Both the position numbers and the translations under genes were made by a program. Under the pieces are notes generated by a model that did not search any database, was not told the origin of the DNA, and saw only the letters and a program-made list of their open reading frames with translations. Of a DNA stretch of 64,000 bases, positions 1 through 64,000 are shown in pieces. This stretch comes from Spartinivicinus ruber. Lineage in GTDB: Bacteria > Pseudomonadota > Gammaproteobacteria > Pseudomonadales > Zooshikellaceae. Location: positions 1,415,501-1,479,500 of the forward strand of contig NZ_CP048878.1 of NCBI RefSeq assembly GCF_011009015.1, given 5' to 3'. The first letter of the stretch is position 1, and each line of letters begins with the position of its first letter.

Positions 1-470
1 ATGTGTCTGCAAAAGACAAGGCTACCAACAAAGAGCAGTCTATAGTAATCAAAGCATCTAGCGGTTTGTCAGATGATGAAATCGATAAGATGGTACAGGA
101 TGCTGAAGCCCATGCAGAAGAAGATCGCAAGTTTGAAGAGCTGATCGGCGTACGTAACACAGCAGACTCTATGATTCATGCGACTCGTAAAACCTTAGAC
201 GAAGCAAAAGATAAGGTTACTGCTGATGAGAAGGAAAATATTGAAAAAGCCATTAGCGAGCTTGAAGAAGTTGTGAAGGGTGATGATAAGGAAGCCATTG
301 AAGCAAAAACAAAAGCGTTAACAGATGCTTCTGCAAGTTTGGCGCAAAAACTGTATGCGGAACAAGCAGCTGAAGGACAGGCTCAACCACAAGGTGAAGC
401 TGGTGAAGAGCAGAAGAAAGCTGAAGACGCTGTTGATGCAGAGTTTGAAGAAGTTAAAGATGACAAGTAA
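1..470 (+). CDS. dnaK: Chaperone DnaK (Hsp70), C-terminal fragment
   Basis: This is the 3' end of dnaK; the gene runs off the left edge and the frame is read from base 3. The visible 155 residues are the end of the substrate-binding domain ([36 protein letters not shown]-like stretch) and the alpha-helical lid. They finish in the acidic tail [12 protein letters not shown], which matches the conserved EEVK end of proteobacterial DnaK. DnaK is the ATP-driven cytosolic chaperone that works with DnaJ and GrpE. dnaJ follows 132 bases downstream, the usual order. The GTG at base 3 is an internal valine, not a start. Confidence 0.97.
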
Positions 471-507
471 TTGCCTTTGGCATATTTGTTTTCAATAGCA
501 GTCTGGA

Positions 508-540
508 CAACGCGGGAGTAGCTTCCCGCGTTGTTGTTTC
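508..540 (+). terminator. dnaK-dnaJ intergenic hairpin (terminator or attenuator)
   Basis: A perfect 10-bp stem, CAACGCGGGA (508-517) with TCCCGCGTTG (524-533), encloses a six-base loop and is followed by a T-rich tail (TTGTTTC). It lies 38 bases after the dnaK stop and 63 bases before dnaJ. It probably lets only part of transcription read into dnaJ, giving more DnaK than DnaJ. That role is inferred. Confidence 0.7.
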
Positions 541-602
541 TGTGATAAGGAGACTGCAAAGCATTACTATTAACCAGTGAATGAACTGGCAGGTTATTGT
601 TT

Positions 603-2569
<1,967 letters not shown>

Positions 2570-2656
2570 TTTTTTGCTAGACCAAACAGAAGGGTTCATA
2601 TAAAATCCCGTCAATTTGTGCCGACTGAACGGTTAAGGTTTGTACGTAGTTGGTAA

Positions 2657-2686
2657 TTGCTGATGAAGTCAGTTGTCGACTATATT
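2657..2686 (+). promoter_or_regulatory. Putative sigma-70 promoter for carAB-greA
   Basis: TTGCTG (2657-2662) and TATATT (2681-2686) are separated by 18 bases in the 319-base dapB-carA gap. If real, transcription starts near 2693 and the strong hairpin at 2799-2838 lies in the carA leader. The call rests on hexamer similarity only. I saw no convincing ArgR box. Confidence 0.35.
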
Positions 2687-2798
2687 GTGTAAAATGCAGC
2701 TCATCAAAATAGTGCAAGCCTTAAATAAGCTCTTTATCAATGAGTTAGTTATTTAAAAGGCGATATTACATATCTACTAATAAAATAACTACTCACAG

Positions 2799-2840
2799 AA
2801 AAGCGGGATGAAACATTTTTTTGTTACATCTCGCTTTTTT
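2799..2840 (+). terminator. Strong intrinsic terminator/attenuator upstream of carA
   Basis: Two 17-base arms (2799-2815 and 2822-2838; 15 of 17 positions pair, plus one G-T) enclose a loop of six T. The right arm ends in a run of six T. It begins about 230 bases after the dapB stop and ends about 36 bases before the carA ribosome-binding site. It is therefore either a distant dapB terminator or, more likely given the promoter-like hexamers upstream, a carA leader attenuator. Confidence 0.75.
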
Positions 2841-2888
2841 ATGGCCTACAAAAATGTTTGGTTAATTTATTAGCAGGGGAGATTTTCA

Positions 2889-4019
2889 TTGGCTAAGGCA
2901 GCAATTTTAGCTCTCGAAGACGGTAGTATTTTTCGAGGGGTTGCCATTGGCGCTGAAGGTTATGCCAGTGGTGAAGTTGTTTTTAATACTGCAATGACGG
3001 GCTATCAAGAAATTCTCACTGATCCCTCCTATGCCCGCCAGCTTGTCACTCTTACTTATCCTCATATTGGCAACACTGGTACTAATCAGCAAGATGAAGA
3101 ATCCACTCAGGTTTGGGCGGATGGCTTGATTATTCGTGATTTACCGTTGTTAGCCAGTAATTGGCGAAATGAGCAGTCGCTTTCAGATTACCTGGTTAAG
3201 CGTAATATTGTCGCAATTGCAGAAATTGATACCCGCCGACTAACTCGTTTATTAAGAGAAAAAGGTACACAAAATGGCTGCATCATCGCAGGTGATGAGT
3301 TAGATGAAGATAAAGCAATTGCTTTGGCAAAAGACTTTCCTGGCCTAAAAGGAATGGATTTAGCTAAAGAAGTGACCACTAAGGAGCGCTATAACTGGAT
3401 CGAGGGAGCTTGGGAGCTAACTACCAATGCCCATGTTAATCACGATGCTCAGCCTTATCACGTAGTGGCTTATGACTTTGGTGTTAAGCGGAATATTTTG
3501 CGAATGTTGGCTGATCGTGGCTGCCGCCTAACGGTTGTGCCGGCAACCACTTCTGCTGAAGATGTTTTAGCGATGAGTCCTGATGGTGTGTTCTTATCCA
3601 ATGGCCCAGGTGATCCAGAGCCTTGTGACTATGCAATAAAAGCCATTCAGTCGATTTTGCAGACAGATATTCCGGTGTTTGGTATTTGTCTTGGTCATCA
3701 ACTGTTAGCACTGGCAGTTGGTGCTGAAACTGAAAAAATGAAGTTTGGTCATCATGGGGCAAACCACCCAGTTCAAGATCTAACGACGAAAAAAGTAATG
3801 ATTACCAGCCAAAACCATGGGTTTGCGGTAAAAGAAAGCTCTCTTCCTGACAATGTAGAAGCAACTCATAAGTCATTATTTGATGGCTCACTGCAGGGTA
3901 TCCACCTAACAGATAAGCCTGCATTTAGTTTCCAGGGACACCCAGAAGCAAGCCCAGGCCCCCATGATGTAGCGCCACTATTTGATCACTTTATAGAGTT
4001 GATTAAAGCCGGGCGTTAA
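2889..4019 (+). CDS. carA: Carbamoyl phosphate synthase, small (glutaminase) subunit
   Basis: A 376-residue CarA, the glutamine amidotransferase subunit that feeds ammonia to CarB for carbamoyl phosphate (pyrimidine and arginine synthesis). The C-terminal class I GATase domain shows LSNGPGDP, the nucleophile motif FGICLGHQ (Cys267) and the His/Glu pair in FQGHPEAS. The start is an uncommon TTG at 2889. It is supported by AGGGGAG at 2875-2882 and by the family N terminus ([16 protein letters not shown]); there is no alternative ATG nearby. carB follows after 64 bases, and greA overlaps carB, giving a carA-carB-greA unit. Confidence 0.97.
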
Positions 4020-4083
4020 CAGAGAAAGTAGTGAGTGTAGACAGGTAATCCTGACCATTTAGTTTTGCAGTGTAGAGATAACC

Positions 4084-7000
4084 ATGCCAAAGCGGACTGA
4101 CATCAAAAGTATTCTGATTTTAGGAGCTGGACCGATTGTTATTGGTCAAGCTTGTGAGTTTGACTATTCAGGGGCTCAGGCCTGTAAGGCGCTACGGGAG
4201 GAAGGCTACCGAGTTATCTTGGTTAACTCCAACCCTGCGACTATTATGACTGATCCAGTGATGGCGGATGCTACCTATATTGAGCCAATCCGCTGGGAAA
4301 CAGTCGCTAAAATCATTGAAAAAGAAAAGCCAGATGCACTGTTACCAACGATGGGAGGTCAGACAGCCCTTAACTGTGCGTTGGATTTACACCGTCATGG
4401 CATCTTGGAACAGTTCAAAGTAGAGCTTATTGGTGCTAATCATGATGCTATCGATAAAGCTGAAGATCGTCACCGCTTTGATGAGGCAATGAAAGCCATT
4501 GGCTTGGAAACGCCCAAAGCTGGCATTGCTCATAGTATGGAAGAAGCCTATAAAGTGCAGGTTGAAGTTGGTTTCCCTTGTATTATCCGCCCGTCTTTCA
4601 CAATGGGTGGGACGGGGGGGGGTATTGCCTACAACCGTGAAGAGTTTGAAGAGATTTGTCAGCGTGGTTTGGATTTATCACCAACCAATGAGCTGTTGAT
4701 TGATGAATCGTTAATTGGTTGGAAAGAGTACGAAATGGAAGTTGTTCGGGATAAAAACGACAACTGCATTATTGTTTGCTCGATTGAAAACTTTGATCCA
4801 ATGGGAGTCCACACAGGTGATTCCATTACTGTAGCACCATCACAGACCCTGACTGATAAAGAGTATCAATTGATGAGAAATGCATCAGTTGATGTGCTTC
4901 GTGAGATTGGGGTGGAAACCGGTGGTTCTAACGTCCAATTTGGCCTTAACCCAGATAATGGTCGGATGGTTGTCATTGAGATGAATCCAAGGGTTTCTCG
5001 CTCATCCGCACTGGCATCAAAAGCAACAGGTTTTCCTATTGCTAAAGTGGCGGCTAAATTAGCGGTTGGCTATACCCTGGATGAGTTGAAAAATGACATT
5101 ACTGGTGGTACTACGCCAGCTTCTTTTGAGCCTGCTATTGATTATGTGGTAACTAAAATCCCACGGTTTGCGTTCGAAAAATTCCCTCAAGCTGATGCTC
5201 GCTTAACCACCCAAATGAAATCGGTGGGAGAGGTGATGGCAATTGGCCGTAACTTCCAGGAGTCGGTACAAAAAGCATTGCGAGGTTTGGAGATTGGTGT
5301 TGATGGGTTTGATCCCATGCTGGATTTGGATGCTGAAGATGCTTTGCAAACGCTGAAGTCTGAATTGATTACCCCGAAAGCAGAAAGAATCTGGTATGTG
5401 GCTGATGCCTTCCGCGCTGGCTTAACAGTTGATGATGTGTTTGCACTGACCAAAATTGATCGCTGGTTTTTAGTGCAAATTGAAGACTTAGTTAAGGTTG
5501 AGGGAGATGTTGCCAAGCTAGGCCTGCATGAGATTGATGAAAAACTGACTTTTCAGCTGAAGCGCAAAGGCTTTTCTGATGCGCGTCTAGCTCATTTATT
5601 AGGTATTAGTGAAAAAAGCTTCCGAGAGCATCGCCAGAAGTTTGGAGTGAGACCTGTTTATAAACGGGTAGATACTTGTGCAGCTGAGTTTGCTTCTTCT
5701 ACTGCCTATATGTATTCAACCTATGATGAAGAGTGTGAGGCAGCCCCAACAGCAAAACCTAAAATCATGGTGTTGGGTGGAGGGCCAAACCGAATAGGCC
5801 AAGGGATTGAATTTGATTACTGCTGTGTTCATGCGGCGCTAGCACTAAAAGAAGATGGCTATGAAACCATCATGGTCAACTGTAATCCTGAGACAGTTTC
5901 AACTGATTATGATACCTCTGATCGACTTTACTTTGAGTCTGTCACTTTAGAGGATGTGTTAGAAATTGTTGAAGTAGAGCGCCCACAAGGGGTTATCGTG
6001 CATTATGGTGGACAGACTCCCTTAAAATTGGCTAGAGGGCTTGAGGCCGCTGGTGTGCCTATTATTGGTACCACTCCTGAGGCAATTGATCGTGCAGAAG
6101 ATCGTGAGCGATTCCAGCAAATGATTGAGCGTTTAGGGCTTAAACAGCCTGATAATGGCACGGCAAGAAGTGCTGAAGAAGCTATTGCCATCGCAATGGA
6201 TATTGGTTATCCCTTGGTGGTTCGTCCTTCATATGTGCTAGGTGGGCGAGCGATGGAGATCGTCAGTAATGAAGAAGAGCTGCAAAAATATATGCGTGAA
6301 GCAGTTCAGGTTTCTAATGATAGCCCAGTTTTACTAGACTTTTTCTTGAACCGTGCAATTGAGGTAGATGTTGATGCGGTTTGCGATGGTGAAACCGTTG
6401 TTATTGGTGCTATTATGCAACACATTGAGCAGGCTGGGGTGCACTCCGGTGACTCTGCTTGTTCCCTGCCTCCTTATAGTCTCAGTAAAGATTTTCAAGA
6501 TCAGATTCGTGAGCAAGTGAAGCGAATGGCTCTTGAGCTTGGGGTTGTTGGGTTAATGAATGTTCAGCTGGCAATCCAGGATGACGAAATTTACGTCATT
6601 GAGGTGAATCCAAGGGCTTCACGAACGGTACCGTTTGTTTCAAAATGTATCGGCCGCTCGTTAGCAAAAGTGGCTGCATTGGTAATGGCTGGTAAGTCGT
6701 TAGCAGAAGTTGGCTTCACTGAGGAAGTAATTCCTCCTTATTTCTGTGTAAAAGAATCGGTTTTCCCGTTTAATAAGTTTCCGGGGGTGGATCCGATTCT
6801 GGGGCCTGAAATGAAGTCAACGGGTGAAGTAATGGGCGTTGGTGATAGCTTTGCTGAAGCATTTGCTAAGGGGCACTTAGCTGCACATGCAATGCTGCCA
6901 ATTGAAGGCAAGGTTATAATCAGTGTTAGAGATGAAGACAAACCTCGAGCTGTTGATGTAGCTAAAGTACTTATTGCTCAGGGCTTCAGTGTTTATGCAA

Positions 7001-7308
7001 CAGTAGGTACAGCCAAGGCATTAGAGTCGGCAGGTTTAACAATTCAGCGAGTAAATAAAGTCACTGAAGGCCGCCCGCATTTAGTTGATATGATTAAAAA
7101 TGACGAAATCTCTTTGGTAATTAATACTACCGAAGGGCGTCAAGCTATTGCTGATTCTTATATGATCAGGCGGTCAGCACTACAGCATAAAGTGCCTTAC
7201 TCGACCACATTAGCAGGAGCCGAGGCAGTTGCTCAGGCGATTCAGTTTGGTCCTGAGCGAACAGTGCGTCGGCTACAGGATTTGCACAAAGGTGTTATGA
7301 ATGAATAG
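4084..7308 (+). CDS. carB: Carbamoyl phosphate synthase, large subunit
   Basis: A 1074-residue CarB of the usual length (E. coli about 1073). It is a tandem duplication of two ATP-grasp halves: the first phosphorylates bicarbonate (start [20 protein letters not shown]), the second phosphorylates carbamate (start [18 protein letters not shown]). A C-terminal MGS-like allosteric domain ([18 protein letters not shown]) binds the effectors. Conserved pieces [10 protein letters not shown] and [16 protein letters not shown] are intact. It works with CarA in the cytosol. Its last eight bases overlap greA, indicating translational coupling. Confidence 0.98.
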
Positions 7309-7777
7309 GGTTCCAATGACTGTCCAGGGCGAACGTGCCTTAAGGGATGAGTTAGAACGACTGAAAGGGGTAGAGCGTCCTCGGATTATTCAGGCGATTG
7401 CCGATGCTCGTGAACATGGTGATCTCAAAGAAAATGCTGAGTATCATGCAGCCAGGGAGCAACAAAGTTTTGCTGAAGGGCGAATCAGTGAAATTGAGGC
7501 AAAGCTTTCTAGTGCTCAGGTGATTGATGTCACCAAGATTGCAAAGACTGGTAAAGTATTTTTTGGTACAACAGTTGCTCTCATTAATCTTGACTCTAAT
7601 GAGGAAGTGGAATACCAGATAGTGGGTGAAGATGAAGCTGATATTAAAAATAATAAGATATCGGTTAGTTCGCCTATAGCAAGAGCTCTGATTGGCAAAG
7701 AAGAGAATGATGTTGTCTTGGTTAAGACTCCATCCGGTGACACTGAATATGAAATTGCTGAGGTAAAACACCTCTAA
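7301..7777 (+). CDS. greA: Transcription elongation factor GreA
   Basis: A 158-residue GreA, which enters the RNA polymerase secondary channel and promotes cleavage of backtracked RNA. The N-terminal coiled coil carries the conserved tip [19 protein letters not shown] with the acidic residues that act in catalysis. The C-terminal FKBP-like domain includes [17 protein letters not shown] use the ATG at 7301 ([10 protein letters not shown] aligns with MQAIPMTLRG of E. coli), which overlaps the carB stop by eight bases. carA-carB-greA is a known operon arrangement in Pseudomonas. A strong hairpin follows. Confidence 0.97.
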
Positions 7778-7785
7778 GCTCTTAA

Positions 7786-7827
7786 GCCATTAAAAAAGCC
7801 CCTGTACAGAGGGGCTTTTTTAATGGC
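7786..7827. terminator. Bidirectional terminator between greA and yhbY
   Basis: A perfect 17-bp stem (7786-7802 with 7811-7827) has an eight-base loop. It contains GCCCC/GGGGC flanked by A6 and T6, so a U-tract follows the GC stem on either strand. It sits between the convergent greA and yhbY genes and serves both. Confidence 0.92.
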
Positions 7828-7834
7828 TGATTTT

Positions 7835-8140
7835 TTAGCCGCGTAATAAGTTGGATAAAGCAGGGTTAGGTTCTTTGGCCGGCTTGTAAATTAGAGCAAT
7901 ATTACCAATGGTTTGAACCTGCTCAGCATTGACCTCATTGCAAAGCTCATTAATTAATGCCTTTTTAGCTTCACGATCGCCCACCGCAAATTTTACTTTG
8001 ATTAGCTCATGATCAGCTAGTGCTCGAGTGGTTTCATCCAATACTCCAGCAGATAAGCCATTGCTAGCAATGATAACCACTGGTTTAAGGTTGTGGCCAA
8101 TGGTGCGAAAACGCTTTTTTTGGGCAGCGGTTAATGCCAT
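7835..8140 (-). CDS. yhbY: Ribosome-assembly RNA-binding protein YhbY (CRS1-YhbY/KH fold)
   Basis: A 101-residue protein of the YhbY/CRM family, a KH-like RNA-binding fold associated with pre-50S ribosomes. The family start LTAAQKKRFRTIGHNLKPVV, the NGLS turn and the segment DHELIKVKFAVGDREAK are visible. The gene is convergent with greA and shares its terminator. It is divergent from rlmE, another 50S-maturation gene, across a 287-base gap. The start is the ATG read on the minus strand at 8140. Confidence 0.95.
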   Translation of the reverse strand: MALTAAQKKRFRTIGHNLKPVVIIASNGLSAGVLDETTRALADHELIKVKFAVGDREAKKALINELCNEVNAEQVQTIGNIALIYKPAKEPNPALSNLLRG

Positions 8141-8427
8141 GCAAATGACTCCGTAAAACTTAAGTAATTTCTCATAATAAATTAGTGATGTAGCTTGTAA
8201 CCTTTAAATAAGGGAGTCTTTCACTTAATGACCTAGTAGCGTGTTAAATGTCATTTATTTACAGGATACACCATTAAAGAAGACCGCGGATAATACAAGA
8301 ACTGCTAGGTGTTTGCCTAGTGGTTAGTAGTACAGAGGTCGTCGCCTGTTTAATTAAAAGCACAATATTATCTCTTTAGTGTTAAGATCTATTTGTTAAT
8401 TAAGTTTTTTCATGAGATTTATAGGTT

Positions 8428-9048
8428 ATGGGGCGGTCAAAGAGCAGTAATCGTTGGCTTCAGGAACATTTTTCTGATCAGTTTGTTAAACAGTCGCAAA
8501 AGGATGGTTATCGTTCGAGGGCGAGCTATAAGTTACTGGAAATTCAGCAGAAAGATCGCTTGTTCAAACCGGGTATGGCAGTGGTGGATTTAGGGGCTGC
8601 CCCTGGTGGTTGGACTCAGGTGGCAGCAGAGTTAGTTGGTGATAGTGGCAAAGTAGTTGCTTCTGATATTTTGCCTATGGATCCAATTGCTGATGTCAGC
8701 TTTGTTCAGGGTGACTTTACCGAAGAGACAGTTTTGGAAGATATCCTTGCGGCAATTGGTGCTGAGAAAGTTGACCTTGTAATTTCTGATATGGCCCCCA
8801 ATATGAGTGGTATGAAAGCAGTTGATCAGCCGAAAGCCATGTATTTGGCTGAACTAGCGCTGGATCTGTCATTACAAGTACTGAAGCCAAAGGGTGACTT
8901 TTTAACAAAAGTATTCCAAGGTGAAGGTTTTGACCAATATTTTAAGGCAATGCGAGAAGCCTTTGCTTCCGTGGTTACTCGAAAGCCACTGGCATCAAGA
9001 TCTCGCTCACGTGAAGTTTATCTGCTTGGAAAGGGGTTTAAAGGTTAA
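8428..9048 (+). CDS. rlmE: 23S rRNA (uridine-2'-O) methyltransferase RlmE
   Basis: A 206-residue RlmE/FtsJ that methylates the 2'-O of U2552 in the 23S rRNA A-loop using S-adenosylmethionine, a late 50S-assembly step. The SAM-binding motif DLGAAPGGW and the catalytic stretch [13 protein letters not shown] are visible, with [11 protein letters not shown] carrying the later catalytic lysine. The length matches E. coli (209). It lies upstream of ftsH as in E. coli, but a 256-base gap suggests ftsH also has its own promoter. Confidence 0.96.
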
Positions 9049-9304
9049 TCAGCTTCGGTAATAGAGTTAATAGCACTAAACTATAGATGAGAAACTGTTT
9101 CAATTAATGGATCTGTAGTAAGGTATAGCACCATAAACTTTGGCTAGTGCTAATGTTTAGCATGCTCGTGGAAAGATTGTAAAATAGCGCGCCGTTTTAA
9201 AGAGATGTTAAGTTGCTTTTAATGCCCTTAGTCTTTATCTCAGCCGCATAATTACAAACAGACCGAGTGACTGTTAGGCTTGTTCGCTCGAAGAGGGTAG
9301 CCCG

Positions 9305-11251
9305 TTGAATGATATGGCAAAGAATTTAGTTTTATGGCTAATAATCGCGTTGGTATTGCTGACGGTTTTTAAAAACTTCGGCAACATGCAGTCATCAACC
9401 AAAGAGCTGACCTATACACAGTTTGTTAATTTGGTCGAAAATAAACAGGTTAGTAAGGTCGTTATTGATGGTTTTACAGTAACGGGCATCTTAAACGGTA
9501 GCGAACGTTTTGAAACTAACCTCCCTCCTACAATTCAAGACAACAAGCTAATGGATGACTTGTTGGCAAATCAGGTTGAGGTAGTTGCTAAGCCGTTAGA
9601 GAAACAAAGTATTTGGACTCAGCTGTTAGTTGCCAGCTTCCCTATTTTGGTCATTATTGCTGTCTTTATGTTTTTCATGCGCCAAATGCAGGGTGGTTCG
9701 GGTGGTCGTGGTGGCCCCATGAGTTTTGGTAAAAGTAAAGCTCGGCTGCTTAGTGAGGATCAAATCAAGACTAATTTCACTGATGTTGCAGGTGTTGATG
9801 AAGCAAAAGAGGATGTACAGGAGCTAGTTGAGTTTCTGCGTGACCCTGGGAAATTTAAACGCCTTGGCGGTCGTATCCCGCGAGGGGTCTTGATGGTTGG
9901 GTCTCCTGGTACAGGTAAAACCCTTTTAGCTAAAGCCATTGCTGGTGAGGCAAAAGTCCCATTCTTTACTATTTCAGGCTCTGACTTTGTAGAAATGTTT
10001 GTTGGTGTGGGTGCTTCACGTGTTCGTGATATGTTTGACCAGGCCAAGAAACAGTCGCCCTGCATTATCTTCATTGATGAAATTGATGCGGTGGGTCGTC
10101 ATCGTGGTGCTGGCTTGGGTGGCGGTCATGATGAGCGTGAACAAACCCTTAACCAGCTGTTGGTTGAAATGGATGGTTTTGAGGGTAATGAGGGCGTAAT
10201 TGTTATTGCTGCCACTAACCGTCCTGATGTGCTTGACCCTGCTTTATTGAGACCTGGTCGCTTTGACCGTCAGGTAGTCGTGCCATTACCTGATATTCGT
10301 GGCCGAGAGCAAATTCTGAAAGTACATATGAGAAAGGTGCCTTTAGCAGATGATGTTAATCCATCAATCATTGCTCGAGGTACACCAGGTTTCTCTGGTG
10401 CTGACTTGGCAAATCTAGTCAATGAGGCTGCTTTATTTGCTGCCAGGGCGAATAATCGTATTGTTTCAATGGCTGAATTTGAGCTGGCCAAAGATAAGAT
10501 CATGATGGGCGCTGAGCGAAAGTCCATGGTGATGAGTGAGAAAGAAAAGCTAAACACAGCTTATCATGAAGCTGGGCATGCAATTGTTGGGCGGTTGGTT
10601 CCAGAGCATGATCCAGTTTATAAGGTTACTATCATTCCTAGAGGTAGGGCGCTAGGGGTTACCATGTTCCTACCAGAAGAAGATCGCTATAGTCAGAGTA
10701 AGCAAGCATTGACTAGTCAGATATGTAGCTTGTTTGGTGGACGGATTGCTGAAGAAATGACTTTGGGGGCTAATGGTGTGACCACAGGTGCTTCTAATGA
10801 TATTCAGCGTGCCACTCAGATTGCCCGTAATATGGTGGCTAAATGGGGCTTGTCTGAAAAACTAGGCCCATTGATGTATGACGAGGATGAAGGTGAAGTC
10901 TTCCTTGGGCGTAGCCAAGGAAGCTCAAGGCTGAATGTATCCCAGCAAACAGCACGGTTGATTGACGAAGAGGTGCGCTCATTAATTGATGGATGTTATA
11001 CAACAGCTGAAAAAATTCTTAAGGAAAACAGAGATAAATTGGACTTAATGGCTGAAGCTCTCATGCAATATGAGACCATAGACTCACAGCAAATTGATGA
11101 CATTATGGCTGGTAAAAAACCTCGCCCTCCAGCTGGGTGGCATGATGGGGACTCATCTGGTGGTAGTACCGTAACTGATCTTGATAAAAAAGAAGATAAA
11201 GGTACCAAAACGCCTGACCCTTCAATAGGTGGGCCTGCAGGTGAGCATTAA
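9305..11251 (+). CDS. ftsH: ATP-dependent zinc metalloprotease FtsH
   Basis: A 648-residue membrane-anchored AAA+ protease that degrades membrane and regulatory proteins. Two membrane segments (about residues 5-23 and 101-124) flank a periplasmic domain. The AAA module has a Walker A GSPGTGKT (Ser in place of the common Pro), Walker [12 protein letters not shown] and SRH residues ([19 protein letters not shown]). The zinc motif HEAGH is at 421-425. The start is TTG at 9305, preceded by AGAGGG at good spacing. The ATG at 9314 (MAKNLVLW, the E. coli-like start) is 15 bases from that site and is the alternative. The last codons lie inside a palindromic hairpin. Confidence 0.97.
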
Positions 11252-11269
11252 TGCTCACCTTTGCTTTTC
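11239..11269 (+). terminator. Hairpin across the ftsH stop codon
   Basis: A perfect 22-base palindrome (AGGTGAGCAT, TA, ATGCTCACCT) spans 11239-11260 and contains the last three ftsH codons and the TAA. A T-rich tail (TTGCTTTTC) follows. It can act as terminator or 3'-end stabiliser, with partial read-through to folP 63 bases after the stop. Confidence 0.6.
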
Positions 11270-11313
11270 AGCTTAACTTTTCCTTCCTCGACTAAAATTA
11301 TCTGAACAATAGT

Positions 11314-12150
11314 ATGACTCAGCTATTAGCCTGTGGTGATCAGTCGCTTGATTTAACCCGCCCTCATGTAATGGGTATTCTTAATGTAACACCCGACTCG
11401 TTTTATGATGGTGGCTCTTATAAGTATCTTGATCGGGCTTTAATGCAGGCTGAGAAAATGGTTCAAGACGGCGCTAGCATTATTGATATTGGAGGAGAGT
11501 CAACGCGCCCTGGTGCAAAGCCTGTTAGTGTTGCTGAGGAGCTAGACCGGGTAATCCCAGCTGTTGAGTGTATTAGGCAGCAGTTTAATGTCATTGTATC
11601 AATTGATACCAGTACCCCAGCGGTTATTACTGAGGCGGCGTGTAAAGGTGCTGGACTTATTAATGATGTACGTGCTTTACAGCGAGAGGGTGCCTTGCAG
11701 GCTGCTGCTAATACAGGCTTGCCTATTTGCTTGATGCATATGCAGGGAGAGCCAGGGAGTATGCAGGATAACCCTCAGTACTCTGCAGTAGTTGATGAGG
11801 TTAAACAGTTTCTTTTATCGAGAATCAAAGCCTGTGAAGAGGTTGGAATTGATCGGTCCCAATTAATTATTGACCCAGGCTTTGGTTTTGGGAAAAGTGT
11901 TGGGCATAACTTTAGTTTGGCGAAGCACTTGGCAGAGTTGAAAAATCTTGAGTTGCCAATATTGATTGGTGTATCAAGAAAATCCATGATTGGTGCTATT
12001 TTGCACAAGGACGTTGATGATCGATTGTTTGGTTCACTGGCAGTTAACATTTGGTGTTATTTACAGGGTGGCAATATTTTTAGGGTACATGATGTGGCTG
12101 CGACTGTAGATTGTTTGAAGTTAGTCCAGGCTATTCAAGAGGCAAATTAA
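11314..12150 (+). CDS. folP: Dihydropteroate synthase
   Basis: A 278-residue FolP, a TIM-barrel enzyme that condenses p-aminobenzoate with dihydropterin pyrophosphate in folate synthesis (the sulfonamide target). The signature MGILNVTPDSFYDGG and the loop-2 motif GGESTRPGA are intact. The later pterin-binding stretch DPGFGFGKS and the SRKSMIG loop follow. It is located between ftsH and glmM, the arrangement of E. coli and Pseudomonas. The start is ATG 11314. Confidence 0.97.
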   Translation: MTQLLACGDQSLDLTRPHVMGILNVTPDSFYDGGSYKYLDRALMQAEKMVQDGASIIDIGGESTRPGAKPVSVAEELDRVIPAVECIRQQFNVIVSIDTSTPAVITEAACKGAGLINDVRALQREGALQAAANTGLPICLMHMQGEPGSMQDNPQYSAVVDEVKQFLLSRIKACEEVGIDRSQLIIDPGFGFGKSVGHNFSLAKHLAELKNLELPILIGVSRKSMIGAILHKDVDDRLFGSLAVNIWCYLQGGNIFRVHDVAATVDCLKLVQAIQEAN

Positions 12151-12192
12151 ATTTAGGGATAGATATTTTAACTGTTATTTGTGGCTGCAAAA

Positions 12193-13536
12193 ATGAAGAA
12201 AAAATACTTTGGAACTGATGGTATTCGGGGTCAAGTAGGGCAATACCCTATCACACCAGATTTTATGTTAAAGCTGGGTTGGGCAGCAGGTAAGGTGTTT
12301 GCTCAAGAGAGTAAGGGTAAAATTCTGATTGGTAAAGATACACGTATTTCTGGCTATATGTTTGAGGCTGCACTCGAAGCAGGACTTTCCTCTGCTGGTG
12401 TTGATGTCAGTTTGCTTGGCCCCATGCCAACCCCTGCTATCGCTTACTTAACCAGAACGTTTAATGCCCAGGCTGGTATAGTTATTAGTGCTTCCCATAA
12501 CCCATATCAGGATAATGGAATTAAGTTTTTTTCTGCAGCAGGAACCAAATTAGATGACAGTGTTGAGTTAGCCATTGAAGCGATGCTGGATCAAGAAGTG
12601 AAATGTGTTGATTCCAGTAAATTAGGTAAGGCGACGCGAATCAATGATGCTGCTGGCCGCTATATTGAGTACTGTAAAGGAACAGTGGCAGGCAACCTGG
12701 ATCTTAGTGGTTTAAAAATCGTGGTCGATGCAGCCAATGGAGCGACTTACCATGTTGGCCCTGCTGTGTTTCGAGAGTTGGGAGCTGATGTTATTTCAAT
12801 AGGGATAGAGCCAAATGGTATCAATATTAATAAAGAGGTTGGCTCTACTCACTTGAGTGCCTTGCAGAAAAAAGTGGTTGAAGAGCAAGCTGATTTAGGT
12901 ATTGCTTTTGATGGCGATGGCGATCGGGTGATGATGGTTGATCATCAAGGCCAGGCTGTGGATGGTGATGAGTTGCTGTTCATTATTGCTAGTAGCCAGG
13001 CTCATCAGAGGTTATTGCAAGGTGGTGTGGTTGGTACATTGATGACCAATTTGGGAATGGAGTTAGCGTTGTCAGAAATGAATATCCCTTTTGCTCGAGC
13101 AAAAGTAGGTGATCGCTATGTAAATGAAATGCTGCTTGCAAAAGGCTGGTTTTTAGGTGGTGAATCTTCAGGGCATATTATTTGCCGGGATGTGGCCACA
13201 ACTGGAGATGGTATTGTTTCTGCGTTGCAAGTTTTAAAAGCACTGAAAGCAAGACGGCAGTCGTTATTTGAAGTAAAACAACTGATGTGTAAATTTCCAC
13301 AAAAAATGGTCAATGTTCAGCTAGCTAGTAAGATAGATATTGCTAAAAATAGTCAAATCCAAGCTGCTGTCAGTGAGGCGGAAGCAGAGCTGTCAGGAAA
13401 AGGGAGAGTGTTATTAAGGCCATCTGGTACTGAGCCAGTTATTCGGGTGATGGTTGAAGGTGAAGATGAGTTAAAAGTAAATATGTTGGTAAGCCAACTA
13501 GCGGATGCTGTTAAAGAGGCGGTTGTGCTTGACTAA
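12193..13536 (+). CDS. glmM: Phosphoglucosamine mutase
   Basis: A 447-residue GlmM that converts glucosamine-6-phosphate to glucosamine-1-phosphate on the way to UDP-GlcNAc for peptidoglycan and LPS. The N terminus [12 protein letters not shown] is typical. The phosphoserine loop [12 protein letters not shown] has the catalytic serine at residue 101 (102 in E. coli). The metal loop is DGDGDR, and the C-terminal phosphate-binding loop is RPSGTEP. I chose ATG 12193 because the length and serine position fit the family. A GTG at 12181 is an in-frame alternative, and neither has a clear ribosome-binding site. Confidence 0.95.
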
Positions 13537-13651
13537 GGCAAATAGGATAAAAAAGCTCCTGGCTAGGCTAAAAGCACTGATAATAGTTTTGTTTATTGTC
13601 TGTAACTAAATCATAGGGTAACATTCCTGCCCCAAAAACAGTGTAGGTATC

Positions 13652-14398
13652 ATGCGAACACCAATCGTAATTGCCAATTGGAAGATGAATGGCGGTTTAG
13701 CAGCTAATGCTGAGTTAGTTGGTCAATTGACACAGAAGTTGGCTAAGCAACAAGCGGCAACTATTGTAATTTGTCCACCATCTCCATATTTATCTCAAGT
13801 GGAGCAGTTAATCGAAAATAGCAATATTCGGTTAGGGGCGCAAAATGTTTCAGAGTATTCTGTAGGTGCCTATACTGGAGAAGTTTCGTTAAAAATGTTA
13901 CAGGAGTTTGGCGTTCAGTATGTCATTGTTGGGCACTCTGAGCGCCGAGTGGTATTTAAAGAAACAGATCAACAAGTTGCTGAAAAGTGTAGGGTTGTTG
14001 TAGCTAGAGGTTTGGTGCCAGTTATCTGTATTGGTGAGTCACTGGAGGAGCGGCAGCAAGGCAATGCACAAGCTGTAATAGAGCAGCAGCTGCAAGCGTT
14101 GAGCTTAGGTGAGTTGGGTGGTGCATTTATTATTGCCTATGAGCCAATCTGGGCAATAGGTACGGGTGAAACGGCAACCCCTGAGCAAGCCCAGGAAATG
14201 CATAGTTTTATTAGGTCACAGCTACAGTCTCTCATATCAGGGCGAGCTGATAGTATCTCAATATTGTATGGCGGTAGTGTTAAGTCGGATAATGCCAGGC
14301 AGCTTTTTGCGATGCCTGACATTGATGGCGGGTTAGTTGGTGGAGCCTCTTTGCAGGCTGAAGAATTTTTTGCGATTTGTCGAGCTGCAGGTAATTAA
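13652..14398 (+). CDS. tpiA: Triosephosphate isomerase
   Basis: A 248-residue TIM-barrel enzyme that interconverts dihydroxyacetone phosphate and glyceraldehyde-3-phosphate. The substrate lysine is in ANWKMNGG, the catalytic histidine in VIVGHSERR and the catalytic glutamate in AYEPIWAIGTG. The phosphate loop GGSVKSDNA and C-terminal GLVGGASL are intact. The stop codon abuts the secG ATG with no spacer, so the two are translationally linked. The glmM-tpiA-secG order matches Pseudomonas. Confidence 0.97.
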   Translation: MRTPIVIANWKMNGGLAANAELVGQLTQKLAKQQAATIVICPPSPYLSQVEQLIENSNIRLGAQNVSEYSVGAYTGEVSLKMLQEFGVQYVIVGHSERRVVFKETDQQVAEKCRVVVARGLVPVICIGESLEERQQGNAQAVIEQQLQALSLGELGGAFIIAYEPIWAIGTGETATPEQAQEMHSFIRSQLQSLISGRADSISILYGGSVKSDNARQLFAMPDIDGGLVGGASLQAEEFFAICRAAGN

Positions 14399-14935
14399 AT
14401 GGAGACATTAGTTTTAATTGGTCATGTATTGGCTGCATTAGCTTTAATAGGGTTAATTCTATTACAGCAAGGTAAAGGGGCTGAAGCAGGTGCATCATTT
14501 GGCGGTGGCGCATCGCAAACAATATTTGGTAGCCAAGGGGCTGGTAACTTTTTAACTAGAGTTACTGCTATTTTGGCAACAGTATTTTTTATTACCAGCT
14601 TTTCTCTAGCATTATTTGCGAAACACAAAGCAGAAGGTGGTGTGGATCCACTAGAAAAAGCTGTGATAACTGAACAGCCTATTGTTGAAACAGATGTGCC
14701 GACTTTAGATAACGCCGCTGAGAAAAAAACTGTAGAAAACGATGTGCCAGCGCTTGACGCAGAGGGGGTAAATGAAGCAGAATCTACCCCCGCTTCTGAG
14801 GGGAGTAAAACTTCAGATGTAGGTGCTGAATCAGTTGAGTCTAGTCAGGCCCAAACAGGAGCAGTGGAAAGTGCTAGTGAAGTAAATAGCACAAGTGAAG
14901 CAAACACTTCATCTGAAGTAAACTCTGAACAGTAA
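14399..14935 (+). CDS. secG: Preprotein translocase subunit SecG with long acidic tail
   Basis: SecG is the small SecYEG subunit that assists SecA-driven export. Residues 1-80 are typical: a first membrane helix ([20 protein letters not shown]), the [30 protein letters not shown] linker given here in two parts ([16 protein letters not shown] then [14 protein letters not shown]) and a second helix ([17 protein letters not shown]). The protein continues for about 95 residues of acidic, Ser/Glu-rich low-complexity sequence with an imperfect repeat ([18 protein letters not shown]). At 178 residues it is longer than E. coli SecG (110). The ATG abuts the tpiA stop. tRNA-Leu begins two bases after the stop. 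Confidence 0.95.
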
Positions 14936-14937
14936 AT

Positions 14938-15023
14938 GCCGAAGTGGTGGAATTGGTAGACACGCTATCTTGAGGGGGTAGTGGCTTCTAGCCGTGCCGG
15001 TTCAAGTCCGGCCTTCGGCACCA
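14938..15023 (+). tRNA. tRNA-Leu (anticodon GAG)
   Basis: An 86-base class II tRNA with encoded CCA. The acceptor stem GCCGAAG (14938-14944) pairs with CTTCGGC (15013-15019). The anticodon arm is CTATC-TTGAGGG-GGTAG, giving GAG. A variable arm is present, and the T arm is GCCGG-TTCAAGT-CCGGC. It lies two bases after secG and must be released from that transcript, as leuU is in E. coli. Confidence 0.97.
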
Positions 15024-15059
15024 AGCAGTCCAAGTTTCATATCTAATATTTTCAAGCAG

Positions 15060-15087
15060 TTGACCATTAGTTTATAACTGATATAAT
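15060..15087 (+). promoter_or_regulatory. Sigma-70 promoter for tRNA-fMet and the nusA-infB operon
   Basis: TTGACC (15060-15065), a 16-base spacer and a consensus TATAAT (15082-15087) place the start about six bases before the mature tRNA-fMet. This corresponds to the metY promoter of the E. coli metY-rimP-nusA-infB operon. Confidence 0.8.
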
Positions 15088-15099
15088 TTTGGTCGCTAT

Positions 15100-15176
<77 letters not shown>

Positions 15177-15186
15177 TATTTTTAAG

Positions 15187-15210
15187 AACCCCTTTTTTAA
15201 GGGGTTTTTT
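15187..15210 (+). terminator. Terminator after tRNA-fMet
   Basis: The stem AACCCCTT (15187-15194) with AAGGGGTT (15199-15206) has a TTTT loop and six T at the end. It would end the short tRNA transcript, and read-through would supply rimP-nusA-infB. Confidence 0.85.
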
Positions 15211-15282
15211 ATTAGCTGTAGTAAGTAATCGTTCAGCTTAGCAAGCTAAGTATAGCACTGAACATTGCTGTATTTTGAGATT

Positions 15283-15302
15283 GGGCGCTATGCCCTTTTT
15301 TT
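15283..15302 (+). terminator. Second short terminator-like hairpin before rimP
   Basis: GGGC (15283-15286) and GCCC (15292-15295) flank GCTAT and are followed directly by seven T. The stem is only four pairs, so it is weak alone. It stands 72 bases downstream of the tRNA terminator and about 40 bases before rimP, as a second barrier in the operon leader. Confidence 0.5.
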
Positions 15303-15341
15303 ATTGCTGCCATGAAGGCCTGCTAAACAGGTATTAAAACA

Positions 15342-15797
15342 GTGAGCAAACAACATGATGCATTATCTGAGTTAATTGAGCCTACTATTGATAGTTTGGG
15401 CTTTGAACTTTGGGGGATAGAATTTTTTACCCAAGGAAAGCACTCTAAATTGCGCGTTTTTATTGAAAGTGATGCAGGTATATCACTAGAAAACTGTGAG
15501 CAAGTTAGCCGTCAGGTGAGTAGTATTCTGGATGTTGAAGATCCTATTGCTGGCGAATATACCTTGGAGGTTTCTTCTCCAGGTCTGGATAGACGTTTAT
15601 TTAAACTCGATCATTTTCAGCGCTTCATTGGTAGTAAAGTTAGTTTGAAATTAAGAATCCCTTTTGAAGGGAAACGAAAGTTTGTTGGCAGGATCAATGG
15701 TGTAGAAGAAGATGAGGTCGTGTTACAAGTAGATGAGCACGAATATTTATTACCAATAACTTCTATTGAAAAGGCTAATATTGTTCCTGAGTTTTGA
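15342..15797 (+). CDS. rimP: Ribosome maturation factor RimP
   Basis: A 151-residue RimP, needed for 30S subunit maturation. The family features LSELIEPTIDSLGFELWGIEF and DVEDPIAGEYTLEVSSPGLDRRLF are present. It starts at GTG 15342, preceded by CAGG about ten bases away. It is the first protein gene of the rimP-nusA-infB-rbfA-truB-rpsO-pnp series, 58 bases ahead of nusA. The length agrees with E. coli (about 150). Confidence 0.95.
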   Translation: MSKQHDALSELIEPTIDSLGFELWGIEFFTQGKHSKLRVFIESDAGISLENCEQVSRQVSSILDVEDPIAGEYTLEVSSPGLDRRLFKLDHFQRFIGSKVSLKLRIPFEGKRKFVGRINGVEEDEVVLQVDEHEYLLPITSIEKANIVPEF

Positions 15798-15855
15798 TAA
15801 AGATTTTCTCTAATCAGGCGCTACGGGGCAGCTTGGGCAAAATGCGAGGCGTAAC

Positions 15856-17352
15856 ATGAGCAAAGAGATTCTGTTAGTTGTCGACTCGGTATCCAATGAA
15901 AAAGGGGTACCGCCAGAAGTCATTTTTGAAGCAATTGAGGTTGCTTTGGCAACTGCTACAAAAAAACGTTACGACACTGAGATGGATGTTCGAGTCTCAA
16001 TTAATCGTGCGACAGGTGACTATGACACTTTCCGTCGTTGGTCTGTTGTTGAAGATGAAGACTTTGACAGCCTTGGCACTCAACTGACTGTTGAAGAAGC
16101 TCAGGAAAAAGATAGCTCTTTGCAAGCCGGAGACTATTGGGAAGAGCAAATTGAGTCTGTTGAGTTTGGCCGAATCGCTGCCCAAACGGCCAAGCAGGTT
16201 ATTGTTCAGAAAGTAAGAGAAGCTGAGCGTGCCCAAATTGTTGAAGCTTACCGAGAAAAGCTAGGAGAGCTGGTAAGTGGAACGGTTAAAAAAGTGACGC
16301 GAGATAACATCATAATTGACCTGGGTAATAATGCAGAAGCTTTATTACCCAGAGATCAACTAATTCCGCGGGAATCATTTCGAGTGGGTACTCGAGTTAG
16401 GGCTTTGCTTCACGAAATTCGCAAAGAAAATCGAGGCCCGCAATTAATGCTCAGCCGGGCATGTTCTGAAATGTTGATTGAACTGTTTAAAATTGAAGTG
16501 CCAGAAATTGCAGAAGAAGTGATTGAGGTTAAAGGCGCTGCTAGGGATCCAGGCTCCAGAGCCAAAATTGCAGTTAAAACTAATGATGGTCGGATTGACC
16601 CTGTAGGTGCCTGCGTCGGTATGCGTGGAGCTAGGGTTCAGGCAGTTTCGGGTGAGCTAGGTAATGAGCGGATTGATATAGTGCTTTGGGATGATAATCC
16701 CGCTCAGCTAGTTATTAATGCGATGTCTCCTGCTGAAGTCGCCTCAATTATTGTTGATGAAGACACTCATGCAATGGATATTGCTGTGGCGGAAGATAAC
16801 CTGGCACAGGCAATTGGCCGTAATGGTCAGAATGTTAGGTTAGCTAGTGAGTTAACCGGTTGGACCCTCAATGTTATGACAGAGGAAGAAGCTAACAATA
16901 AGCAGGCACAAGAAACAGGCGATATTGTTGGTCAGTTTGTTCAGCAGCTAGATGTAGATCATGAAGTTGCTGAGCTACTTGTAGAAGAAGGTTTTACCAG
17001 CCTTGAAGAAGTGGCTTATGTGCCACTAGAAGAAATGCTAGAAATTGATGGTTTTGATGAAGAGATTGTCAACGAGCTGCGTCAACGGGCAAAAGACAAA
17101 CTACTCACCCAGGCAATTGCTTCTGAAGAACAGCTAGAAAGTGCTCAGCCAGCGCAAGATTTATTAGAAATGGATGGTATGGATAAACATTTGGCTTATG
17201 AATTAGCCAGTAAAGGGATTGTTACCATGGAGGATCTTGCTGAACAGTCAATTGATGATTTATTAGAAATTGAAGGCATTGATGAGGCACAAGCTGGTGA
17301 ATTAATTATGACTGCGCGAGCGCCGTGGTTTGAAGACGGGCAGCAACAGTAA
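15856..17352 (+). CDS. nusA: Transcription termination/antitermination factor NusA
   Basis: A 498-residue NusA that binds RNA polymerase and modulates pausing, termination and antitermination. The N-terminal polymerase-binding domain begins [16 protein letters not shown]. An S1 domain lies near residues 135-200 ([21 protein letters not shown]), followed by KH domains ([28 protein letters not shown]). Two C-terminal acidic helix-hairpin-helix repeats ([20 protein letters not shown] and [20 protein letters not shown]) match the gammaproteobacterial length. The two hairpins before rimP would suit NusA feedback, as known for E. coli. Confidence 0.98.
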
Positions 17353-17378
17353 TAACCACGGGGAGAGGAGATTAGTTG

Positions 17379-19898
17379 ATGGCAGAAGTGACAGTAGAAC
17401 AACTAGCCTTAGTAGTCGGCGCTCCAGTTGAGCGTTTATTAAAGCAAATGAGTGAGGCTGGTTTACCACAAACTAGTCCAGAGCAAGTTGTATCAGATAA
17501 AGAAAAACAAGCCTTACTGGCCTACTTAAAGCAAAGTCATGGTGGTTCTTCAGCAGAGCCCAAAAAAATCACCATTAAGCGTAAAACAGTAAGTCAGTTA
17601 AAAGTTTCTGGCCAAGGTAAAAGTAAGACAGTTAATGTAGAGGTTCGTAAAAAGCGAACTTATGTGAAGCGTAATCTTGTTGCTGAAATTGAAGCAGAGA
17701 AAAAGCGTCTTACTGAGGAAGCTGAGCAAGAGAAGCTGGCAGAAGAAAAGCGCCAGCAAGAGAAAAAAACGAAGGCAGAGACTGAAGTTAGTAAGAAAAA
17801 AGAGCCTGCTCGCCAAGAAAATAAAACAAAGCCCAAGAAAGAAAAGCGCACTGATACTGTAGCTCCTGCTCCTACAGCAACGCCAGCAGACTTGGAAGCT
17901 CAGGCTGATCCAGGACGTGGTAAAGGTAAAGGGAAAAAAGGCCAGGATAAATCTTCTGCAGCACCAGCTGGTAAGCGTAAAGGTAGAGGTCGTTTTGAAC
18001 GTGATGGCTTTGAAGATGGCTCAGAAGAATTAGGTCGTAGAAAAGGTGGCGGCCGTCGTGATGCTAAAGGCAAAGCGAAAAAGATAAAGTTAGTTGCTAC
18101 TAAGCCAAATATTCATGGTTTTGCTAAACCTACACAGCCTGTTATTCATGAAGTAAGCCTACCTGAAACTATCACAGTAGCTGAACTGGCGCAAAAAATG
18201 TCAGTGAAAGCGGCAGAAGTGATTAAGGCTATGTTCAAAATGGGTTCAATGGTTACTATTAATCAGGTGGTTGATCAAGATACTGCAGCAATTGTGGTTG
18301 AAGAAATGGGTCACAAGGTGAAGCTGGTTAAAGCCGATGCCATTGAAGATACCCTTGAAGATGAATTGACACAAACGGTCGGTGAAGAAACTAACCGTGC
18401 ACCAGTAGTCACTGTAATGGGGCACGTTGACCACGGTAAAACTTCTTTATTGGACTACATCCGTAAAAGCCGAGTGCAATCTGGTGAAGCTGGTGGTATT
18501 ACCCAGCATATAGGTGCCTACCATGTGAAATCAGGTGATAATTTCATTACCTTCCTGGATACACCTGGTCACGCTGCGTTTACTGCGATGCGGGCGCGTG
18601 GTGCAAAAGCAACAGATGTAGTAATTCTGGTTGTTGCTGCTGATGATGGTGTTATGCCTCAAACTGAAGAAGCAATTCAGCACGCTAAAGCTGCCGAAGT
18701 ACCAATCGTTGTTGCAGTTAACAAGATGGATAAGCCTGAAGCAGACCCTGATCGAGTTAAGAACGAACTCTCTGCCAGAGATGTTATTCCTGAAGATTGG
18801 GGCGGTGATACTCAGATGATTCCAGTTTCTGCACATACTGGTGAGGGTATTAATGAGTTGCTCGAAGCAGTGCTTTTACAGTCTGAACTGTTAGAGCTGA
18901 AAGCTTCTCCTGAGTCTCCAGGGCGTGGTGTTGTTGTTGAGTCTCGCTTGGATAAAGGGCGTGGGCCAGTAGCCACGGTATTAGTACAAAATGGTACCCT
19001 ACGCCAGGGCGACAATGTTCTGGTTGGTCAACAGTATGGGCGGGTACGTGCCATGCTGAATGAAGTAGGTGTGCAAGTTAAAGAGGCTGGGCCATCTATA
19101 CCTGTAGAAATTTTAGGTCTTGATGGCACACCGGATGCGGGTGATGAGCTGCTTGTTGTAAAAGACGAGAAAAAAGCCCGCGAAATTGCGTTATTCAGAC
19201 AGGGCAAATATCGTGAAGTGAAGCTAGCACGTCAGCAGGCGGCTAAGCTCGAAAGCATGTTTGCCAGCATGGGAAGCGATGAGAAGAAGACACTTAATAT
19301 TGTACTTAAAGCAGACGTGCGTGGTTCTCTAGAAGCTTTAACTTCTGCACTTACTGAGTTAGGTAATGAAGAAGTTGAAGTAAAAGTTGTATCTAGCGGT
19401 GTTGGTGGAATTACTGAAACAGACGCTAACTTGGCACTTGCTTCCAGTGCAGTTATCTTTGGTTTTAATGTTCGTGCAGATGCCACGGCGAGAAAAATTG
19501 TTGAAACTGAAGAACTTGATATGCGTTATTACAGCGTTATTTATGACATCATTGATGATGTGAAAAAAGCGCTAACAGGCATGTTAAAAGCCCAGTTTAG
19601 AGAACAAATTGTAGGTGTGGCAGAAGTTAGAGATATCTTTAGATCACCTAAATTTGGTTTAATTGCTGGTTGTATGGTAGTGGAAGGTACTGTTTTCCGT
19701 AACGAGCGCATCAGGGTACTGCGTGATAACGTGGTTATTTATGAAGGTGAGCTTGAGTCATTACGTCGCTTTAAAGATGACGTGAATGAAGTTCGAAATG
19801 GTATGGAATGTGGTATCGGTGTGAAGAATTACACTGATGTCAAAGAAGGCGACAAGATAGAGGTTTATAAATCTATCGAAGTAGAGCGTTCCTTATAA
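17379..19898 (+). CDS. infB: Translation initiation factor IF-2
   Basis: An 839-residue IF-2, the GTPase that places initiator tRNA-fMet on the ribosome. An IF2_N subdomain ([21 protein letters not shown]) comes first. A long charged Lys/Glu-rich linker (about residues 95-240) follows, then a second IF2_N and the GTPase with [10 protein letters not shown] (G1), DTPGHAAF (G3) and NKMDKP (G4), plus C-terminal domains. I chose ATG 17379, with GAGAGGAG eight bases upstream, over a TTG one codon earlier. It lies 26 bases after nusA. Confidence 0.98.
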
Positions 19899-19924
19899 TA
19901 CCCGGCATATCGGGTATATTTTAT
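19898..19924 (+). terminator. Weak hairpin between infB and rbfA
   Basis: ATACCCG (19898-19904) and CGGGTAT (19911-19917) form a seven-pair stem that starts on the last base of the infB stop codon. ATTTTAT follows. It probably attenuates rather than ends the operon, since rbfA lies 46 bases downstream. Confidence 0.5.
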
Positions 19925-19944
19925 AGTTAGAGAGCATTATTTGA

Positions 19945-20358
19945 ATGGCAAGAGAATATAGCCGAACCCAGCGTGTTTCAGATCAACTTCAGCGAGAATT
20001 GGCAAGCTTGATTCAGCTGGAAATTAAAGATCCTCGTTTGGGTATGGTCACGGTCAGTGCTGTTGAAGTGACAAAGGATTTAGCTTATGCCAAAGTCTTT
20101 GTTACCTTTTTAGCAATCAATGACCAACAACCAGTCGATGAAAAATTAGAGGTATTAAATCATGCGGCAGGCTTCTTGCGTTCATTGCTCGCGAAGTCCA
20201 TTAAGCTAAGAACAATACCCCAGCTAAGCTTTTATTATGATGACAGCATCAGCCGAGGGCAGTATCTATCCAACTTGATAGATAAGGCCATGGCTTCTGA
20301 TAACCAGCATCACTCAGCTGAGTCTGATCAAGATAATAGTAACCAAGAAGCGGAGTAA
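19945..20358 (+). CDS. rbfA: 30S ribosome-binding factor RbfA
   Basis: A 137-residue RbfA, the KH-fold factor that binds immature 30S near the 5' end of 16S rRNA and assists cold-adapted assembly. The N terminus REYSRTQRVSDQLQRELASL and the segment IKDPRLGMVTVSAVEVTKDL are family signatures. The C-terminal tail is Asp/Gln/Ser-rich and disordered. It is located between infB and truB as in E. coli, with only three bases before truB. Confidence 0.97.
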   Translation: MAREYSRTQRVSDQLQRELASLIQLEIKDPRLGMVTVSAVEVTKDLAYAKVFVTFLAINDQQPVDEKLEVLNHAAGFLRSLLAKSIKLRTIPQLSFYYDDSISRGQYLSNLIDKAMASDNQHHSAESDQDNSNQEAE

Positions 20359-20361
20359 GTA

Positions 20362-21303
20362 GTGGGGCGTCATCGTCAACGGGGCAGACCTGTTAGTGGT
20401 ATTATTCTTATTGATAAACCCCAGGGTTTAACCTCTAATCAAGTTTTACAACAAGTAAAGCGTTTATATGGAGCTGCAAAAGCAGGCCATACGGGTAGTT
20501 TAGATCCACTAGCAACAGGGGTTTTGCCTATTTGTTTGGGAGAGGCTACTAAATATTCTCAATATTTGCTGGATGCTGACAAAGGCTATCGCACAACTGC
20601 AACTTTGGGCACTAAAACTACGACGGGTGATGCAGAGGGCGACATTATTGAAGAAAAGCCTGCTGCTCACATAACTGAAGCAGACATTGATAACGTGTTG
20701 CCTCAGTTTATGGGGGAAATTCAGCAAGTGCCGTCCATGTATTCTGCTATCAAAGTTGATGGTCAGCCACTCTACAAACTGGCACGTCAAGGTGTGGAAA
20801 TAGAGCGTAAGGCTCGTACAGTACGCATTTATTCGTTAAAAAAATTACAGTACTCAACTCCTCAATTGGAGCTAGAAGTGCTTTGTAGTAAAGGCACTTA
20901 TATTCGTTCATTGGTTGAAGATATTGGTGAGCAGTTGGGTTGTGGTGGTTATGTTAGCCAACTACGTCGTTTTAGTGCTGGCCCTTATGATGAAGAGCAG
21001 CTGTATACTTTTGAACAATTGCAACAAGTTCGTGATGAAGGTGGTCATCAAGCGTTAGATGAGCTGCTGTTACCGGTTGATACAGCAGTAATGCACTGGC
21101 CTGAAATTATTCTTACTGAAACGACAGGCTTTTATGTGCAGCAAGGCCAGCCGGTTACTGTATCCAAAGCACCTGCTGCAGGTTGGGTTCGCCTTTACCT
21201 AGGGAAGCAACGACAGTTTATTGGAATTGGCGAAATTGATGATGAAGGTCGAGTAGCACCAAGGCGACTGGTAAAAACCAATAACTCAAATACTAGTGTA
21301 TAA
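20362..21303 (+). CDS. truB: tRNA pseudouridine(55) synthase TruB
   Basis: A 313-residue TruB that makes pseudouridine 55 in the T loop of tRNAs. The catalytic aspartate lies in the motif HTGSLDPLATGVLP (Asp48). The KGYRTTATLG and YSAIKVDGQPLYKLAR motifs follow, and a PUA-like domain fills the C terminus. It starts at GTG 20362, three bases after the rbfA stop, with CGGAG inside the end of rbfA as ribosome-binding site. Confidence 0.97.
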   Translation: MGRHRQRGRPVSGIILIDKPQGLTSNQVLQQVKRLYGAAKAGHTGSLDPLATGVLPICLGEATKYSQYLLDADKGYRTTATLGTKTTTGDAEGDIIEEKPAAHITEADIDNVLPQFMGEIQQVPSMYSAIKVDGQPLYKLARQGVEIERKARTVRIYSLKKLQYSTPQLELEVLCSKGTYIRSLVEDIGEQLGCGGYVSQLRRFSAGPYDEEQLYTFEQLQQVRDEGGHQALDELLLPVDTAVMHWPEIILTETTGFYVQQGQPVTVSKAPAAGWVRLYLGKQRQFIGIGEIDDEGRVAPRRLVKTNNSNTSV

Positions 21304-21451
21304 GTTTTGATACTTTGTTAGAATACGCTCGCCTGATAACTATTTAACGTCGGGCGAAGTTACGGGCAGCTGTAAATATGCGTGGCTGCTTCACTTAACG
21401 ATGCTAATTAAAGCATTAATAAATTGACTACTGCATATTGAGGAAATTGCA

Positions 21452-21721
21452 ATGGCATTGTCTGCTGAAAAAAAAGCACAAGTAATTAAAGATTACCAAG
21501 TTAAAGAAGGTGATACTGGCTCACCTGAAGTTCAGGTTGCTTTACTGACTGCTAACATTGAAGGCTTACAGTCTCACTTTAAAGCACACATTCATGATCA
21601 CCACTCACGTCGTGGCTTGATTCGGATGGTTAACCAGCGTCGTAAATTACTTGACTACTTAAAAAGAAAAGACGTTGAGCGTTATCGTACATTAATTCAG
21701 CGCTTAGGCCTGCGCCGGTAA
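21452..21721 (+). CDS. rpsO: 30S ribosomal protein S15
   Basis: An 89-residue S15, a primary 16S rRNA-binding protein of the 30S platform. The family signature ([18 protein letters not shown], then [20 protein letters not shown]) is complete, and the end [16 protein letters not shown] is typical. AGGAAATTGCA precedes the ATG. The 148-base leader after truB contains a GCAGC/GCTGC inverted repeat and could hold the S15 autoregulatory structure. That is inference. A strong terminator follows. Confidence 0.98.
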
Positions 21722-21786
21722 TTCAGGCGCTGACTAAGCTATGCGCCAATCGACTGCTCATAATATGAGGCTCAGTCGTTATTCTA

Positions 21787-21820
21787 CACCGCTAAAGCAT
21801 TACTGCTTTAGCGGTGTTTT
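21787..21820 (+). terminator. rpsO terminator
   Basis: A perfect 13-bp stem (CACCGCTAAAGCA at 21787-21799 with TGCTTTAGCGGTG at 21804-21816) has a TTAC loop, followed by T4. It separates rpsO from pnp. Confidence 0.9.
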
Positions 21821-21895
21821 CGTATTAAAAAATAGATTTATCTGACATACCCAAAGCCTGGCTGTCAATGGCAGGGGCATAAAGCTGGACTACTG

Positions 21896-21926
21896 TTACT
21901 CGCTGGCCAACCCTGCTGGCTATAAT
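21896..21926 (+). promoter_or_regulatory. Possible pnp promoter
   Basis: A perfect TATAAT lies at 21921-21926 in the 332-base rpsO-pnp gap. The upstream hexamer is poor (TTACTC near 21896). The rest of the gap holds the rpsO terminator and an AT-rich leader with a doubled TTTATAGATA just before the pnp ribosome-binding site. Confidence 0.3.
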
Positions 21927-22053
21927 AAAACCTCTTCATCCCCGCCAGAATGATGAGCACCATTGCAGAAAGGTCTAGCCAAATGGTATAGACAGAGCTA
22001 ATAACAATTATTAGTTAGCATTTATAGATATTTATAGATAGAAGGATAATCCT

Positions 22054-24141
22054 GTGAATCCGATAAAGAAAACATTTCAATTTGGTGATCAGACAGTCAC
22101 TATGGAAACTGGTCGTATAGCAAGACAGGCTAGTGGTGCAGTGATGGTCACAATTGGTCAGCTAGCTGTGCTTACCACTGTTGTTGCTGCAAAAACGGCT
22201 CAAGATGGCCAGGATTTTTTTCCGCTATCTGTTCATTACCAGGAAAAAATGTATGCAGCTGGCAGAATTCCTGGTGGCTTTCATAAGCGTGAAGGTCGTC
22301 CAAGTGAAAAAGAAACCTTAACGTCTCGACTAATTGATCGTCCTATTCGTCCTTTATTTCCTAAAGGCTTTATGAATGAAGTACAAGTTATTTGTACAGT
22401 GGTTTCAACTGATAAAAAACAAGATCCAGATATCGCTGCATTGATTGGTACTTCCGCTGCTTTAGCATTATCTGGAGTGCCATTTAATGGTCCAATTGGT
22501 GCTGCTAGAGTGGGTTTTGTTGAAGAGCGTGGGTATATTTTAAACCCAACTTATCAAGATCTTGAGCAATCAGAATTAGACATGGTAGTGGCTGGTACTT
22601 CAGAAGCCGTATTAATGGTTGAGTCTGAAGCTGAAGAACTCACCGAAGATGAAATGCTTGGAGCAGTGCTTTTTGCCCATCAAGAATATCAAACTGCTAT
22701 TCAAGCAATTAAAGAGTTTGTAGAAGCAGCACAAGTAACTCCATGGGAGTGGCAGCCTGCTGAAGAAAATACTGCTTTAATTGAAGCGATTAAAGCTGAC
22801 TTTGAACAATCAATTGCAGAAGCTTATAAAATCACCGAAAAAATGCAGCGTTATGATCGCTTAACTAATTTACGTGATCAAGCAGTAGAAAAACATGCTA
22901 ATGAGGAAGCTGGTGTTACAGTGAATGCAGTAACTGCAGCCTTTGCTTCGATAGAGAAAAAGTCGGTAAGACAAAGTGTGGTAAACGGTTTACCAAGAAT
23001 TGATGGACGTGACACTAAAACAGTACGTCCACTGAATGTTGAAGTAGGTGTATTACCTAAAACACATGGCTCTGCTTTATTTACCCGTGGAGAAACGCAG
23101 GCATTAGTGGTAACAACTCTTGGCACCACAAGAGATGCACAAATTATCGATTTTCTTGAAGGTGAGAGAAAAGAAAATTTCTTAATGCACTATAACTTCC
23201 CTCCTTACTCTGTTGGAGAGTGTGGGCGAATGGGAGGTACTGGACGTCGTGAAATTGGTCATGGCCGTTTAGCCCGTCGTGGAATTCAAGCAATGTTGCC
23301 AAAGGGCGATGAGTTTCCTTATACCGTACGTGTTGTATCGGAAATTACTGAGTCAAATGGCTCAAGCTCCATGGCTTCTGTTTGTGGTGCTAGCCTTGCG
23401 TTAATGGATGCTGGGGTACCATTGAAGGCGCCGGTAGCAGGTATTGCCATGGGGTTGGTTAAAGAAGACGACAAGTTTGCTGTATTAACTGATATTTTAG
23501 GGGATGAAGATCACCTTGGGGACATGGATTTTAAAGTAGCTGGTACTTCTGAAGGGGTTACCGCACTACAAATGGATATTAAAATCCAGGGGATTACTGA
23601 AGAAATTATGGAAGTGGCATTAGACCAAGCAAAAGATGCTCGCTTACATATTCTTGAGGAAATGAATAAGGTTATTAGCAAAGGCCGCACTGAGCTATCT
23701 GAGCATGCACCTACAATGCTATCAATGAAAATTGACTCAGATAAAATCCGTGATGTTATTGGTAAAGGTGGTGCCACCATTCGCTCAATTTGTGAAGAAA
23801 CGGGTGCTTCAGTTGATATTGATGATAGCGGTGAAATAAAAATTTTTGCTGATAATAAAGAAGCAGCCAAAAGAGCAGAAGATCGGGTAATAGAAATTAC
23901 CTCTGAAGCTGAAATAGGACAGATTTATCAAGGCAAGGTGACTCGTGTCGTTGATTTCGGTGCTTTTGTTAGCGTATTACCAGGTAAAGAAGGCCTAGTA
24001 CATATCTCGCAAATTTCTAACCAGCGAGTAGAAAAAGTGAGTGATCACTTGAGTGAAGGGCAGGAAGTTACTGTTAAAGTAATGGATATTGATAATCGTG
24101 GTCGGATTAAGTTGACTATGAAGAATCTTGAGACAGCCTAA
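22054..24141 (+). CDS. pnp: Polyribonucleotide nucleotidyltransferase (PNPase)
   Basis: A 695-residue PNPase, the phosphorolytic 3'-5' exoribonuclease of the degradosome. Two RNase PH domains are separated by an all-helical linker. The first contains [20 protein letters not shown]. The second contains [13 protein letters not shown] and the catalytic-core [19 protein letters not shown], given here as [12 protein letters not shown] then DFKVAGT. KH ([20 protein letters not shown]) and S1 ([20 protein letters not shown]) domains close the protein. It starts at GTG 22054 with AAGGAT nine bases upstream. Length matches E. coli (711). Confidence 0.98.
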
Positions 24142-24169
24142 GGGTCGCTCAATCTAATATATAAATTAT

Positions 24170-24200
24170 AAAAGGGTCTCATGACCCTTTTGTTTTTTTT
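24170..24200 (+). terminator. pnp terminator
   Basis: AAAAGGGTC (24170-24178) and GACCCTTTT (24183-24191) form a nine-pair stem around TCAT. The tail GTTTTTTTT follows. It closes the conserved housekeeping block. Confidence 0.9.
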
Positions 24201-24356
24201 AGGCTTATATTAAAGCTACTTTAAGCTGAACCTTCTAAAAACTCTTTGCTTCATTTTCCTTGTAAAATCCTCTTTACTATTCCAAGCTACCCTAGTGTAC
24301 TACGTAAGTAGTATAAAAATGCGATTCCATTGTTGTTAATATTCGTATATCAGCAG

Positions 24357-24378
24357 TAAATCCTTCATGAAGGATTTA
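24357..24378. promoter_or_regulatory. 22-base perfect palindrome upstream of the PAAR gene
   Basis: TAAATCCTTCA (24357-24367) is followed at once by its reverse complement (24368-24378), 43 bases before the PAAR start. There is no T-tract, and a zero-length loop argues for a dimeric-regulator operator rather than a terminator. The regulator is unknown. Confidence 0.5.
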
Positions 24379-24421
24379 ATATTTCGCGATAGTAGATAGT
24401 AATAGGTCTGGGAGTCATTTT

Positions 24422-24712
24422 ATGCCAGCAGCAACTCGACTTGGTGATATTTGTACAGGGCATGGTTGCTTTCCTCCTCGTCCCTCAGTAACTGGCAGTG
24501 CAAATGTTGTCATTAATGGTAAACCAGCAGTAAAAATGGGTGATATGTATATGTCCCATGGTTGCTCTAATTGTCCTCCACATCCAGGTTCTTTAGCTGG
24601 GGGCTCATCTTCTGTTGTTATTAATGGTTCACCTGCCGGCCGTGTGGGAGATTCGATTAGTTGTGGTGGATCAGTGGCAATGGGCAGCGCCGATGTTTTT
24701 ATTGGTGGTTAA
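24422..24712 (+). CDS. PAAR-domain protein (T6SS spike tip)
   Basis: A 96-residue stand-alone PAAR protein, the sharp tip that caps the VgrG spike of a type VI secretion system. The start MPAATRLGDICTGHGCFPPR and the internal repeats NVVINGKPAVKMGD, SVVINGSPAGRVGD and ADVFIGG are the PAAR pattern. His and Cys residues (GHGC, SHGCSNCPPH, SCGG) are suited to bind the tip metal. It has no C-terminal effector extension. It is separated from the tss operon by 301 bases and probably has its own promoter. Confidence 0.93.
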   Translation: MPAATRLGDICTGHGCFPPRPSVTGSANVVINGKPAVKMGDMYMSHGCSNCPPHPGSLAGGSSSVVINGSPAGRVGDSISCGGSVAMGSADVFIGG

Positions 24713-25013
24713 ATCTGTACGGCATTAAATGTACACGCCTCTTATCAACATTGCTCAATTTTTCAGTCTTTAGTCTAACCTTTGGAGAGAATGCTTAGGC
24801 ATGGCTAATAATTGATAGGCTGTATCTGACTAATAAATAACATGCTGTATTTATTGGTTGATTATAAGGGGTAATATTTGATAGTTATATGTCAATTGTG
24901 TGACAGAATTGAGTGGTTAATTTCATATAGCAAACACAAAGCAGTGATTATCTGATTACTTATTAGTCTGAGGCTTAAGTTCGTTTACCTCCATTAAGCA
25001 AAGAAGACAGAGG
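24713..25013. other. 301-base gap between PAAR gene and tss operon
   Basis: This is AT-rich and contains no gene-sized ORF. The only structure I can point to is TGTCA-N6-TGACA at 24890-24905, a short inverted repeat that could be an operator. The promoter of the sapC-tssABC transcript should lie here, but no convincing -35/-10 or sigma-54 (GG-N10-GC) pair was found. Confidence 0.4.
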
Positions 25014-25793
25014 ATGAGCCAAAAAAACTACGCTTTTTATCAGCATATAGTGCCGTTACGAGCAGCAGAGCATCAGGTGCTGAAAATTGCTGAAAACTAT
25101 CAGTATGGCTTTGCTAAATCAGTTAATGCGGTGTATCTCGCTGATATAGAATTTAATCAGGCGTGTAAATTTTATCCAATAGTTTTTGTTCAGCACGAAG
25201 ACCAGATCCAACCCAGTGCTCTGCTTGGTTTAGAACATGAAGTGAATTTGTTTGTTAATGATAAAGGGGTGTGGACTGTTAAGTATATCCCTGCTTATAT
25301 ACGGCGATATCCTTTTATTTTGGCTGACACTCCTGAAAATGCTAATGAATTAATTGTCTGTATTGATGATGCAGCTCCGATGTTAGTTAAGTCAGCAAAT
25401 ACCAGTGCGATTAAAGCTCAAGGATTGTTTTCTGAAAAGGGTGAAAATAGCGAGTACTTGCAAAGTAAGGTTGATTTTTTGAAGCACTTTCAACAAGCCA
25501 GTGCTTCAACCCAAACATTTTGTCAAAAACTGAAGGCACTAGATTTATTTGAGCCAATGAACGCTCAAATAAGTATGTACAAAGGGGATAACTTATCCCT
25601 TACTGGCTTTATGGTTGTGAGCAAGAAAAAGCTGCAAGCATTAGCTGAATCACAACTTAGAGAATTAATCGCAACTAATTATATGCAGTTGATTTACGAA
25701 CATTTAAGCTCTCTCAGCAATTTAAGTACGTTAGTTGATAAAACTGCAGCGCTAAGAACGATTAGGAAGGCTAGAGAGGCTGGTAGAGCATGA
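25014..25793 (+). CDS. SapC family protein
   Basis: A 259-residue soluble protein that I recognise as SapC-like from several stretches: FYPIVFVQHEDQ, SALLGLEHEVNLFVNDKG, YIPAYIRRYPFIL, LKALDLFEPMNAQI and LSLTGFMVVSKKKLQAL. The SapC family is named after a Campylobacter surface-layer-locus protein; its biochemical role is unclear. Here it is the first gene of the T6SS operon and overlaps tssA by four bases (ATGA), so it is cotranslated with it. No signal peptide is visible. It may be an accessory or adaptor of this T6SS; that is inference from position only. Confidence 0.8.
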   Translation: MSQKNYAFYQHIVPLRAAEHQVLKIAENYQYGFAKSVNAVYLADIEFNQACKFYPIVFVQHEDQIQPSALLGLEHEVNLFVNDKGVWTVKYIPAYIRRYPFILADTPENANELIVCIDDAAPMLVKSANTSAIKAQGLFSEKGENSEYLQSKVDFLKHFQQASASTQTFCQKLKALDLFEPMNAQISMYKGDNLSLTGFMVVSKKKLQALAESQLRELIATNYMQLIYEHLSSLSNLSTLVDKTAALRTIRKAREAGRA

Positions 25794-27436
25794 CATTGGA
25801 TGTAGAGAAGTTGTTGGCGATTGCTACTAAGTCACTACCTGATACCGCTCCCCCCGCATCAGAAGCACGTTATGCAACCAGCTATGAAACTGCAGAAGAG
25901 GAAGTTAGCAAAGTTGGTTCACTCACTGATCAAGGCTCAGCCAATTGGCGCAAAGTTGTTGAATCCTGTAGTGAGCACTTAACCAATCAATCCAAAGATA
26001 TTTTAATTGGTTGCTATTTAGCTCGAGCATTATTCGAGCAGCATAATTTAGCTGGAGCCATTACTGGTTTTAAAATAGTGGCTACTATGTGTGACGCTTT
26101 GTGGGATGTGATGTTTCCGCCAAAAAAGCGGATGCGTGCCAGGGGTAATGCCATTGAGTGGCTCGTGGATAACTTGGTTCCGGGGTTTGAGCTCTGGCAG
26201 CCCACACCATCAGATAGGCCACAGTTAAATGAATTGGTTGATATTATTCAACAACTGGAGTCTTCCTTACCCGATAAAATGGGTGATCATGCCCCAGCAA
26301 TGGGCGAATTAAGAAGGTTATTGGTCACCAAGCTGGAATCTCTTCCAGCAGAACCAGAACCTGCCCCCGAGCCTCAGTCCACACCAGCTGAAGAAGTAAA
26401 GGCCAGTGAGGAGCTAGCACCTGCATCATCAGCTATCGCACAATCTACCCCAGCGAAGCCTGCGTCAACTCCTTCCTCTGCTACCAGTTCAACTGCTGCT
26501 TTGGCACCGATAACAGGTGATATTGTTAACGAGCGTGATTGCCAAAAAGCTATCCGACAGGTGCAAGATAGAACACGTATAATAGCCGATTACCTTCGCC
26601 AGGCTAAGTTGGATAGCCCATTAGCTTATGAGTTAAATCGACAAGCAACCTGGATGAATATCTGGCAGTTACCCCATCATCAAAATGGTTTAACTCAGCT
26701 CATGCCAGTGCCAAAAGACAAGCGCGAACAATACGACCAAATGTTGGTTAATGGTGAATATCGGGAGTTAATTCCTGAAGTCGAAACCAGTATTTCAAAG
26801 GCTCCGTTTTGGTTAGATGGCCATCGGCTGGTAGCTGAAGCATTACAACAGTTGGGATTTATTGATGCTAGCCGAGCTGTGGTGATGCAGCTAGGTTTGT
26901 TTTTGGAAAAATATCCAGAGCTAACCAACCTGCAGTTTAAAGATGAAACACCTTTTGCAGATGATGATACTCAAGACTGGATCAAATCAACTGTTGCTGT
27001 AGCTTTAAGTGGTGGTGGGGTGAATACTGGAACTATTAGTAGTGCTGAGCAGGATAAAGAGCCTTGGCTAGTTGCTTATAAAGAGGCAAAAGAATTGACC
27101 AAGCAAAAGCAAATTCCTGCTGCCTTGGGGGTGTTTCAGCACGGTATTCAGCAAGCAGCCTCAGGCAGAGAACGGGTTTACTGGCAACTGCAGCAAGCAC
27201 AGTTTTGCTTTGATTTAAAAAAATATGAGCTAGCCTGTCCTTTATTAGAAGCAATTGACCAGCAGCTAGGTGAAAGCAATTTATATCACTGGGATAGTGA
27301 ATTAACCATACAAACCACAGTGATGTTGCTAAAGTGTTATAAAAAACTATCAAGTAAAGACTTGGATAAAGCCCGAGTTGACCAGTTGCAAGCGCGTTTG
27401 TGTTGTTTGGATATGGCTGCGGCTTTTGATTTATAG
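25790..27436 (+). CDS. tssA: Type VI secretion protein TssA (ImpA/VasJ type)
   Basis: A 548-residue TssA, the cap/priming protein that guides polymerisation of the T6SS tail tube and sheath. An ImpA N-terminal domain lies at about residues 1-180 (CSEHLTNQSKDILIGCYLARALFEQ, given as CSEHLTNQSKDILIG and YLARALFEQ; DVMFPPKKRMRARGNAIEWL). A Pro/Ala/Ser-rich linker (about 195-245) follows, then a VasJ-type C-terminal domain with the hallmark NRQATWMNIWQLP and helical repeats. It overlaps sapC and precedes tssB by 53 bases. Length fits the long-TssA class. Confidence 0.9.
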   Translation: MTLDVEKLLAIATKSLPDTAPPASEARYATSYETAEEEVSKVGSLTDQGSANWRKVVESCSEHLTNQSKDILIGCYLARALFEQHNLAGAITGFKIVATMCDALWDVMFPPKKRMRARGNAIEWLVDNLVPGFELWQPTPSDRPQLNELVDIIQQLESSLPDKMGDHAPAMGELRRLLVTKLESLPAEPEPAPEPQSTPAEEVKASEELAPASSAIAQSTPAKPASTPSSATSSTAALAPITGDIVNERDCQKAIRQVQDRTRIIADYLRQAKLDSPLAYELNRQATWMNIWQLPHHQNGLTQLMPVPKDKREQYDQMLVNGEYRELIPEVETSISKAPFWLDGHRLVAEALQQLGFIDASRAVVMQLGLFLEKYPELTNLQFKDETPFADDDTQDWIKSTVAVALSGGGVNTGTISSAEQDKEPWLVAYKEAKELTKQKQIPAALGVFQHGIQQAASGRERVYWQLQQAQFCFDLKKYELACPLLEAIDQQLGESNLYHWDSELTIQTTVMLLKCYKKLSSKDLDKARVDQLQARLCCLDMAAAFDL

Positions 27437-27489
27437 CCCAAAGTATGCGTGATTTATAGGTAATAGTAAGTAATAGAGGGAAATGAAAG

Positions 27490-27990
27490 ATGGCTAAAGA
27501 GGGTTCAGTAGCACCAAAAGAGCGAATTAATGTCGCCTACAAGCCTGAAACTGGTGATGCCCAAGAAGAAATCGAATTACCCCTAAAAGTCATGGTGGTA
27601 GGTGACTTCACTCACCGTGAAGACGATCGTCTAATTGAAGAGCGTAAGCCTTTCAATGTGGATAAAGACAACTTCAATGATGTGCTTAAAAGCCAGCGGG
27701 TAACGATTGATCTAGCTGTGCAAAATACCCTGGTTGACAACCCAACTGAAGACGACGAGTTAGGGGTTAATTTACGCTTCGAGAACATGCGTGACTTTGA
27801 GCCAGAAAGTATTGTCAGACAAGTGCCTGAACTGAATCAGTTGCTGGAATTAAGAAATGCACTGGTAGCGCTCAAAGGACCTTTAGGTAATGTACCTGCG
27901 TTTCGTAAGGCAATTCAAGGAGCGCTGGCTGATCCCGATTCACGGGAAACCATCTTAAAAGAGTTGGGCATTGAAGGCATCGCAGAGTAA
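27490..27990 (+). CDS. tssB: T6SS contractile sheath small subunit TssB
   Basis: A 166-residue TssB (VipA/ImpB), which co-assembles with TssC into the contractile sheath. Family stretches RINVAYKPETGDAQEEIELP, KVMVVGDFTHREDDR and FNVDKDNFNDVLKSQ are clear, and so is the C-terminal helix with LLELRNALVALKGPLGN. The ATG at 27490 has GAGGG about ten bases upstream. It lies 25 bases before tssC, the invariant pairing. Confidence 0.97.
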   Translation: MAKEGSVAPKERINVAYKPETGDAQEEIELPLKVMVVGDFTHREDDRLIEERKPFNVDKDNFNDVLKSQRVTIDLAVQNTLVDNPTEDDELGVNLRFENMRDFEPESIVRQVPELNQLLELRNALVALKGPLGNVPAFRKAIQGALADPDSRETILKELGIEGIAE

Positions 27991-28015
27991 GTGACTAATT
28001 GGCTAGGAGAGTACA

Positions 28016-29500
28016 ATGGCTGATTCACCAGAAACAAAACCGGAACAGACTGCCCAGGAATTAGAAGGTGGTTCTTTGCTGGACTCCATTGTTCAGCAAA
28101 CCAAGATGAAGCCTAATGATGAAGGCTATGATGTGGCAAAAAAAGGTGTAAGTGCCTTTATTTCTGAACTGCTAAAGCCACAGAATAAGGAAGAGCGGGT
28201 CAATAAAAACTTGGTTGACCGAATGATTGCTGAAATTGATGCCAAGCTAAGCAAGCAGGTTGATCAGGTTTTACATCATGACAAATTTCAGTCCGTAGAG
28301 TCATCATGGCGGGGCTTGAAATTATTAGTTGATCGCACTGATTTTCGTGAAAATGTAAAAATTGAAGTGCTGAATGCTTCAAAGCAGGATTTATATGATG
28401 ACTTTGAAGATGCACCAGAAATCACTAAGTCTGGGTTATATAAGCTGGCTTATACTGCAGAATACGGTACCTTTGGTGGCCAGCCAGTAGGCGCTATTAT
28501 TGCCAATTACGAGTTTTCGCCAAGTGCCGCTGATGTAAAACTATTACAAAATGCTGCCAGCGTTTCTGCTATGTCCCATGCGCCGTTTATTGCTGCAGCA
28601 GGCCCTAAATTCTTTGGCTTGGATAATTTTGAAGGGTTACCAAACCTGAAGGATTTAAAATCTATTTTTGAAGGTCCACAATTCGCAAAATGGCATAGCT
28701 TTAGAGAGTCAGAAGACTCTCGTTATGTAGGTTTAACTATGCCTCGTTTCCTGCTTCGTCAACCTTATGATCCAGAAGACAATCCAATAAAGGCATTTGA
28801 ATATAAGGAAGACGTATCAGCCAGTCATGAAGACTATCTATGGGGTAACACCGCTTATACGTTTGCTACCCGGCTAACGGATAGTTTTGCTAAGTATCGC
28901 TGGTGTCCAAATATTATTGGCCCTCGCAGTGGTGGTGCAGTAGAAGACTTACCAGTTCACCTATATGAATCTATGGGTGATATTGAAATGAAAATTCCCA
29001 CCGAGGTTTTAATATCTGACCGACGTGAGTTTGAATTGTCTGATGAAGGCTTTATCCCACTCACTATGCGTAAAGGCAGTGATAATGCTGCATTTTTCTC
29101 GGCAAACTCCGTACAAAAACCGAAAAATTTTGGTAATAGTCCAGAAGGTAAAGCCGCTGAGCTTAACTATAAGTTGGGTACACAGTTGCCGTATATGTTT
29201 ATTATTAACCGTTTGGCTCATTATCTAAAAGTGCTACAGCGGGAGCATATTGGTAGCTGGAAAGAGCGTACTGACCTAGAACGTGAGCTAAATAATTGGA
29301 TTCGTCAATATATTGCTGATCAGGAAAATCCATCTGCTGAAGTCAGAAGTCGTCGACCATTGCGGGCTGCTAAAGTAACTGTCTCGGATGTCGAGGGGGA
29401 GCCAGGCTGGTATCGAGTTGGTTTATCCGTTAGACCACACTTTAAGTATATGGGCGCTGATTTTACCCTATCGTTAGTTGGTAAATTGGATAAAACCTAA
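28016..29500 (+). CDS. tssC: T6SS contractile sheath large subunit TssC
   Basis: A 494-residue TssC (VipB/ImpC), the main sheath subunit that contracts to fire the Hcp tube. Recognisable segments are FQSVESSWRGLKLLVDRTDF, AYTAEYGTFGGQPVGAIIAN, GLTMPRFLLRQPYDP and the C-terminal PGWYRVGLSVRPHFKYMGAD. TAGGAGAG precedes the ATG. It pairs with TssB and is a substrate of ClpV (TssH) after contraction. An 18-bp hairpin lies downstream. Confidence 0.98.
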   Translation: MADSPETKPEQTAQELEGGSLLDSIVQQTKMKPNDEGYDVAKKGVSAFISELLKPQNKEERVNKNLVDRMIAEIDAKLSKQVDQVLHHDKFQSVESSWRGLKLLVDRTDFRENVKIEVLNASKQDLYDDFEDAPEITKSGLYKLAYTAEYGTFGGQPVGAIIANYEFSPSAADVKLLQNAASVSAMSHAPFIAAAGPKFFGLDNFEGLPNLKDLKSIFEGPQFAKWHSFRESEDSRYVGLTMPRFLLRQPYDPEDNPIKAFEYKEDVSASHEDYLWGNTAYTFATRLTDSFAKYRWCPNIIGPRSGGAVEDLPVHLYESMGDIEMKIPTEVLISDRREFELSDEGFIPLTMRKGSDNAAFFSANSVQKPKNFGNSPEGKAAELNYKLGTQLPYMFIINRLAHYLKVLQREHIGSWKERTDLERELNNWIRQYIADQENPSAEVRSRRPLRAAKVTVSDVEGEPGWYRVGLSVRPHFKYMGADFTLSLVGKLDKT

Positions 29501-29519
29501 AAATATAGCGTTATTTAGT

Positions 29520-29559
29520 CAGAAAGTAAGATCGGCCTTAGGGCCGTTCTTACTTTCTG
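29520..29559 (+). repeat. 18-bp near-perfect hairpin between tssC and tssE
   Basis: Arms 29520-29537 and 29542-29559 pair at 17 of 18 positions around a TTAG loop (CGGCC/GGCCG at the apex). There is no T-tract after it, so it looks like a transcript-stabilising or attenuating stem that could keep tssBC mRNA more abundant than the baseplate genes downstream. Confidence 0.75.
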
Positions 29560-29587
29560 GCAACTGCTAAATCTGCAGGAATGTATT

Positions 29588-30004
29588 ATGGCCTCAGAAT
29601 TGCGCTTATTTGAGCGAATCCAAAATGCTGAAGCAAAAAGCCATTACACTATGGCATTTGATGAGCGTAAGTTACATCGCTCTGTTCTTGCTCATGTCCA
29701 GGAAATGCTAAATGTGCGGGAAGGCAGTGTGATGGCATTACCTGAATACGGTATGCCAGACTTTAACGATTTGGTATCCCAGTTTCCAGATGCAATAAGC
29801 GAGATTAAAAAAGCAATTGAAGAATTTTTAACTGAATACGAGCCGCGTTTGTCGTCAATTCGAGTGAAACACTATGATGACCCGGATAACCCGTTGGTGC
29901 TACGTTTTCATATAGTCGCTGATGTCGAGCTTGAAGAGAAGAAAACTCGAATTACTTTTGAAACGGAGTTGGCAGGGACAGGGTATGCAACGGTTAAAGG
30001 CTAA
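29588..30004 (+). CDS. tssE: T6SS baseplate protein TssE (gp25-like)
   Basis: A 138-residue TssE, a lysozyme-like gp25 homologue that links baseplate wedge and sheath. Features: LRLFERIQNAE, the segment SVLAHVQEMLNVREGSV, LPEYGMPDFNDL and EPRLSSIRVKHYDD. GCAGGA seven bases before ATG 29588 supports this start. It is separated from tssC by the hairpin. The following 263 bases before tssF hold no convincing gene. Confidence 0.95.
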   Translation: MASELRLFERIQNAEAKSHYTMAFDERKLHRSVLAHVQEMLNVREGSVMALPEYGMPDFNDLVSQFPDAISEIKKAIEEFLTEYEPRLSSIRVKHYDDPDNPLVLRFHIVADVELEEKKTRITFETELAGTGYATVKG

Positions 30005-30267
30005 ATCCTCTTCGGGAATGACTTTTAGGGGGTGTTGTCTGCATTCTTCACCCCAGTCACCTATTAGTTATAGGCTCCTGTGGCTTCATCACTTGACGGC
30101 CTGGCTAGCAATTTTTAGCTCAATTCATGTTGTTATCGTTAGCCTCACAGTAGTGGCAAGAACCATAAAAGTCCTTCACTTTGAGGATTTCCTGAAAAAT
30201 GTTTTTAAATAAAAAATGACTGAAAAAAATAACAGTGTAAAAGTGGGTTACGGGCTAAGAGGTTGCT

Positions 30268-32049
30268 GTGGCTTTTAATAAGTACTTCCAAGATGAACTG
30301 GCTGCTGTTCGGGAACTGGGAAAAGAGTTTGCGGAAAAAAATCCACGTTTGGCACCATTTTTATCGGTGCGTGAGCAAGATCCTGATGTTGAGCGACTAA
30401 TAGAAGGGTTTGCTTTTCTAACCGGAAGGCTTCGCCAAAAACTGGAAGATGAACTACCGGAATTATCTCACTCGGTTATGAGTTTATTATGGCCTAATTT
30501 TCTTAAACCAGTGCCATCGATGAGTATTATCCAATTTCGGCCTGATAGTAGTATTTCTGATAAATACCCAATTAAACGTGGAGCTAGAGTCGCTTCCTCT
30601 CCAGTGGATGGCACCCGCTGTACCTTTAAAATAGCTTATGATGTCGATCTTTATCCTTTTGATTTGACCGGTTTAAATTACCGTCAGCAGGCTGTTGGTA
30701 GTAGCATTCAATTGGACTTTCAGTTAGTCGGTAATGCGGTTTTAAGTGAAATAGATCTGGATTATTTAAGGTTGTTTTTACATGGCGACTTCAATATTAG
30801 TTTGACCTTGTATCATCTGTTTGTCAGGCATATAACTAAAATCGAGTTTGTGTTAAAAAATGGTGAAGAAACCATTGCCCTCCAGTTAGATAAATCATCT
30901 GTTTATCCGGTGGGTTTTGCTGAGAATGAAGCACTATTGCCTTATTCAGATAACACTTTTTTAGGCTATCGATTAATTCAGGAATATTTCAGTTTACCTG
31001 AAAAATATTCGTTTATAGATATTCGTGGCCTAAGTAAGCTGTATCAAAATGAAAGTATTAGTGATTTGCTGCAACAGGCAAAGCAGTTTTCTCTTAATAT
31101 TTATTTTGATCAGAGCATCGAACGGCAGAATGTGCCTAAAAAGGAAAATATTCAGCTATTTTGTACTCCGGTTGTTAATTTATTCAGCCATGATGCAACG
31201 CCGTTACGGATGGATCAACGGCGTACAGAGTATCGTATTCTACCAGCAGGTGAAAATCCTTTACATTATGAAATTTACAGTGTTGATAAAGTAGTGGGGT
31301 GGGGTCATAGTGATCGTTTACGGCGCGATTATAAACCATTTGAATCATTTGACCATGCCACTAGTTTAGGGGGTAATCAGCAGGATATTTATTATCGAAC
31401 CCGGTTAAAAAGCTCTGTGACTCAACAGGGAGTGGATACCTATCTGTCGTTTGTTTCCCATAATGATGAAGATTTATCTCCACAGGCTGAAACTATTTCG
31501 GTTGATTTAACCTGCAGTAATCGTGATCTACCACAAAAGCTGTCTATTGGTGATATCAAACAAACTATGGGAGAAACCCCGGAATTTGCGCCTTTTACGA
31601 ATATTACCAAAGTTACTCACTCGTTCACCCCACCATTGGATAAAGGGTTTCACTGGCGGGTGATTTCTAATATGTCTTTAAATTATGTGTCGTTGGTGAA
31701 TGTGGCGGCATTGCGAAGTGTGTTGTCGACCTATGATTACCGTAGCTATTACGACCGACAATATGCCAAAGTCAGTAAAAGCCGCTTAGAAGGTATTGAA
31801 GAAATTGAACACTTTAATATTGATCGGCTTTATAAAGGCTTACCCATCAGGGGAATTAAAACCCGCCTACATTTACGGGAAAGTAAATTTGCCAATGAAG
31901 GAGATATGTATCAGTTTGCCTCGGTTTTAAATGAATTTTTTGCCCTGTATGTGTCATTGAATTCATTTCATATGTTAGAAGTCGTTGGAATTGAGAATGG
32001 GGAGATTTACGAGTGGGAAGCGAGAATAGGCCAACAACCCATTCTTTAA
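30268..32049 (+). CDS. tssF: T6SS baseplate protein TssF
   Basis: A 593-residue TssF (ImpG/VasA), the major wedge component of the baseplate. The start FNKYFQDELAAVRELGKEFA and FLTGRLRQKLEDELPELSHS are characteristic, as is the C-terminal GDMYQFASVLNEFFALYVSL region. It begins with GTG at 30268 (VAFNKYFQ) after AAGAGG. It overlaps tssG by 37 bases, so the two are made together as the wedge (TssE-F-G-K) requires. Confidence 0.96.
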   Translation: MAFNKYFQDELAAVRELGKEFAEKNPRLAPFLSVREQDPDVERLIEGFAFLTGRLRQKLEDELPELSHSVMSLLWPNFLKPVPSMSIIQFRPDSSISDKYPIKRGARVASSPVDGTRCTFKIAYDVDLYPFDLTGLNYRQQAVGSSIQLDFQLVGNAVLSEIDLDYLRLFLHGDFNISLTLYHLFVRHITKIEFVLKNGEETIALQLDKSSVYPVGFAENEALLPYSDNTFLGYRLIQEYFSLPEKYSFIDIRGLSKLYQNESISDLLQQAKQFSLNIYFDQSIERQNVPKKENIQLFCTPVVNLFSHDATPLRMDQRRTEYRILPAGENPLHYEIYSVDKVVGWGHSDRLRRDYKPFESFDHATSLGGNQQDIYYRTRLKSSVTQQGVDTYLSFVSHNDEDLSPQAETISVDLTCSNRDLPQKLSIGDIKQTMGETPEFAPFTNITKVTHSFTPPLDKGFHWRVISNMSLNYVSLVNVAALRSVLSTYDYRSYYDRQYAKVSKSRLEGIEEIEHFNIDRLYKGLPIRGIKTRLHLRESKFANEGDMYQFASVLNEFFALYVSLNSFHMLEVVGIENGEIYEWEARIGQQPIL

Positions 32050-33029
32050 TGGATGAATTACTGGCGAAAGGCAAACACTATGCTTTTTTTCAAGTGGTTC
32101 ATTTATTAAATAGCCATTATTTGCCAAAAACCGAAAAACAAACGGGCATAGCCCCTGAGCTTCGTTTTCGGGCAAATGCTACCTTAGCCTTTCCTCCTAG
32201 TGATTTGGCAGAAATAAAACATAATAATGGTGAATTTGAGCATTTTCTATTGACTGTGAATATGATGGGGCTTTACGGCCCGGCTTCACCTTTACCTGCT
32301 TTTTATAGTGAGCAAATTGTCCAGAATGATCCCGAAAATCATCCTATTCGGGATTTTATGGATGTCTTTAACCATCGTTTTATCGAGCAGCTGTATGAGT
32401 GCTGGAAAAAATACCGCTATTACTTGAATTATGAAAAAGGGGCGCTGGATTCTTTTTCTCAGCAAATGTTTTCCCTGATCGGCTTGGGAGACATTGAACT
32501 ACGGCGGCAAACCCACTTGCATTGGCATCGTTTATTGCCGTATTTAGGCTTGTTGAGTATGAAAAGCCACTCGGCAGGCATTATGTCAGGTATCATAAGA
32601 CACTATTTTCGTCATCGGGCGGTCTATATAGAACAATGCAAATTGCGAGTAGTGAAAATCAGTGAAGATCAGCTAAACAGTTTAGGTGCAGCTAACTGTG
32701 AAGTTGGGATGAACCTGGTACTAGGGGCCTCAGTGAGAGACCGATCAGGCAAATTCCGGGTAGTGATTAAAGATTTAACCTTGGAAAAGTTTGAGCGTTT
32801 TTTGCCTTCTGGTGACTACTACAAACCTTTGCATGAGTTGATCCGTTTTATTCAGCGGGATCAATTAGAGTACGACATTAAACTTGGGTTGCGAAAATAT
32901 GAAGCACCCAAACTAGAACTGAAAGAAAGCTCAACCTGTAAACTGGGATGGTCAACCTGGTTGGGAGAGCATTTGGATGATGACAGCCATTATGAAGTGG
33001 TATTACCTAGTTTTATAGGATTTCAGTAA
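32013..33029 (+). CDS. tssG: T6SS baseplate protein TssG
   Basis: A 338-residue TssG (ImpH/VasB), the wedge partner of TssF. The segment KHYAFFQVVHLLNSHY is the family motif near the N terminus, followed by ELRFRANATLAFPPSDL and MMGLYGPASPLPAFYSEQI. I chose GTG 32013, inside tssF, because GGGGAG lies nine bases upstream and GSENRPTTHSLMDELL fits family N termini. ATG 32049, overlapping the tssF stop as TAATG, is a second possible start. Confidence 0.94.
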   Translation: MGSENRPTTHSLMDELLAKGKHYAFFQVVHLLNSHYLPKTEKQTGIAPELRFRANATLAFPPSDLAEIKHNNGEFEHFLLTVNMMGLYGPASPLPAFYSEQIVQNDPENHPIRDFMDVFNHRFIEQLYECWKKYRYYLNYEKGALDSFSQQMFSLIGLGDIELRRQTHLHWHRLLPYLGLLSMKSHSAGIMSGIIRHYFRHRAVYIEQCKLRVVKISEDQLNSLGAANCEVGMNLVLGASVRDRSGKFRVVIKDLTLEKFERFLPSGDYYKPLHELIRFIQRDQLEYDIKLGLRKYEAPKLELKESSTCKLGWSTWLGEHLDDDSHYEVVLPSFIGFQ

Positions 33030-33083
33030 TTCTGCTAGGATAAATTAAATAGAAATAATGAATATAGGTAAGGTATTAAACTT

Positions 33084-35714
33084 ATGAAGCTGGATCTCAA
33101 CATTATCATTTCTGCACTCTCGCCAGAGAGTCGCCATGCAATGGAAAATGCAGCCAGTCGCTGTGTGGCCCGTGAAGGTTACGAGATCACAGCTGAAGAT
33201 GTATTGCTTGAGTTAATGGTTGAAGAAGATGGCGAAGTTCAGAAAATTCTCAAGCATTATGAAATTGAGTTGAGTCAGTTGGAAAAATCTGTTCAGCAAG
33301 AGCAGGATATGCGGGGTGGTCACCATGGGCGACCAGTACTTTCCCGATTTTTGCAGGATTGGTTACAAGAAGCATATATATTGGCCCATGTGGCCCTGAA
33401 AATGGATGCTATAACACCTGGTATCTTGATTTGTACCATTTTAGATAATGAACTGCGCTTTTCCCGCCACGCCTATTATGACGTGTTAAGAGCAATCCCT
33501 GTTGATGAATTAAAGCAGCTGATCCAAGGACGTTGGGAAGTAGCAAATAAAACGGCTGCTGGTGCACAAGCAGCTGGTCAAACAGGTGAAGGGGGAGCGT
33601 TAAATAAATACACCATTAATTTCACTGAGCAAGCACATCAGGGCAAAATCGACCCGGTATTTTGCCGCGAGCAGGAAATACGGCAAATGGTTGATATTTT
33701 GTCTCGTCGCCGTAAAAACAACCCAATCTGTGTCGGCGAACCTGGTGTTGGTAAAACAGCGGTGGTTGAAGGTTTGGCTTTAAAAATTGTTCAGGGTGAT
33801 GTGCCTTCGGTATTGCAGGATGTCACTTTATTAGGCTTGGATATGGGCCTTTTACAAGCCGGTGCTAGTGTTAAAGGGGAGTTTGAAAAAAGGCTGAAAG
33901 CCGTTATTAGTGAAATTCAGTCTTCAGTTAAACCGATTATTTTATTTATTGATGAAGCTCATACTCTAATTGGTGCTGGTAACCAGGCAGGAGGAGGTGA
34001 TGCTGCTAACTTATTAAAGCCAGCCTTGGCCAGAGGGGATTTACGCACAGTTGCAGCAACCACTTGGTCTGAATATAAAAAATATTTTGAAAAAGACCCT
34101 GCATTGGCTCGTCGTTTCCAGCTGGTAAAATTAGATGAACCGGATGCTCATCAAGCTGCAATTATTTTACGAGGTTTAAAAGGCATTTATGAACAAACCC
34201 ATGGGGTGTATGTGCGAGATGATGCAGTCGTCGCTGCAGCACAGTTGTCTGATCGCTATGTTTCTGGCCGCCAGTTACCGGATAAAGCCGTTGATGTGTT
34301 GGACACGGCTTGTGCTCGAATAAAAGTTAGTCTGGCTTCTAAACCTGCGCAAGTGGAAGATGCTGAATTTAAATTAGCCACCTTAGACCGAGAACGTTTA
34401 GGGATTGAACGAGACCAGCATATGGGCGTTCGCTTAAAAGAAGACAGGATAAGTGAATTAAATGATGAAGTAGCGAAAATTTCTGATCATTTAGCCATGT
34501 TGAAAGACCTTTGGCAGCAACAGCGGGATAAGGTCAATGAGATTCTAGAGTGGCGGGATAAACTTTACCAAGCCCAGGAAGCCGAAAAAGCAGCAAAAGA
34601 AGGTGAAGAAGAGCCTGAGGAAACGGTGGTTGAAATTACTCGGTCACTACAACAGGCAGAAGATGAGCTAGCCGAGTTACAAAAAGAATATCCGCTGGTC
34701 AACTATGAAGTCAGCCCATTAGTGATTGCCCAGGTGATTGCTGCCTGGACAGGCATCCCTGCTGGGAAAATGTTGGCTGATACCTCAGCAGGTGCGTTAA
34801 ATTTTGTGGAGCAAATGCAGCTGCGGGTAAAAGGGCAGAGCCATGCCATTATTGAAATCGACAAAGCGCTTAAAGCAGCCAAAGTTGGTTTGAATAACCC
34901 AAATACACCCACAGGCGTGTTTTTATTGGTTGGACCTAGTGGAGTGGGTAAAACTGAAACCGCATTAAATGTAGCTGATCTGAATTTTGGTGGTGAGCGA
35001 TTCATGACCACCATTAATATGTCTGAGTTTCAGGAAAAACACACCGTATCGCGTTTAGTAGGCTCTCCTCCCGGTTATGTGGGGTATGGTGAAGGTGGGG
35101 TATTAACCGAAGCTGTACGACAACGGCCTTATTCTTTAGTGTTGCTTGACGAAGTTGAAAAAGCCGATCTTGAGGTGATGAACCTGTTTTATCAGGTGTT
35201 TGACAAGGGCAGTTTATCAGATGGTGAAGGCCGCGAAATCGACTTTAAAAACACGCTTGTTTTTATGACCAGTAACTTGGCTTCAGACATTATTTGTAAG
35301 TTGTGTGAGGGTGGTAAAAAGCCAACCCAGGAGGGGTTGGTAGAAGCAATTCGACCAACCTTAAGTGCTCACTTTAAACCAGCCTTATTAGCCAGAATGA
35401 AAATAGTGCCGTTCTTCCCTATTGATCAGAAAGTCATGGAAGAGTTGGTTGTATTGAAGCTGAAGAAGCTAGGTCAACGGTTGAAGGAAAAGCAGAAGCT
35501 TGAGTTAGTGTATGGGGATGATTTTGTTGAGCAAATGGCTTCCCGTTGCACAGAAGTAGAGGCAGGGGCCAGAAATATTGACCAACTGATTAATGGTGCC
35601 CTTTTACCAAAAATATCAGACTGTCTGCTAAACCTAGCTGGCGAGCACGAACAATATAGCCAATTACAAGTCAGCATTAGTGAAAATAAGGAGTTTGTTG
35701 TAACCCCACAATAA
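33084..35714 (+). CDS. tssH: T6SS AAA+ ATPase TssH (ClpV)
   Basis: An 876-residue ClpV, the hexameric Clp/Hsp100 ATPase that disassembles contracted TssBC sheaths. A double Clp-N repeat domain opens the protein (residues about 10-160). AAA-1 has [21 protein letters not shown] and the ClpV-typical [21 protein letters not shown] coiled-coil middle region carries a Glu-rich insertion ([15 protein letters not shown]). AAA-2 has [11 protein letters not shown] and LLDEVEKA. The length fits ClpV (about 870) and the T6SS context rules out ClpB. It follows tssG by 54 bases. Confidence 0.97.
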
Positions 35715-35771
35715 ATTTTACCTCTACTTCAGTCTAATTACCCTGCATTAGCAGGGTAGTTGTAGCCAAAG

Positions 35772-35877
35772 CGAATGGTTTTTAGGGGCGGCCGTCCAGC
35801 GATGAAACTTCATGAGTTTATGTTTTTATAAATGATTGGGGTGAGTTGCGACGACAACAAACCCTAAAAATCATTCG
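35772..35877. repeat. Long-range inverted repeat upstream of the sigma-54 activator
   Basis: Arms 35772-35787 (CGAATGGTTTTTAGGG) and 35862-35877 match as inverted copies at 15 of 16 bases, with 74 bases between. The right arm ends 36 bases before the regulator start. It may be a degenerate insertion element or a pair of regulator sites; nothing in the spacer looks like a gene. Confidence 0.5.
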
Positions 35878-35913
35878 AGAAGGGTATAGAATCAAATATT
35901 TTATTTATGAGGT

Positions 35914-37563
35914 ATGGAGACCGTGCAGTACCATCAAACTCAACTTCAAGCCTTACTTGCTTCAACGGCCGCTTTTGCCACCGAGCAAAACATCAATGTA
36001 TTATTAAAGAAAATCGTAATCCATGCTGGTGAAGTGATTTCTGCTGAAGGCGCAGCCATTTTTATGTTGGATGTCACGAAAACCTACCTAAACCTGAAAG
36101 TAGCGAAATGGCAGGATAAGCTGCAAGAAGTCAATGAAACAGAAGGTATTCCTCTACAGTCTGTTGGTCAGTTTAATACAGAGAATATTTGTGTATTTGC
36201 AGCATTAACTGGCAAGCCTCAGTTAATTGATGATGTTTATACAGGGTTTACGGGTTTTGATTTTTCTGCGATTTATGATCAAGATAAACGCTATGGCACT
36301 AAAACCCATTCATTAATGGTGGTGCCATTACGTGATCATGAAGAAAAAACCTTGGGGGTGTTGTTATTAGCCAATGCTAGCAATCAACAAGGGGAGTCTG
36401 CTTCGTTTGTTGCTATGAAAGCGTTAGCCTTATCTTTTGCTGCTCATGCTGCTGTGGCATTAAATAATGCTTACTTGATTGATGCCAATAAAAAACTGAT
36501 CAATTTATTAGGCGAAACCAATCAACAGTTGGAAGAGGAGAACAAAAACTTAAAACAAAACCGTAAACGTCTAAATAGTTACCAAATTATTGGTGAAAGT
36601 AAGGCTATGCAACAAGTGTATGCCTTGATGGATAAAGTAGTCACTTCTCCAGTCAATGTCTTATTGCGTGGTGAAACTGGCACGGGGAAAGAAGTATTTG
36701 CTCGTGCAATTCATAATAATAGTGAACGTAGTGATAAACCTTTTATTACCCAAAACTGTGCTGCTGTGCCAGAACAATTATTGGAAAGTGAGCTGTTTGG
36801 CTATAAAAAAGGTAGCTTTACCGGAGCTAATACTGATAAAAAAGGCTTATTTGATGAAGCCAATGGTGGTACCTTATTTCTTGATGAAATTGGCGATATG
36901 CCGTTAAATTTGCAAGCCAAATTATTGCGGGCTTTGCAAGAAGGGGAAGTGAGACCATTAGGTGCAACCAAATCTCATAAAGTGGATGTAAGAATTATTG
37001 CAGCTACCCATTGTAATTTAGAAGAAAAAATAACAGCTGGCAGTTTTAGAGAGGATTTATACTATCGGTTAAGTGTTTTTCCTATATTTCTGCCAGCATT
37101 AAGAGAGCGAGGGGATGATGTGCTAGTTTTGGCGAAGCACTTTATCAAGCTGTATGCTAAAACCTATGCTAACCCAACTGCTCGCTTAGCACCTTCTACA
37201 GTAGAAATATTAAAGAACTATTCATTCCCTGGTAATGTTCGGCAATTGCAGAATATTATTGAACGAGCGGTATTATTGGCTGATACCGGCACGGCTATTT
37301 TACCAGAACATTTACCCGAACAAGTCTGTAACCCCGAACCAGAACAGCCTGTAATAGAACAATTTTCACTGGAAAATTTACCCATCAAAAAATCATTAAA
37401 AGAAGCAGTTCAGGATTATGAAATTGCTTTAATTGAACGTTATCTGCAAGCTAATAACTGGAACCAAACCCGCACAGCTGAAGTTCTCAACATGCCTAGG
37501 AGAACATTAGTGGAAAAAATAAATCGCTATAAAATAGCAACTAAAGGAAAGCGAGGAGGATAA
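35914..37563 (+). CDS. GAF-domain sigma-54-dependent transcriptional activator
   Basis: A 549-residue enhancer-binding protein. A GAF sensor domain occupies about residues 10-185. A short coiled coil leads to a sigma-54 AAA+ module with GETGTGKE (253-260), the sigma-54-contact loop GSFTGA (300-305; Ser replaces the common Ala) and LFLDEIGDMP. A Fis-type HTH (NWNQTRTAEVLNMPRRTLVEKI) ends the protein. There is no receiver domain. Next to a T6SS it corresponds in position to VasH-type activators of hcp or tss genes (inference). The start is uncertain: ATG 35914 or the in-frame GTG 35923. Confidence 0.9.
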   Translation: METVQYHQTQLQALLASTAAFATEQNINVLLKKIVIHAGEVISAEGAAIFMLDVTKTYLNLKVAKWQDKLQEVNETEGIPLQSVGQFNTENICVFAALTGKPQLIDDVYTGFTGFDFSAIYDQDKRYGTKTHSLMVVPLRDHEEKTLGVLLLANASNQQGESASFVAMKALALSFAAHAAVALNNAYLIDANKKLINLLGETNQQLEEENKNLKQNRKRLNSYQIIGESKAMQQVYALMDKVVTSPVNVLLRGETGTGKEVFARAIHNNSERSDKPFITQNCAAVPEQLLESELFGYKKGSFTGANTDKKGLFDEANGGTLFLDEIGDMPLNLQAKLLRALQEGEVRPLGATKSHKVDVRIIAATHCNLEEKITAGSFREDLYYRLSVFPIFLPALRERGDDVLVLAKHFIKLYAKTYANPTARLAPSTVEILKNYSFPGNVRQLQNIIERAVLLADTGTAILPEHLPEQVCNPEPEQPVIEQFSLENLPIKKSLKEAVQDYEIALIERYLQANNWNQTRTAEVLNMPRRTLVEKINRYKIATKGKRGG

Positions 37564-37643
37564 TTAACTATACCTTCTACCTTCGCGAAAGTCGCTTTTA
37601 GCTCCCTCTTCCTCTGGGACGCTGTCACCCCATATCCGCTAGC

Positions 37644-37656
37644 TTTTGCGACAGCC
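37644..37656. repeat. Solo terminus of a MITE-like element
   Basis: TTTTGCGACAGCC occurs here in the same form as the right end of the 38244-38379 element. The flanks AGCTCCCTC (from 37600) and GGGAGGTTAGCT (to 37672) are partly inverted copies, as in a decayed insertion. Confidence 0.55.
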
Positions 37657-37687
37657 TAAGGGGGAGGTTAGCTTGTGCCACAGTTTT

Positions 37688-37728
37688 AATCCCCCCTTTG
37701 ATAAAGGGGGCTAGGTGGGATTTTTATT
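37688..37728. terminator. Hairpin between converging sigma-54 activator and PilZ gene
   Basis: CCCCCTTT (37692-37699) and AAAGGGGG (37703-37710) form an eight-pair stem with a GAT loop. A second GTGGGATTTTT segment at 37715 completes an outer imperfect inversion with AATCCCCC. It lies between convergent genes and can terminate both, although it also looks like an interspersed palindromic repeat. Confidence 0.6.
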
Positions 37729-37737
37729 AAAGGTGTC

Positions 37738-38088
37738 TTAAAGTGAACCTTCTGCAAACCTGGTTAGGAATGTTTGGTCTTCAGGTTGAATCTCTATAAA
37801 CAGCAGCCCTAATTGAAAAGCATCTGCTTTTGCAATCACATGGCGCACCTCAGCTGTTGTATTGATCACTGTTTTTTTATTTTGGATTAGTGCTTGTATC
37901 GTCAGCGAAATGACCTGAGGCTTTTTAAAGTAACCTTCTGTTGCTATCAATACACCATGTTTTGAAACGTTGACTGTGGTTGCAGGAATCGTTCGACCTT
38001 GTTTGTCATCTTTGATCGCTACTTGCCATTTCACTGCACGCCTGACAGACTGGCGCTTTTCATGGAAGGACGGAGTATTAATAACCAA
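37738..38088 (-). CDS. PilZ-like domain protein
   Basis: A 116-residue single-domain protein with PilZ features. A basic patch near the N terminus (KRQSVRRAVKWQV) resembles RxxxR. TTVNVSKHGVLI resembles the [D/N]xSxxG motif, with Asn for Asp, followed by beta strands and an acidic C terminus. PilZ domains bind cyclic di-GMP, so a signalling role is plausible. The start is unclear. The frame opens only a few codons earlier, the TTG at 38088 directly abuts AGGGAG, and an ATT at 38082 has the correct six-base spacing. The gene is flanked by MITE-like repeats on both sides. Confidence 0.65.
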   Translation of the reverse strand: MVINTPSFHEKRQSVRRAVKWQVAIKDDKQGRTIPATTVNVSKHGVLIATEGYFKKPQVISLTIQALIQNKKTVINTTAEVRHVIAKADAFQLGLLFIEIQPEDQTFLTRFAEGSL

Positions 38089-38664
38089 CTCCCTAAATAT
38101 TCAACAAAGATTAGTTGTTTATAAAAGTATAGCAATAAACCTTTCCCTGGGGGGGTATTCTGAGTTTAAAGTTGTTCTTGTGGTTTATAGAGGTAGGCTC
38201 TGCTTTGAGATGGTTTTCACTGTGCCATCGTTTTATCCCAAGAGGCTGTCGCAAAAGGTTATGAGCTAAGCAAAGACAAGGCAAAAATCGGAGAAAAAGA
38301 GGAGTTTATACTCAATAAATGAGCACTTTGAGTTGATTTTTAACACAGCATTTGCAAACGCAGTAGTTTTGCGACAGCCCCCTCTGGAAGAGGGTATTAT
38401 AATTACTTTAAAACCACCGCAATTAAAGTTGCTGTCACTAGTTTTGCAGTAGCAAACTGTCAGCACTGTTGATTCATACGACGGGTCTTTTTTAGTTAAG
38501 AATCGGTTTTCATTAGACGACAGCAGCTTTGGAAAAAGGTGACAGGCTATTCTATATTGTTAAGTGAGCGAAGTGCTTGTATCAGTAACTCTGAAGATGC
38601 AGGTTGCAGATGAGGGACTTTGTTATGTTGTAAAGTTAAGCTGTAAATTCAGAGGTGTACTCAT
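38089..38664. other. 576-base gap with a MITE-like element
   Basis: There is no supported gene. The gap contains the 136-base inverted-repeat element at 38244-38379 and a small hairpin CCCTCT-GGA-AGAGGG (38380-38394). The remaining sequence before the protease gene should hold its promoter, which I could not pinpoint. Confidence 0.5.
38244..38379. mobile_element. 136-bp MITE-like element with 13-bp terminal inverted repeats
   Basis: GGCTGTCGCAAAA (38244-38256) and its exact inverse TTTTGCGACAGCC (38367-38379) bound a non-coding, AT-rich body with an internal ACTCAA/TTGAGT inversion. A further copy of the terminus lies at 37644-37656. This is the form of a non-autonomous transposon derivative. 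I cannot name the parent IS, and no clean target duplication is visible. Confidence 0.7.
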
Positions 38665-41361
38665 ATGGTCGCGAAAAGAATTTATTTTCTCTGTAGACCG
38701 TTAACTCTTCTGATCTGCACATTATTTTTATTATTGTCAATTGATATTGCTTGGAGTGCCCCTCCTTATTTCCAGCAGGGTAAAATAGCCAAGTATCCTT
38801 CTTTTGGTACCCCCCGCCGTACCAGCACTACACCCCACATGTCGCAGAACCATATTTTGATAGAGCTAGGAAAAGGGGTTGATGAATCGAAGTTTCTTGA
38901 GCGAGCTAGAGGCCAAGGGCTTCGTAAAATAGGGCGGGTATATGGTAGTCGTTGGTTGGCAATGGCTATTCCTGTCGCTATGACACCTAGAGGAGCAGCG
39001 GCTGCTGCTAGAGGGTTACCTGGCGTTGTAAGATCAACTCCTGACTTGATGGTGGAGGCCTACCATCACCTTTCGCCGGCGACTCCACCTTATGTTGATG
39101 ATCCCTACTATATATTTGACGACAACCCCAGTACAAAACCTTGCAATCCATGCACGGCTGAGGAGCTTATTGACCAATGGAATCTTTTTCGGGTTGACGC
39201 GGAGAATGGTTGGAACACTGAAACAGGTGGTGTTGATGGGAAAGGCAATGAGATTGTTATTGCCATAATTGATAGTGGCATTGATTTGGATCATGACGAC
39301 CTGGCAGATAATATCTGGCACAACCCTGGTGAAGTGTTGAACGGAATAGATGATGATGGCAATGGTTTCGTGGATGACCTGTATGGTATGGACTTTGTAG
39401 GGGCTGGTACAGGAAGCCTTTTTGATGACCCTTCATCTCAGGATGCTAATCCTGACATACCCGATGGTGGAATGTGGGTCCAGGATTTTAATGCCCCCTG
39501 GTGGTGGCGTTTTGATGGAGACCCTGCTTCAGGGGATGCCCTTGATAATAACGGTGACTTTTATATCGACCTGGGTGTTTTTCACGGAACGTTAGTGGCT
39601 GGTGTTGCTGCTGCGGCGACCAATAACATAAATCCGGCGACCAATACCTATGAAGGTTTTGCAGGTGCTTGTTGGAATTGCAAACTCATGGCCGTGCGTA
39701 TGATCGATGCCGAGGGTGGAGGGCTGATGTCCAATGCTGCCGCGGCTATTTACTATGCAGCTGATAACGGGGCGGATGTTATTAACGCCAGTTGGGGTGT
39801 CGATACAAATGGTCTTAACCCTGCTGATGTGGAGATTGTTCGTCAAGCTATCGAGTATGCTGTGGGAAAAGGCGTCATTGTTGTTGCAGCAACAGGTAAT
39901 TCAGGAGCCGCTGGAATTGCTTTTCCTGCGGTGATGGCTGAGGTTATCGCCATTGGCTCCTCTAACTGGGTGGATGATAAGTCACAATTTTCCAGTTATG
40001 CGCATGCCCTCGAAATTCCGGATGATGGAGTTGATAACGATGGCAATGGTTGGGTTGACGATGTAGTGGATGTTGTTGCGCCAGGTGAGTTTATCTGGAA
40101 CAGCACAGTTATTAGCGCTTATGAAGCGTTTCTTCTTAATGGTTGGGATTGGTTTTGCTGTGCTGATAACCCAGCCCCGAGTGCCTGGTTTCCGGGGGAG
40201 GATGCTTATACTCGATCAGACGGTACCTCTTTTTCTACACCGTTAGTAGCCGGGTACATTGGAGTATTGCTTTCAGCCAATTGTGATGCATCAGCTAATG
40301 AGGTGCGCCAGGCAATTAGAGATAACGCCCTGGATGTAGGACCAACTGGTTATGATAATTATACAGGGTATGGCCGACTGCAGTTTGTCGTACCAATCAA
40401 CCTGGGGACGGGAAACTGTGGTGGCGATGGAAGTGGCGAAAACCAGTCACCAACAGCAAATGCAGGCCCTGATCAACAGGTGATTGATGTAGGAAAACCC
40501 GGTGAGCAAGTTACTTTGAGTGGAAGTTACTCTGTAGACCCTGATGGCACTATTGTTGAGTATGTGTGGAAAGAAAATGGCGCTATTGTTGCCAACGGTA
40601 AAACACCAACAATCACCCTTGGTGTTGGAATGCATGATCTGACCCTGACGGTGAAGGATGATAATAATGCCACGGACTCAGATACCGTGCGTATTGAGGT
40701 TTGTAAGAAAAGCTGCACCAGCTCTGGTAACGAGAGCCCAGTTGCCCAGGATGACACATATAATCTTGCTTCAGCTAGCGACACCCTCACGATTAATGTG
40801 CCAGGTGTGCTTAATAATGATAGTGATCCAAATGGCGATCCGCTAACAGCGCAATTGGTAGGCGGACCAGCTAATGCCCAAACGTTTACTTTTAACCCAG
40901 ATGGTAGTTTCAGCTACACCCACGATGGTGGCGTCACCACCAATGATAGCTTTACTTATCAAGCATCAGATGGTGTCAATCAAAGTGAAATAGCTACTGT
41001 TACCCTTACTATTGGGGGTGGAAATGCTCACTCAATGTATATGGCAAACGTCAAGTTTGAACAGAAGGGGCGAGGACTTAATGTAACTGTCACCGTGCGT
41101 TATGACTCTGATGCTGATGGTATTTCTGAGAACAGTGATGCAGGGGTTGGAAAGGCGCTTGTGTACGGCACACTTTGTTCTTTGAGCTTTGGTGACTGTC
41201 ATTTTGTTAACATGCCCATTGGTACAGGTGGAAATGGGCAGGCCACCTATAAACTCTTTGATGCTGTGGGAGAATACGAATACCGCTGGACGGATATAGT
41301 GCACGAGATTTATAACTGGAATCCTGATCTAGACATTTCAAACCCTGCTGTGAGTCCGTAA
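38665..41361 (+). CDS. Secreted S8 (subtilisin-family) serine protease with PKD and cadherin-like domains
   Basis: An 898-residue exported protease. A signal peptide ends near AWSA (residue 32). A propeptide-like region follows (about 60-135). The catalytic domain has Asp203 (IIDSGIDLDHDD), His307 (FHGTLVAG) and Ser522 (GTSFSTP). Asp/Asn-rich inserts (DDDGNGFVDD, DNDGNGWVDD) resemble calcium sites. A PKD domain spans about 593-682 (PTANAGPDQQ, SVDPDGTIVEYVW), a cadherin-like domain about 689-788 (VLNNDSDPNGDPL), and a C-terminal domain of about 105 residues is unassigned. It is a likely extracellular degradative enzyme. It is a single gene bounded by MITE-containing DNA. Confidence 0.92.
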   Translation: MVAKRIYFLCRPLTLLICTLFLLLSIDIAWSAPPYFQQGKIAKYPSFGTPRRTSTTPHMSQNHILIELGKGVDESKFLERARGQGLRKIGRVYGSRWLAMAIPVAMTPRGAAAAARGLPGVVRSTPDLMVEAYHHLSPATPPYVDDPYYIFDDNPSTKPCNPCTAEELIDQWNLFRVDAENGWNTETGGVDGKGNEIVIAIIDSGIDLDHDDLADNIWHNPGEVLNGIDDDGNGFVDDLYGMDFVGAGTGSLFDDPSSQDANPDIPDGGMWVQDFNAPWWWRFDGDPASGDALDNNGDFYIDLGVFHGTLVAGVAAAATNNINPATNTYEGFAGACWNCKLMAVRMIDAEGGGLMSNAAAAIYYAADNGADVINASWGVDTNGLNPADVEIVRQAIEYAVGKGVIVVAATGNSGAAGIAFPAVMAEVIAIGSSNWVDDKSQFSSYAHALEIPDDGVDNDGNGWVDDVVDVVAPGEFIWNSTVISAYEAFLLNGWDWFCCADNPAPSAWFPGEDAYTRSDGTSFSTPLVAGYIGVLLSANCDASANEVRQAIRDNALDVGPTGYDNYTGYGRLQFVVPINLGTGNCGGDGSGENQSPTANAGPDQQVIDVGKPGEQVTLSGSYSVDPDGTIVEYVWKENGAIVANGKTPTITLGVGMHDLTLTVKDDNNATDSDTVRIEVCKKSCTSSGNESPVAQDDTYNLASASDTLTINVPGVLNNDSDPNGDPLTAQLVGGPANAQTFTFNPDGSFSYTHDGGVTTNDSFTYQASDGVNQSEIATVTLTIGGGNAHSMYMANVKFEQKGRGLNVTVTVRYDSDADGISENSDAGVGKALVYGTLCSLSFGDCHFVNMPIGTGGNGQATYKLFDAVGEYEYRWTDIVHEIYNWNPDLDISNPAVSP

Positions 41362-41515
41362 ATTGATGGGAATTGAAAACCTAAGCCTGGTGGTTAGAAA
41401 ATACTACTCATTTGGTGTTTATATGGATTTAAATCCCATTCATGTTAAATTGGCAATGAGTTAGTGGAGTTAGAGTGCTATTTATTTGATGGTAATATTT
41501 ACATGGAGATATTGA

Positions 41516-41911
41516 ATGAATATTTGGATTTTAAGTGCAGGTATCTTGGGAATTTTGACTTCATTGGTGCATATTTTTGCTGGCCAGATCGACCCTGTAA
41601 GACCTTTTCTTAATTCAGAACTAGCTGATATCCCCAAAGCAACGCTATTAGCTTGTTGGCATATGGTGTCTTTGATTTTAGTTATTTCTTCAGGCGTATT
41701 TACTTACGTTGGGTGGATGAATGCTGATTATATGGTAATGGTAGTATTAGGCCTTTCAATAACCTACGTAACTTTTGCTGCTGTTTTTATCTTTGTAGGG
41801 TGGTACTTTTTTAGGTATCACGGACTCATCAAACTTCCACAGTGGGTATTATTACTTCCTATTGGTATCTTAGGTTGTATAGGTTCAGTGTCAGTTGACT
41901 TCATTCATTAG
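41516..41911 (+). CDS. Small four-helix membrane protein, unknown
   Basis: A 131-residue hydrophobic protein that I do not recognise. About four membrane segments are visible: ILSAGILGILTSLVHIFAG, ACWHMVSLILVISSGVFTYV, MVVLGLSITYVTFAAVFIFV and WVLLLPIGILGCIGSVSV. Histidines sit in the first and second segments (LVHIF, CWHMV). GGAGAT precedes the ATG by seven bases. It is followed 27 bases later by another small membrane protein, probably in one transcript. Confidence 0.7.
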   Translation: MNIWILSAGILGILTSLVHIFAGQIDPVRPFLNSELADIPKATLLACWHMVSLILVISSGVFTYVGWMNADYMVMVVLGLSITYVTFAAVFIFVGWYFFRYHGLIKLPQWVLLLPIGILGCIGSVSVDFIH

Positions 41912-41938
41912 TCGTTATGGGTAATCGAGAATCAAGTG

Positions 41939-42373
41939 ATGAATAGAAAGGGAGTGTGGGCTTTGGTTGCTGCTGCAATCATATCTGTAGCAACTGCAGT
42001 TGCTCATTTATCATGTATCTTTATTGGACCATCATGTTATCGAACTCAAATGGTGCTGCCAGAAATTGTACAGTCAACAGTTGATGGTACCTTGGTAGCA
42101 CCAGTAAGTACAATTGTAGTTTCTTTGTTGTTTATTGCTTGTGGTTTTTTTGCTTTATCAGGTGCTGGTATTATAAGAAAACTACCATTTCTTCATTTGG
42201 GCTTAATGTGTATTTCTGCTTTATGTGTTTTGCGAGGGGTTAGCACCATTCCCTTATCCTTCCTTTTTACAGAAATGGTAAGTACTTTTAGTCTATCTGC
42301 TGGTGTGATTTGGCTTTTAACTGGTATGCTATTTATGTACGGTTATTTTTGTGTACGGTGTGTGGATTCATAA
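41939..42373 (+). CDS. Small four-helix membrane protein, unknown
   Basis: A 144-residue membrane protein with about four hydrophobic segments (VWALVAAAIISVATAVAHLS, TIVVSLLFIACGFFALSGAG, LGLMCISALCVLRGVSTI, LSAGVIWLLTGMLFMYGYF). It shares with its upstream neighbour a histidine late in the first helix (TAVAHLS versus TSLVHIF), so the two may be distant paralogues or partners. ATG 41939 is chosen; a GTG codon directly before it is equally possible. No function is assigned. Confidence 0.65.
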   Translation: MNRKGVWALVAAAIISVATAVAHLSCIFIGPSCYRTQMVLPEIVQSTVDGTLVAPVSTIVVSLLFIACGFFALSGAGIIRKLPFLHLGLMCISALCVLRGVSTIPLSFLFTEMVSTFSLSAGVIWLLTGMLFMYGYFCVRCVDS

Positions 42374-42471
42374 TCGAATGAAAGCTGATACTTATTCATC
42401 AGATAAAGTATATTCTTTGTCTAGGCATACGCGACATTTAGAGTCTAGTTAAATCATTCAAGTGGAAAAAT

Positions 42472-42489
42472 ATGCAATAATTATTGCAT
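42472..42489. promoter_or_regulatory. 18-base perfect palindrome upstream of the MotAB/helicase operon
   Basis: ATGCAATAA (42472-42480) is followed directly by TTATTGCAT (42481-42489). A gapless palindrome of this length, 253 bases before the first gene, looks like an operator for a dimeric regulator. No regulator is encoded next to it. Confidence 0.5.
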
Positions 42490-42528
42490 GTTGTTGAAAA
42501 ATTAAAAATTGTTATTAGAAGTGCCCTT

Positions 42529-42551
42529 TAATTAATTTGATAAATTAATTA
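42529..42551. promoter_or_regulatory. Second inverted repeat upstream of the MotAB/helicase operon
   Basis: TAATTAATTT (42529-42538) and AAATTAATTA (42542-42551) are exact inversions around GAT. All pairs except the loop are A-T, so chance is more likely than for the first palindrome, but the two lie only 40 bases apart. Confidence 0.35.
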
Positions 42552-42741
42552 TTGAAGGCTAGATAAGCAGATTTAGTTTTATTGTTGATTAAAGTGATAC
42601 TGGCTTTAGTAATCTAAAGTATATACACAACCGGTAGTGTTAATTCTATAAGAGTGTTTCTGTGTGCCACTTCACAGCAAATAGGTTTGCAGTATAGCAT
42701 GATACACATCCCAAAAAGGCGGTATAAAGGTAAATGATCCT

Positions 42742-43851
42742 TTGATAGAGCACTCTTTAAAAAAATCTAATCTCCTTATTACCCGAAACCACGAAGTAGA
42801 TCTTTCAAAAGCAATTTATTCAACGAGTTTATCATCTGCTTCTATAGATGATGAAACACAGCTGTTTTATATCACCATTGATAAAGTTTTATATCAGCAC
42901 CCTGTAGAAGTAATAGAGAAAGTTTTGCATGCCAATGGGTTTTCCTTAAATTTGGAAAACATTTTGGCATGTATGGATGATTTTAAAATTGGTACATCGG
43001 TGCAGCTGGATAATGAGTTTTCAAAAAAAGGGGAACCTGTCAGCTTTATCCACTGTATTCAGTTTCGGCTACCGCAGAAATCATCAGTAGGACCAACCCT
43101 TAGTAAGTTCTATGAAGAAATTGAGTCCTATGAGTCAATAATTGCTGACTTAAAAGATAGCCAGACAAGTAAGGGAACTTTTGCAAAACGAGAGGATGAA
43201 AGCAGGCAAAAAATTCAGGCGCTTGAAGCGGAAAATAGATCGCTAAAAATGCAACTGAGTTTGCTGCAAAGCCAGCTAGATAATGCAGTTAAGTTAGTTG
43301 AAAAAGCGAACAAAACACTGGAAAGTCAGAATTATCTGCCTTCCAATGTCCTACGGGCGGAAGTGCGTGAAATTAATATTGAAGACCGTATGGTTATAGT
43401 TAAGTCTGGCAAGACGACAATAAACTTACCCTTGTTTATGTGTGATATATTACCTGAACCTGGTGATTGTTGTTTGGTTCATGTAGAACAAGGAAATACC
43501 TTAGGTTGTTTCTTTTTCAATAAACAACGAAGACCTTTGCAGCCGCAGTTGGCTAAAGTTATTTTAGTAAAAAATAACTTGTGTAAAATTCGTGATGAAA
43601 ATAGAAATACCTGGCTGATACAGGCAAAAAATCCTGTTGAATATAATTTTTTTAGAACCCTTAAAAATGGCGATCATCTATTGATTTATTTGTTGGATGG
43701 TAAGCCATTACGATTTGAATCATTATTACGCCCAAATATTAAGTCTTACGCAGATAGCGTTCAAGAATCGATACAAAAGTTTCAAATAGAACGGTCAGAA
43801 AAGATGCCACCACAAAGTGGGGATAAAGACCAAATGGGTGAAGATAACTAA
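42742..43851 (+). CDS. Coiled-coil protein of a MotAB/helicase operon, unknown family
   Basis: A 369-residue soluble protein that I do not recognise. Residues 1-115 look globular. A coiled coil runs from about 118 to 196 (KFYEEIESYESIIADLK, then RQKIQALEAENRSLKMQ and LLQSQLDNAVKLVEKA). A beta-rich region of about 130 residues follows (EVREINIEDRMVIVKSGKTT), possibly of SH3/OB type. The tail is polar. There is no membrane helix. It starts at TTG 42742 with AAGG about 11 bases upstream; no ATG fits. It is the first gene of a four-gene set with 11-, 12- and 15-base gaps, so it is probably a dedicated partner of the MotA/MotB-like pair. Confidence 0.75.
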   Translation: MIEHSLKKSNLLITRNHEVDLSKAIYSTSLSSASIDDETQLFYITIDKVLYQHPVEVIEKVLHANGFSLNLENILACMDDFKIGTSVQLDNEFSKKGEPVSFIHCIQFRLPQKSSVGPTLSKFYEEIESYESIIADLKDSQTSKGTFAKREDESRQKIQALEAENRSLKMQLSLLQSQLDNAVKLVEKANKTLESQNYLPSNVLRAEVREINIEDRMVIVKSGKTTINLPLFMCDILPEPGDCCLVHVEQGNTLGCFFFNKQRRPLQPQLAKVILVKNNLCKIRDENRNTWLIQAKNPVEYNFFRTLKNGDHLLIYLLDGKPLRFESLLRPNIKSYADSVQESIQKFQIERSEKMPPQSGDKDQMGEDN

Positions 43852-43862
43852 GGCTAAGAGTA

Positions 43863-44708
43863 ATGGAAGGACTAAAGCTAAAAAAATATTTGCATACCAC
43901 AAATAAAAAGTTTGACCCCTTTGCGTTGATCATTGGCTTTGGGGGATTTGTTGCTGTGGGTTATGCCTTGGGCCTGAAAGAAGATATTAATACCTTTTTG
44001 GATTTACGGTCTTTATTGATTGTAATTTGTGGTACTTTTGCCAGTATTTTATTTCAGTTTGACTTTAGGTCTTGTGCTTCCAGTGTCAAGCTGGTACTTG
44101 GCTCATTTTTTGGCACCCCTGGCAGGAAAGTTAACAATACGTTGATTGAACTCGATCGGGCGATTATCGGTAATGGAAAATTAACCGAACTGCGTGAAGG
44201 TGAAAATATCAACGGTGAACTTTTAAATGACATTATTTACATGCACAAGCAGGGGTTATTTTTTGAGGAGATTGATGAGTTTGTCACCTCAAGGATACGT
44301 GATGAAATTTTAAAGCGTAAAGTTTCCGTTGATATACTGCGCCGGGCGGCAATTATTGCTCCCGCACTGGGGCTTTTTGGAACGGTGATCGGACTTATCG
44401 GCGTATTAAGGTCACTGAATGACCCCAGTGAAATAGGTCCCTCAATGTCGTTGGCGTTAATGACTACTGCCTATGGTGCAGGTTTAGGCTCTATTGTATT
44501 TACGCCGTTATCCGGACGTTTAGAGCATCATAATATTATTTATTTGGCTGCACATGAGCAGCTTTTAAATAAAATTGGTATTTTAATAAAACGGGAAGAA
44601 AACAGTATAGACTCTCAGTTTTTATCAGAAACTGAGTTTAATCAAGATGCAGAGTACAACACAGCGTTTGACTCGCAAGCTGAAACCTATTCTGAAGATA
44701 GCATATAG
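43863..44708 (+). CDS. MotA/TolQ/ExbB-type proton-channel subunit
   Basis: A 281-residue inner-membrane protein of the MotA superfamily, which forms ion channels with MotB-like partners. Four membrane segments are visible at about 19-37, 50-65, 162-182 and 194-215. A large cytoplasmic loop lies between the second and third, as in MotA. The third and fourth segments carry the family signature APALGLFGTVIGLIG (Pro167) and MTTAYGAGLGS. The C-terminal tail after residue 220 is short and acidic. Described ZorA proteins instead carry a long helical tail. It is followed 12 bases later by a MotB-like gene and by no flagellar genes. Confidence 0.9.
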   Translation: MEGLKLKKYLHTTNKKFDPFALIIGFGGFVAVGYALGLKEDINTFLDLRSLLIVICGTFASILFQFDFRSCASSVKLVLGSFFGTPGRKVNNTLIELDRAIIGNGKLTELREGENINGELLNDIIYMHKQGLFFEEIDEFVTSRIRDEILKRKVSVDILRRAAIIAPALGLFGTVIGLIGVLRSLNDPSEIGPSMSLALMTTAYGAGLGSIVFTPLSGRLEHHNIIYLAAHEQLLNKIGILIKREENSIDSQFLSETEFNQDAEYNTAFDSQAETYSEDSI

Positions 44709-44720
44709 GGGTCAGACTCA

Positions 44721-45389
44721 ATGAGAATGTCTGAATTAGACCTTAACCTTGAGCAACAGGATGATAGCGAAAGCAAGACGGCTTTCTACATCAGTTTCAG
44801 TGATTTGATGGTGATGTTGGGGGTATTTTTTGTCATGTTGCTTTCAATTAGTAAAGTAGATGTTGGCTCGTTTGAAAAAGTAAAAACGAGTGTTACTGGA
44901 AATACAGCAGGCACATTGGTTGAGCTGAGCAATCAGTTAGCCAGTATTGTTGAAAATAATGCTGGTGTCTCGGGCGTGTCTGTACGTATGGCTGAAGATG
45001 GTATTCGGTTGGTTTTAGATACGCGGGCACTTTTTGAAACAGGAAGTGCCAATTTAAAGCCGCAAGCATTGGAGTCACTAGAGCCAATACTCCTTAGTAT
45101 ATTAGCAACCAAATACACGATTGATGTTGAAGGGCACACGGATGATGCGCCTTTACATCATTACTATCGGATGAATAACGAATTTATGTTGGAGACTAAC
45201 TGGTCTTTAAGTGGTAGGCGTGCTAGTAGTGTTATTCACTTTTTATTGCAGTTTGGTTTTACTGACGAACGGTTAAGACTAGTGGGGTATGCTAGCACCC
45301 GTCCGATTAATAGCACTATTGGAAAAAGTGGCACTGCATTAGAGGCCGCTAGAGCGAATAATCGCCGGGTATCATTACTTATTAAATAA
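44721..45389 (+). CDS. MotB/OmpA-family peptidoglycan-binding channel subunit
   Basis: A 222-residue partner of the MotA-like protein. One membrane helix (about 24-43, FSDLMVMLGVFFVMLLSISK) contains Asp28, the position of the ion-binding aspartate of MotB. The periplasmic part is an OmpA-type peptidoglycan-binding domain with the signatures ALFETGSANLKP, VEGHTDDAPL, NWSLSGRRASSVIHFL, GYASTRPI and RANNRRVSLLI. It presumably anchors the ion-driven unit to the cell wall. It lies in tight order between the MotA-like gene and the helicase. Confidence 0.9.
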   Translation: MRMSELDLNLEQQDDSESKTAFYISFSDLMVMLGVFFVMLLSISKVDVGSFEKVKTSVTGNTAGTLVELSNQLASIVENNAGVSGVSVRMAEDGIRLVLDTRALFETGSANLKPQALESLEPILLSILATKYTIDVEGHTDDAPLHHYYRMNNEFMLETNWSLSGRRASSVIHFLLQFGFTDERLRLVGYASTRPINSTIGKSGTALEAARANNRRVSLLIK

Positions 45390-45404
45390 AGTGTGTATTA
45401 ATCA

Positions 45405-48400
45405 ATGCGGTTTTTAACTAACAAAAATATAGAGCAGGGTGTTTCTGCAAAGTATGATCGTAAAAATCGCTTTGTAGTAAAACGCTATAAGACCAAAGCT
45501 GGTTTCTTTATCTACTTGCTTACAAATAGCAGTAATAATGATCGTTTAGTTATTCCGCATCATTTAATGGATCGTTTTCGAGCCTTTCTTGTGAAAGTGC
45601 TTGAACGAATGGAAGGAATGCCCGTTCAAGATATTGAAATTGATGATAAATTAGCCTTTAAGGATGCTGAATATTATCGATTTGAATATTCTACAAATAC
45701 GCTGGAGCATTTAACCATTGTTGACCTGAATAATGCAGGTCGTTTTAATATTTATCGGGAAGCGGTTAATACGGTTATTGAGCTACTTTACGACCCTTGG
45801 TTGGACCACCCCAATGGGGTTTTTGACCGGATTATTGATTATCACAAGCTATTCCAGTTTACATTTAATGAAGGCAGTGAAAGTATCACCAGCGGATTAT
45901 CAGTTCGTCGCAATACACTGATTGAAATGGGGGATTACATTCCTCTGGAAAAAAATGCGCAACAGCATGTTATTGCTATTACAACTGATCCTGATTCATT
46001 CGACAAAAGTGTTAAAGGTAGCGCCAGTAAAAAAACGACTGATGCTAAAAATCTTGAGTTTAAAAGAAAGCTGGGTGAGCGTAACACGGAACAGAACCTC
46101 ACGATAGATTACGACACTTTATTCGGGTCATCATCCAGCAAAAAAGCCAAGCGCCCGGTTAAACCTAAATCAGCTGGGCCTTCTGCCAAAATAACCAATA
46201 CAAGTTGTCCATTACCTTTGCTGGCAGGTAATATTAAGTCTCATACTGCAAAGGTTTATAAATGTGAATTAACCTCAGAAGATGCCTCTGCACTTAGGAA
46301 AGGTGTGCTTGCTGATCGAGATGCTGAGCATTTGCTAGGGTTTGAAATATTCACCGCCATATTCAAGAAAAATGGAAAGCTGAAAAGCTTCAGCTTTCCC
46401 CTCTATTATATGAATGTAAAAGTAGAGGAATCTGGTCGGTTTTTACATATTTACCCGCCGGAAAATGGTGATGTATATCTAAACCATCTGAGTTTAGCCG
46501 TTTTCATCGAAAATTTTTCAAACTCCAAAAAAAGTGATCCGTTAGAATCATTTTTTAACACGCTATTATCTCAAAAAATAGAGATTGACAAAAAACTACA
46601 TAATATCTCTATTCGTCGCCAACTGCCTTATAGTGAAGATGTATTTCGACAAACAAGAGAAATACTTATTGGTAAGAAAGGTGAGAATGGTAAAGGGGGG
46701 ATCATTGAAAACCTGAACATCATTGGTATCGAGTGTGATTTAGGCTCCGTGGTGCTCTATCGAGCTGATCGAAACCCTTCGCCCTTAACCAGGGCATTAG
46801 ATCTGGATTTAAAGAAAATTCAGCGTACTGCTCATGAATACCCGCATAAATTTTATTCATCCTTGTTAGGGAAATTTTTAAACCCGGAATTAAAAACGAA
46901 TGCCGTTAATGTTGATAAATTTTGTTCTACACCACTTAGCCCTGGCACATTAACAAAGTCATCTAAGGCATTACTACAGAACTTAAATAATCATGATCTA
47001 GTACTGTTGGAGGGCCCACCTGGCACAGGTAAAACCTTTACCATTCGAAACTTATTAATTCATTGTTTAAATTCTAATAAAAAGTTGCTGATTGTAAGTG
47101 ATCAGCAAGCAGCGATTCATGCACTTAATGAGAAAATTCAAGAATACTTAGTCGGTAAAGATGCTACAGCGCTGACTGCTGCGAGCACAATAAACTTATG
47201 GAAGAGTGCAATTAAGGTTGTTGATGAAGTTCCTTCAAGTACAGATGATTTGGGGTTGTGGATAAACAAGTTGTCCCAAATGCTAGTGATGGATTTATCT
47301 CGAGAGCAGGACTGGCCAAATGATAATCCGAAAATACTAGAAGCTATACAACAGCTGGATGTAGAGTATCAGGAAACCAAAGAAAGTATTGCAAGAGTGC
47401 TTGATAAAAGCTTTGATTTGGTTAATCGAAAAAACCAAATCTTACCAAAAATTCATCACCCTAGTAATCACGATGATATATCAGACCTCACTGCATTTTT
47501 GGTGTTTATTGGCTCGGGAGATTTATCCAAAGCGAATAAGTCAAATGATTATCGCAAGCATTTGTTATTAGCAAAGCAGTTTATTGAATGTAGGCAAGAA
47601 ATGCTAAACAGTTACTATGCTACTTGCTATCCGGATTTTGAGTTTAGAAGGGGAACTATAGAAAAACTGGAGTCCATTGTTTCAGATCATATTAATATTT
47701 TGCAGTTACTTATTAAGGAAAAGCCTAGAAAGGAGGATGAATTTTATAATCTATTTCAAACTGAGGTAGAGTCTTATATATGCTCTTTTTTAGTGGACCA
47801 TTGGACCAAATGCTTTAGTGTGCTTACTAATAGTTCTATTACCAGAAAGGTTATGGCTACCTTTATACATCCTTGTCTTGATGTATGGAAGTCACTTTTA
47901 AAACAACTGCTATTCCATCAAGAATTCATTGCTATCATTAAAAAATGTGGAGACCCTGACAAACTACTACGCCAATTTGATCAAATCCACCATTTTCTTG
48001 ATCCTAACCAGGTTGAAGTTGAATATTGTTTGGCATTTGATATCTGCCAGTACCTTTCAAGTGGTTATAGGGAAGCTTCAATAAACTATCATCTTGAGCA
48101 ATTGGTAAAAATTCAACAAAAGCGAGATATGCTGATAAAAGAAATGTGTCTGCTGAAGTTAACCGGCATATCTAAACAGACAATTGCGAATCAGGAAAGT
48201 GGAACGAATAAAGCGACTAAAATTATCAATCTTTTGGAATCTTTGAAATCGTGTAATTCCATTGATATCGGTAGTGGCGCATCCATTTTAAAAGACCTTC
48301 AAGATGCGCTATGGGATAGCTTCCCCATATGGATTTGTCGCAAGCAAGCAGTTCCCTTTTTGTTTCCTTCTCAAGAAAACATGATTGACTTGGTAGTCGT

Positions 48401-49691
48401 CGATGAAGCAGGACAGTGCAGGGTTGATGATGCGTTACCTCTGTTATATCGAGCGAAAAAGCTAATGGTGGTGGGTGATGACAAACAAACTGTGTTTAAT
48501 AAAAACTCAATTATAGATGACTACCTGTTTCGTGAAGCAGAATTAGAGGAACATTTACGTAGCATTCAGGCACGTGGGGTTAAAGGGGGAGGATCAAACC
48601 TATTTGAACTGGTTAAGTCTATCAAGCAAGGAGGGGTGTTACTGGACGAACATTATCGGTGTCCTCCATCAATAATCTCCTACTCAAATGAATATGTTTA
48701 TAATAATGACTTGAAAATTATGCAGTGGCAGTTGCCTAATTCAAATCCTTCTGTTGTCGTAGATTATAGTGAAAAAGTTGCTACCAGCAATAAAAAAACC
48801 ACCAGTTGGAAATATAAAGGAATCGAGACGGAAATGGTTAATCGATTCTTTAATTTTATTGTGAAAACAATAAAGAAAATAGAAAGAGAAACTAAACAGC
48901 CTATTAATATGGAAACTGATGTGGCTATTTGCTATTTTCTTTTGAAAAATGAGCAATATATAAAAGACAATAAATCAAAGTTTCTAACAAAGCTTGATCG
49001 AGGCCGTGATGTATTAGATGGCGCTGGTGCAGCCCTTCAGGGTAAAGAAAGAGATTATATATTTTACTATTGGGATATTAGTAGTTCAAACTTGGCGGCA
49101 TTTAGGCAAGGAGATGATCCTGATAAAAGGAAGGGTGAACTCAATGTATTGATGAGCAGACCAAAGGTAAGAGCTTTCCACTACCTTCATAGAGATTTTG
49201 AAAAGTTAAATCATAATACTGCTACAATCACCAATTACTTGTGGGATACTTTTCGTTTACAAAATAAGAAAAGTACCAGGATTCGGTCTAATCATACCTA
49301 TGTTGGGGCTGATAGAAGAGCTGGGCATTCAATGATTTCTATTCTAGCCCATTTATGGAGTTGCCGCTCTATACCTGCTGGGAGTATCTATGACCCATTT
49401 TTTAATATTATCATTGGTAATCCAAAGCAAAAAGTGGACTTGATGTTGGTACCGAAAGCTGATTCAAAAATTATGTCACAAGAAAAATCTATCGCTGTGG
49501 TTGATTTGAGCGCTTTTAGCATGAGTGATAACCCGACAGATGATGTGGTGGATTATTATTTTCAGTTGCAAAGAGCGGTTCCACGCGTGGAACCAGTATT
49601 TACCTTTATACATGAAATAGCTGATGAGAGATCGGGCGCTTATCAGCAAGTTGAAAAGAAGATACTGGCAGAGGTACTGCATCGAAAATAA
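45405..49691 (+). CDS. Giant UPF1-like superfamily 1 helicase with possible C-terminal nuclease-like domain
   Basis: A 1428-residue cytosolic protein. The N-terminal half (1-530) has no recognised domain. The SF1 helicase core shows Walker A GPPGTGKT (537-544), Walker B DEAGQ (1000-1004) followed by VVGDDKQTVF, motif IV-like HYRCPPS (1083-1089), QGKERD (1212-1217) and motif VI LNVLMSRPK (1246-1254). A 450-residue insertion separates motifs I and II. The last 120 residues (KVDLMLVPK around 1345, IAVVDLSAF around 1367) have the strand pattern of restriction-like nucleases but lack a clear E-x-K. It is the last gene of the MotAB operon and converges with a lipoxygenase gene. Confidence 0.88.
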   Translation: MRFLTNKNIEQGVSAKYDRKNRFVVKRYKTKAGFFIYLLTNSSNNDRLVIPHHLMDRFRAFLVKVLERMEGMPVQDIEIDDKLAFKDAEYYRFEYSTNTLEHLTIVDLNNAGRFNIYREAVNTVIELLYDPWLDHPNGVFDRIIDYHKLFQFTFNEGSESITSGLSVRRNTLIEMGDYIPLEKNAQQHVIAITTDPDSFDKSVKGSASKKTTDAKNLEFKRKLGERNTEQNLTIDYDTLFGSSSSKKAKRPVKPKSAGPSAKITNTSCPLPLLAGNIKSHTAKVYKCELTSEDASALRKGVLADRDAEHLLGFEIFTAIFKKNGKLKSFSFPLYYMNVKVEESGRFLHIYPPENGDVYLNHLSLAVFIENFSNSKKSDPLESFFNTLLSQKIEIDKKLHNISIRRQLPYSEDVFRQTREILIGKKGENGKGGIIENLNIIGIECDLGSVVLYRADRNPSPLTRALDLDLKKIQRTAHEYPHKFYSSLLGKFLNPELKTNAVNVDKFCSTPLSPGTLTKSSKALLQNLNNHDLVLLEGPPGTGKTFTIRNLLIHCLNSNKKLLIVSDQQAAIHALNEKIQEYLVGKDATALTAASTINLWKSAIKVVDEVPSSTDDLGLWINKLSQMLVMDLSREQDWPNDNPKILEAIQQLDVEYQETKESIARVLDKSFDLVNRKNQILPKIHHPSNHDDISDLTAFLVFIGSGDLSKANKSNDYRKHLLLAKQFIECRQEMLNSYYATCYPDFEFRRGTIEKLESIVSDHINILQLLIKEKPRKEDEFYNLFQTEVESYICSFLVDHWTKCFSVLTNSSITRKVMATFIHPCLDVWKSLLKQLLFHQEFIAIIKKCGDPDKLLRQFDQIHHFLDPNQVEVEYCLAFDICQYLSSGYREASINYHLEQLVKIQQKRDMLIKEMCLLKLTGISKQTIANQESGTNKATKIINLLESLKSCNSIDIGSGASILKDLQDALWDSFPIWICRKQAVPFLFPSQENMIDLVVVDEAGQCRVDDALPLLYRAKKLMVVGDDKQTVFNKNSIIDDYLFREAELEEHLRSIQARGVKGGGSNLFELVKSIKQGGVLLDEHYRCPPSIISYSNEYVYNNDLKIMQWQLPNSNPSVVVDYSEKVATSNKKTTSWKYKGIETEMVNRFFNFIVKTIKKIERETKQPINMETDVAICYFLLKNEQYIKDNKSKFLTKLDRGRDVLDGAGAALQGKERDYIFYYWDISSSNLAAFRQGDDPDKRKGELNVLMSRPKVRAFHYLHRDFEKLNHNTATITNYLWDTFRLQNKKSTRIRSNHTYVGADRRAGHSMISILAHLWSCRSIPAGSIYDPFFNIIIGNPKQKVDLMLVPKADSKIMSQEKSIAVVDLSAFSMSDNPTDDVVDYYFQLQRAVPRVEPVFTFIHEIADERSGAYQQVEKKILAEVLHRK

Positions 49692-49694
49692 GCT

Positions 49695-51623
49695 TTAAAT
49701 ATTAATGCTTGTTGGTATCCGGCTGGGTAGTAAATAACCATAGGATAAATCAACATTAAATTTTTTATTGCGAGTCGTTATTGTTTGCAGCATTTCTTTT
49801 TCCAATTGCTTTAAGCTGTTTTGGAATTTGGGTAGGGGACCATTGGTTACTTTAGGATCTTTAAACCAATCCTTATAGGGAACATGGTTTTGTTTATATT
49901 CACCTAATGGACGATAATATACTGAGCCTAATGTATAAAGGACTGCCTGTTGCAAGAAAGCAAGTACCAATGGTGGCATGGCATTTAACCAGTCTTTCTT
50001 GGTAACCTGGTCATTAATTATTTTTTCCCAAACAGCTCCCGTAATGACAGGAGCATAAGTCATCAGCGAGCGTTGGGGAAAGTTGACAGCGGCATGTTGG
50101 GCGCTTGCAGTGAAGATTACCATTGTCAACACTTCGATTAATGTGGCTTTATTTGTAATGGCTGGGATATTGTGAATTTTTCCTGACTCAGTGACTTCGT
50201 TATACCAGTCTTTTAATTCTAAATCTTTAATAACACTTTCATCAGACTCATAATATATATCAATATAATCCTGAACCCAGGTTTGGATAGTTTGCCAAAC
50301 CTGGGTAGCATCATCACGGTAAGGAAAATACGGCAAGACCTTATCGTCATTAATATTACGGGCTTTTAATTGGTTGTGTAGCATAGCTGCTTGAAAATCA
50401 AAATTTAATCTGTTTTCAGCGGCGGCTTGCTGAGTAGAACTTATGTTGCCGGCAAAAATTTGGTCAATAGGGCCATGTGGCGCAATTAACGAGGACTCTG
50501 CCTGGCTATTAATAAATAAAGTGCCTTCAAAATGCGGAACTAATAATTTAAAAAGTGGATGTCCTTCATTCAAGGTTCTATGGGTTGCTACCGCAAAGGC
50601 TTCTATAACTAAATGGGTTCTGCTTAAGTGGACAAACAGTTCATGATAGTTGCCATCAGCATAATTAACGATTGTTTTTGCCAGCTGCCAACGATAATCC
50701 GTTGTGGTATCCGGTTTCGGAGTAATAATGGGGGATTGGGTTGAATTCTGGTGGCACTGAATGGCAATCGGTTTTAGCGTTTTTCTGTCACGAGAAAGTA
50801 AAAATGCTGCAATTGGTGCATAGAGATATTTTTCTCTACCCATAAAGCTACCAGTATTTTTTGCTAGAGTGGCCAGCTCTTTATAATTACAGATAAAAAT
50901 ACGCTGGTCTTGTAATGCCTTTGATAAAGAGTCATCTTGCTCAAATAAGCTGTCCAAGTTTGCTTTATCCAGTGGGAAATTGCTGGGTAATGTTGAGATG
51001 CTTTCTATCAACATAGGGTTTGGGCCAGCAACTCGTAACTCTGCAAATACTTTATTTGATTCAATAAGGCTGGCTACTTTTGGTAATTTAATGGTTTTAA
51101 AGAGGGTCTGGTATTCCTCAAAATTACCAGACTTAACCCATTCTTTTTGTATTTCTGGACCAATATTGTGAATAAAAGTGATGATGCGGCGTAATCCCTT
51201 TATGCCAGCACCTTTGGTAAAAGTATCAGATAGTTCATCAAGATTTAAGAAAATATTTACCTCTTTGCCTTGTTGTAAGTCTTTAAGCGCATTATCGGCT
51301 TTTCCGCAAAGCTGTGTCAGCTTATGAAGCTCTTTCTCTATGTCACGATATAGGCTTGGAGGTTTATTTAATGACTTAAGTATTGCTATGGTATTTCCAG
51401 CTAAATCAATTATGACAGGAGTTAATAAGGTAAGCCATTCAAAAGTGGGGGTATCGTTGTATGGTACGCGTTTAGATAAGGGCACACCATTTAGATTGGG
51501 AAAATCATCTCTCCATTGATATTGTGCCATTTTTGAAAAAAAGAGCTTATAAGGCAGTAGCGCCATAGTCACCATAAATCCAATGTTAGCGGCTAATGGT
51601 AAGGCAAGTATTTTATAAAACAT
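49695..51623 (-). CDS. Bacterial lipoxygenase (iron dioxygenase of polyunsaturated fatty acids)
   Basis: A 642-residue lipoxygenase, which adds O2 to 1,4-pentadiene fatty acids. All five iron ligands are visible: His332 and His337 in HLSRTH, His510 and Asn514 in QHAAVN, and the carboxylate of the C-terminal Ile642. The 173-residue distance between the second and third ligands equals that of Pseudomonas aeruginosa LoxA (382 to 555). Helper motifs EAFAVATHRTLNEGHPLFKLL and PHFEGTLFIN match the family. A hydrophobic segment near residues 6-29 may be a signal/anchor or a lid helix. The stop lies three bases from the helicase stop. A CRP-type site lies about 300 bases upstream. Confidence 0.93.
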   Translation of the reverse strand: MFYKILALPLAANIGFMVTMALLPYKLFFSKMAQYQWRDDFPNLNGVPLSKRVPYNDTPTFEWLTLLTPVIIDLAGNTIAILKSLNKPPSLYRDIEKELHKLTQLCGKADNALKDLQQGKEVNIFLNLDELSDTFTKGAGIKGLRRIITFIHNIGPEIQKEWVKSGNFEEYQTLFKTIKLPKVASLIESNKVFAELRVAGPNPMLIESISTLPSNFPLDKANLDSLFEQDDSLSKALQDQRIFICNYKELATLAKNTGSFMGREKYLYAPIAAFLLSRDRKTLKPIAIQCHQNSTQSPIITPKPDTTTDYRWQLAKTIVNYADGNYHELFVHLSRTHLVIEAFAVATHRTLNEGHPLFKLLVPHFEGTLFINSQAESSLIAPHGPIDQIFAGNISSTQQAAAENRLNFDFQAAMLHNQLKARNINDDKVLPYFPYRDDATQVWQTIQTWVQDYIDIYYESDESVIKDLELKDWYNEVTESGKIHNIPAITNKATLIEVLTMVIFTASAQHAAVNFPQRSLMTYAPVITGAVWEKIINDQVTKKDWLNAMPPLVLAFLQQAVLYTLGSVYYRPLGEYKQNHVPYKDWFKDPKVTNGPLPKFQNSLKQLEKEMLQTITTRNKKFNVDLSYGYLLPSRIPTSINI

Positions 51624-52200
51624 AAGGTTACCATGTTCAGTTAAAATAATTATAAATATAATATATGCCTAACTTGGGGTATAGCTGGGTATTTTTCGTT
51701 TAGTCTATGATGATACTTTAAGTTAGATAATTATTATTCAATATGCAAGAAGGCTGAGAAAGTTTAAACCTGTAAAAACAAGTTAAGAATAAATATTTTT
51801 ATCACCATAACAAATATTTTAGGTTTAAGAAGGAAGTGTGTTTGTGTGTTTTTTGGGAAAGTAAATGAATTAAAATGATGACGTTACGCTTTTGTGATTA
51901 TATGCGCAAAAGTAGCTCGGCATATTATGTGATATGCGTCACATAACGATTTTGATTAATACGTTGGATTAACATGTTACCGCTAGTTTTTTGACACCTT
52001 CGAGTGTGCTTTCTAGATAGTGATAAACAGTATAGATAAGTGCAAGCTTATTCTACTTTTTATTCTATTGCATCACTTAAATAAATAGAAACCAGATTGT
52101 CTTCTGCTTCTTGCTCTTAAATATTTGTTACATTAATCAATCAGTTTTTAGTGAGCTGTTGTTGTGATTTGATTGTTGCATGATAGAGGGAGTTGGAAGT
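51624..52200. other. 577-base divergent promoter region, lipoxygenase/hscC
   Basis: Non-coding and AT-rich. It contains a perfect CRP-type site (51925-51946) and, downstream toward hscC, a consensus -35 TTGACA at 51991-51996 with only a weak -10 (TAGATA near 52014). No ORF with family resemblance was found. Confidence 0.5.
51925..51946. promoter_or_regulatory. Perfect CRP/Vfr-type binding site
   Basis: TTATGTGA (51925-51932), TATGCG, TCACATAA (51939-51946): both half sites match the CRP core TGTGA-N6-TCACA with symmetric flanks. It is 302 bases from the lipoxygenase start and 254 bases from the hscC start, and could control either. Confidence 0.75.
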
Positions 52201-53898
52201 ATGAGTATCATCGGTATTGATTTGGGAACCACTAACAGCCTGGTATGTGTCTGGCAAGATGGCCAAGCTGTAATTATCCCGAATGTGTTGGGTGATGCTT
52301 TAACCCCATCAGTGGTGGGTTTGGATGATAGTGGGGAAATATTGGTGGGTAAAGCGGCTAAAGAGCGTTTGTATACCCACCCAGCAGTTACTGTCGAATT
52401 ATTCAAACGCTATATGGGGAGTGAAAAGGAATACCCGTTAGCTAATCATACTTTTAAACCACAGGATTTGGCGTCTTTTGTTTTACGCGCGCTTAAAGTA
52501 GATGTAGAAACTTATTTAGGTCACCCAATTACAGAAGCAATTATTAGTGTACCTGCCTATTTTAGTGAACATCAACGGCGTGCCACCCAGCTGGCGGGAC
52601 AGTTGGCGGGTTTAAAAGTAGAACGCCTGATCAGTGAGCCAACTGCTGCTGCACTGGCTTATGGGGTGGTTAACCCAACCGTTGAAAAGCATTACATGAT
52701 ATTTGATTTAGGTGGGGGAACATTTGATATATCAGTGTTGGAATTATTTGATGGTGTGATGGAGGTTAAAGCCAGCGCAGGCGATAACCATTTAGGTGGA
52801 GAAAACTTTCTTGATTTACTGGCTCAGCACTTTTGCCAGAAAGTGAATATTGATCAAGAAGCCTTAAGCCAGGCTGCTTATACTCATTTACGCAACCAGG
52901 TCAGTAAAGCCATACATCAGCTTGCTCGTGATTATCAAATTACTATTCAGTTTAGGAATAACAATGAGCAGGCATTATTGACCATTACCCGTGATGAATT
53001 TGAAAAACTCTGTGAACCATTAATTAATCGACTGCGGTTACCAGTAGAAAGAGCGCTTCGTGATGCCAAAATTAAACCTGCTGATGTGGATGAATTAATC
53101 CTGGTTGGTGGCGCAACTAGAATGCCATTAGTGCGTTCATTGGTCGCAAAATTGTTTGGACGTTTACCTAGCTGTCATTTAAATCCAGATCAGGTAGTCG
53201 CAATGGGGGCTGCGGTTCAGGCTGGGTTAAAGCAAAAGGATCTTGCATTAAGTGAAGTAGTAATGACCGATGTGTCTCCTTATTCTCTAGGCATAGAAAT
53301 CGTGTCGAGTCGAAGTGGGTATTATAATACTGGACTTTTTCAGCCTATTCTGGAGCGTAATACAGTTATACCCATTTCTCGGGTTGAGCGTTTTATTACT
53401 TCCTCTGATCAACAAACCCAAGTGAATATAAAAATTTATCAGGGTGAAAGCCGACGGGTGCAGGATAATATCAAATTAGGTAATTTGCTTGTTGATGTAC
53501 CAGCCAAACCTGCTGGTGAAGAGGCGGTAGATATTCGGTTTACCTATGATGTAAATGGCATTTTGGAAATAGAGGTAACGGTCGTATCAACTGGCCTACA
53601 AACCACTGCTGTAATTGAGGAATACCCTGGTCTTATAACCCAAGAAGAAATTGCTGTCAGGTTGGCTGCATTGTCTGATATTAAAATTCATCCAAGGGAT
53701 ACGATGGAGAATCGCTTATTAATGGCACGTGGCGAGCGACTTTATGAACAAGCGTTGGGAGAACAACGAGATTATATTGGTGAGCTGTTAACTGAGTTTG
53801 AAGGGGTATTAGCACATCAAGACACTAAAAAAATACGGCAGATAAATAGGGCTTTAAGCCAGTTATTTGATGAAGTAGAAACAGAGTTACATTCATGA
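52201..53898 (+). CDS. hscC: Hsp70-family chaperone HscC
   Basis: A 565-residue short Hsp70 resembling E. coli HscC (556). The nucleotide-binding domain has GIDLGTTNSLVCVWQDG, SVPAYFSEHQRRATQLAG, ISEPTAAALAYG, FDLGGGTFDISVLE and LVGGATRMPLV. The substrate-binding domain begins near TDVSPYSLGIEIV and the lid is truncated compared with DnaK. HscC-specific wording LFKRYMGSEKEYPL matches. I chose ATG 52201 (MSIIGIDLGTTNS), with GAGGGAG nine bases upstream, over ATG 52180. The stop overlaps the next gene by four bases, so it is coupled to a J-like partner, as hscC is to its J-protein gene in E. coli. Confidence 0.93.
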   Translation: MSIIGIDLGTTNSLVCVWQDGQAVIIPNVLGDALTPSVVGLDDSGEILVGKAAKERLYTHPAVTVELFKRYMGSEKEYPLANHTFKPQDLASFVLRALKVDVETYLGHPITEAIISVPAYFSEHQRRATQLAGQLAGLKVERLISEPTAAALAYGVVNPTVEKHYMIFDLGGGTFDISVLELFDGVMEVKASAGDNHLGGENFLDLLAQHFCQKVNIDQEALSQAAYTHLRNQVSKAIHQLARDYQITIQFRNNNEQALLTITRDEFEKLCEPLINRLRLPVERALRDAKIKPADVDELILVGGATRMPLVRSLVAKLFGRLPSCHLNPDQVVAMGAAVQAGLKQKDLALSEVVMTDVSPYSLGIEIVSSRSGYYNTGLFQPILERNTVIPISRVERFITSSDQQTQVNIKIYQGESRRVQDNIKLGNLLVDVPAKPAGEEAVDIRFTYDVNGILEIEVTVVSTGLQTTAVIEEYPGLITQEEIAVRLAALSDIKIHPRDTMENRLLMARGERLYEQALGEQRDYIGELLTEFEGVLAHQDTKKIRQINRALSQLFDEVETELHS

Positions 53899-54695
53899 TG
53901 AATTGTTGGAAAATTCTGGGTATTGACCCTACTGATGATCTTAAAAAGATCAAGAGTGCCTATGCCAGCAAACTGAAACAATTGGATATAGCGACACAGC
54001 AGGATTTGTTTGAAGGGCTTCGCAGTGCGCTTGAAGATGCAAGGGAGCAGGCTCAGTTAGCCCAACAAAATCTACCGTTGCGATTTGATAGCAGCAAGCA
54101 AAATTCTAAAGTACAGAACTCGTCGGTAACCCAGCTGGATGACTTTGTTATTCAGCTCGAAGTCTTATATGCAGATTTTCCGAGTCGAATTCAATTAGAT
54201 GAATGGAAGCAGTTGTTGGCTGATTTACCTGATTGGACTCTTGATAGAAAACAGACTATAAGTGATGTATTATTTGGCTTCCTATTAGAAAATTACTATT
54301 TGCCGCCAAAAATTTTACTTTATCTGGAGCAACAGTTTGCCTGGGATGAGCAGCAGCTACAGTTAATAAAGCGTTATAATGAAGCTGATGTGGAGAGGCT
54401 GTTTGCTTTAATGAAGCAAGCGTTGGGATTTGCCAGTTTTGAATTTTTACAAGAGTTGCCCAGCCAACTCTCAGACCGTTATCTAGAATTACGTTGGGCT
54501 GGACAACAGGCATTATTAAATAACCACCTTGATAAAGCCCTGCATTATTTATTAAAAGCTTATGAATTATATAATAAGGACCTTTATTTACTACGTTTGC
54601 TGGGTAATGCCTTTGAACGGGCTGGTCGTGCAGAAGAAGCATTTGACTATCACTATGCAGGCTTTGAGTTAGTAAAAGATGATTATGATTTTTAG
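53895..54695 (+). CDS. J-like partner of HscC lacking the HPD motif
   Basis: A 266-residue protein. The first 55 residues have the helices of a J domain (CWKILGIDPTDDLKKIKSAY, then DLFEGLRSALEDAREQAQL), but the loop that should carry HPD reads LDIATQQ. The remainder is helical and TPR-like near the C terminus (RYLELRWAGQQALLNNHLDK, ALHYLLKAYELYNKDLYLLR, LLGNAFERAGRAEEAF). It resembles E. coli DjlB/DjlC, the J proteins paired with HscC. Without HPD it may bind HscC but not stimulate its ATPase. Start ATG 53895 overlaps hscC by four bases. Confidence 0.8.
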   Translation: MMNCWKILGIDPTDDLKKIKSAYASKLKQLDIATQQDLFEGLRSALEDAREQAQLAQQNLPLRFDSSKQNSKVQNSSVTQLDDFVIQLEVLYADFPSRIQLDEWKQLLADLPDWTLDRKQTISDVLFGFLLENYYLPPKILLYLEQQFAWDEQQLQLIKRYNEADVERLFALMKQALGFASFEFLQELPSQLSDRYLELRWAGQQALLNNHLDKALHYLLKAYELYNKDLYLLRLLGNAFERAGRAEEAFDYHYAGFELVKDDYDF

Positions 54696-54739
54696 GCCCT
54701 GTTACCATTCTTGGCATTTAGAGTTGGAAACAAGGCCTA
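54693..54739. terminator. Imperfect hairpin between converging J-like and AAA ATPase genes
   Basis: TAGGCCCTGTTACC (54693-54706), starting on the J-like gene stop codon, and GGAAACAAGGCCTA (54726-54739) pair at 12 of 14 positions. A short T run (54750s) follows. It probably serves as a shared terminator. Confidence 0.45.
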
Positions 54740-54782
54740 GCAATCATTTTTGACGAGTATAGTGTTAGTTGTTCGTTAATAG

Positions 54783-57700
54783 TTAGGGTTTTACAGGTTT
54801 TGGACCTGTCTTTGGCGTTTGGTAACGTTGCAGACGATGAGTAAGCTCATTCACCTTGCGTAGTATATTTTGATCAAGACCAATTTTATGATTCATCGAA
54901 GTCACTACCGGCATAAAGCTAGTCTCAATAGTCATAGCTAAAGTACGGATAATATCTTCTAATGTTTCTCCTGGTTGATTAACTATTTCGATTTTAGCTT
55001 GTTTTTCAGTAATTGCCTGACTTAATGCCTGCATACCTTGGGCTAAATTATCACTGTTATCTGTTTTTGCGAGGTGTTTACCTACCTGGCTTAATACAGT
55101 AACGAGACCATTTACTTGCTTATTAAGCACTGTCATGCTTTGATCTTGTTGCTGGCTGGATTGCTGTAAATGTTGGCCGACGGTTTGTAGTTGATCTGTT
55201 AGCTGTTCTAACCAGGTACTGGTACCTTGCTGGTTGGCCAAGGTACTATTTATGGATTGCAGGCTACGGTTAATAGTAACCACCTGATTGGCCATTTGGG
55301 TAATACTATCAGCTTCATCTCCTCCCAGCGATTGAATACGTTGAAACTCTTCTAATATTTTCTGCCAGCGGGCTTTTTCGGTTTCGTTTAAGCTGTTGCG
55401 TAAGGCACCTAACTTTAACAGGTTTTCTTCTGCACCACTGGTTAAGGTTTGGGCTTCACCCAGGTAATGATCACCAATCAGTTGCTGTAATTCATCTTCA
55501 TTCATAATGGCCACGATTTTTTCAGCCATTTTATTCATGTTTCGATAGCTACCTTGTAGTTTAAAGGGGGGCTCTGTTCGATATTTATCGGCAGTGGCGG
55601 CTGAGCGAATATATTCTTGGTTAACTTTAAGTACAACATCCTGAATTTTAAATAGGCGTTGCAAGACAGCAATAATTTCATCCAATTCAGCAGCACTATA
55701 TTGATAACTAAGCTCACTGGATGATTGCTCTTTGTTTTGTGCCATGGCGATAATTTTATAGATATCAGCCATATCACGGTTGGCTAATGGGGCCAATACT
55801 GGATTAGAAGTAAGGGAATTCTCAATGTAACTTAATTTAAACTGTTGATCGCTGCCACTTAATACATCACCTAAGTTATAAATATCTGCCCGGTTTGCCA
55901 ACATATCAGGAATCTTAAATACTTCGCCTGATTCAGTATAGGGGTTACCAGCCATGATCACGCAGAACTTTTTGCCACGCATATCATAGGTTTTAGTTTT
56001 ACCTTGCCAAACGCCTTCAATACGGCGGGTGCCATCACAAAGGGAAATAAATTTTTGCAAAAACTCTGGGTGGGTATGTTGAATGTCATCCAAATAGAGC
56101 ATGACATTATTACCCATTTCTAAAGCTAAATTCAGTTTCTGTAGTTCTTGTGCTGCTGTCGCATTAGGTGCTTCCTGTGGGTCCAGAGACATCACATTAT
56201 GGCCTAATGCTGGGCAGTTGATTTTCATAAAAATCAACCCTAACCGATTGGCTACGTATTCCATTAGAGTGGTTTTACCATAACCCGGTGGTGAAATGAG
56301 TAATAACAACCCCATTAAATCGGTACGTTTAGTATCGCCAATGGTGCCCATTTGTTTGGCCAGGTTATCGCCAATAATAGGAAAGTAAACGTCATTAATT
56401 AATTTGTTGCGAACAAAAGAAGCTAAAGGCTTAGGCTTAAACTCTTCTAATCGTAGTGCTTCCCGTTGTTCTTCCATTAATTGATGACGTAACTCGCCAA
56501 AGCGTTTAAACGCTGGTACATCGGTTAATGCAAAATGAGCCAAGCGGTCATTAAATGCTGCCAAGTTAAAATTTAAAGTGCTGTTGCTGATTAGATAATG
56601 GTCGCCTAATAAATCATTAATTTGTTGGTCAGCCTGGAAAGATACAGTCATGAATGAAATATCATGCTCCAGTAGAATGTAGCTGACCGCATCTGCCAGA
56701 ATAATATCAGCATGTTCAGTTGCTTGTTGCTGACTATAAGCAACTAACCAGGCATTAACCAGCTGCCATTGTTCTTTTAATTGGTTTTTTAGCTGGTTTA
56801 ATGTGTCCAATAATTGACGGCGGTGATTAATTTTTTCCAGAAACTGCATGCATTGCTGGCCAAGCTCAATTCCTTGTTGACTGATAGTAAATTTTAAATC
56901 ACTGTCACCCAATGACTCAATTAAATAGTTTGCTGCGTTATCAGTTTCTGAGTTGGAAAAAGCTAATTCTTGATTATCATTAAACTGTTTCAGTTGTTCA
57001 CTAATAAGATTTTTAGCTTGCAAATAAGCCTGATTACTGTTCAGGTTATCAATGAGTAACTTGGCAGTATATCCGTGGCTTTTAAGACTGGCCTGCTGTT
57101 CTTTATCCAGGCCATGAACCCAGAATAATGCAGCAAAAGCTCTAGCACGTGCAGAATATTTAAGGCGTTGCTGGGTATCTTTAAGGCTGGTATATTTTTG
57201 AATAATTTTTACTGCATCATGGTCATGCACACCTTTTTCATAACCTTCCTGATAGAGAGGGCTAGCAAAATCACGAACAGATTTCAGTAAGTCTGTATCA
57301 TTCAATAGTAATTGGCTTAGCTTTTCATTGCTTAAACCTTCTTGTTGTTGCTCGACTGCTTGTAAAAACTGATAGGCTAAATACTCTGCGCGATAAATAC
57401 ACTCATTTTCTGAGATAAGGTTTTGTTGCCAATAGGCTTTTAACTGACCTAGCTCTTCTGATTCTAATGGTTGATAAAAGTTGGTACCCGTTAAATGTAA
57501 ATAAAGTCCATCTTGACGAGGAAGAATAGCTGTATCTAAGGTTTGGGTATTAACACTGAATTTATGTTTCCCCAGTTTTATGACTTGACCGCTTTCTTCA
57601 TAAATGTCTTGCTTATCGCGTAGGGTTTTTAGTGCTTGGTCTTTAATGCTTTTTAATTCAGTGCTTAGTTCATCGGCTTTAACTGACTCTTTGAGTTCAA

Positions 57701-60182
57701 CCAGTCGTTTTACCAGGTCATGAACTTTAAGAATCATCGTATCTGACGCAAAAAAAGTGTTTATTTGGTCTGTGTCAGTAAAGGTTTGACTACGTCGTTC
57801 AATGCCCGTGAGTACGCGTTTTGCTGAATCATAAAGACTTTGTGCTCGGCGTTGACGCTCTTCTAATAAGGTTTGTTTTCTAGCTTCAAAAGTGTCGTAT
57901 AACTCTTCACGCTTCTGCAGGATATCTGCTAAAAACTGGTCATGTTCAGCAAACTGGCTTTCTATTTCTTCTAATTGAATTGCCAGTTTAGATAGTTCTT
58001 CGTCGCAACGCTCTGGTGTATCAGCCAGGCTTAACGCATTGGTAATAGATAATGAAAATAGCCTAAACTGTGCACCAAACTCAGCAACCGATTCTTTACT
58101 TCCTAACTCTTTGAGACGGTTATTGGCTCTTGCCTTGGTTTGGTTGAGCTTAGCATAAATTTCTGAAATGGTTTCTAAAATTTCAGTGCGTTGGGGGGCA
58201 TCTTCTACATCTAATGTAGAAAGCATATTCGTCAGTAAGTCTAAGCCACTAGCGGTTTCCTCTATACTGCTTAAGGTTTCTTGAAGGATTTTTACATTCT
58301 CGGATTTAGATGCTTCGGCATCTAAATCTGCAATTTTATCATGATAAGGGGTTAAAGCCTGATCTGAACTGACAAAGTTAACGGTTGCTTGACTGATTTC
58401 AGCCAGTTTTTCATCAAGTAGTTTATTAAGCTCTTTTAGACGTTCTTGATTAATATAACGGGTATCTTGGATAGTTAATAAGTGCCCCTTGTGCTTTTTT
58501 AAGCTATCAAGGGCATTAACAAATAATTCAGGTGTGTCCCAGCGTTCTGGCGTGAGGCTGCGAACCAGTGCTTGCTGCTGGTTTTCTGCTTTGACTAACA
58601 CATTCTTAGCAGTTTTTTGAATGTGTTGAACTTTTTCAAATTCATCCAATACCATCTCGGCTGTTTCAATAATGGTATGAATATCTTTAGCTAGATGATC
58701 AACCGCTTCTTCATCAAGCCAGTAGTAGTTATCAAACAGTACTTTACACTGAGCAATTAACCCTTCGTATACATTGGTACTGGGACTTAAATGTAAAACA
58801 GCTTTAGAAATACTAAAAATATCTGAAACCGCACGAACTAATTCAGCATTACCAATGGTTGCCAGAAATCCACCACCTGTTTCTTGGGTTGCTGCGTACT
58901 CATCTGAAGAGTAGGGGGTTTGCCAAACCTGCATTGGATGAATTCGGGTTGGCTCGCTACTAGAAGTGGAAAAAATTACCATTTTTCCATCGGTGTATAA
59001 TCCATAACCATGACATTCAATAGGATTAGCCAACTCTTTTTGAATAAGGTTATAGGAGCAAAGTACAAACCGACCTTCTTCTTCTTCATAAAACACATAA
59101 AGTACATCTTCACCATTGGGAGCTTTAATGGTACGTTTATATTCAAGATTATCGGTATTGATTGAGCTAAAAGTTTTGTGTTCACCGCTGGGTAAATAGT
59201 AGCCACCAGGGTAAATAATGCCATGATCTTCAGGCAGTTGTAGGCAGGATTGTCCTATTTGGTCAATTCTTACGACAGTATCCAACAGGGAGTTATAGAC
59301 CAGGTATCTGGTTTGCTGTTCACGATAGGGTTTTATTTTTAATAGAATTAATTGACCTAATTCAGCAAAATAAACTTCAGCATCATCTAGCGATTGATGT
59401 TTATCTTCTACTGGTTCACTATAGATACCTTGTCCTGTATCGGTATTATCCTCTATTTTTACGGTTAAATCGCCATTAATAGTTTCGACAAAGAGTTTGT
59501 TTAGTATATTAATATGTGGATGGTCACCTAATACATGATCTTCTCGACCTGTTTTGGCCCATTCAAAGTCATGTGAAGGAGGGAGGGTAAAATCTCGTTC
59601 TCCACGATTATCAACATATTGAATCTGATCTTTTTTTACTTGCCAGCGAAATACTCGGATGTCAGAAATCTTTTTACCGATTTGAAAAGCGGCTAATAAT
59701 AGTGAATCAGTTACTCGTAGCTGAATCAGCGTAGCTTGTTTGTAATAGGTGTAAAGCTCGTTGAAGTCTTCTTGAAACTTTGGATCCTCTAAAAAGCTGC
59801 TTTTAATGGGCACTTCTTCAAGCTGAAACTCGTTACTTTCTTCATTTAATTGATATAAAGCAAAAACATCTTCAATACTGGTTTCTTGTTTTAGGCCTAT
59901 GTAAACGTTATAACCAAATAGTAATTTTTTTCCAATGCGGACAATATCCCTAGCAACACAGTTATTTTCAGTTCGGGCGCGAGTACGGCCAATAACTTCT
60001 AACTGGGTTTGGCCAAATGTATTAATTCTTTGCTGGTTGAGGGAAGCCGATTTTTGTTTTAATTGTTCTGCTTGTTCTTCTAACCGCTTGCGTAAAATAT
60101 CATAAGCACCGTCTTGGCTTACGGCTTGAGCAAGTTGTTGATCTGCTGAGTTGACTTCCACTGTAATATACCTCTTTGCCAT
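54783..60182 (-). CDS. Giant AAA ATPase with DUF3686-type N-terminal region (annotated in homologues as DNA repair ATPase)
   Basis: A 1799-residue protein. The N-terminal third matches the DUF3686 pattern (YFAELGQLILLKIKPYR, IGQSCLQLPEDHGIIYPGGY). Long coiled coils fill about residues 500-1000. An AAA module follows, with Walker A PPGYGKTT (about 1298-1305) and Walker B MLYLDDIQHT (about 1362). A helical C-terminal region with Gln-rich coiled coil (LTDQLQTVGQHLQQSSQQQ) ends it. A role in DNA repair is only a database label. It is the last gene of an operon with a flotillin and a YqiJ-like protein. ATG 60182 lacks a ribosome-binding site, whereas GTG 60161 has AGAGG nine bases before it and may be the true start. 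Confidence 0.85.
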   Translation of the reverse strand: MAKRYITVEVNSADQQLAQAVSQDGAYDILRKRLEEQAEQLKQKSASLNQQRINTFGQTQLEVIGRTRARTENNCVARDIVRIGKKLLFGYNVYIGLKQETSIEDVFALYQLNEESNEFQLEEVPIKSSFLEDPKFQEDFNELYTYYKQATLIQLRVTDSLLLAAFQIGKKISDIRVFRWQVKKDQIQYVDNRGERDFTLPPSHDFEWAKTGREDHVLGDHPHINILNKLFVETINGDLTVKIEDNTDTGQGIYSEPVEDKHQSLDDAEVYFAELGQLILLKIKPYREQQTRYLVYNSLLDTVVRIDQIGQSCLQLPEDHGIIYPGGYYLPSGEHKTFSSINTDNLEYKRTIKAPNGEDVLYVFYEEEEGRFVLCSYNLIQKELANPIECHGYGLYTDGKMVIFSTSSSEPTRIHPMQVWQTPYSSDEYAATQETGGGFLATIGNAELVRAVSDIFSISKAVLHLSPSTNVYEGLIAQCKVLFDNYYWLDEEAVDHLAKDIHTIIETAEMVLDEFEKVQHIQKTAKNVLVKAENQQQALVRSLTPERWDTPELFVNALDSLKKHKGHLLTIQDTRYINQERLKELNKLLDEKLAEISQATVNFVSSDQALTPYHDKIADLDAEASKSENVKILQETLSSIEETASGLDLLTNMLSTLDVEDAPQRTEILETISEIYAKLNQTKARANNRLKELGSKESVAEFGAQFRLFSLSITNALSLADTPERCDEELSKLAIQLEEIESQFAEHDQFLADILQKREELYDTFEARKQTLLEERQRRAQSLYDSAKRVLTGIERRSQTFTDTDQINTFFASDTMILKVHDLVKRLVELKESVKADELSTELKSIKDQALKTLRDKQDIYEESGQVIKLGKHKFSVNTQTLDTAILPRQDGLYLHLTGTNFYQPLESEELGQLKAYWQQNLISENECIYRAEYLAYQFLQAVEQQQEGLSNEKLSQLLLNDTDLLKSVRDFASPLYQEGYEKGVHDHDAVKIIQKYTSLKDTQQRLKYSARARAFAALFWVHGLDKEQQASLKSHGYTAKLLIDNLNSNQAYLQAKNLISEQLKQFNDNQELAFSNSETDNAANYLIESLGDSDLKFTISQQGIELGQQCMQFLEKINHRRQLLDTLNQLKNQLKEQWQLVNAWLVAYSQQQATEHADIILADAVSYILLEHDISFMTVSFQADQQINDLLGDHYLISNSTLNFNLAAFNDRLAHFALTDVPAFKRFGELRHQLMEEQREALRLEEFKPKPLASFVRNKLINDVYFPIIGDNLAKQMGTIGDTKRTDLMGLLLLISPPGYGKTTLMEYVANRLGLIFMKINCPALGHNVMSLDPQEAPNATAAQELQKLNLALEMGNNVMLYLDDIQHTHPEFLQKFISLCDGTRRIEGVWQGKTKTYDMRGKKFCVIMAGNPYTESGEVFKIPDMLANRADIYNLGDVLSGSDQQFKLSYIENSLTSNPVLAPLANRDMADIYKIIAMAQNKEQSSSELSYQYSAAELDEIIAVLQRLFKIQDVVLKVNQEYIRSAATADKYRTEPPFKLQGSYRNMNKMAEKIVAIMNEDELQQLIGDHYLGEAQTLTSGAEENLLKLGALRNSLNETEKARWQKILEEFQRIQSLGGDEADSITQMANQVVTINRSLQSINSTLANQQGTSTWLEQLTDQLQTVGQHLQQSSQQQDQSMTVLNKQVNGLVTVLSQVGKHLAKTDNSDNLAQGMQALSQAITEKQAKIEIVNQPGETLEDIIRTLAMTIETSFMPVVTSMNHKIGLDQNILRKVNELTHRLQRYQTPKTGPKPVKP

Positions 60183-60272
60183 GCAATGGAGATGTTGTAA
60201 AAAGACACTAATAAAAGAAAATAAGAGAGCAATGATAATTCACTTATTAACATTGCTCTTAAAATCTAGTGA

Positions 60273-62324
60273 TTAACTCTCATCACCAGGTTGTAGCTTT
60301 TCTTTAGCTGCTTCGAGTAGTTTCTTAGCTGCTTCGGTGTCTTTTTTATTGGTTGCATTAGCTAAAAAGTGGGTGAGAATACCCGCCACCTGTTGGATAG
60401 TTGAAGATTTCTCTACTGCGCCATCAATAGCTTTACCAACAGAAAGTGACTTAACAAACGAGTCGAAGTAATCGCCACCACCACCAACAATATCAATTTT
60501 GGCTTGTTTCATTGCTTCAGACAGCACTTGTGCTTGATGGGCCGCAATGTCTTTACTGATATCAATTTCAGCCATTTTTTCAGCATGAGAAGTATCCAGC
60601 TTCATTCTGAATTCTTCGTGCTCACGAGCAACTTCACTCATGCTGGCCATAGCATCAAATTTCTCGCGTAATCCATCTGCTTCTGCTTTAAAGCGCTGAC
60701 GAATGGCTTCTGCTTCTGCATGACCTTGTTTTTCAATTGCTTCCGCTTCAGCGACTTTCACTTTTACCTGCACTAATGCTTGTTTTTCTTCACTGACAGC
60801 ATCAGCATCTTTTATTCTGACTTCAGCCATGCCTTGCATTTCCTGGCCTTTGGCTTCAGCAGACATTTTTTCAGCAATCACTTTGGCTTCAGCGAGACCT
60901 GTTTTCTCTAATGCAAGCGCTTGTGCTTCTTCAACTTCTGCTTTCGCTAAGCCTGGTGCTGCTACTTCAGCTTTAACACCTTCTGCGATTCTAATTTTTG
61001 CTTGTGCTTCTTTTTCTGAAATTTCCAGTTTCGCTTGAGCTAACGTGAGCTTTTGTTTGGCTTCATGTTGCGCACATTGTTCTGCAGCTTCTGAAGCTTT
61101 AATTTGTTTAACTAATGCTTCTTCAGCTTCTGCTTCCGCGTCAGTTACGGTTACTTGTTTTTGACGATCTGCTTCAGCAACTACCCGCAAGGTTTTAATT
61201 TGTTCTTCTTCTTCAGCAACTGTTCGGTCAACAGCAACACGTTCTCTAACAACATCTGCTATCGCTTTACGTTCTTCCTCTAGGGCTTTTTCTTTGGCTA
61301 TACGTTGTAGCTCAACTTCTTTTTCACGGGAAATAACTTCTAGCTGTCTTACTCGTTCTACTTTTTCTGTTTCAATGGCTAAAGCACGCTCGCGGTTTTT
61401 TTCTGCAACCTCTACTTCACGTTGTTTGTTTTGCTCTTGAACCTCAATTTCCTGGTCGGTTTCTATTCTTGCTCGTTCTGATTTTAGCCGCTCTTCAGCT
61501 TGGACTTTCTCAATTTCAGCTTGCTCTCGGGCTTTTACAGAGGATATTTCCCGTTGTTGTTTGGCCTCTGCATCTGCCTGTTGACGTTCAAGCTCTAAAA
61601 TCATTTCTTTGGCTTCAACATTTTTCTTTTTGATCTGCATTTCTTCTTCACGTTGAAGCTCATTAGTGCGGACATGTTGCTGTGCAGTTAACTCAGTAAT
61701 CTTTCTGATACCCTGAGCATCAAGAATATTATGATCATCAAGTTGGGTTAGTGGTGTTTGTTCGATGTAGTCAATAGCCACATCACTGAGATCATAACCA
61801 CCTAAATCATTATCCGGAGGGCTTAACTGTTCGATAATTTGCTCTCTAAATAAAGCGCGCTCTCGATACAGGTCCTCAAAGTCCATTTGTTTACCTACTG
61901 TTTTCAATGCTTCAGAAAACTTGGCGCTAAACATCTCCTCCAGAGTAGTCTGGTCTGATGCACGGTTACAGCCAATTCGTTCTGCTACTTTTAATACGTC
62001 ATTAGCATTCTTGTTAACTCTAACAAAAAAAGCCACAACAATATCAGCGCGAATATTATCTTTACAAATTAAACCATCAGTACCTTTACGGCTGATTTCG
62101 ATGGTTTTAAGCGAAATATCCATAAACTCTTTTTTATGGACAACGGGCCATACAAACCTTCCTGTAAAAGTAACTTCAGGCTCTTTGCGCATGGTGTTTA
62201 CAATCATGGCAACACCTTGCTCGACTTTGACGTAAAATTTATTTATTGCAACTACAGTGGCAATAAATACAATTAGTGCTAATAGAATAATAACTGCTAT
62301 TGGAATTGCGCCAGATAGATCCAT
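60273..62324 (-). CDS. Flotillin-like SPFH protein (YqiK family)
   Basis: A 683-residue membrane scaffold. One N-terminal membrane helix (about 5-27, AIPIAVIILLALIVFIATVV) is followed by an SPFH/band-7 domain (about 28-200, including FVWPVVHKKEFMDISLKTIE). A very long Ala/Glu-rich flotillin coiled coil (about 215-600) comes next, then a Gly-rich turn IVGGGGDYF and a helical tail. AAAGGAG lies seven bases before the ATG. It is placed between a YqiJ-like gene and the AAA ATPase. Flotillins organise lipid microdomains. Here it may build a membrane platform for the ATPase (inference). Confidence 0.93.
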   Translation of the reverse strand: MDLSGAIPIAVIILLALIVFIATVVAINKFYVKVEQGVAMIVNTMRKEPEVTFTGRFVWPVVHKKEFMDISLKTIEISRKGTDGLICKDNIRADIVVAFFVRVNKNANDVLKVAERIGCNRASDQTTLEEMFSAKFSEALKTVGKQMDFEDLYRERALFREQIIEQLSPPDNDLGGYDLSDVAIDYIEQTPLTQLDDHNILDAQGIRKITELTAQQHVRTNELQREEEMQIKKKNVEAKEMILELERQQADAEAKQQREISSVKAREQAEIEKVQAEERLKSERARIETDQEIEVQEQNKQREVEVAEKNRERALAIETEKVERVRQLEVISREKEVELQRIAKEKALEEERKAIADVVRERVAVDRTVAEEEEQIKTLRVVAEADRQKQVTVTDAEAEAEEALVKQIKASEAAEQCAQHEAKQKLTLAQAKLEISEKEAQAKIRIAEGVKAEVAAPGLAKAEVEEAQALALEKTGLAEAKVIAEKMSAEAKGQEMQGMAEVRIKDADAVSEEKQALVQVKVKVAEAEAIEKQGHAEAEAIRQRFKAEADGLREKFDAMASMSEVAREHEEFRMKLDTSHAEKMAEIDISKDIAAHQAQVLSEAMKQAKIDIVGGGGDYFDSFVKSLSVGKAIDGAVEKSSTIQQVAGILTHFLANATNKKDTEAAKKLLEAAKEKLQPGDES

Positions 62325-62362
62325 TTTTTACTCCTTTGTTTTATTGAATGTATTTTAGAAGG

Positions 62363-62995
62363 TTAGTTATTGATATCTAAGTTACCAACAAGATAAGTAT
62401 TTTCATCTTTGTTATGTTCTAGAATTGTCACTTTATCACCTTTTTTTATAGTATTAGGCTCTTTATGACGGATATTAAGGATGAGTTCAGTGCTTCCTAG
62501 ATCGCAAATAGCTTGGCCAAATTTTTCAGTTACTTTGCTAGTGCTAACAGTACACTCTCTGCCTACTAAAGTAATCTTTTCATAATTACTTTTGAAAAAA
62601 GGTTTTATAGGCCTGATGCAGTGTGCAGTTAAAATAATTGATAGTCCAAAACTTATTGCAATAATGACCACTCCGATGATCCATTTTAGCCACTCAAAAG
62701 GTAATAACTGCAGTAAAAATAATGAAGCAAAATAAGTGATTAGCCAGCCCCATAGGGCTAAAAGTGAAATTACGATAGTAATAGGCACTCCAGTTAACCC
62801 TAAGGTAACCATTAAGCCGCTGATACCCCCTATCCCTTCAATATCGCCGTCAGCATCAATATCTATATCGCCATCTAAAATATCGATATCCATCATTCCT
62901 ACAAGTGCAAACAGCCAATAACAGATCACTATGCCTATAAGTGTTGTATAGATAGCAGTAGGAAATGAAATAATTATATTTAAAAATGTTTCCAT
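62363..62995 (-). CDS. YqiJ/NfeD-like OB-fold membrane protein
   Basis: A 210-residue protein with three membrane segments (TAIYTTLIGIVICYWLFALV, the VPITIVISLLALWGWLITYF region, and WIIGVVIIAISFGLSIILTA). A short acidic loop MDIDILDGDIDIDADGDIEG lies between the first two. A C-terminal soluble beta domain (LVGRECTVSTSKVTEKFGQA ... KKGDKVTILEHN) fits the OB fold of NfeD/YqiJ proteins, which partner SPFH proteins. AAGGA seven bases before ATG 62995 supports the start. It lies 38 bases before the flotillin gene, the same order as yqiJ-yqiK in E. coli. Confidence 0.88.
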   Translation of the reverse strand: METFLNIIISFPTAIYTTLIGIVICYWLFALVGMMDIDILDGDIDIDADGDIEGIGGISGLMVTLGLTGVPITIVISLLALWGWLITYFASLFLLQLLPFEWLKWIIGVVIIAISFGLSIILTAHCIRPIKPFFKSNYEKITLVGRECTVSTSKVTEKFGQAICDLGSTELILNIRHKEPNTIKKGDKVTILEHNKDENTYLVGNLDINN

Positions 62996-63008
62996 ATATT
63001 ATTCCTTG

Positions 63009-63344
63009 CTATTCGGATTTTGGTTTTGCAACATGCTCTACTAGCAATTCAGCAGCTAAATGTTTGATTTCGACTTTATTGCCAGGGTCGAGATTAAATT
63101 TTTCTGCGAGAAATAAAAAATCGTCTTCTGTTAGTGATATAGATAGTCTAAGCCGCTGTGGTTTCCGGTGAACAGGTAACCCAAGTATTTGCCTAACTCG
63201 GTCTGATGGGTTAATGCCTCTATCTACGGCTTCACGACGAATTTGTAACTGAATTTCAGCTCCCAAGTCGAATGCAACTTGTACGGCTTTAAGGGCTTTT
63301 TTTTCCTGTTGCCATTTTTCTGGAAGCTTAGTGTCTTTAGTCAT
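63009..63344 (-). CDS. Small hypothetical protein of the flotillin/AAA operon
   Basis: A 111-residue charged protein that I do not recognise. It contains no membrane helix. RVRQILGLPVHRKPQRLRLS followed by ISLTEDDFLFLAEKFNLDP could be a ribbon-helix-helix-like or similar small helical fold. It ends 13 bases before the yqiJ-like gene and starts 42 bases after the upstream coiled-coil gene, so it belongs to the same transcript. No clear ribosome-binding site precedes its ATG. Confidence 0.65.
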   Translation of the reverse strand: MTKDTKLPEKWQQEKKALKAVQVAFDLGAEIQLQIRREAVDRGINPSDRVRQILGLPVHRKPQRLRLSISLTEDDFLFLAEKFNLDPGNKVEIKHLAAELLVEHVAKPKSE

Positions 63345-63386
63345 AAAACAAAATAAGTGTATTGTTAATTAAATGAGTTGATTAGG

Positions 63387-64000
63387 TTATGTTTTGCGTC
63401 GCATTAGTTGGCGAATCGTTTTAACTTCTGTATTGCTGGCAATGTTTTTCATTGTGTCATTGCACCAGTAGGGTTGATCGCTCTTTGCTGTTTTATCGCA
63501 AGAAAGCACTTTTTCTTTGATACAGCTGGCGGTTATTAATGATCGACTGGTTTTCGTTAAATGTTCGACAACGGCTTTGTTCACTTGGCTAACATCATTA
63601 ACATTAGTTTGAATCAATCGCTCTCGTTGTGCTTCTATAATAGCGTGCTCACTTCTTTCGATTGCCAGTTGGGTTTTCTTGATTAAGTTAGTTAAATCAT
63701 TATATTGAGCATCCAAGGCTTCTAATGTAACGGCAAGGGTTGCAGTTTGCTCTGACTTCAATAAAGCTTTGCTTTCGTGGCCGGTTGCTAATAAGTGTTC
63801 AATTTCTTTTTCCAAGTGTGCAAGCTGCTTGGCTTTTTCATCTCGGTGCTGCTTCAGTTCCGTTACCTGAGGTTGTTTGGCTGCCAGAGTGGTCTTGAGT
63901 TTTTTTAATGTGGCAACATTTTCTTTGATAATGACACTGATTTCTTCAGCCGTATGAATGGTGGGCTGTTCCAGACTGTTGAGCGACTCTTCTAATTTAT
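63387..64000 (-). CDS. Coiled-coil protein, 5' end outside the window (possibly PspA-like)
   Basis: The reading frame is open to the right edge, so this is a fragment of at least 204 residues; the apparent start at 63815 is an internal leucine codon. It is nearly all helical. The pattern HLEKEIEHLLATGHESKALL followed by a long coiled coil recalls PspA/IM30 (an alternating basic/acidic helix after a short GxE turn). A PspA-like protein beside a YqiJ/flotillin pair would make sense for membrane stress, but the resemblance is weak. The C terminus has Cys residues (ASCIKEKVLSCDK, QPYWCND) and ends basic (RRKT). Confidence 0.6.
   Translation of the reverse strand, partial: KLEESLNSLEQPTIHTAEEISVIIKENVATLKKLKTTLAAKQPQVTELKQHRDEKAKQLAHLEKEIEHLLATGHESKALLKSEQTATLAVTLEALDAQYNDLTNLIKKTQLAIERSEHAIIEAQRERLIQTNVNDVSQVNKAVVEHLTKTSRSLITASCIKEKVLSCDKTAKSDQPYWCNDTMKNIASNTEVKTIRQLMRRKT

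Follow-up and report, generated by a model that had tools for sequence, protein, structure and literature searches.

A four-gene operon joining a MotAB-like ion motor to a giant SF1 helicase: a candidate Zorya-like system in Spartinivicinus ruber

To our knowledge, Zorya is the only known system in which a MotAB-like motor serves a nucleic-acid effector. As far as the texts were available, Zorya motors are described with an elongated ZorA tail (PMC11890865), with ZorCD, ZorE or ZorFG as partners and with sodium or proton paths (PMC11890865; PMC8565338). In the accessible part of the structural work, rotation follows channel opening (PMC11890865), and ZorAB had been considered earlier as an ion-leak killer (PMC8565338, available part). 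A phylogeny of stators treats ZorAB as a remote homologue; the term "helicase" does not appear in the available portion of its text (PMC12505986).

The locus described here lies in a window of 64,000 nucleotides (the whole stretch of DNA analysed) from Spartinivicinus ruber, whose genome (G000) comprises 6.69 Mb in four contigs. The original prediction, made from the sequence alone, regarded it as a candidate for a new Zorya-like defence system. It would be a second case, beside Zorya, of a motor with a nucleic-acid effector, of apparently separate origin and with constant partners across phyla, and the four-gene cassette makes a question testable: is membrane ion flow spent on nucleic-acid work? 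No system matching the whole operon was found in PADLOC (2023) or NCBIfam (2026), which agrees with the claim of novelty, and no description of it was recognised in the open-access literature, as far as the texts were accessible. The four-gene ion-motor/helicase operon is apparently undescribed so far.

The operon consists of four open reading frames on the + strand (window positions 42742-49691) with intergenic gaps of 11, 12 and 15 bases, and the ORF calls confirmed this layout as predicted. The first gene, p1 (42742..43851, +), has a TTG start and encodes 369 amino acids. It is followed by a MotA/PomA-type channel subunit (43863..44708, +; 281 aa; PF01618, 2.9e-19), a MotB-type subunit (44721..45389, +; 222 aa; OmpA, 1.6e-14; MotB_plug, 5.8e-9) with the channel residue Asp28, a plug region and a peptidoglycan-binding domain, and a giant SF1 (UPF1-like) helicase (45405..49691, +; 1428 aa; AAA_11, 5.3e-14; AAA_12, 2.8e-5, below its cut-off). 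These three assignments had been made from the translations and are borne out by Pfam and by invariant residues. The 5' leader (42620..42741, +) is probably the promoter region; blastn homology to two congeners (G001 and G002) begins at 42620, the left edge of a block common to the sister species. Compared to the G001 orthologues, p1, MotA, MotB and the helicase showed strong purifying selection, with dN/dS of 0.061, 0.034, 0.052 and 0.036, respectively, at dS values of 1.4-2.6, which are near saturation.

The four-gene set was found in 20 genomes: three of the own genus, 15 of 58 from one phylum, which we take to be Bdellovibrionota, and two Myxococcota. All four genes were present together in 18 of the 20, and contig breaks fall inside the operon in two. 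A MotA-specific DNA pattern, run against one genome per species (84,980 species, a sample that possibly did not include the own genus), returned four stretches, all from the four-gene system. They belong to a Pseudobacteriovorax MAG, an Oligoflexaceae MAG and two Myxococcota MAGs, and the helicase was present in all four (40-49% identical over the matched part). In the Pseudobacteriovorax phylum sample, a p1 profile was positive in 15 of 58 genomes, both MAGs included. There, MotA followed p1 in 15/15 and MotB was seen in 14/15, the fifteenth contig ending about 35 residues into MotB. The helicase occurred in all 15 p1 genomes (almost full length in 13, truncated by the contig in one and frame-broken in one); it was on the p1 contig in 13, and on another contig in the two whose contigs ended within the operon. 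The predicted linkage of helicase, MotAB pair and coiled-coil gene is thus conserved. The order p1-MotA-MotB-helicase on one strand was found in 17/17 loci laid out, including the window, G001 and both Myxococcota, and both congeners carry all four genes with 82-90% protein identity. The linkage is far beyond chance, and the four genes are a real, conserved unit.

Beyond these carriers, the system is rare. The single positive among 377 Myxococcota was the centre genome itself, so the other Myxococcota carrier was not drawn in that sample. In a sample of the own class (n = 369), a full-length match was found only in the own genome and partial matches in two others; among 95 relatives, p1 or a long helicase match was confined to the own genus. 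No p1 was found on plasmids or in phages. Viral contigs gave no matches to the MotA and helicase DNA patterns, and none of the stretches that p1 and helicase alignments returned there (129 and 93) was confirmed. A scan with a helicase query from near-identical orthologues gave 130 stretches, none of which was confirmed either. On plasmids, MotA matched in 15 records and MotB in 11, and seven regions were inspected. The matches in Octadecabacter, Granulicella and Azospirillum ramasamyi were rejected as flagellar, that on the p3 plasmid of A. lipoferum adjoins ATP synthase genes, and three Burkholderiales records carry no annotation at the matched region. Plasmid matches to the helicase (24 records) covered 9-24% of it; no MotA or MotB was detected by tblastn at five of them that were inspected or at seven partial-match genome loci. 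A separate scan with a mixed SF1 alignment gave at least seven loci with partial SF1 matches.

Within the helicase, K543 (Walker A), D1000/E1001 (DEAGQ), Q1028, Q1212 and G1213 were invariant in 20/20 sequences, and R1252 was kept in all 19 sequences reaching that far. We take these residues to represent Walker A, DExxQ, the motif III Gln, the motif V QG and the motif VI Arg, respectively, and the SF1 motif set was present in full. Together with the AAA_11 core, these residues uphold the claim that the effector is SF1 and not Snf2. Residues 6-138 (45420..45818, +) were modelled as two beta-beta-beta-beta-alpha repeats, as in a PUR domain (Pur-alpha repeat I-II), a match obtained with VIA-align 2 over Foldseek's candidates. 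The helicase is therefore predicted to begin with a PUR nucleic-acid-binding domain. Pfam reported no PUR family in the helicase, and this N-terminus differs from Pur-alpha in being only 8-13% identical and fused to a helicase.

The helicase core is of a defence type. In the general NCBIfam library, the two best families were the anti-phage ProA (7.7e-20) and Hhe (8.2e-19); in PADLOC, MkoC (8.4e-28), PDC-S37, MkoA and Hhe were matched by all seven members tested. The UPF1-like core motifs are common to MkoC/MkoA (Mokosh), Hhe, ProA, PDC-S37 and the SF1-MTES helicases, but the matches of the operon helicase span parts of the core only. The best MkoC stretch, for example, aligned residues 991-1220 with positions 668-905 of the 1136 in the model, and no whole-model match to Mokosh or Hhe was found. 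The operon helicase differs further in its PUR N-terminus and in a C-terminus without a recognised MTES nuclease. This C-terminal domain (49272..49688, +; residues 1290-1428) has D1345, D1367, Q1387 and R1390 invariant in the 18/18 homologues with sequence there. Three related SF1 helicases end in MTES_1575 (E 4e-27 to 4e-32); no MTES match was obtained for the window helicase or two homologues. Alignment of the C-terminus to MTES by hhalign was weak (E 0.062), and the MTES motif residues Glu and His were not seen. The domain perhaps has a degenerate MTES/PD-(D/E)xK-like fold without a recognised catalytic set; a C-terminal MTES nuclease, at which the alignment hints, was dropped.

The channel pair carries the flagellar-stator domains (MotA_ExbB, MotB_plug/OmpA) with all the Pro, Thr and Asp channel residues. 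MotA P167, T174, T201 and T202 were invariant in 20/20, and position 28 of MotB was Asp in 19/19 homologues. The PomA-type set of Thr174, Thr201 and Thr202 suggests Na+ as the driving ion. A MotA profile found flagellar proteins best in the PDB (MotA, 8.4e-23; PomA, 2.9e-22), and in NCBIfam, too, MotA was closest to flagellar PomA/MotA. In a tree with seven other MotA proteins, ZorA not among them, the family branched off as a separate clade with a long stem (support 100/100). MotA lacks the long ZorA tail, as had been predicted: it has 281 residues (257-287 in 19 homologues), about 60 of which, by reading, lie beyond the last membrane helix. No PADLOC family matched MotA in seven members tested at E<=0.1. 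Since flagellar MotA controls likewise matched none, and since PADLOC only presumably includes ZorA models, tail length is the stronger test for ZorA. Window MotB matched ZorB models at 8e-17; the PomB-like and MotD-like flagellar proteins of the same cell, run as controls, reached 5e-18 and 5.6e-19. As these score equal or better, the ZorB match was rejected as evidence for Zorya.

The first gene turned out to be more than the soluble coiled-coil protein originally described. The coiled coil stood, and an alpha/beta N-terminal domain, two beta barrels and a C-terminal helix are predicted in addition. A Pfam scan gave no family above cut-off and weak coiled-coil matches only. In the predicted fold, coiled-coil helices (residues 118-139 and 147-195) precede OB-like beta barrels (203-258 and 267-327), the same order as in Mpa/ARC, and the nine best PDB matches in a Foldseek search were all Mpa, with a poor overall superposition (TM 0.15). 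No AAA match was found in the 369 residues by the Pfam scan; unlike Mpa/ARC, p1 is without the AAA ATPase domain, and it has the additional alpha/beta domain. With moderate confidence, the model thus resembles the proteasomal ATPase Mpa minus its ATPase. We propose p1 as a cytosolic adaptor. It is a candidate for the coupling part, and how rotation reaches the Zorya effector is still unsettled. An isolated REase_II match in p1 (41 residues, E 8e-4) was dropped.

Compared to Zorya types I-III (ZorAB with ZorCD, ZorE or ZorFG), the operon likewise encodes a MotAB-like, peptidoglycan-binding ion motor with a soluble nucleic-acid enzyme, and it shares the presence of a helicase with type I. It differs in its PomA-like MotA, in its helicase, which belongs to SF1 and is predicted to carry a PUR domain, and in p1, for which the claim of no known Zorya counterpart held. 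Neither p1 nor the helicase of the window matched any ZorC-ZorG model at E<=1, and the caution expressed about Zorya membership was justified. No Zorya protein was among the fold matches listed, an absence that is uninformative. Because of the missing ZorC-ZorG matches, the missing long tail and the nonspecific ZorB score, the operon appears, by the traits tested, to be Zorya-like in logic and not a member of Zorya. The label chosen originally, "Zorya-like", is based on this common logic and not on demonstrated descent, the MotA profile finding flagellar MotA/PomA in the PDB and the ZorB match being nonspecific.

DNA homology to the congeners covers window positions 42620-49675, i.e. the 122-base leader and all but the last 16 bases of the operon, and then stops (blastn). 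In G001 and G002 the block lies elsewhere, between two genes whose homologues in G000 are about 140 bases apart (an empty site), and at the site occupied in the window (38127-52186, between conserved flanks) the congeners have other genes. The different locus and the end of homology at the block edges show that the block changed place as a unit. Its distribution is patchy: p1 is present in G762 and not in its close relatives G759-761, and in G739 and not in G740. An RpoB tree was attempted with 30 genomes (15 with the operon, 12 without, hand-picked from 43, plus G730, G732 and G000); G731, G735 and G772 had no RpoB and stand outside it. On the resulting tree of 27 genomes, the carrier label requires six changes, and 32 of 500 shuffles were as low. 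The sister genomes G729 and G763 have no common neighbour in the stretches compared. For the protein trees, the larger piece of the frame-interrupted helicases of G730 and G764 was used; p1 of G758 and MotB of G762 are cut by contigs. The concatenated four-gene tree groups the own genus with G729 (98%) and pairs the two Myxococcota (99%), whereas the RpoB tree pairs G729 with G763 (100/99). The helicase tree agrees with both concatenated groupings (98 and 83); p1, MotA and MotB singly gave no support for the own genus with G729. These groupings point to a transfer of the operon across phyla. On the simplest account, the operon would have been inherited within Bdellovibrionota, with some losses and relocations, and passed on to the gammaproteobacterium and to Myxococcota; as the tree is unrooted, with roots at midpoints, we only infer the direction of transfer.

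To the left of the operon lies a type VI secretion cluster, then its sigma-54 regulator (by reading), which ends at 37563. No defence island was seen around the operon in the part of the window ORFs scanned. The expected setting of homologues in defence islands was not borne out either: among 104 proteins flanking 15 loci (window, G002, G732, G731 and G762 left out), no PADLOC family had more than two matches, counting the best 25 of 70 families. Outside one clade that shares synteny, no other gene recurred beside the operon.

We propose that the operon encodes a self-contained, horizontally moving four-gene machine of ion motor, p1 and helicase, most likely serving to stop incoming DNA of phages or plasmids at the membrane, a reading to which we give about an even chance. 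MotB would hold on to the peptidoglycan, and ion flow (Na+ is suggested) would rotate the MotA ring. Beneath it p1, built like the coiled-coil and OB ring of Mpa/ARC, would dock and act on the helicase through torque or a conformational signal. The PUR domain may hold single-stranded DNA or RNA close to the envelope while the SF1 core unwinds or translocates the gripped nucleic acid. Incoming phage or plasmid DNA would be arrested at the membrane by a Zorya-like logic from an apparently separately recruited stator. The machine would unwind it mechanically or recruit a host nuclease, and would not use a nuclease of its own. More tentatively, and somewhat short of even, the operon may be an ion-powered nucleic-acid machine of a new class with a PomA-type stator origin independent of Zorya, in which a Na+-driven MotA ring, acting through a ring of Mpa-like adaptors, drives a wall-held PUR-SF1 helicase that spends membrane energy directly on reeling, unwinding or expelling DNA or RNA.

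Patchiness, movement as a unit, a helicase core of defence type and the position of a related plasmid helicase after BREX genes make defence plausible; the missing recurrent defence neighbours and in-place retention in one clade count against it, and no virus- or plasmid-borne copy was seen. A less likely alternative is a conserved cellular machine outside defence, an ion-driven envelope motor of certain bacteria that would pull, export, import or untangle nucleic acid belonging to the cell itself, for instance in DNA uptake or in managing chromosomes or transcripts at the membrane. The operon is present in all six members of the clade G764-769, and four of these share their upstream genes (RpoB tree of the 27 chosen genomes), it is under strong purifying selection, and no defence family recurs beside it among the best 25 of 70 PADLOC families. 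However, a cellular machine fits poorly with the differences among very close relatives (G762 versus G759-761) and the relocation within the genus, and one positive in 377 Myxococcota, the centre genome, would be unusual for a core process.

Abortive infection, in which helicase and p1, on detecting foreign nucleic acid, would open the MotAB channel to an ion leak that kills or stalls the cell, is improbable. The invariant channel Asp and Thr residues and the failure to find a nuclease site would suit it, as would the leak idea already put for ZorAB (PMC8565338, available part). The helicase motifs, however, are all conserved, so that unwinding is probably needed too, and the accessible structural work on Zorya describes rotation after channel opening (PMC11890865). 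In either form, arrest or abortive infection, a defence role is somewhat favoured. Very improbable, finally, is an extra stator for flagella or gliding to whose operon a helicase gene had simply been added. Like PomAB/MotAB, the pair combines a MotA-family channel bearing the conserved Pro and Thr residues with a MotB that has the Asp, the plug and an OmpA domain, and MotA is closest to flagellar proteins in both NCBIfam and the PDB. Yet its family is a separate, long-stemmed clade, helicase and p1 are constant partners (15/15 p1 genomes of the sampled phylum), and PomAB-, MotCD- and MotAB-like pairs, named by reading, are found elsewhere in the genome, so the operon pair is not the sole stator of the cell. 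In line with the original observation, Pfam and NCBIfam scans of neighbouring genes, covering a part of the window ORFs, found no flagellar family.

In the flank survey, a protein of one member, identified by reading, matched Snf2-type models strongly, ZorD included, with DpdE scoring higher (among the best 25 of 70 families).

The four-gene operon lies in a variable stretch directly to the right of a type VI secretion cluster with its regulator (window 25790-37563). The cluster encodes VasJ/ImpA, VipB, TssF, TssG, and a ClpB-like ATPase, and its secretion genes are followed by a regulator that was assigned by reading to the sigma-54 type. To the right of the operon, a lipoxygenase is encoded on the minus strand (window 49695-51623; PF00305, 4.3e-65). 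Lipoxygenases are unusual for bacteria, and DNA comparison revealed no match to this gene in either of the two congeners. The group at window 52180-60182 was kept in both of them, as determined over a compared stretch that extends to window position ~56.8 kb. It comprises a short DnaK-like protein (572 aa), a second protein of 266 aa whose start is weakly J-like, and a 1799 aa AAA protein encoded in the opposite orientation to the other two.

Short repeat pieces of ~40-190 bases were found dispersed over the window genome and the sister genomes, for example at window 35763-35890 and in the examined stretch L062 (about 12590-13930 and 17670-17800). This repeat may aid the movement of gene blocks.

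Two operon helicases from other genomes carry an interrupted reading frame, in G764 (L135 4400-8658) and, close to the C-terminus, in G730 (L092 12631-16545); each interruption reflects either real decay or an assembly error. In G757, a 914 aa protein is encoded directly upstream of p1, the first operon gene, on the same strand (L130 15568-18309). As judged by reading, it is probably the Snf2-type member behind the strong DpdE/ZorD model scores among operon-flanking proteins. On an Acinetobacter plasmid (L034 1-8398), a helicase that carries an MTES nuclease is located directly 3' of BREX pglZ and brxL and is possibly a BREX-linked SF1 helicase.
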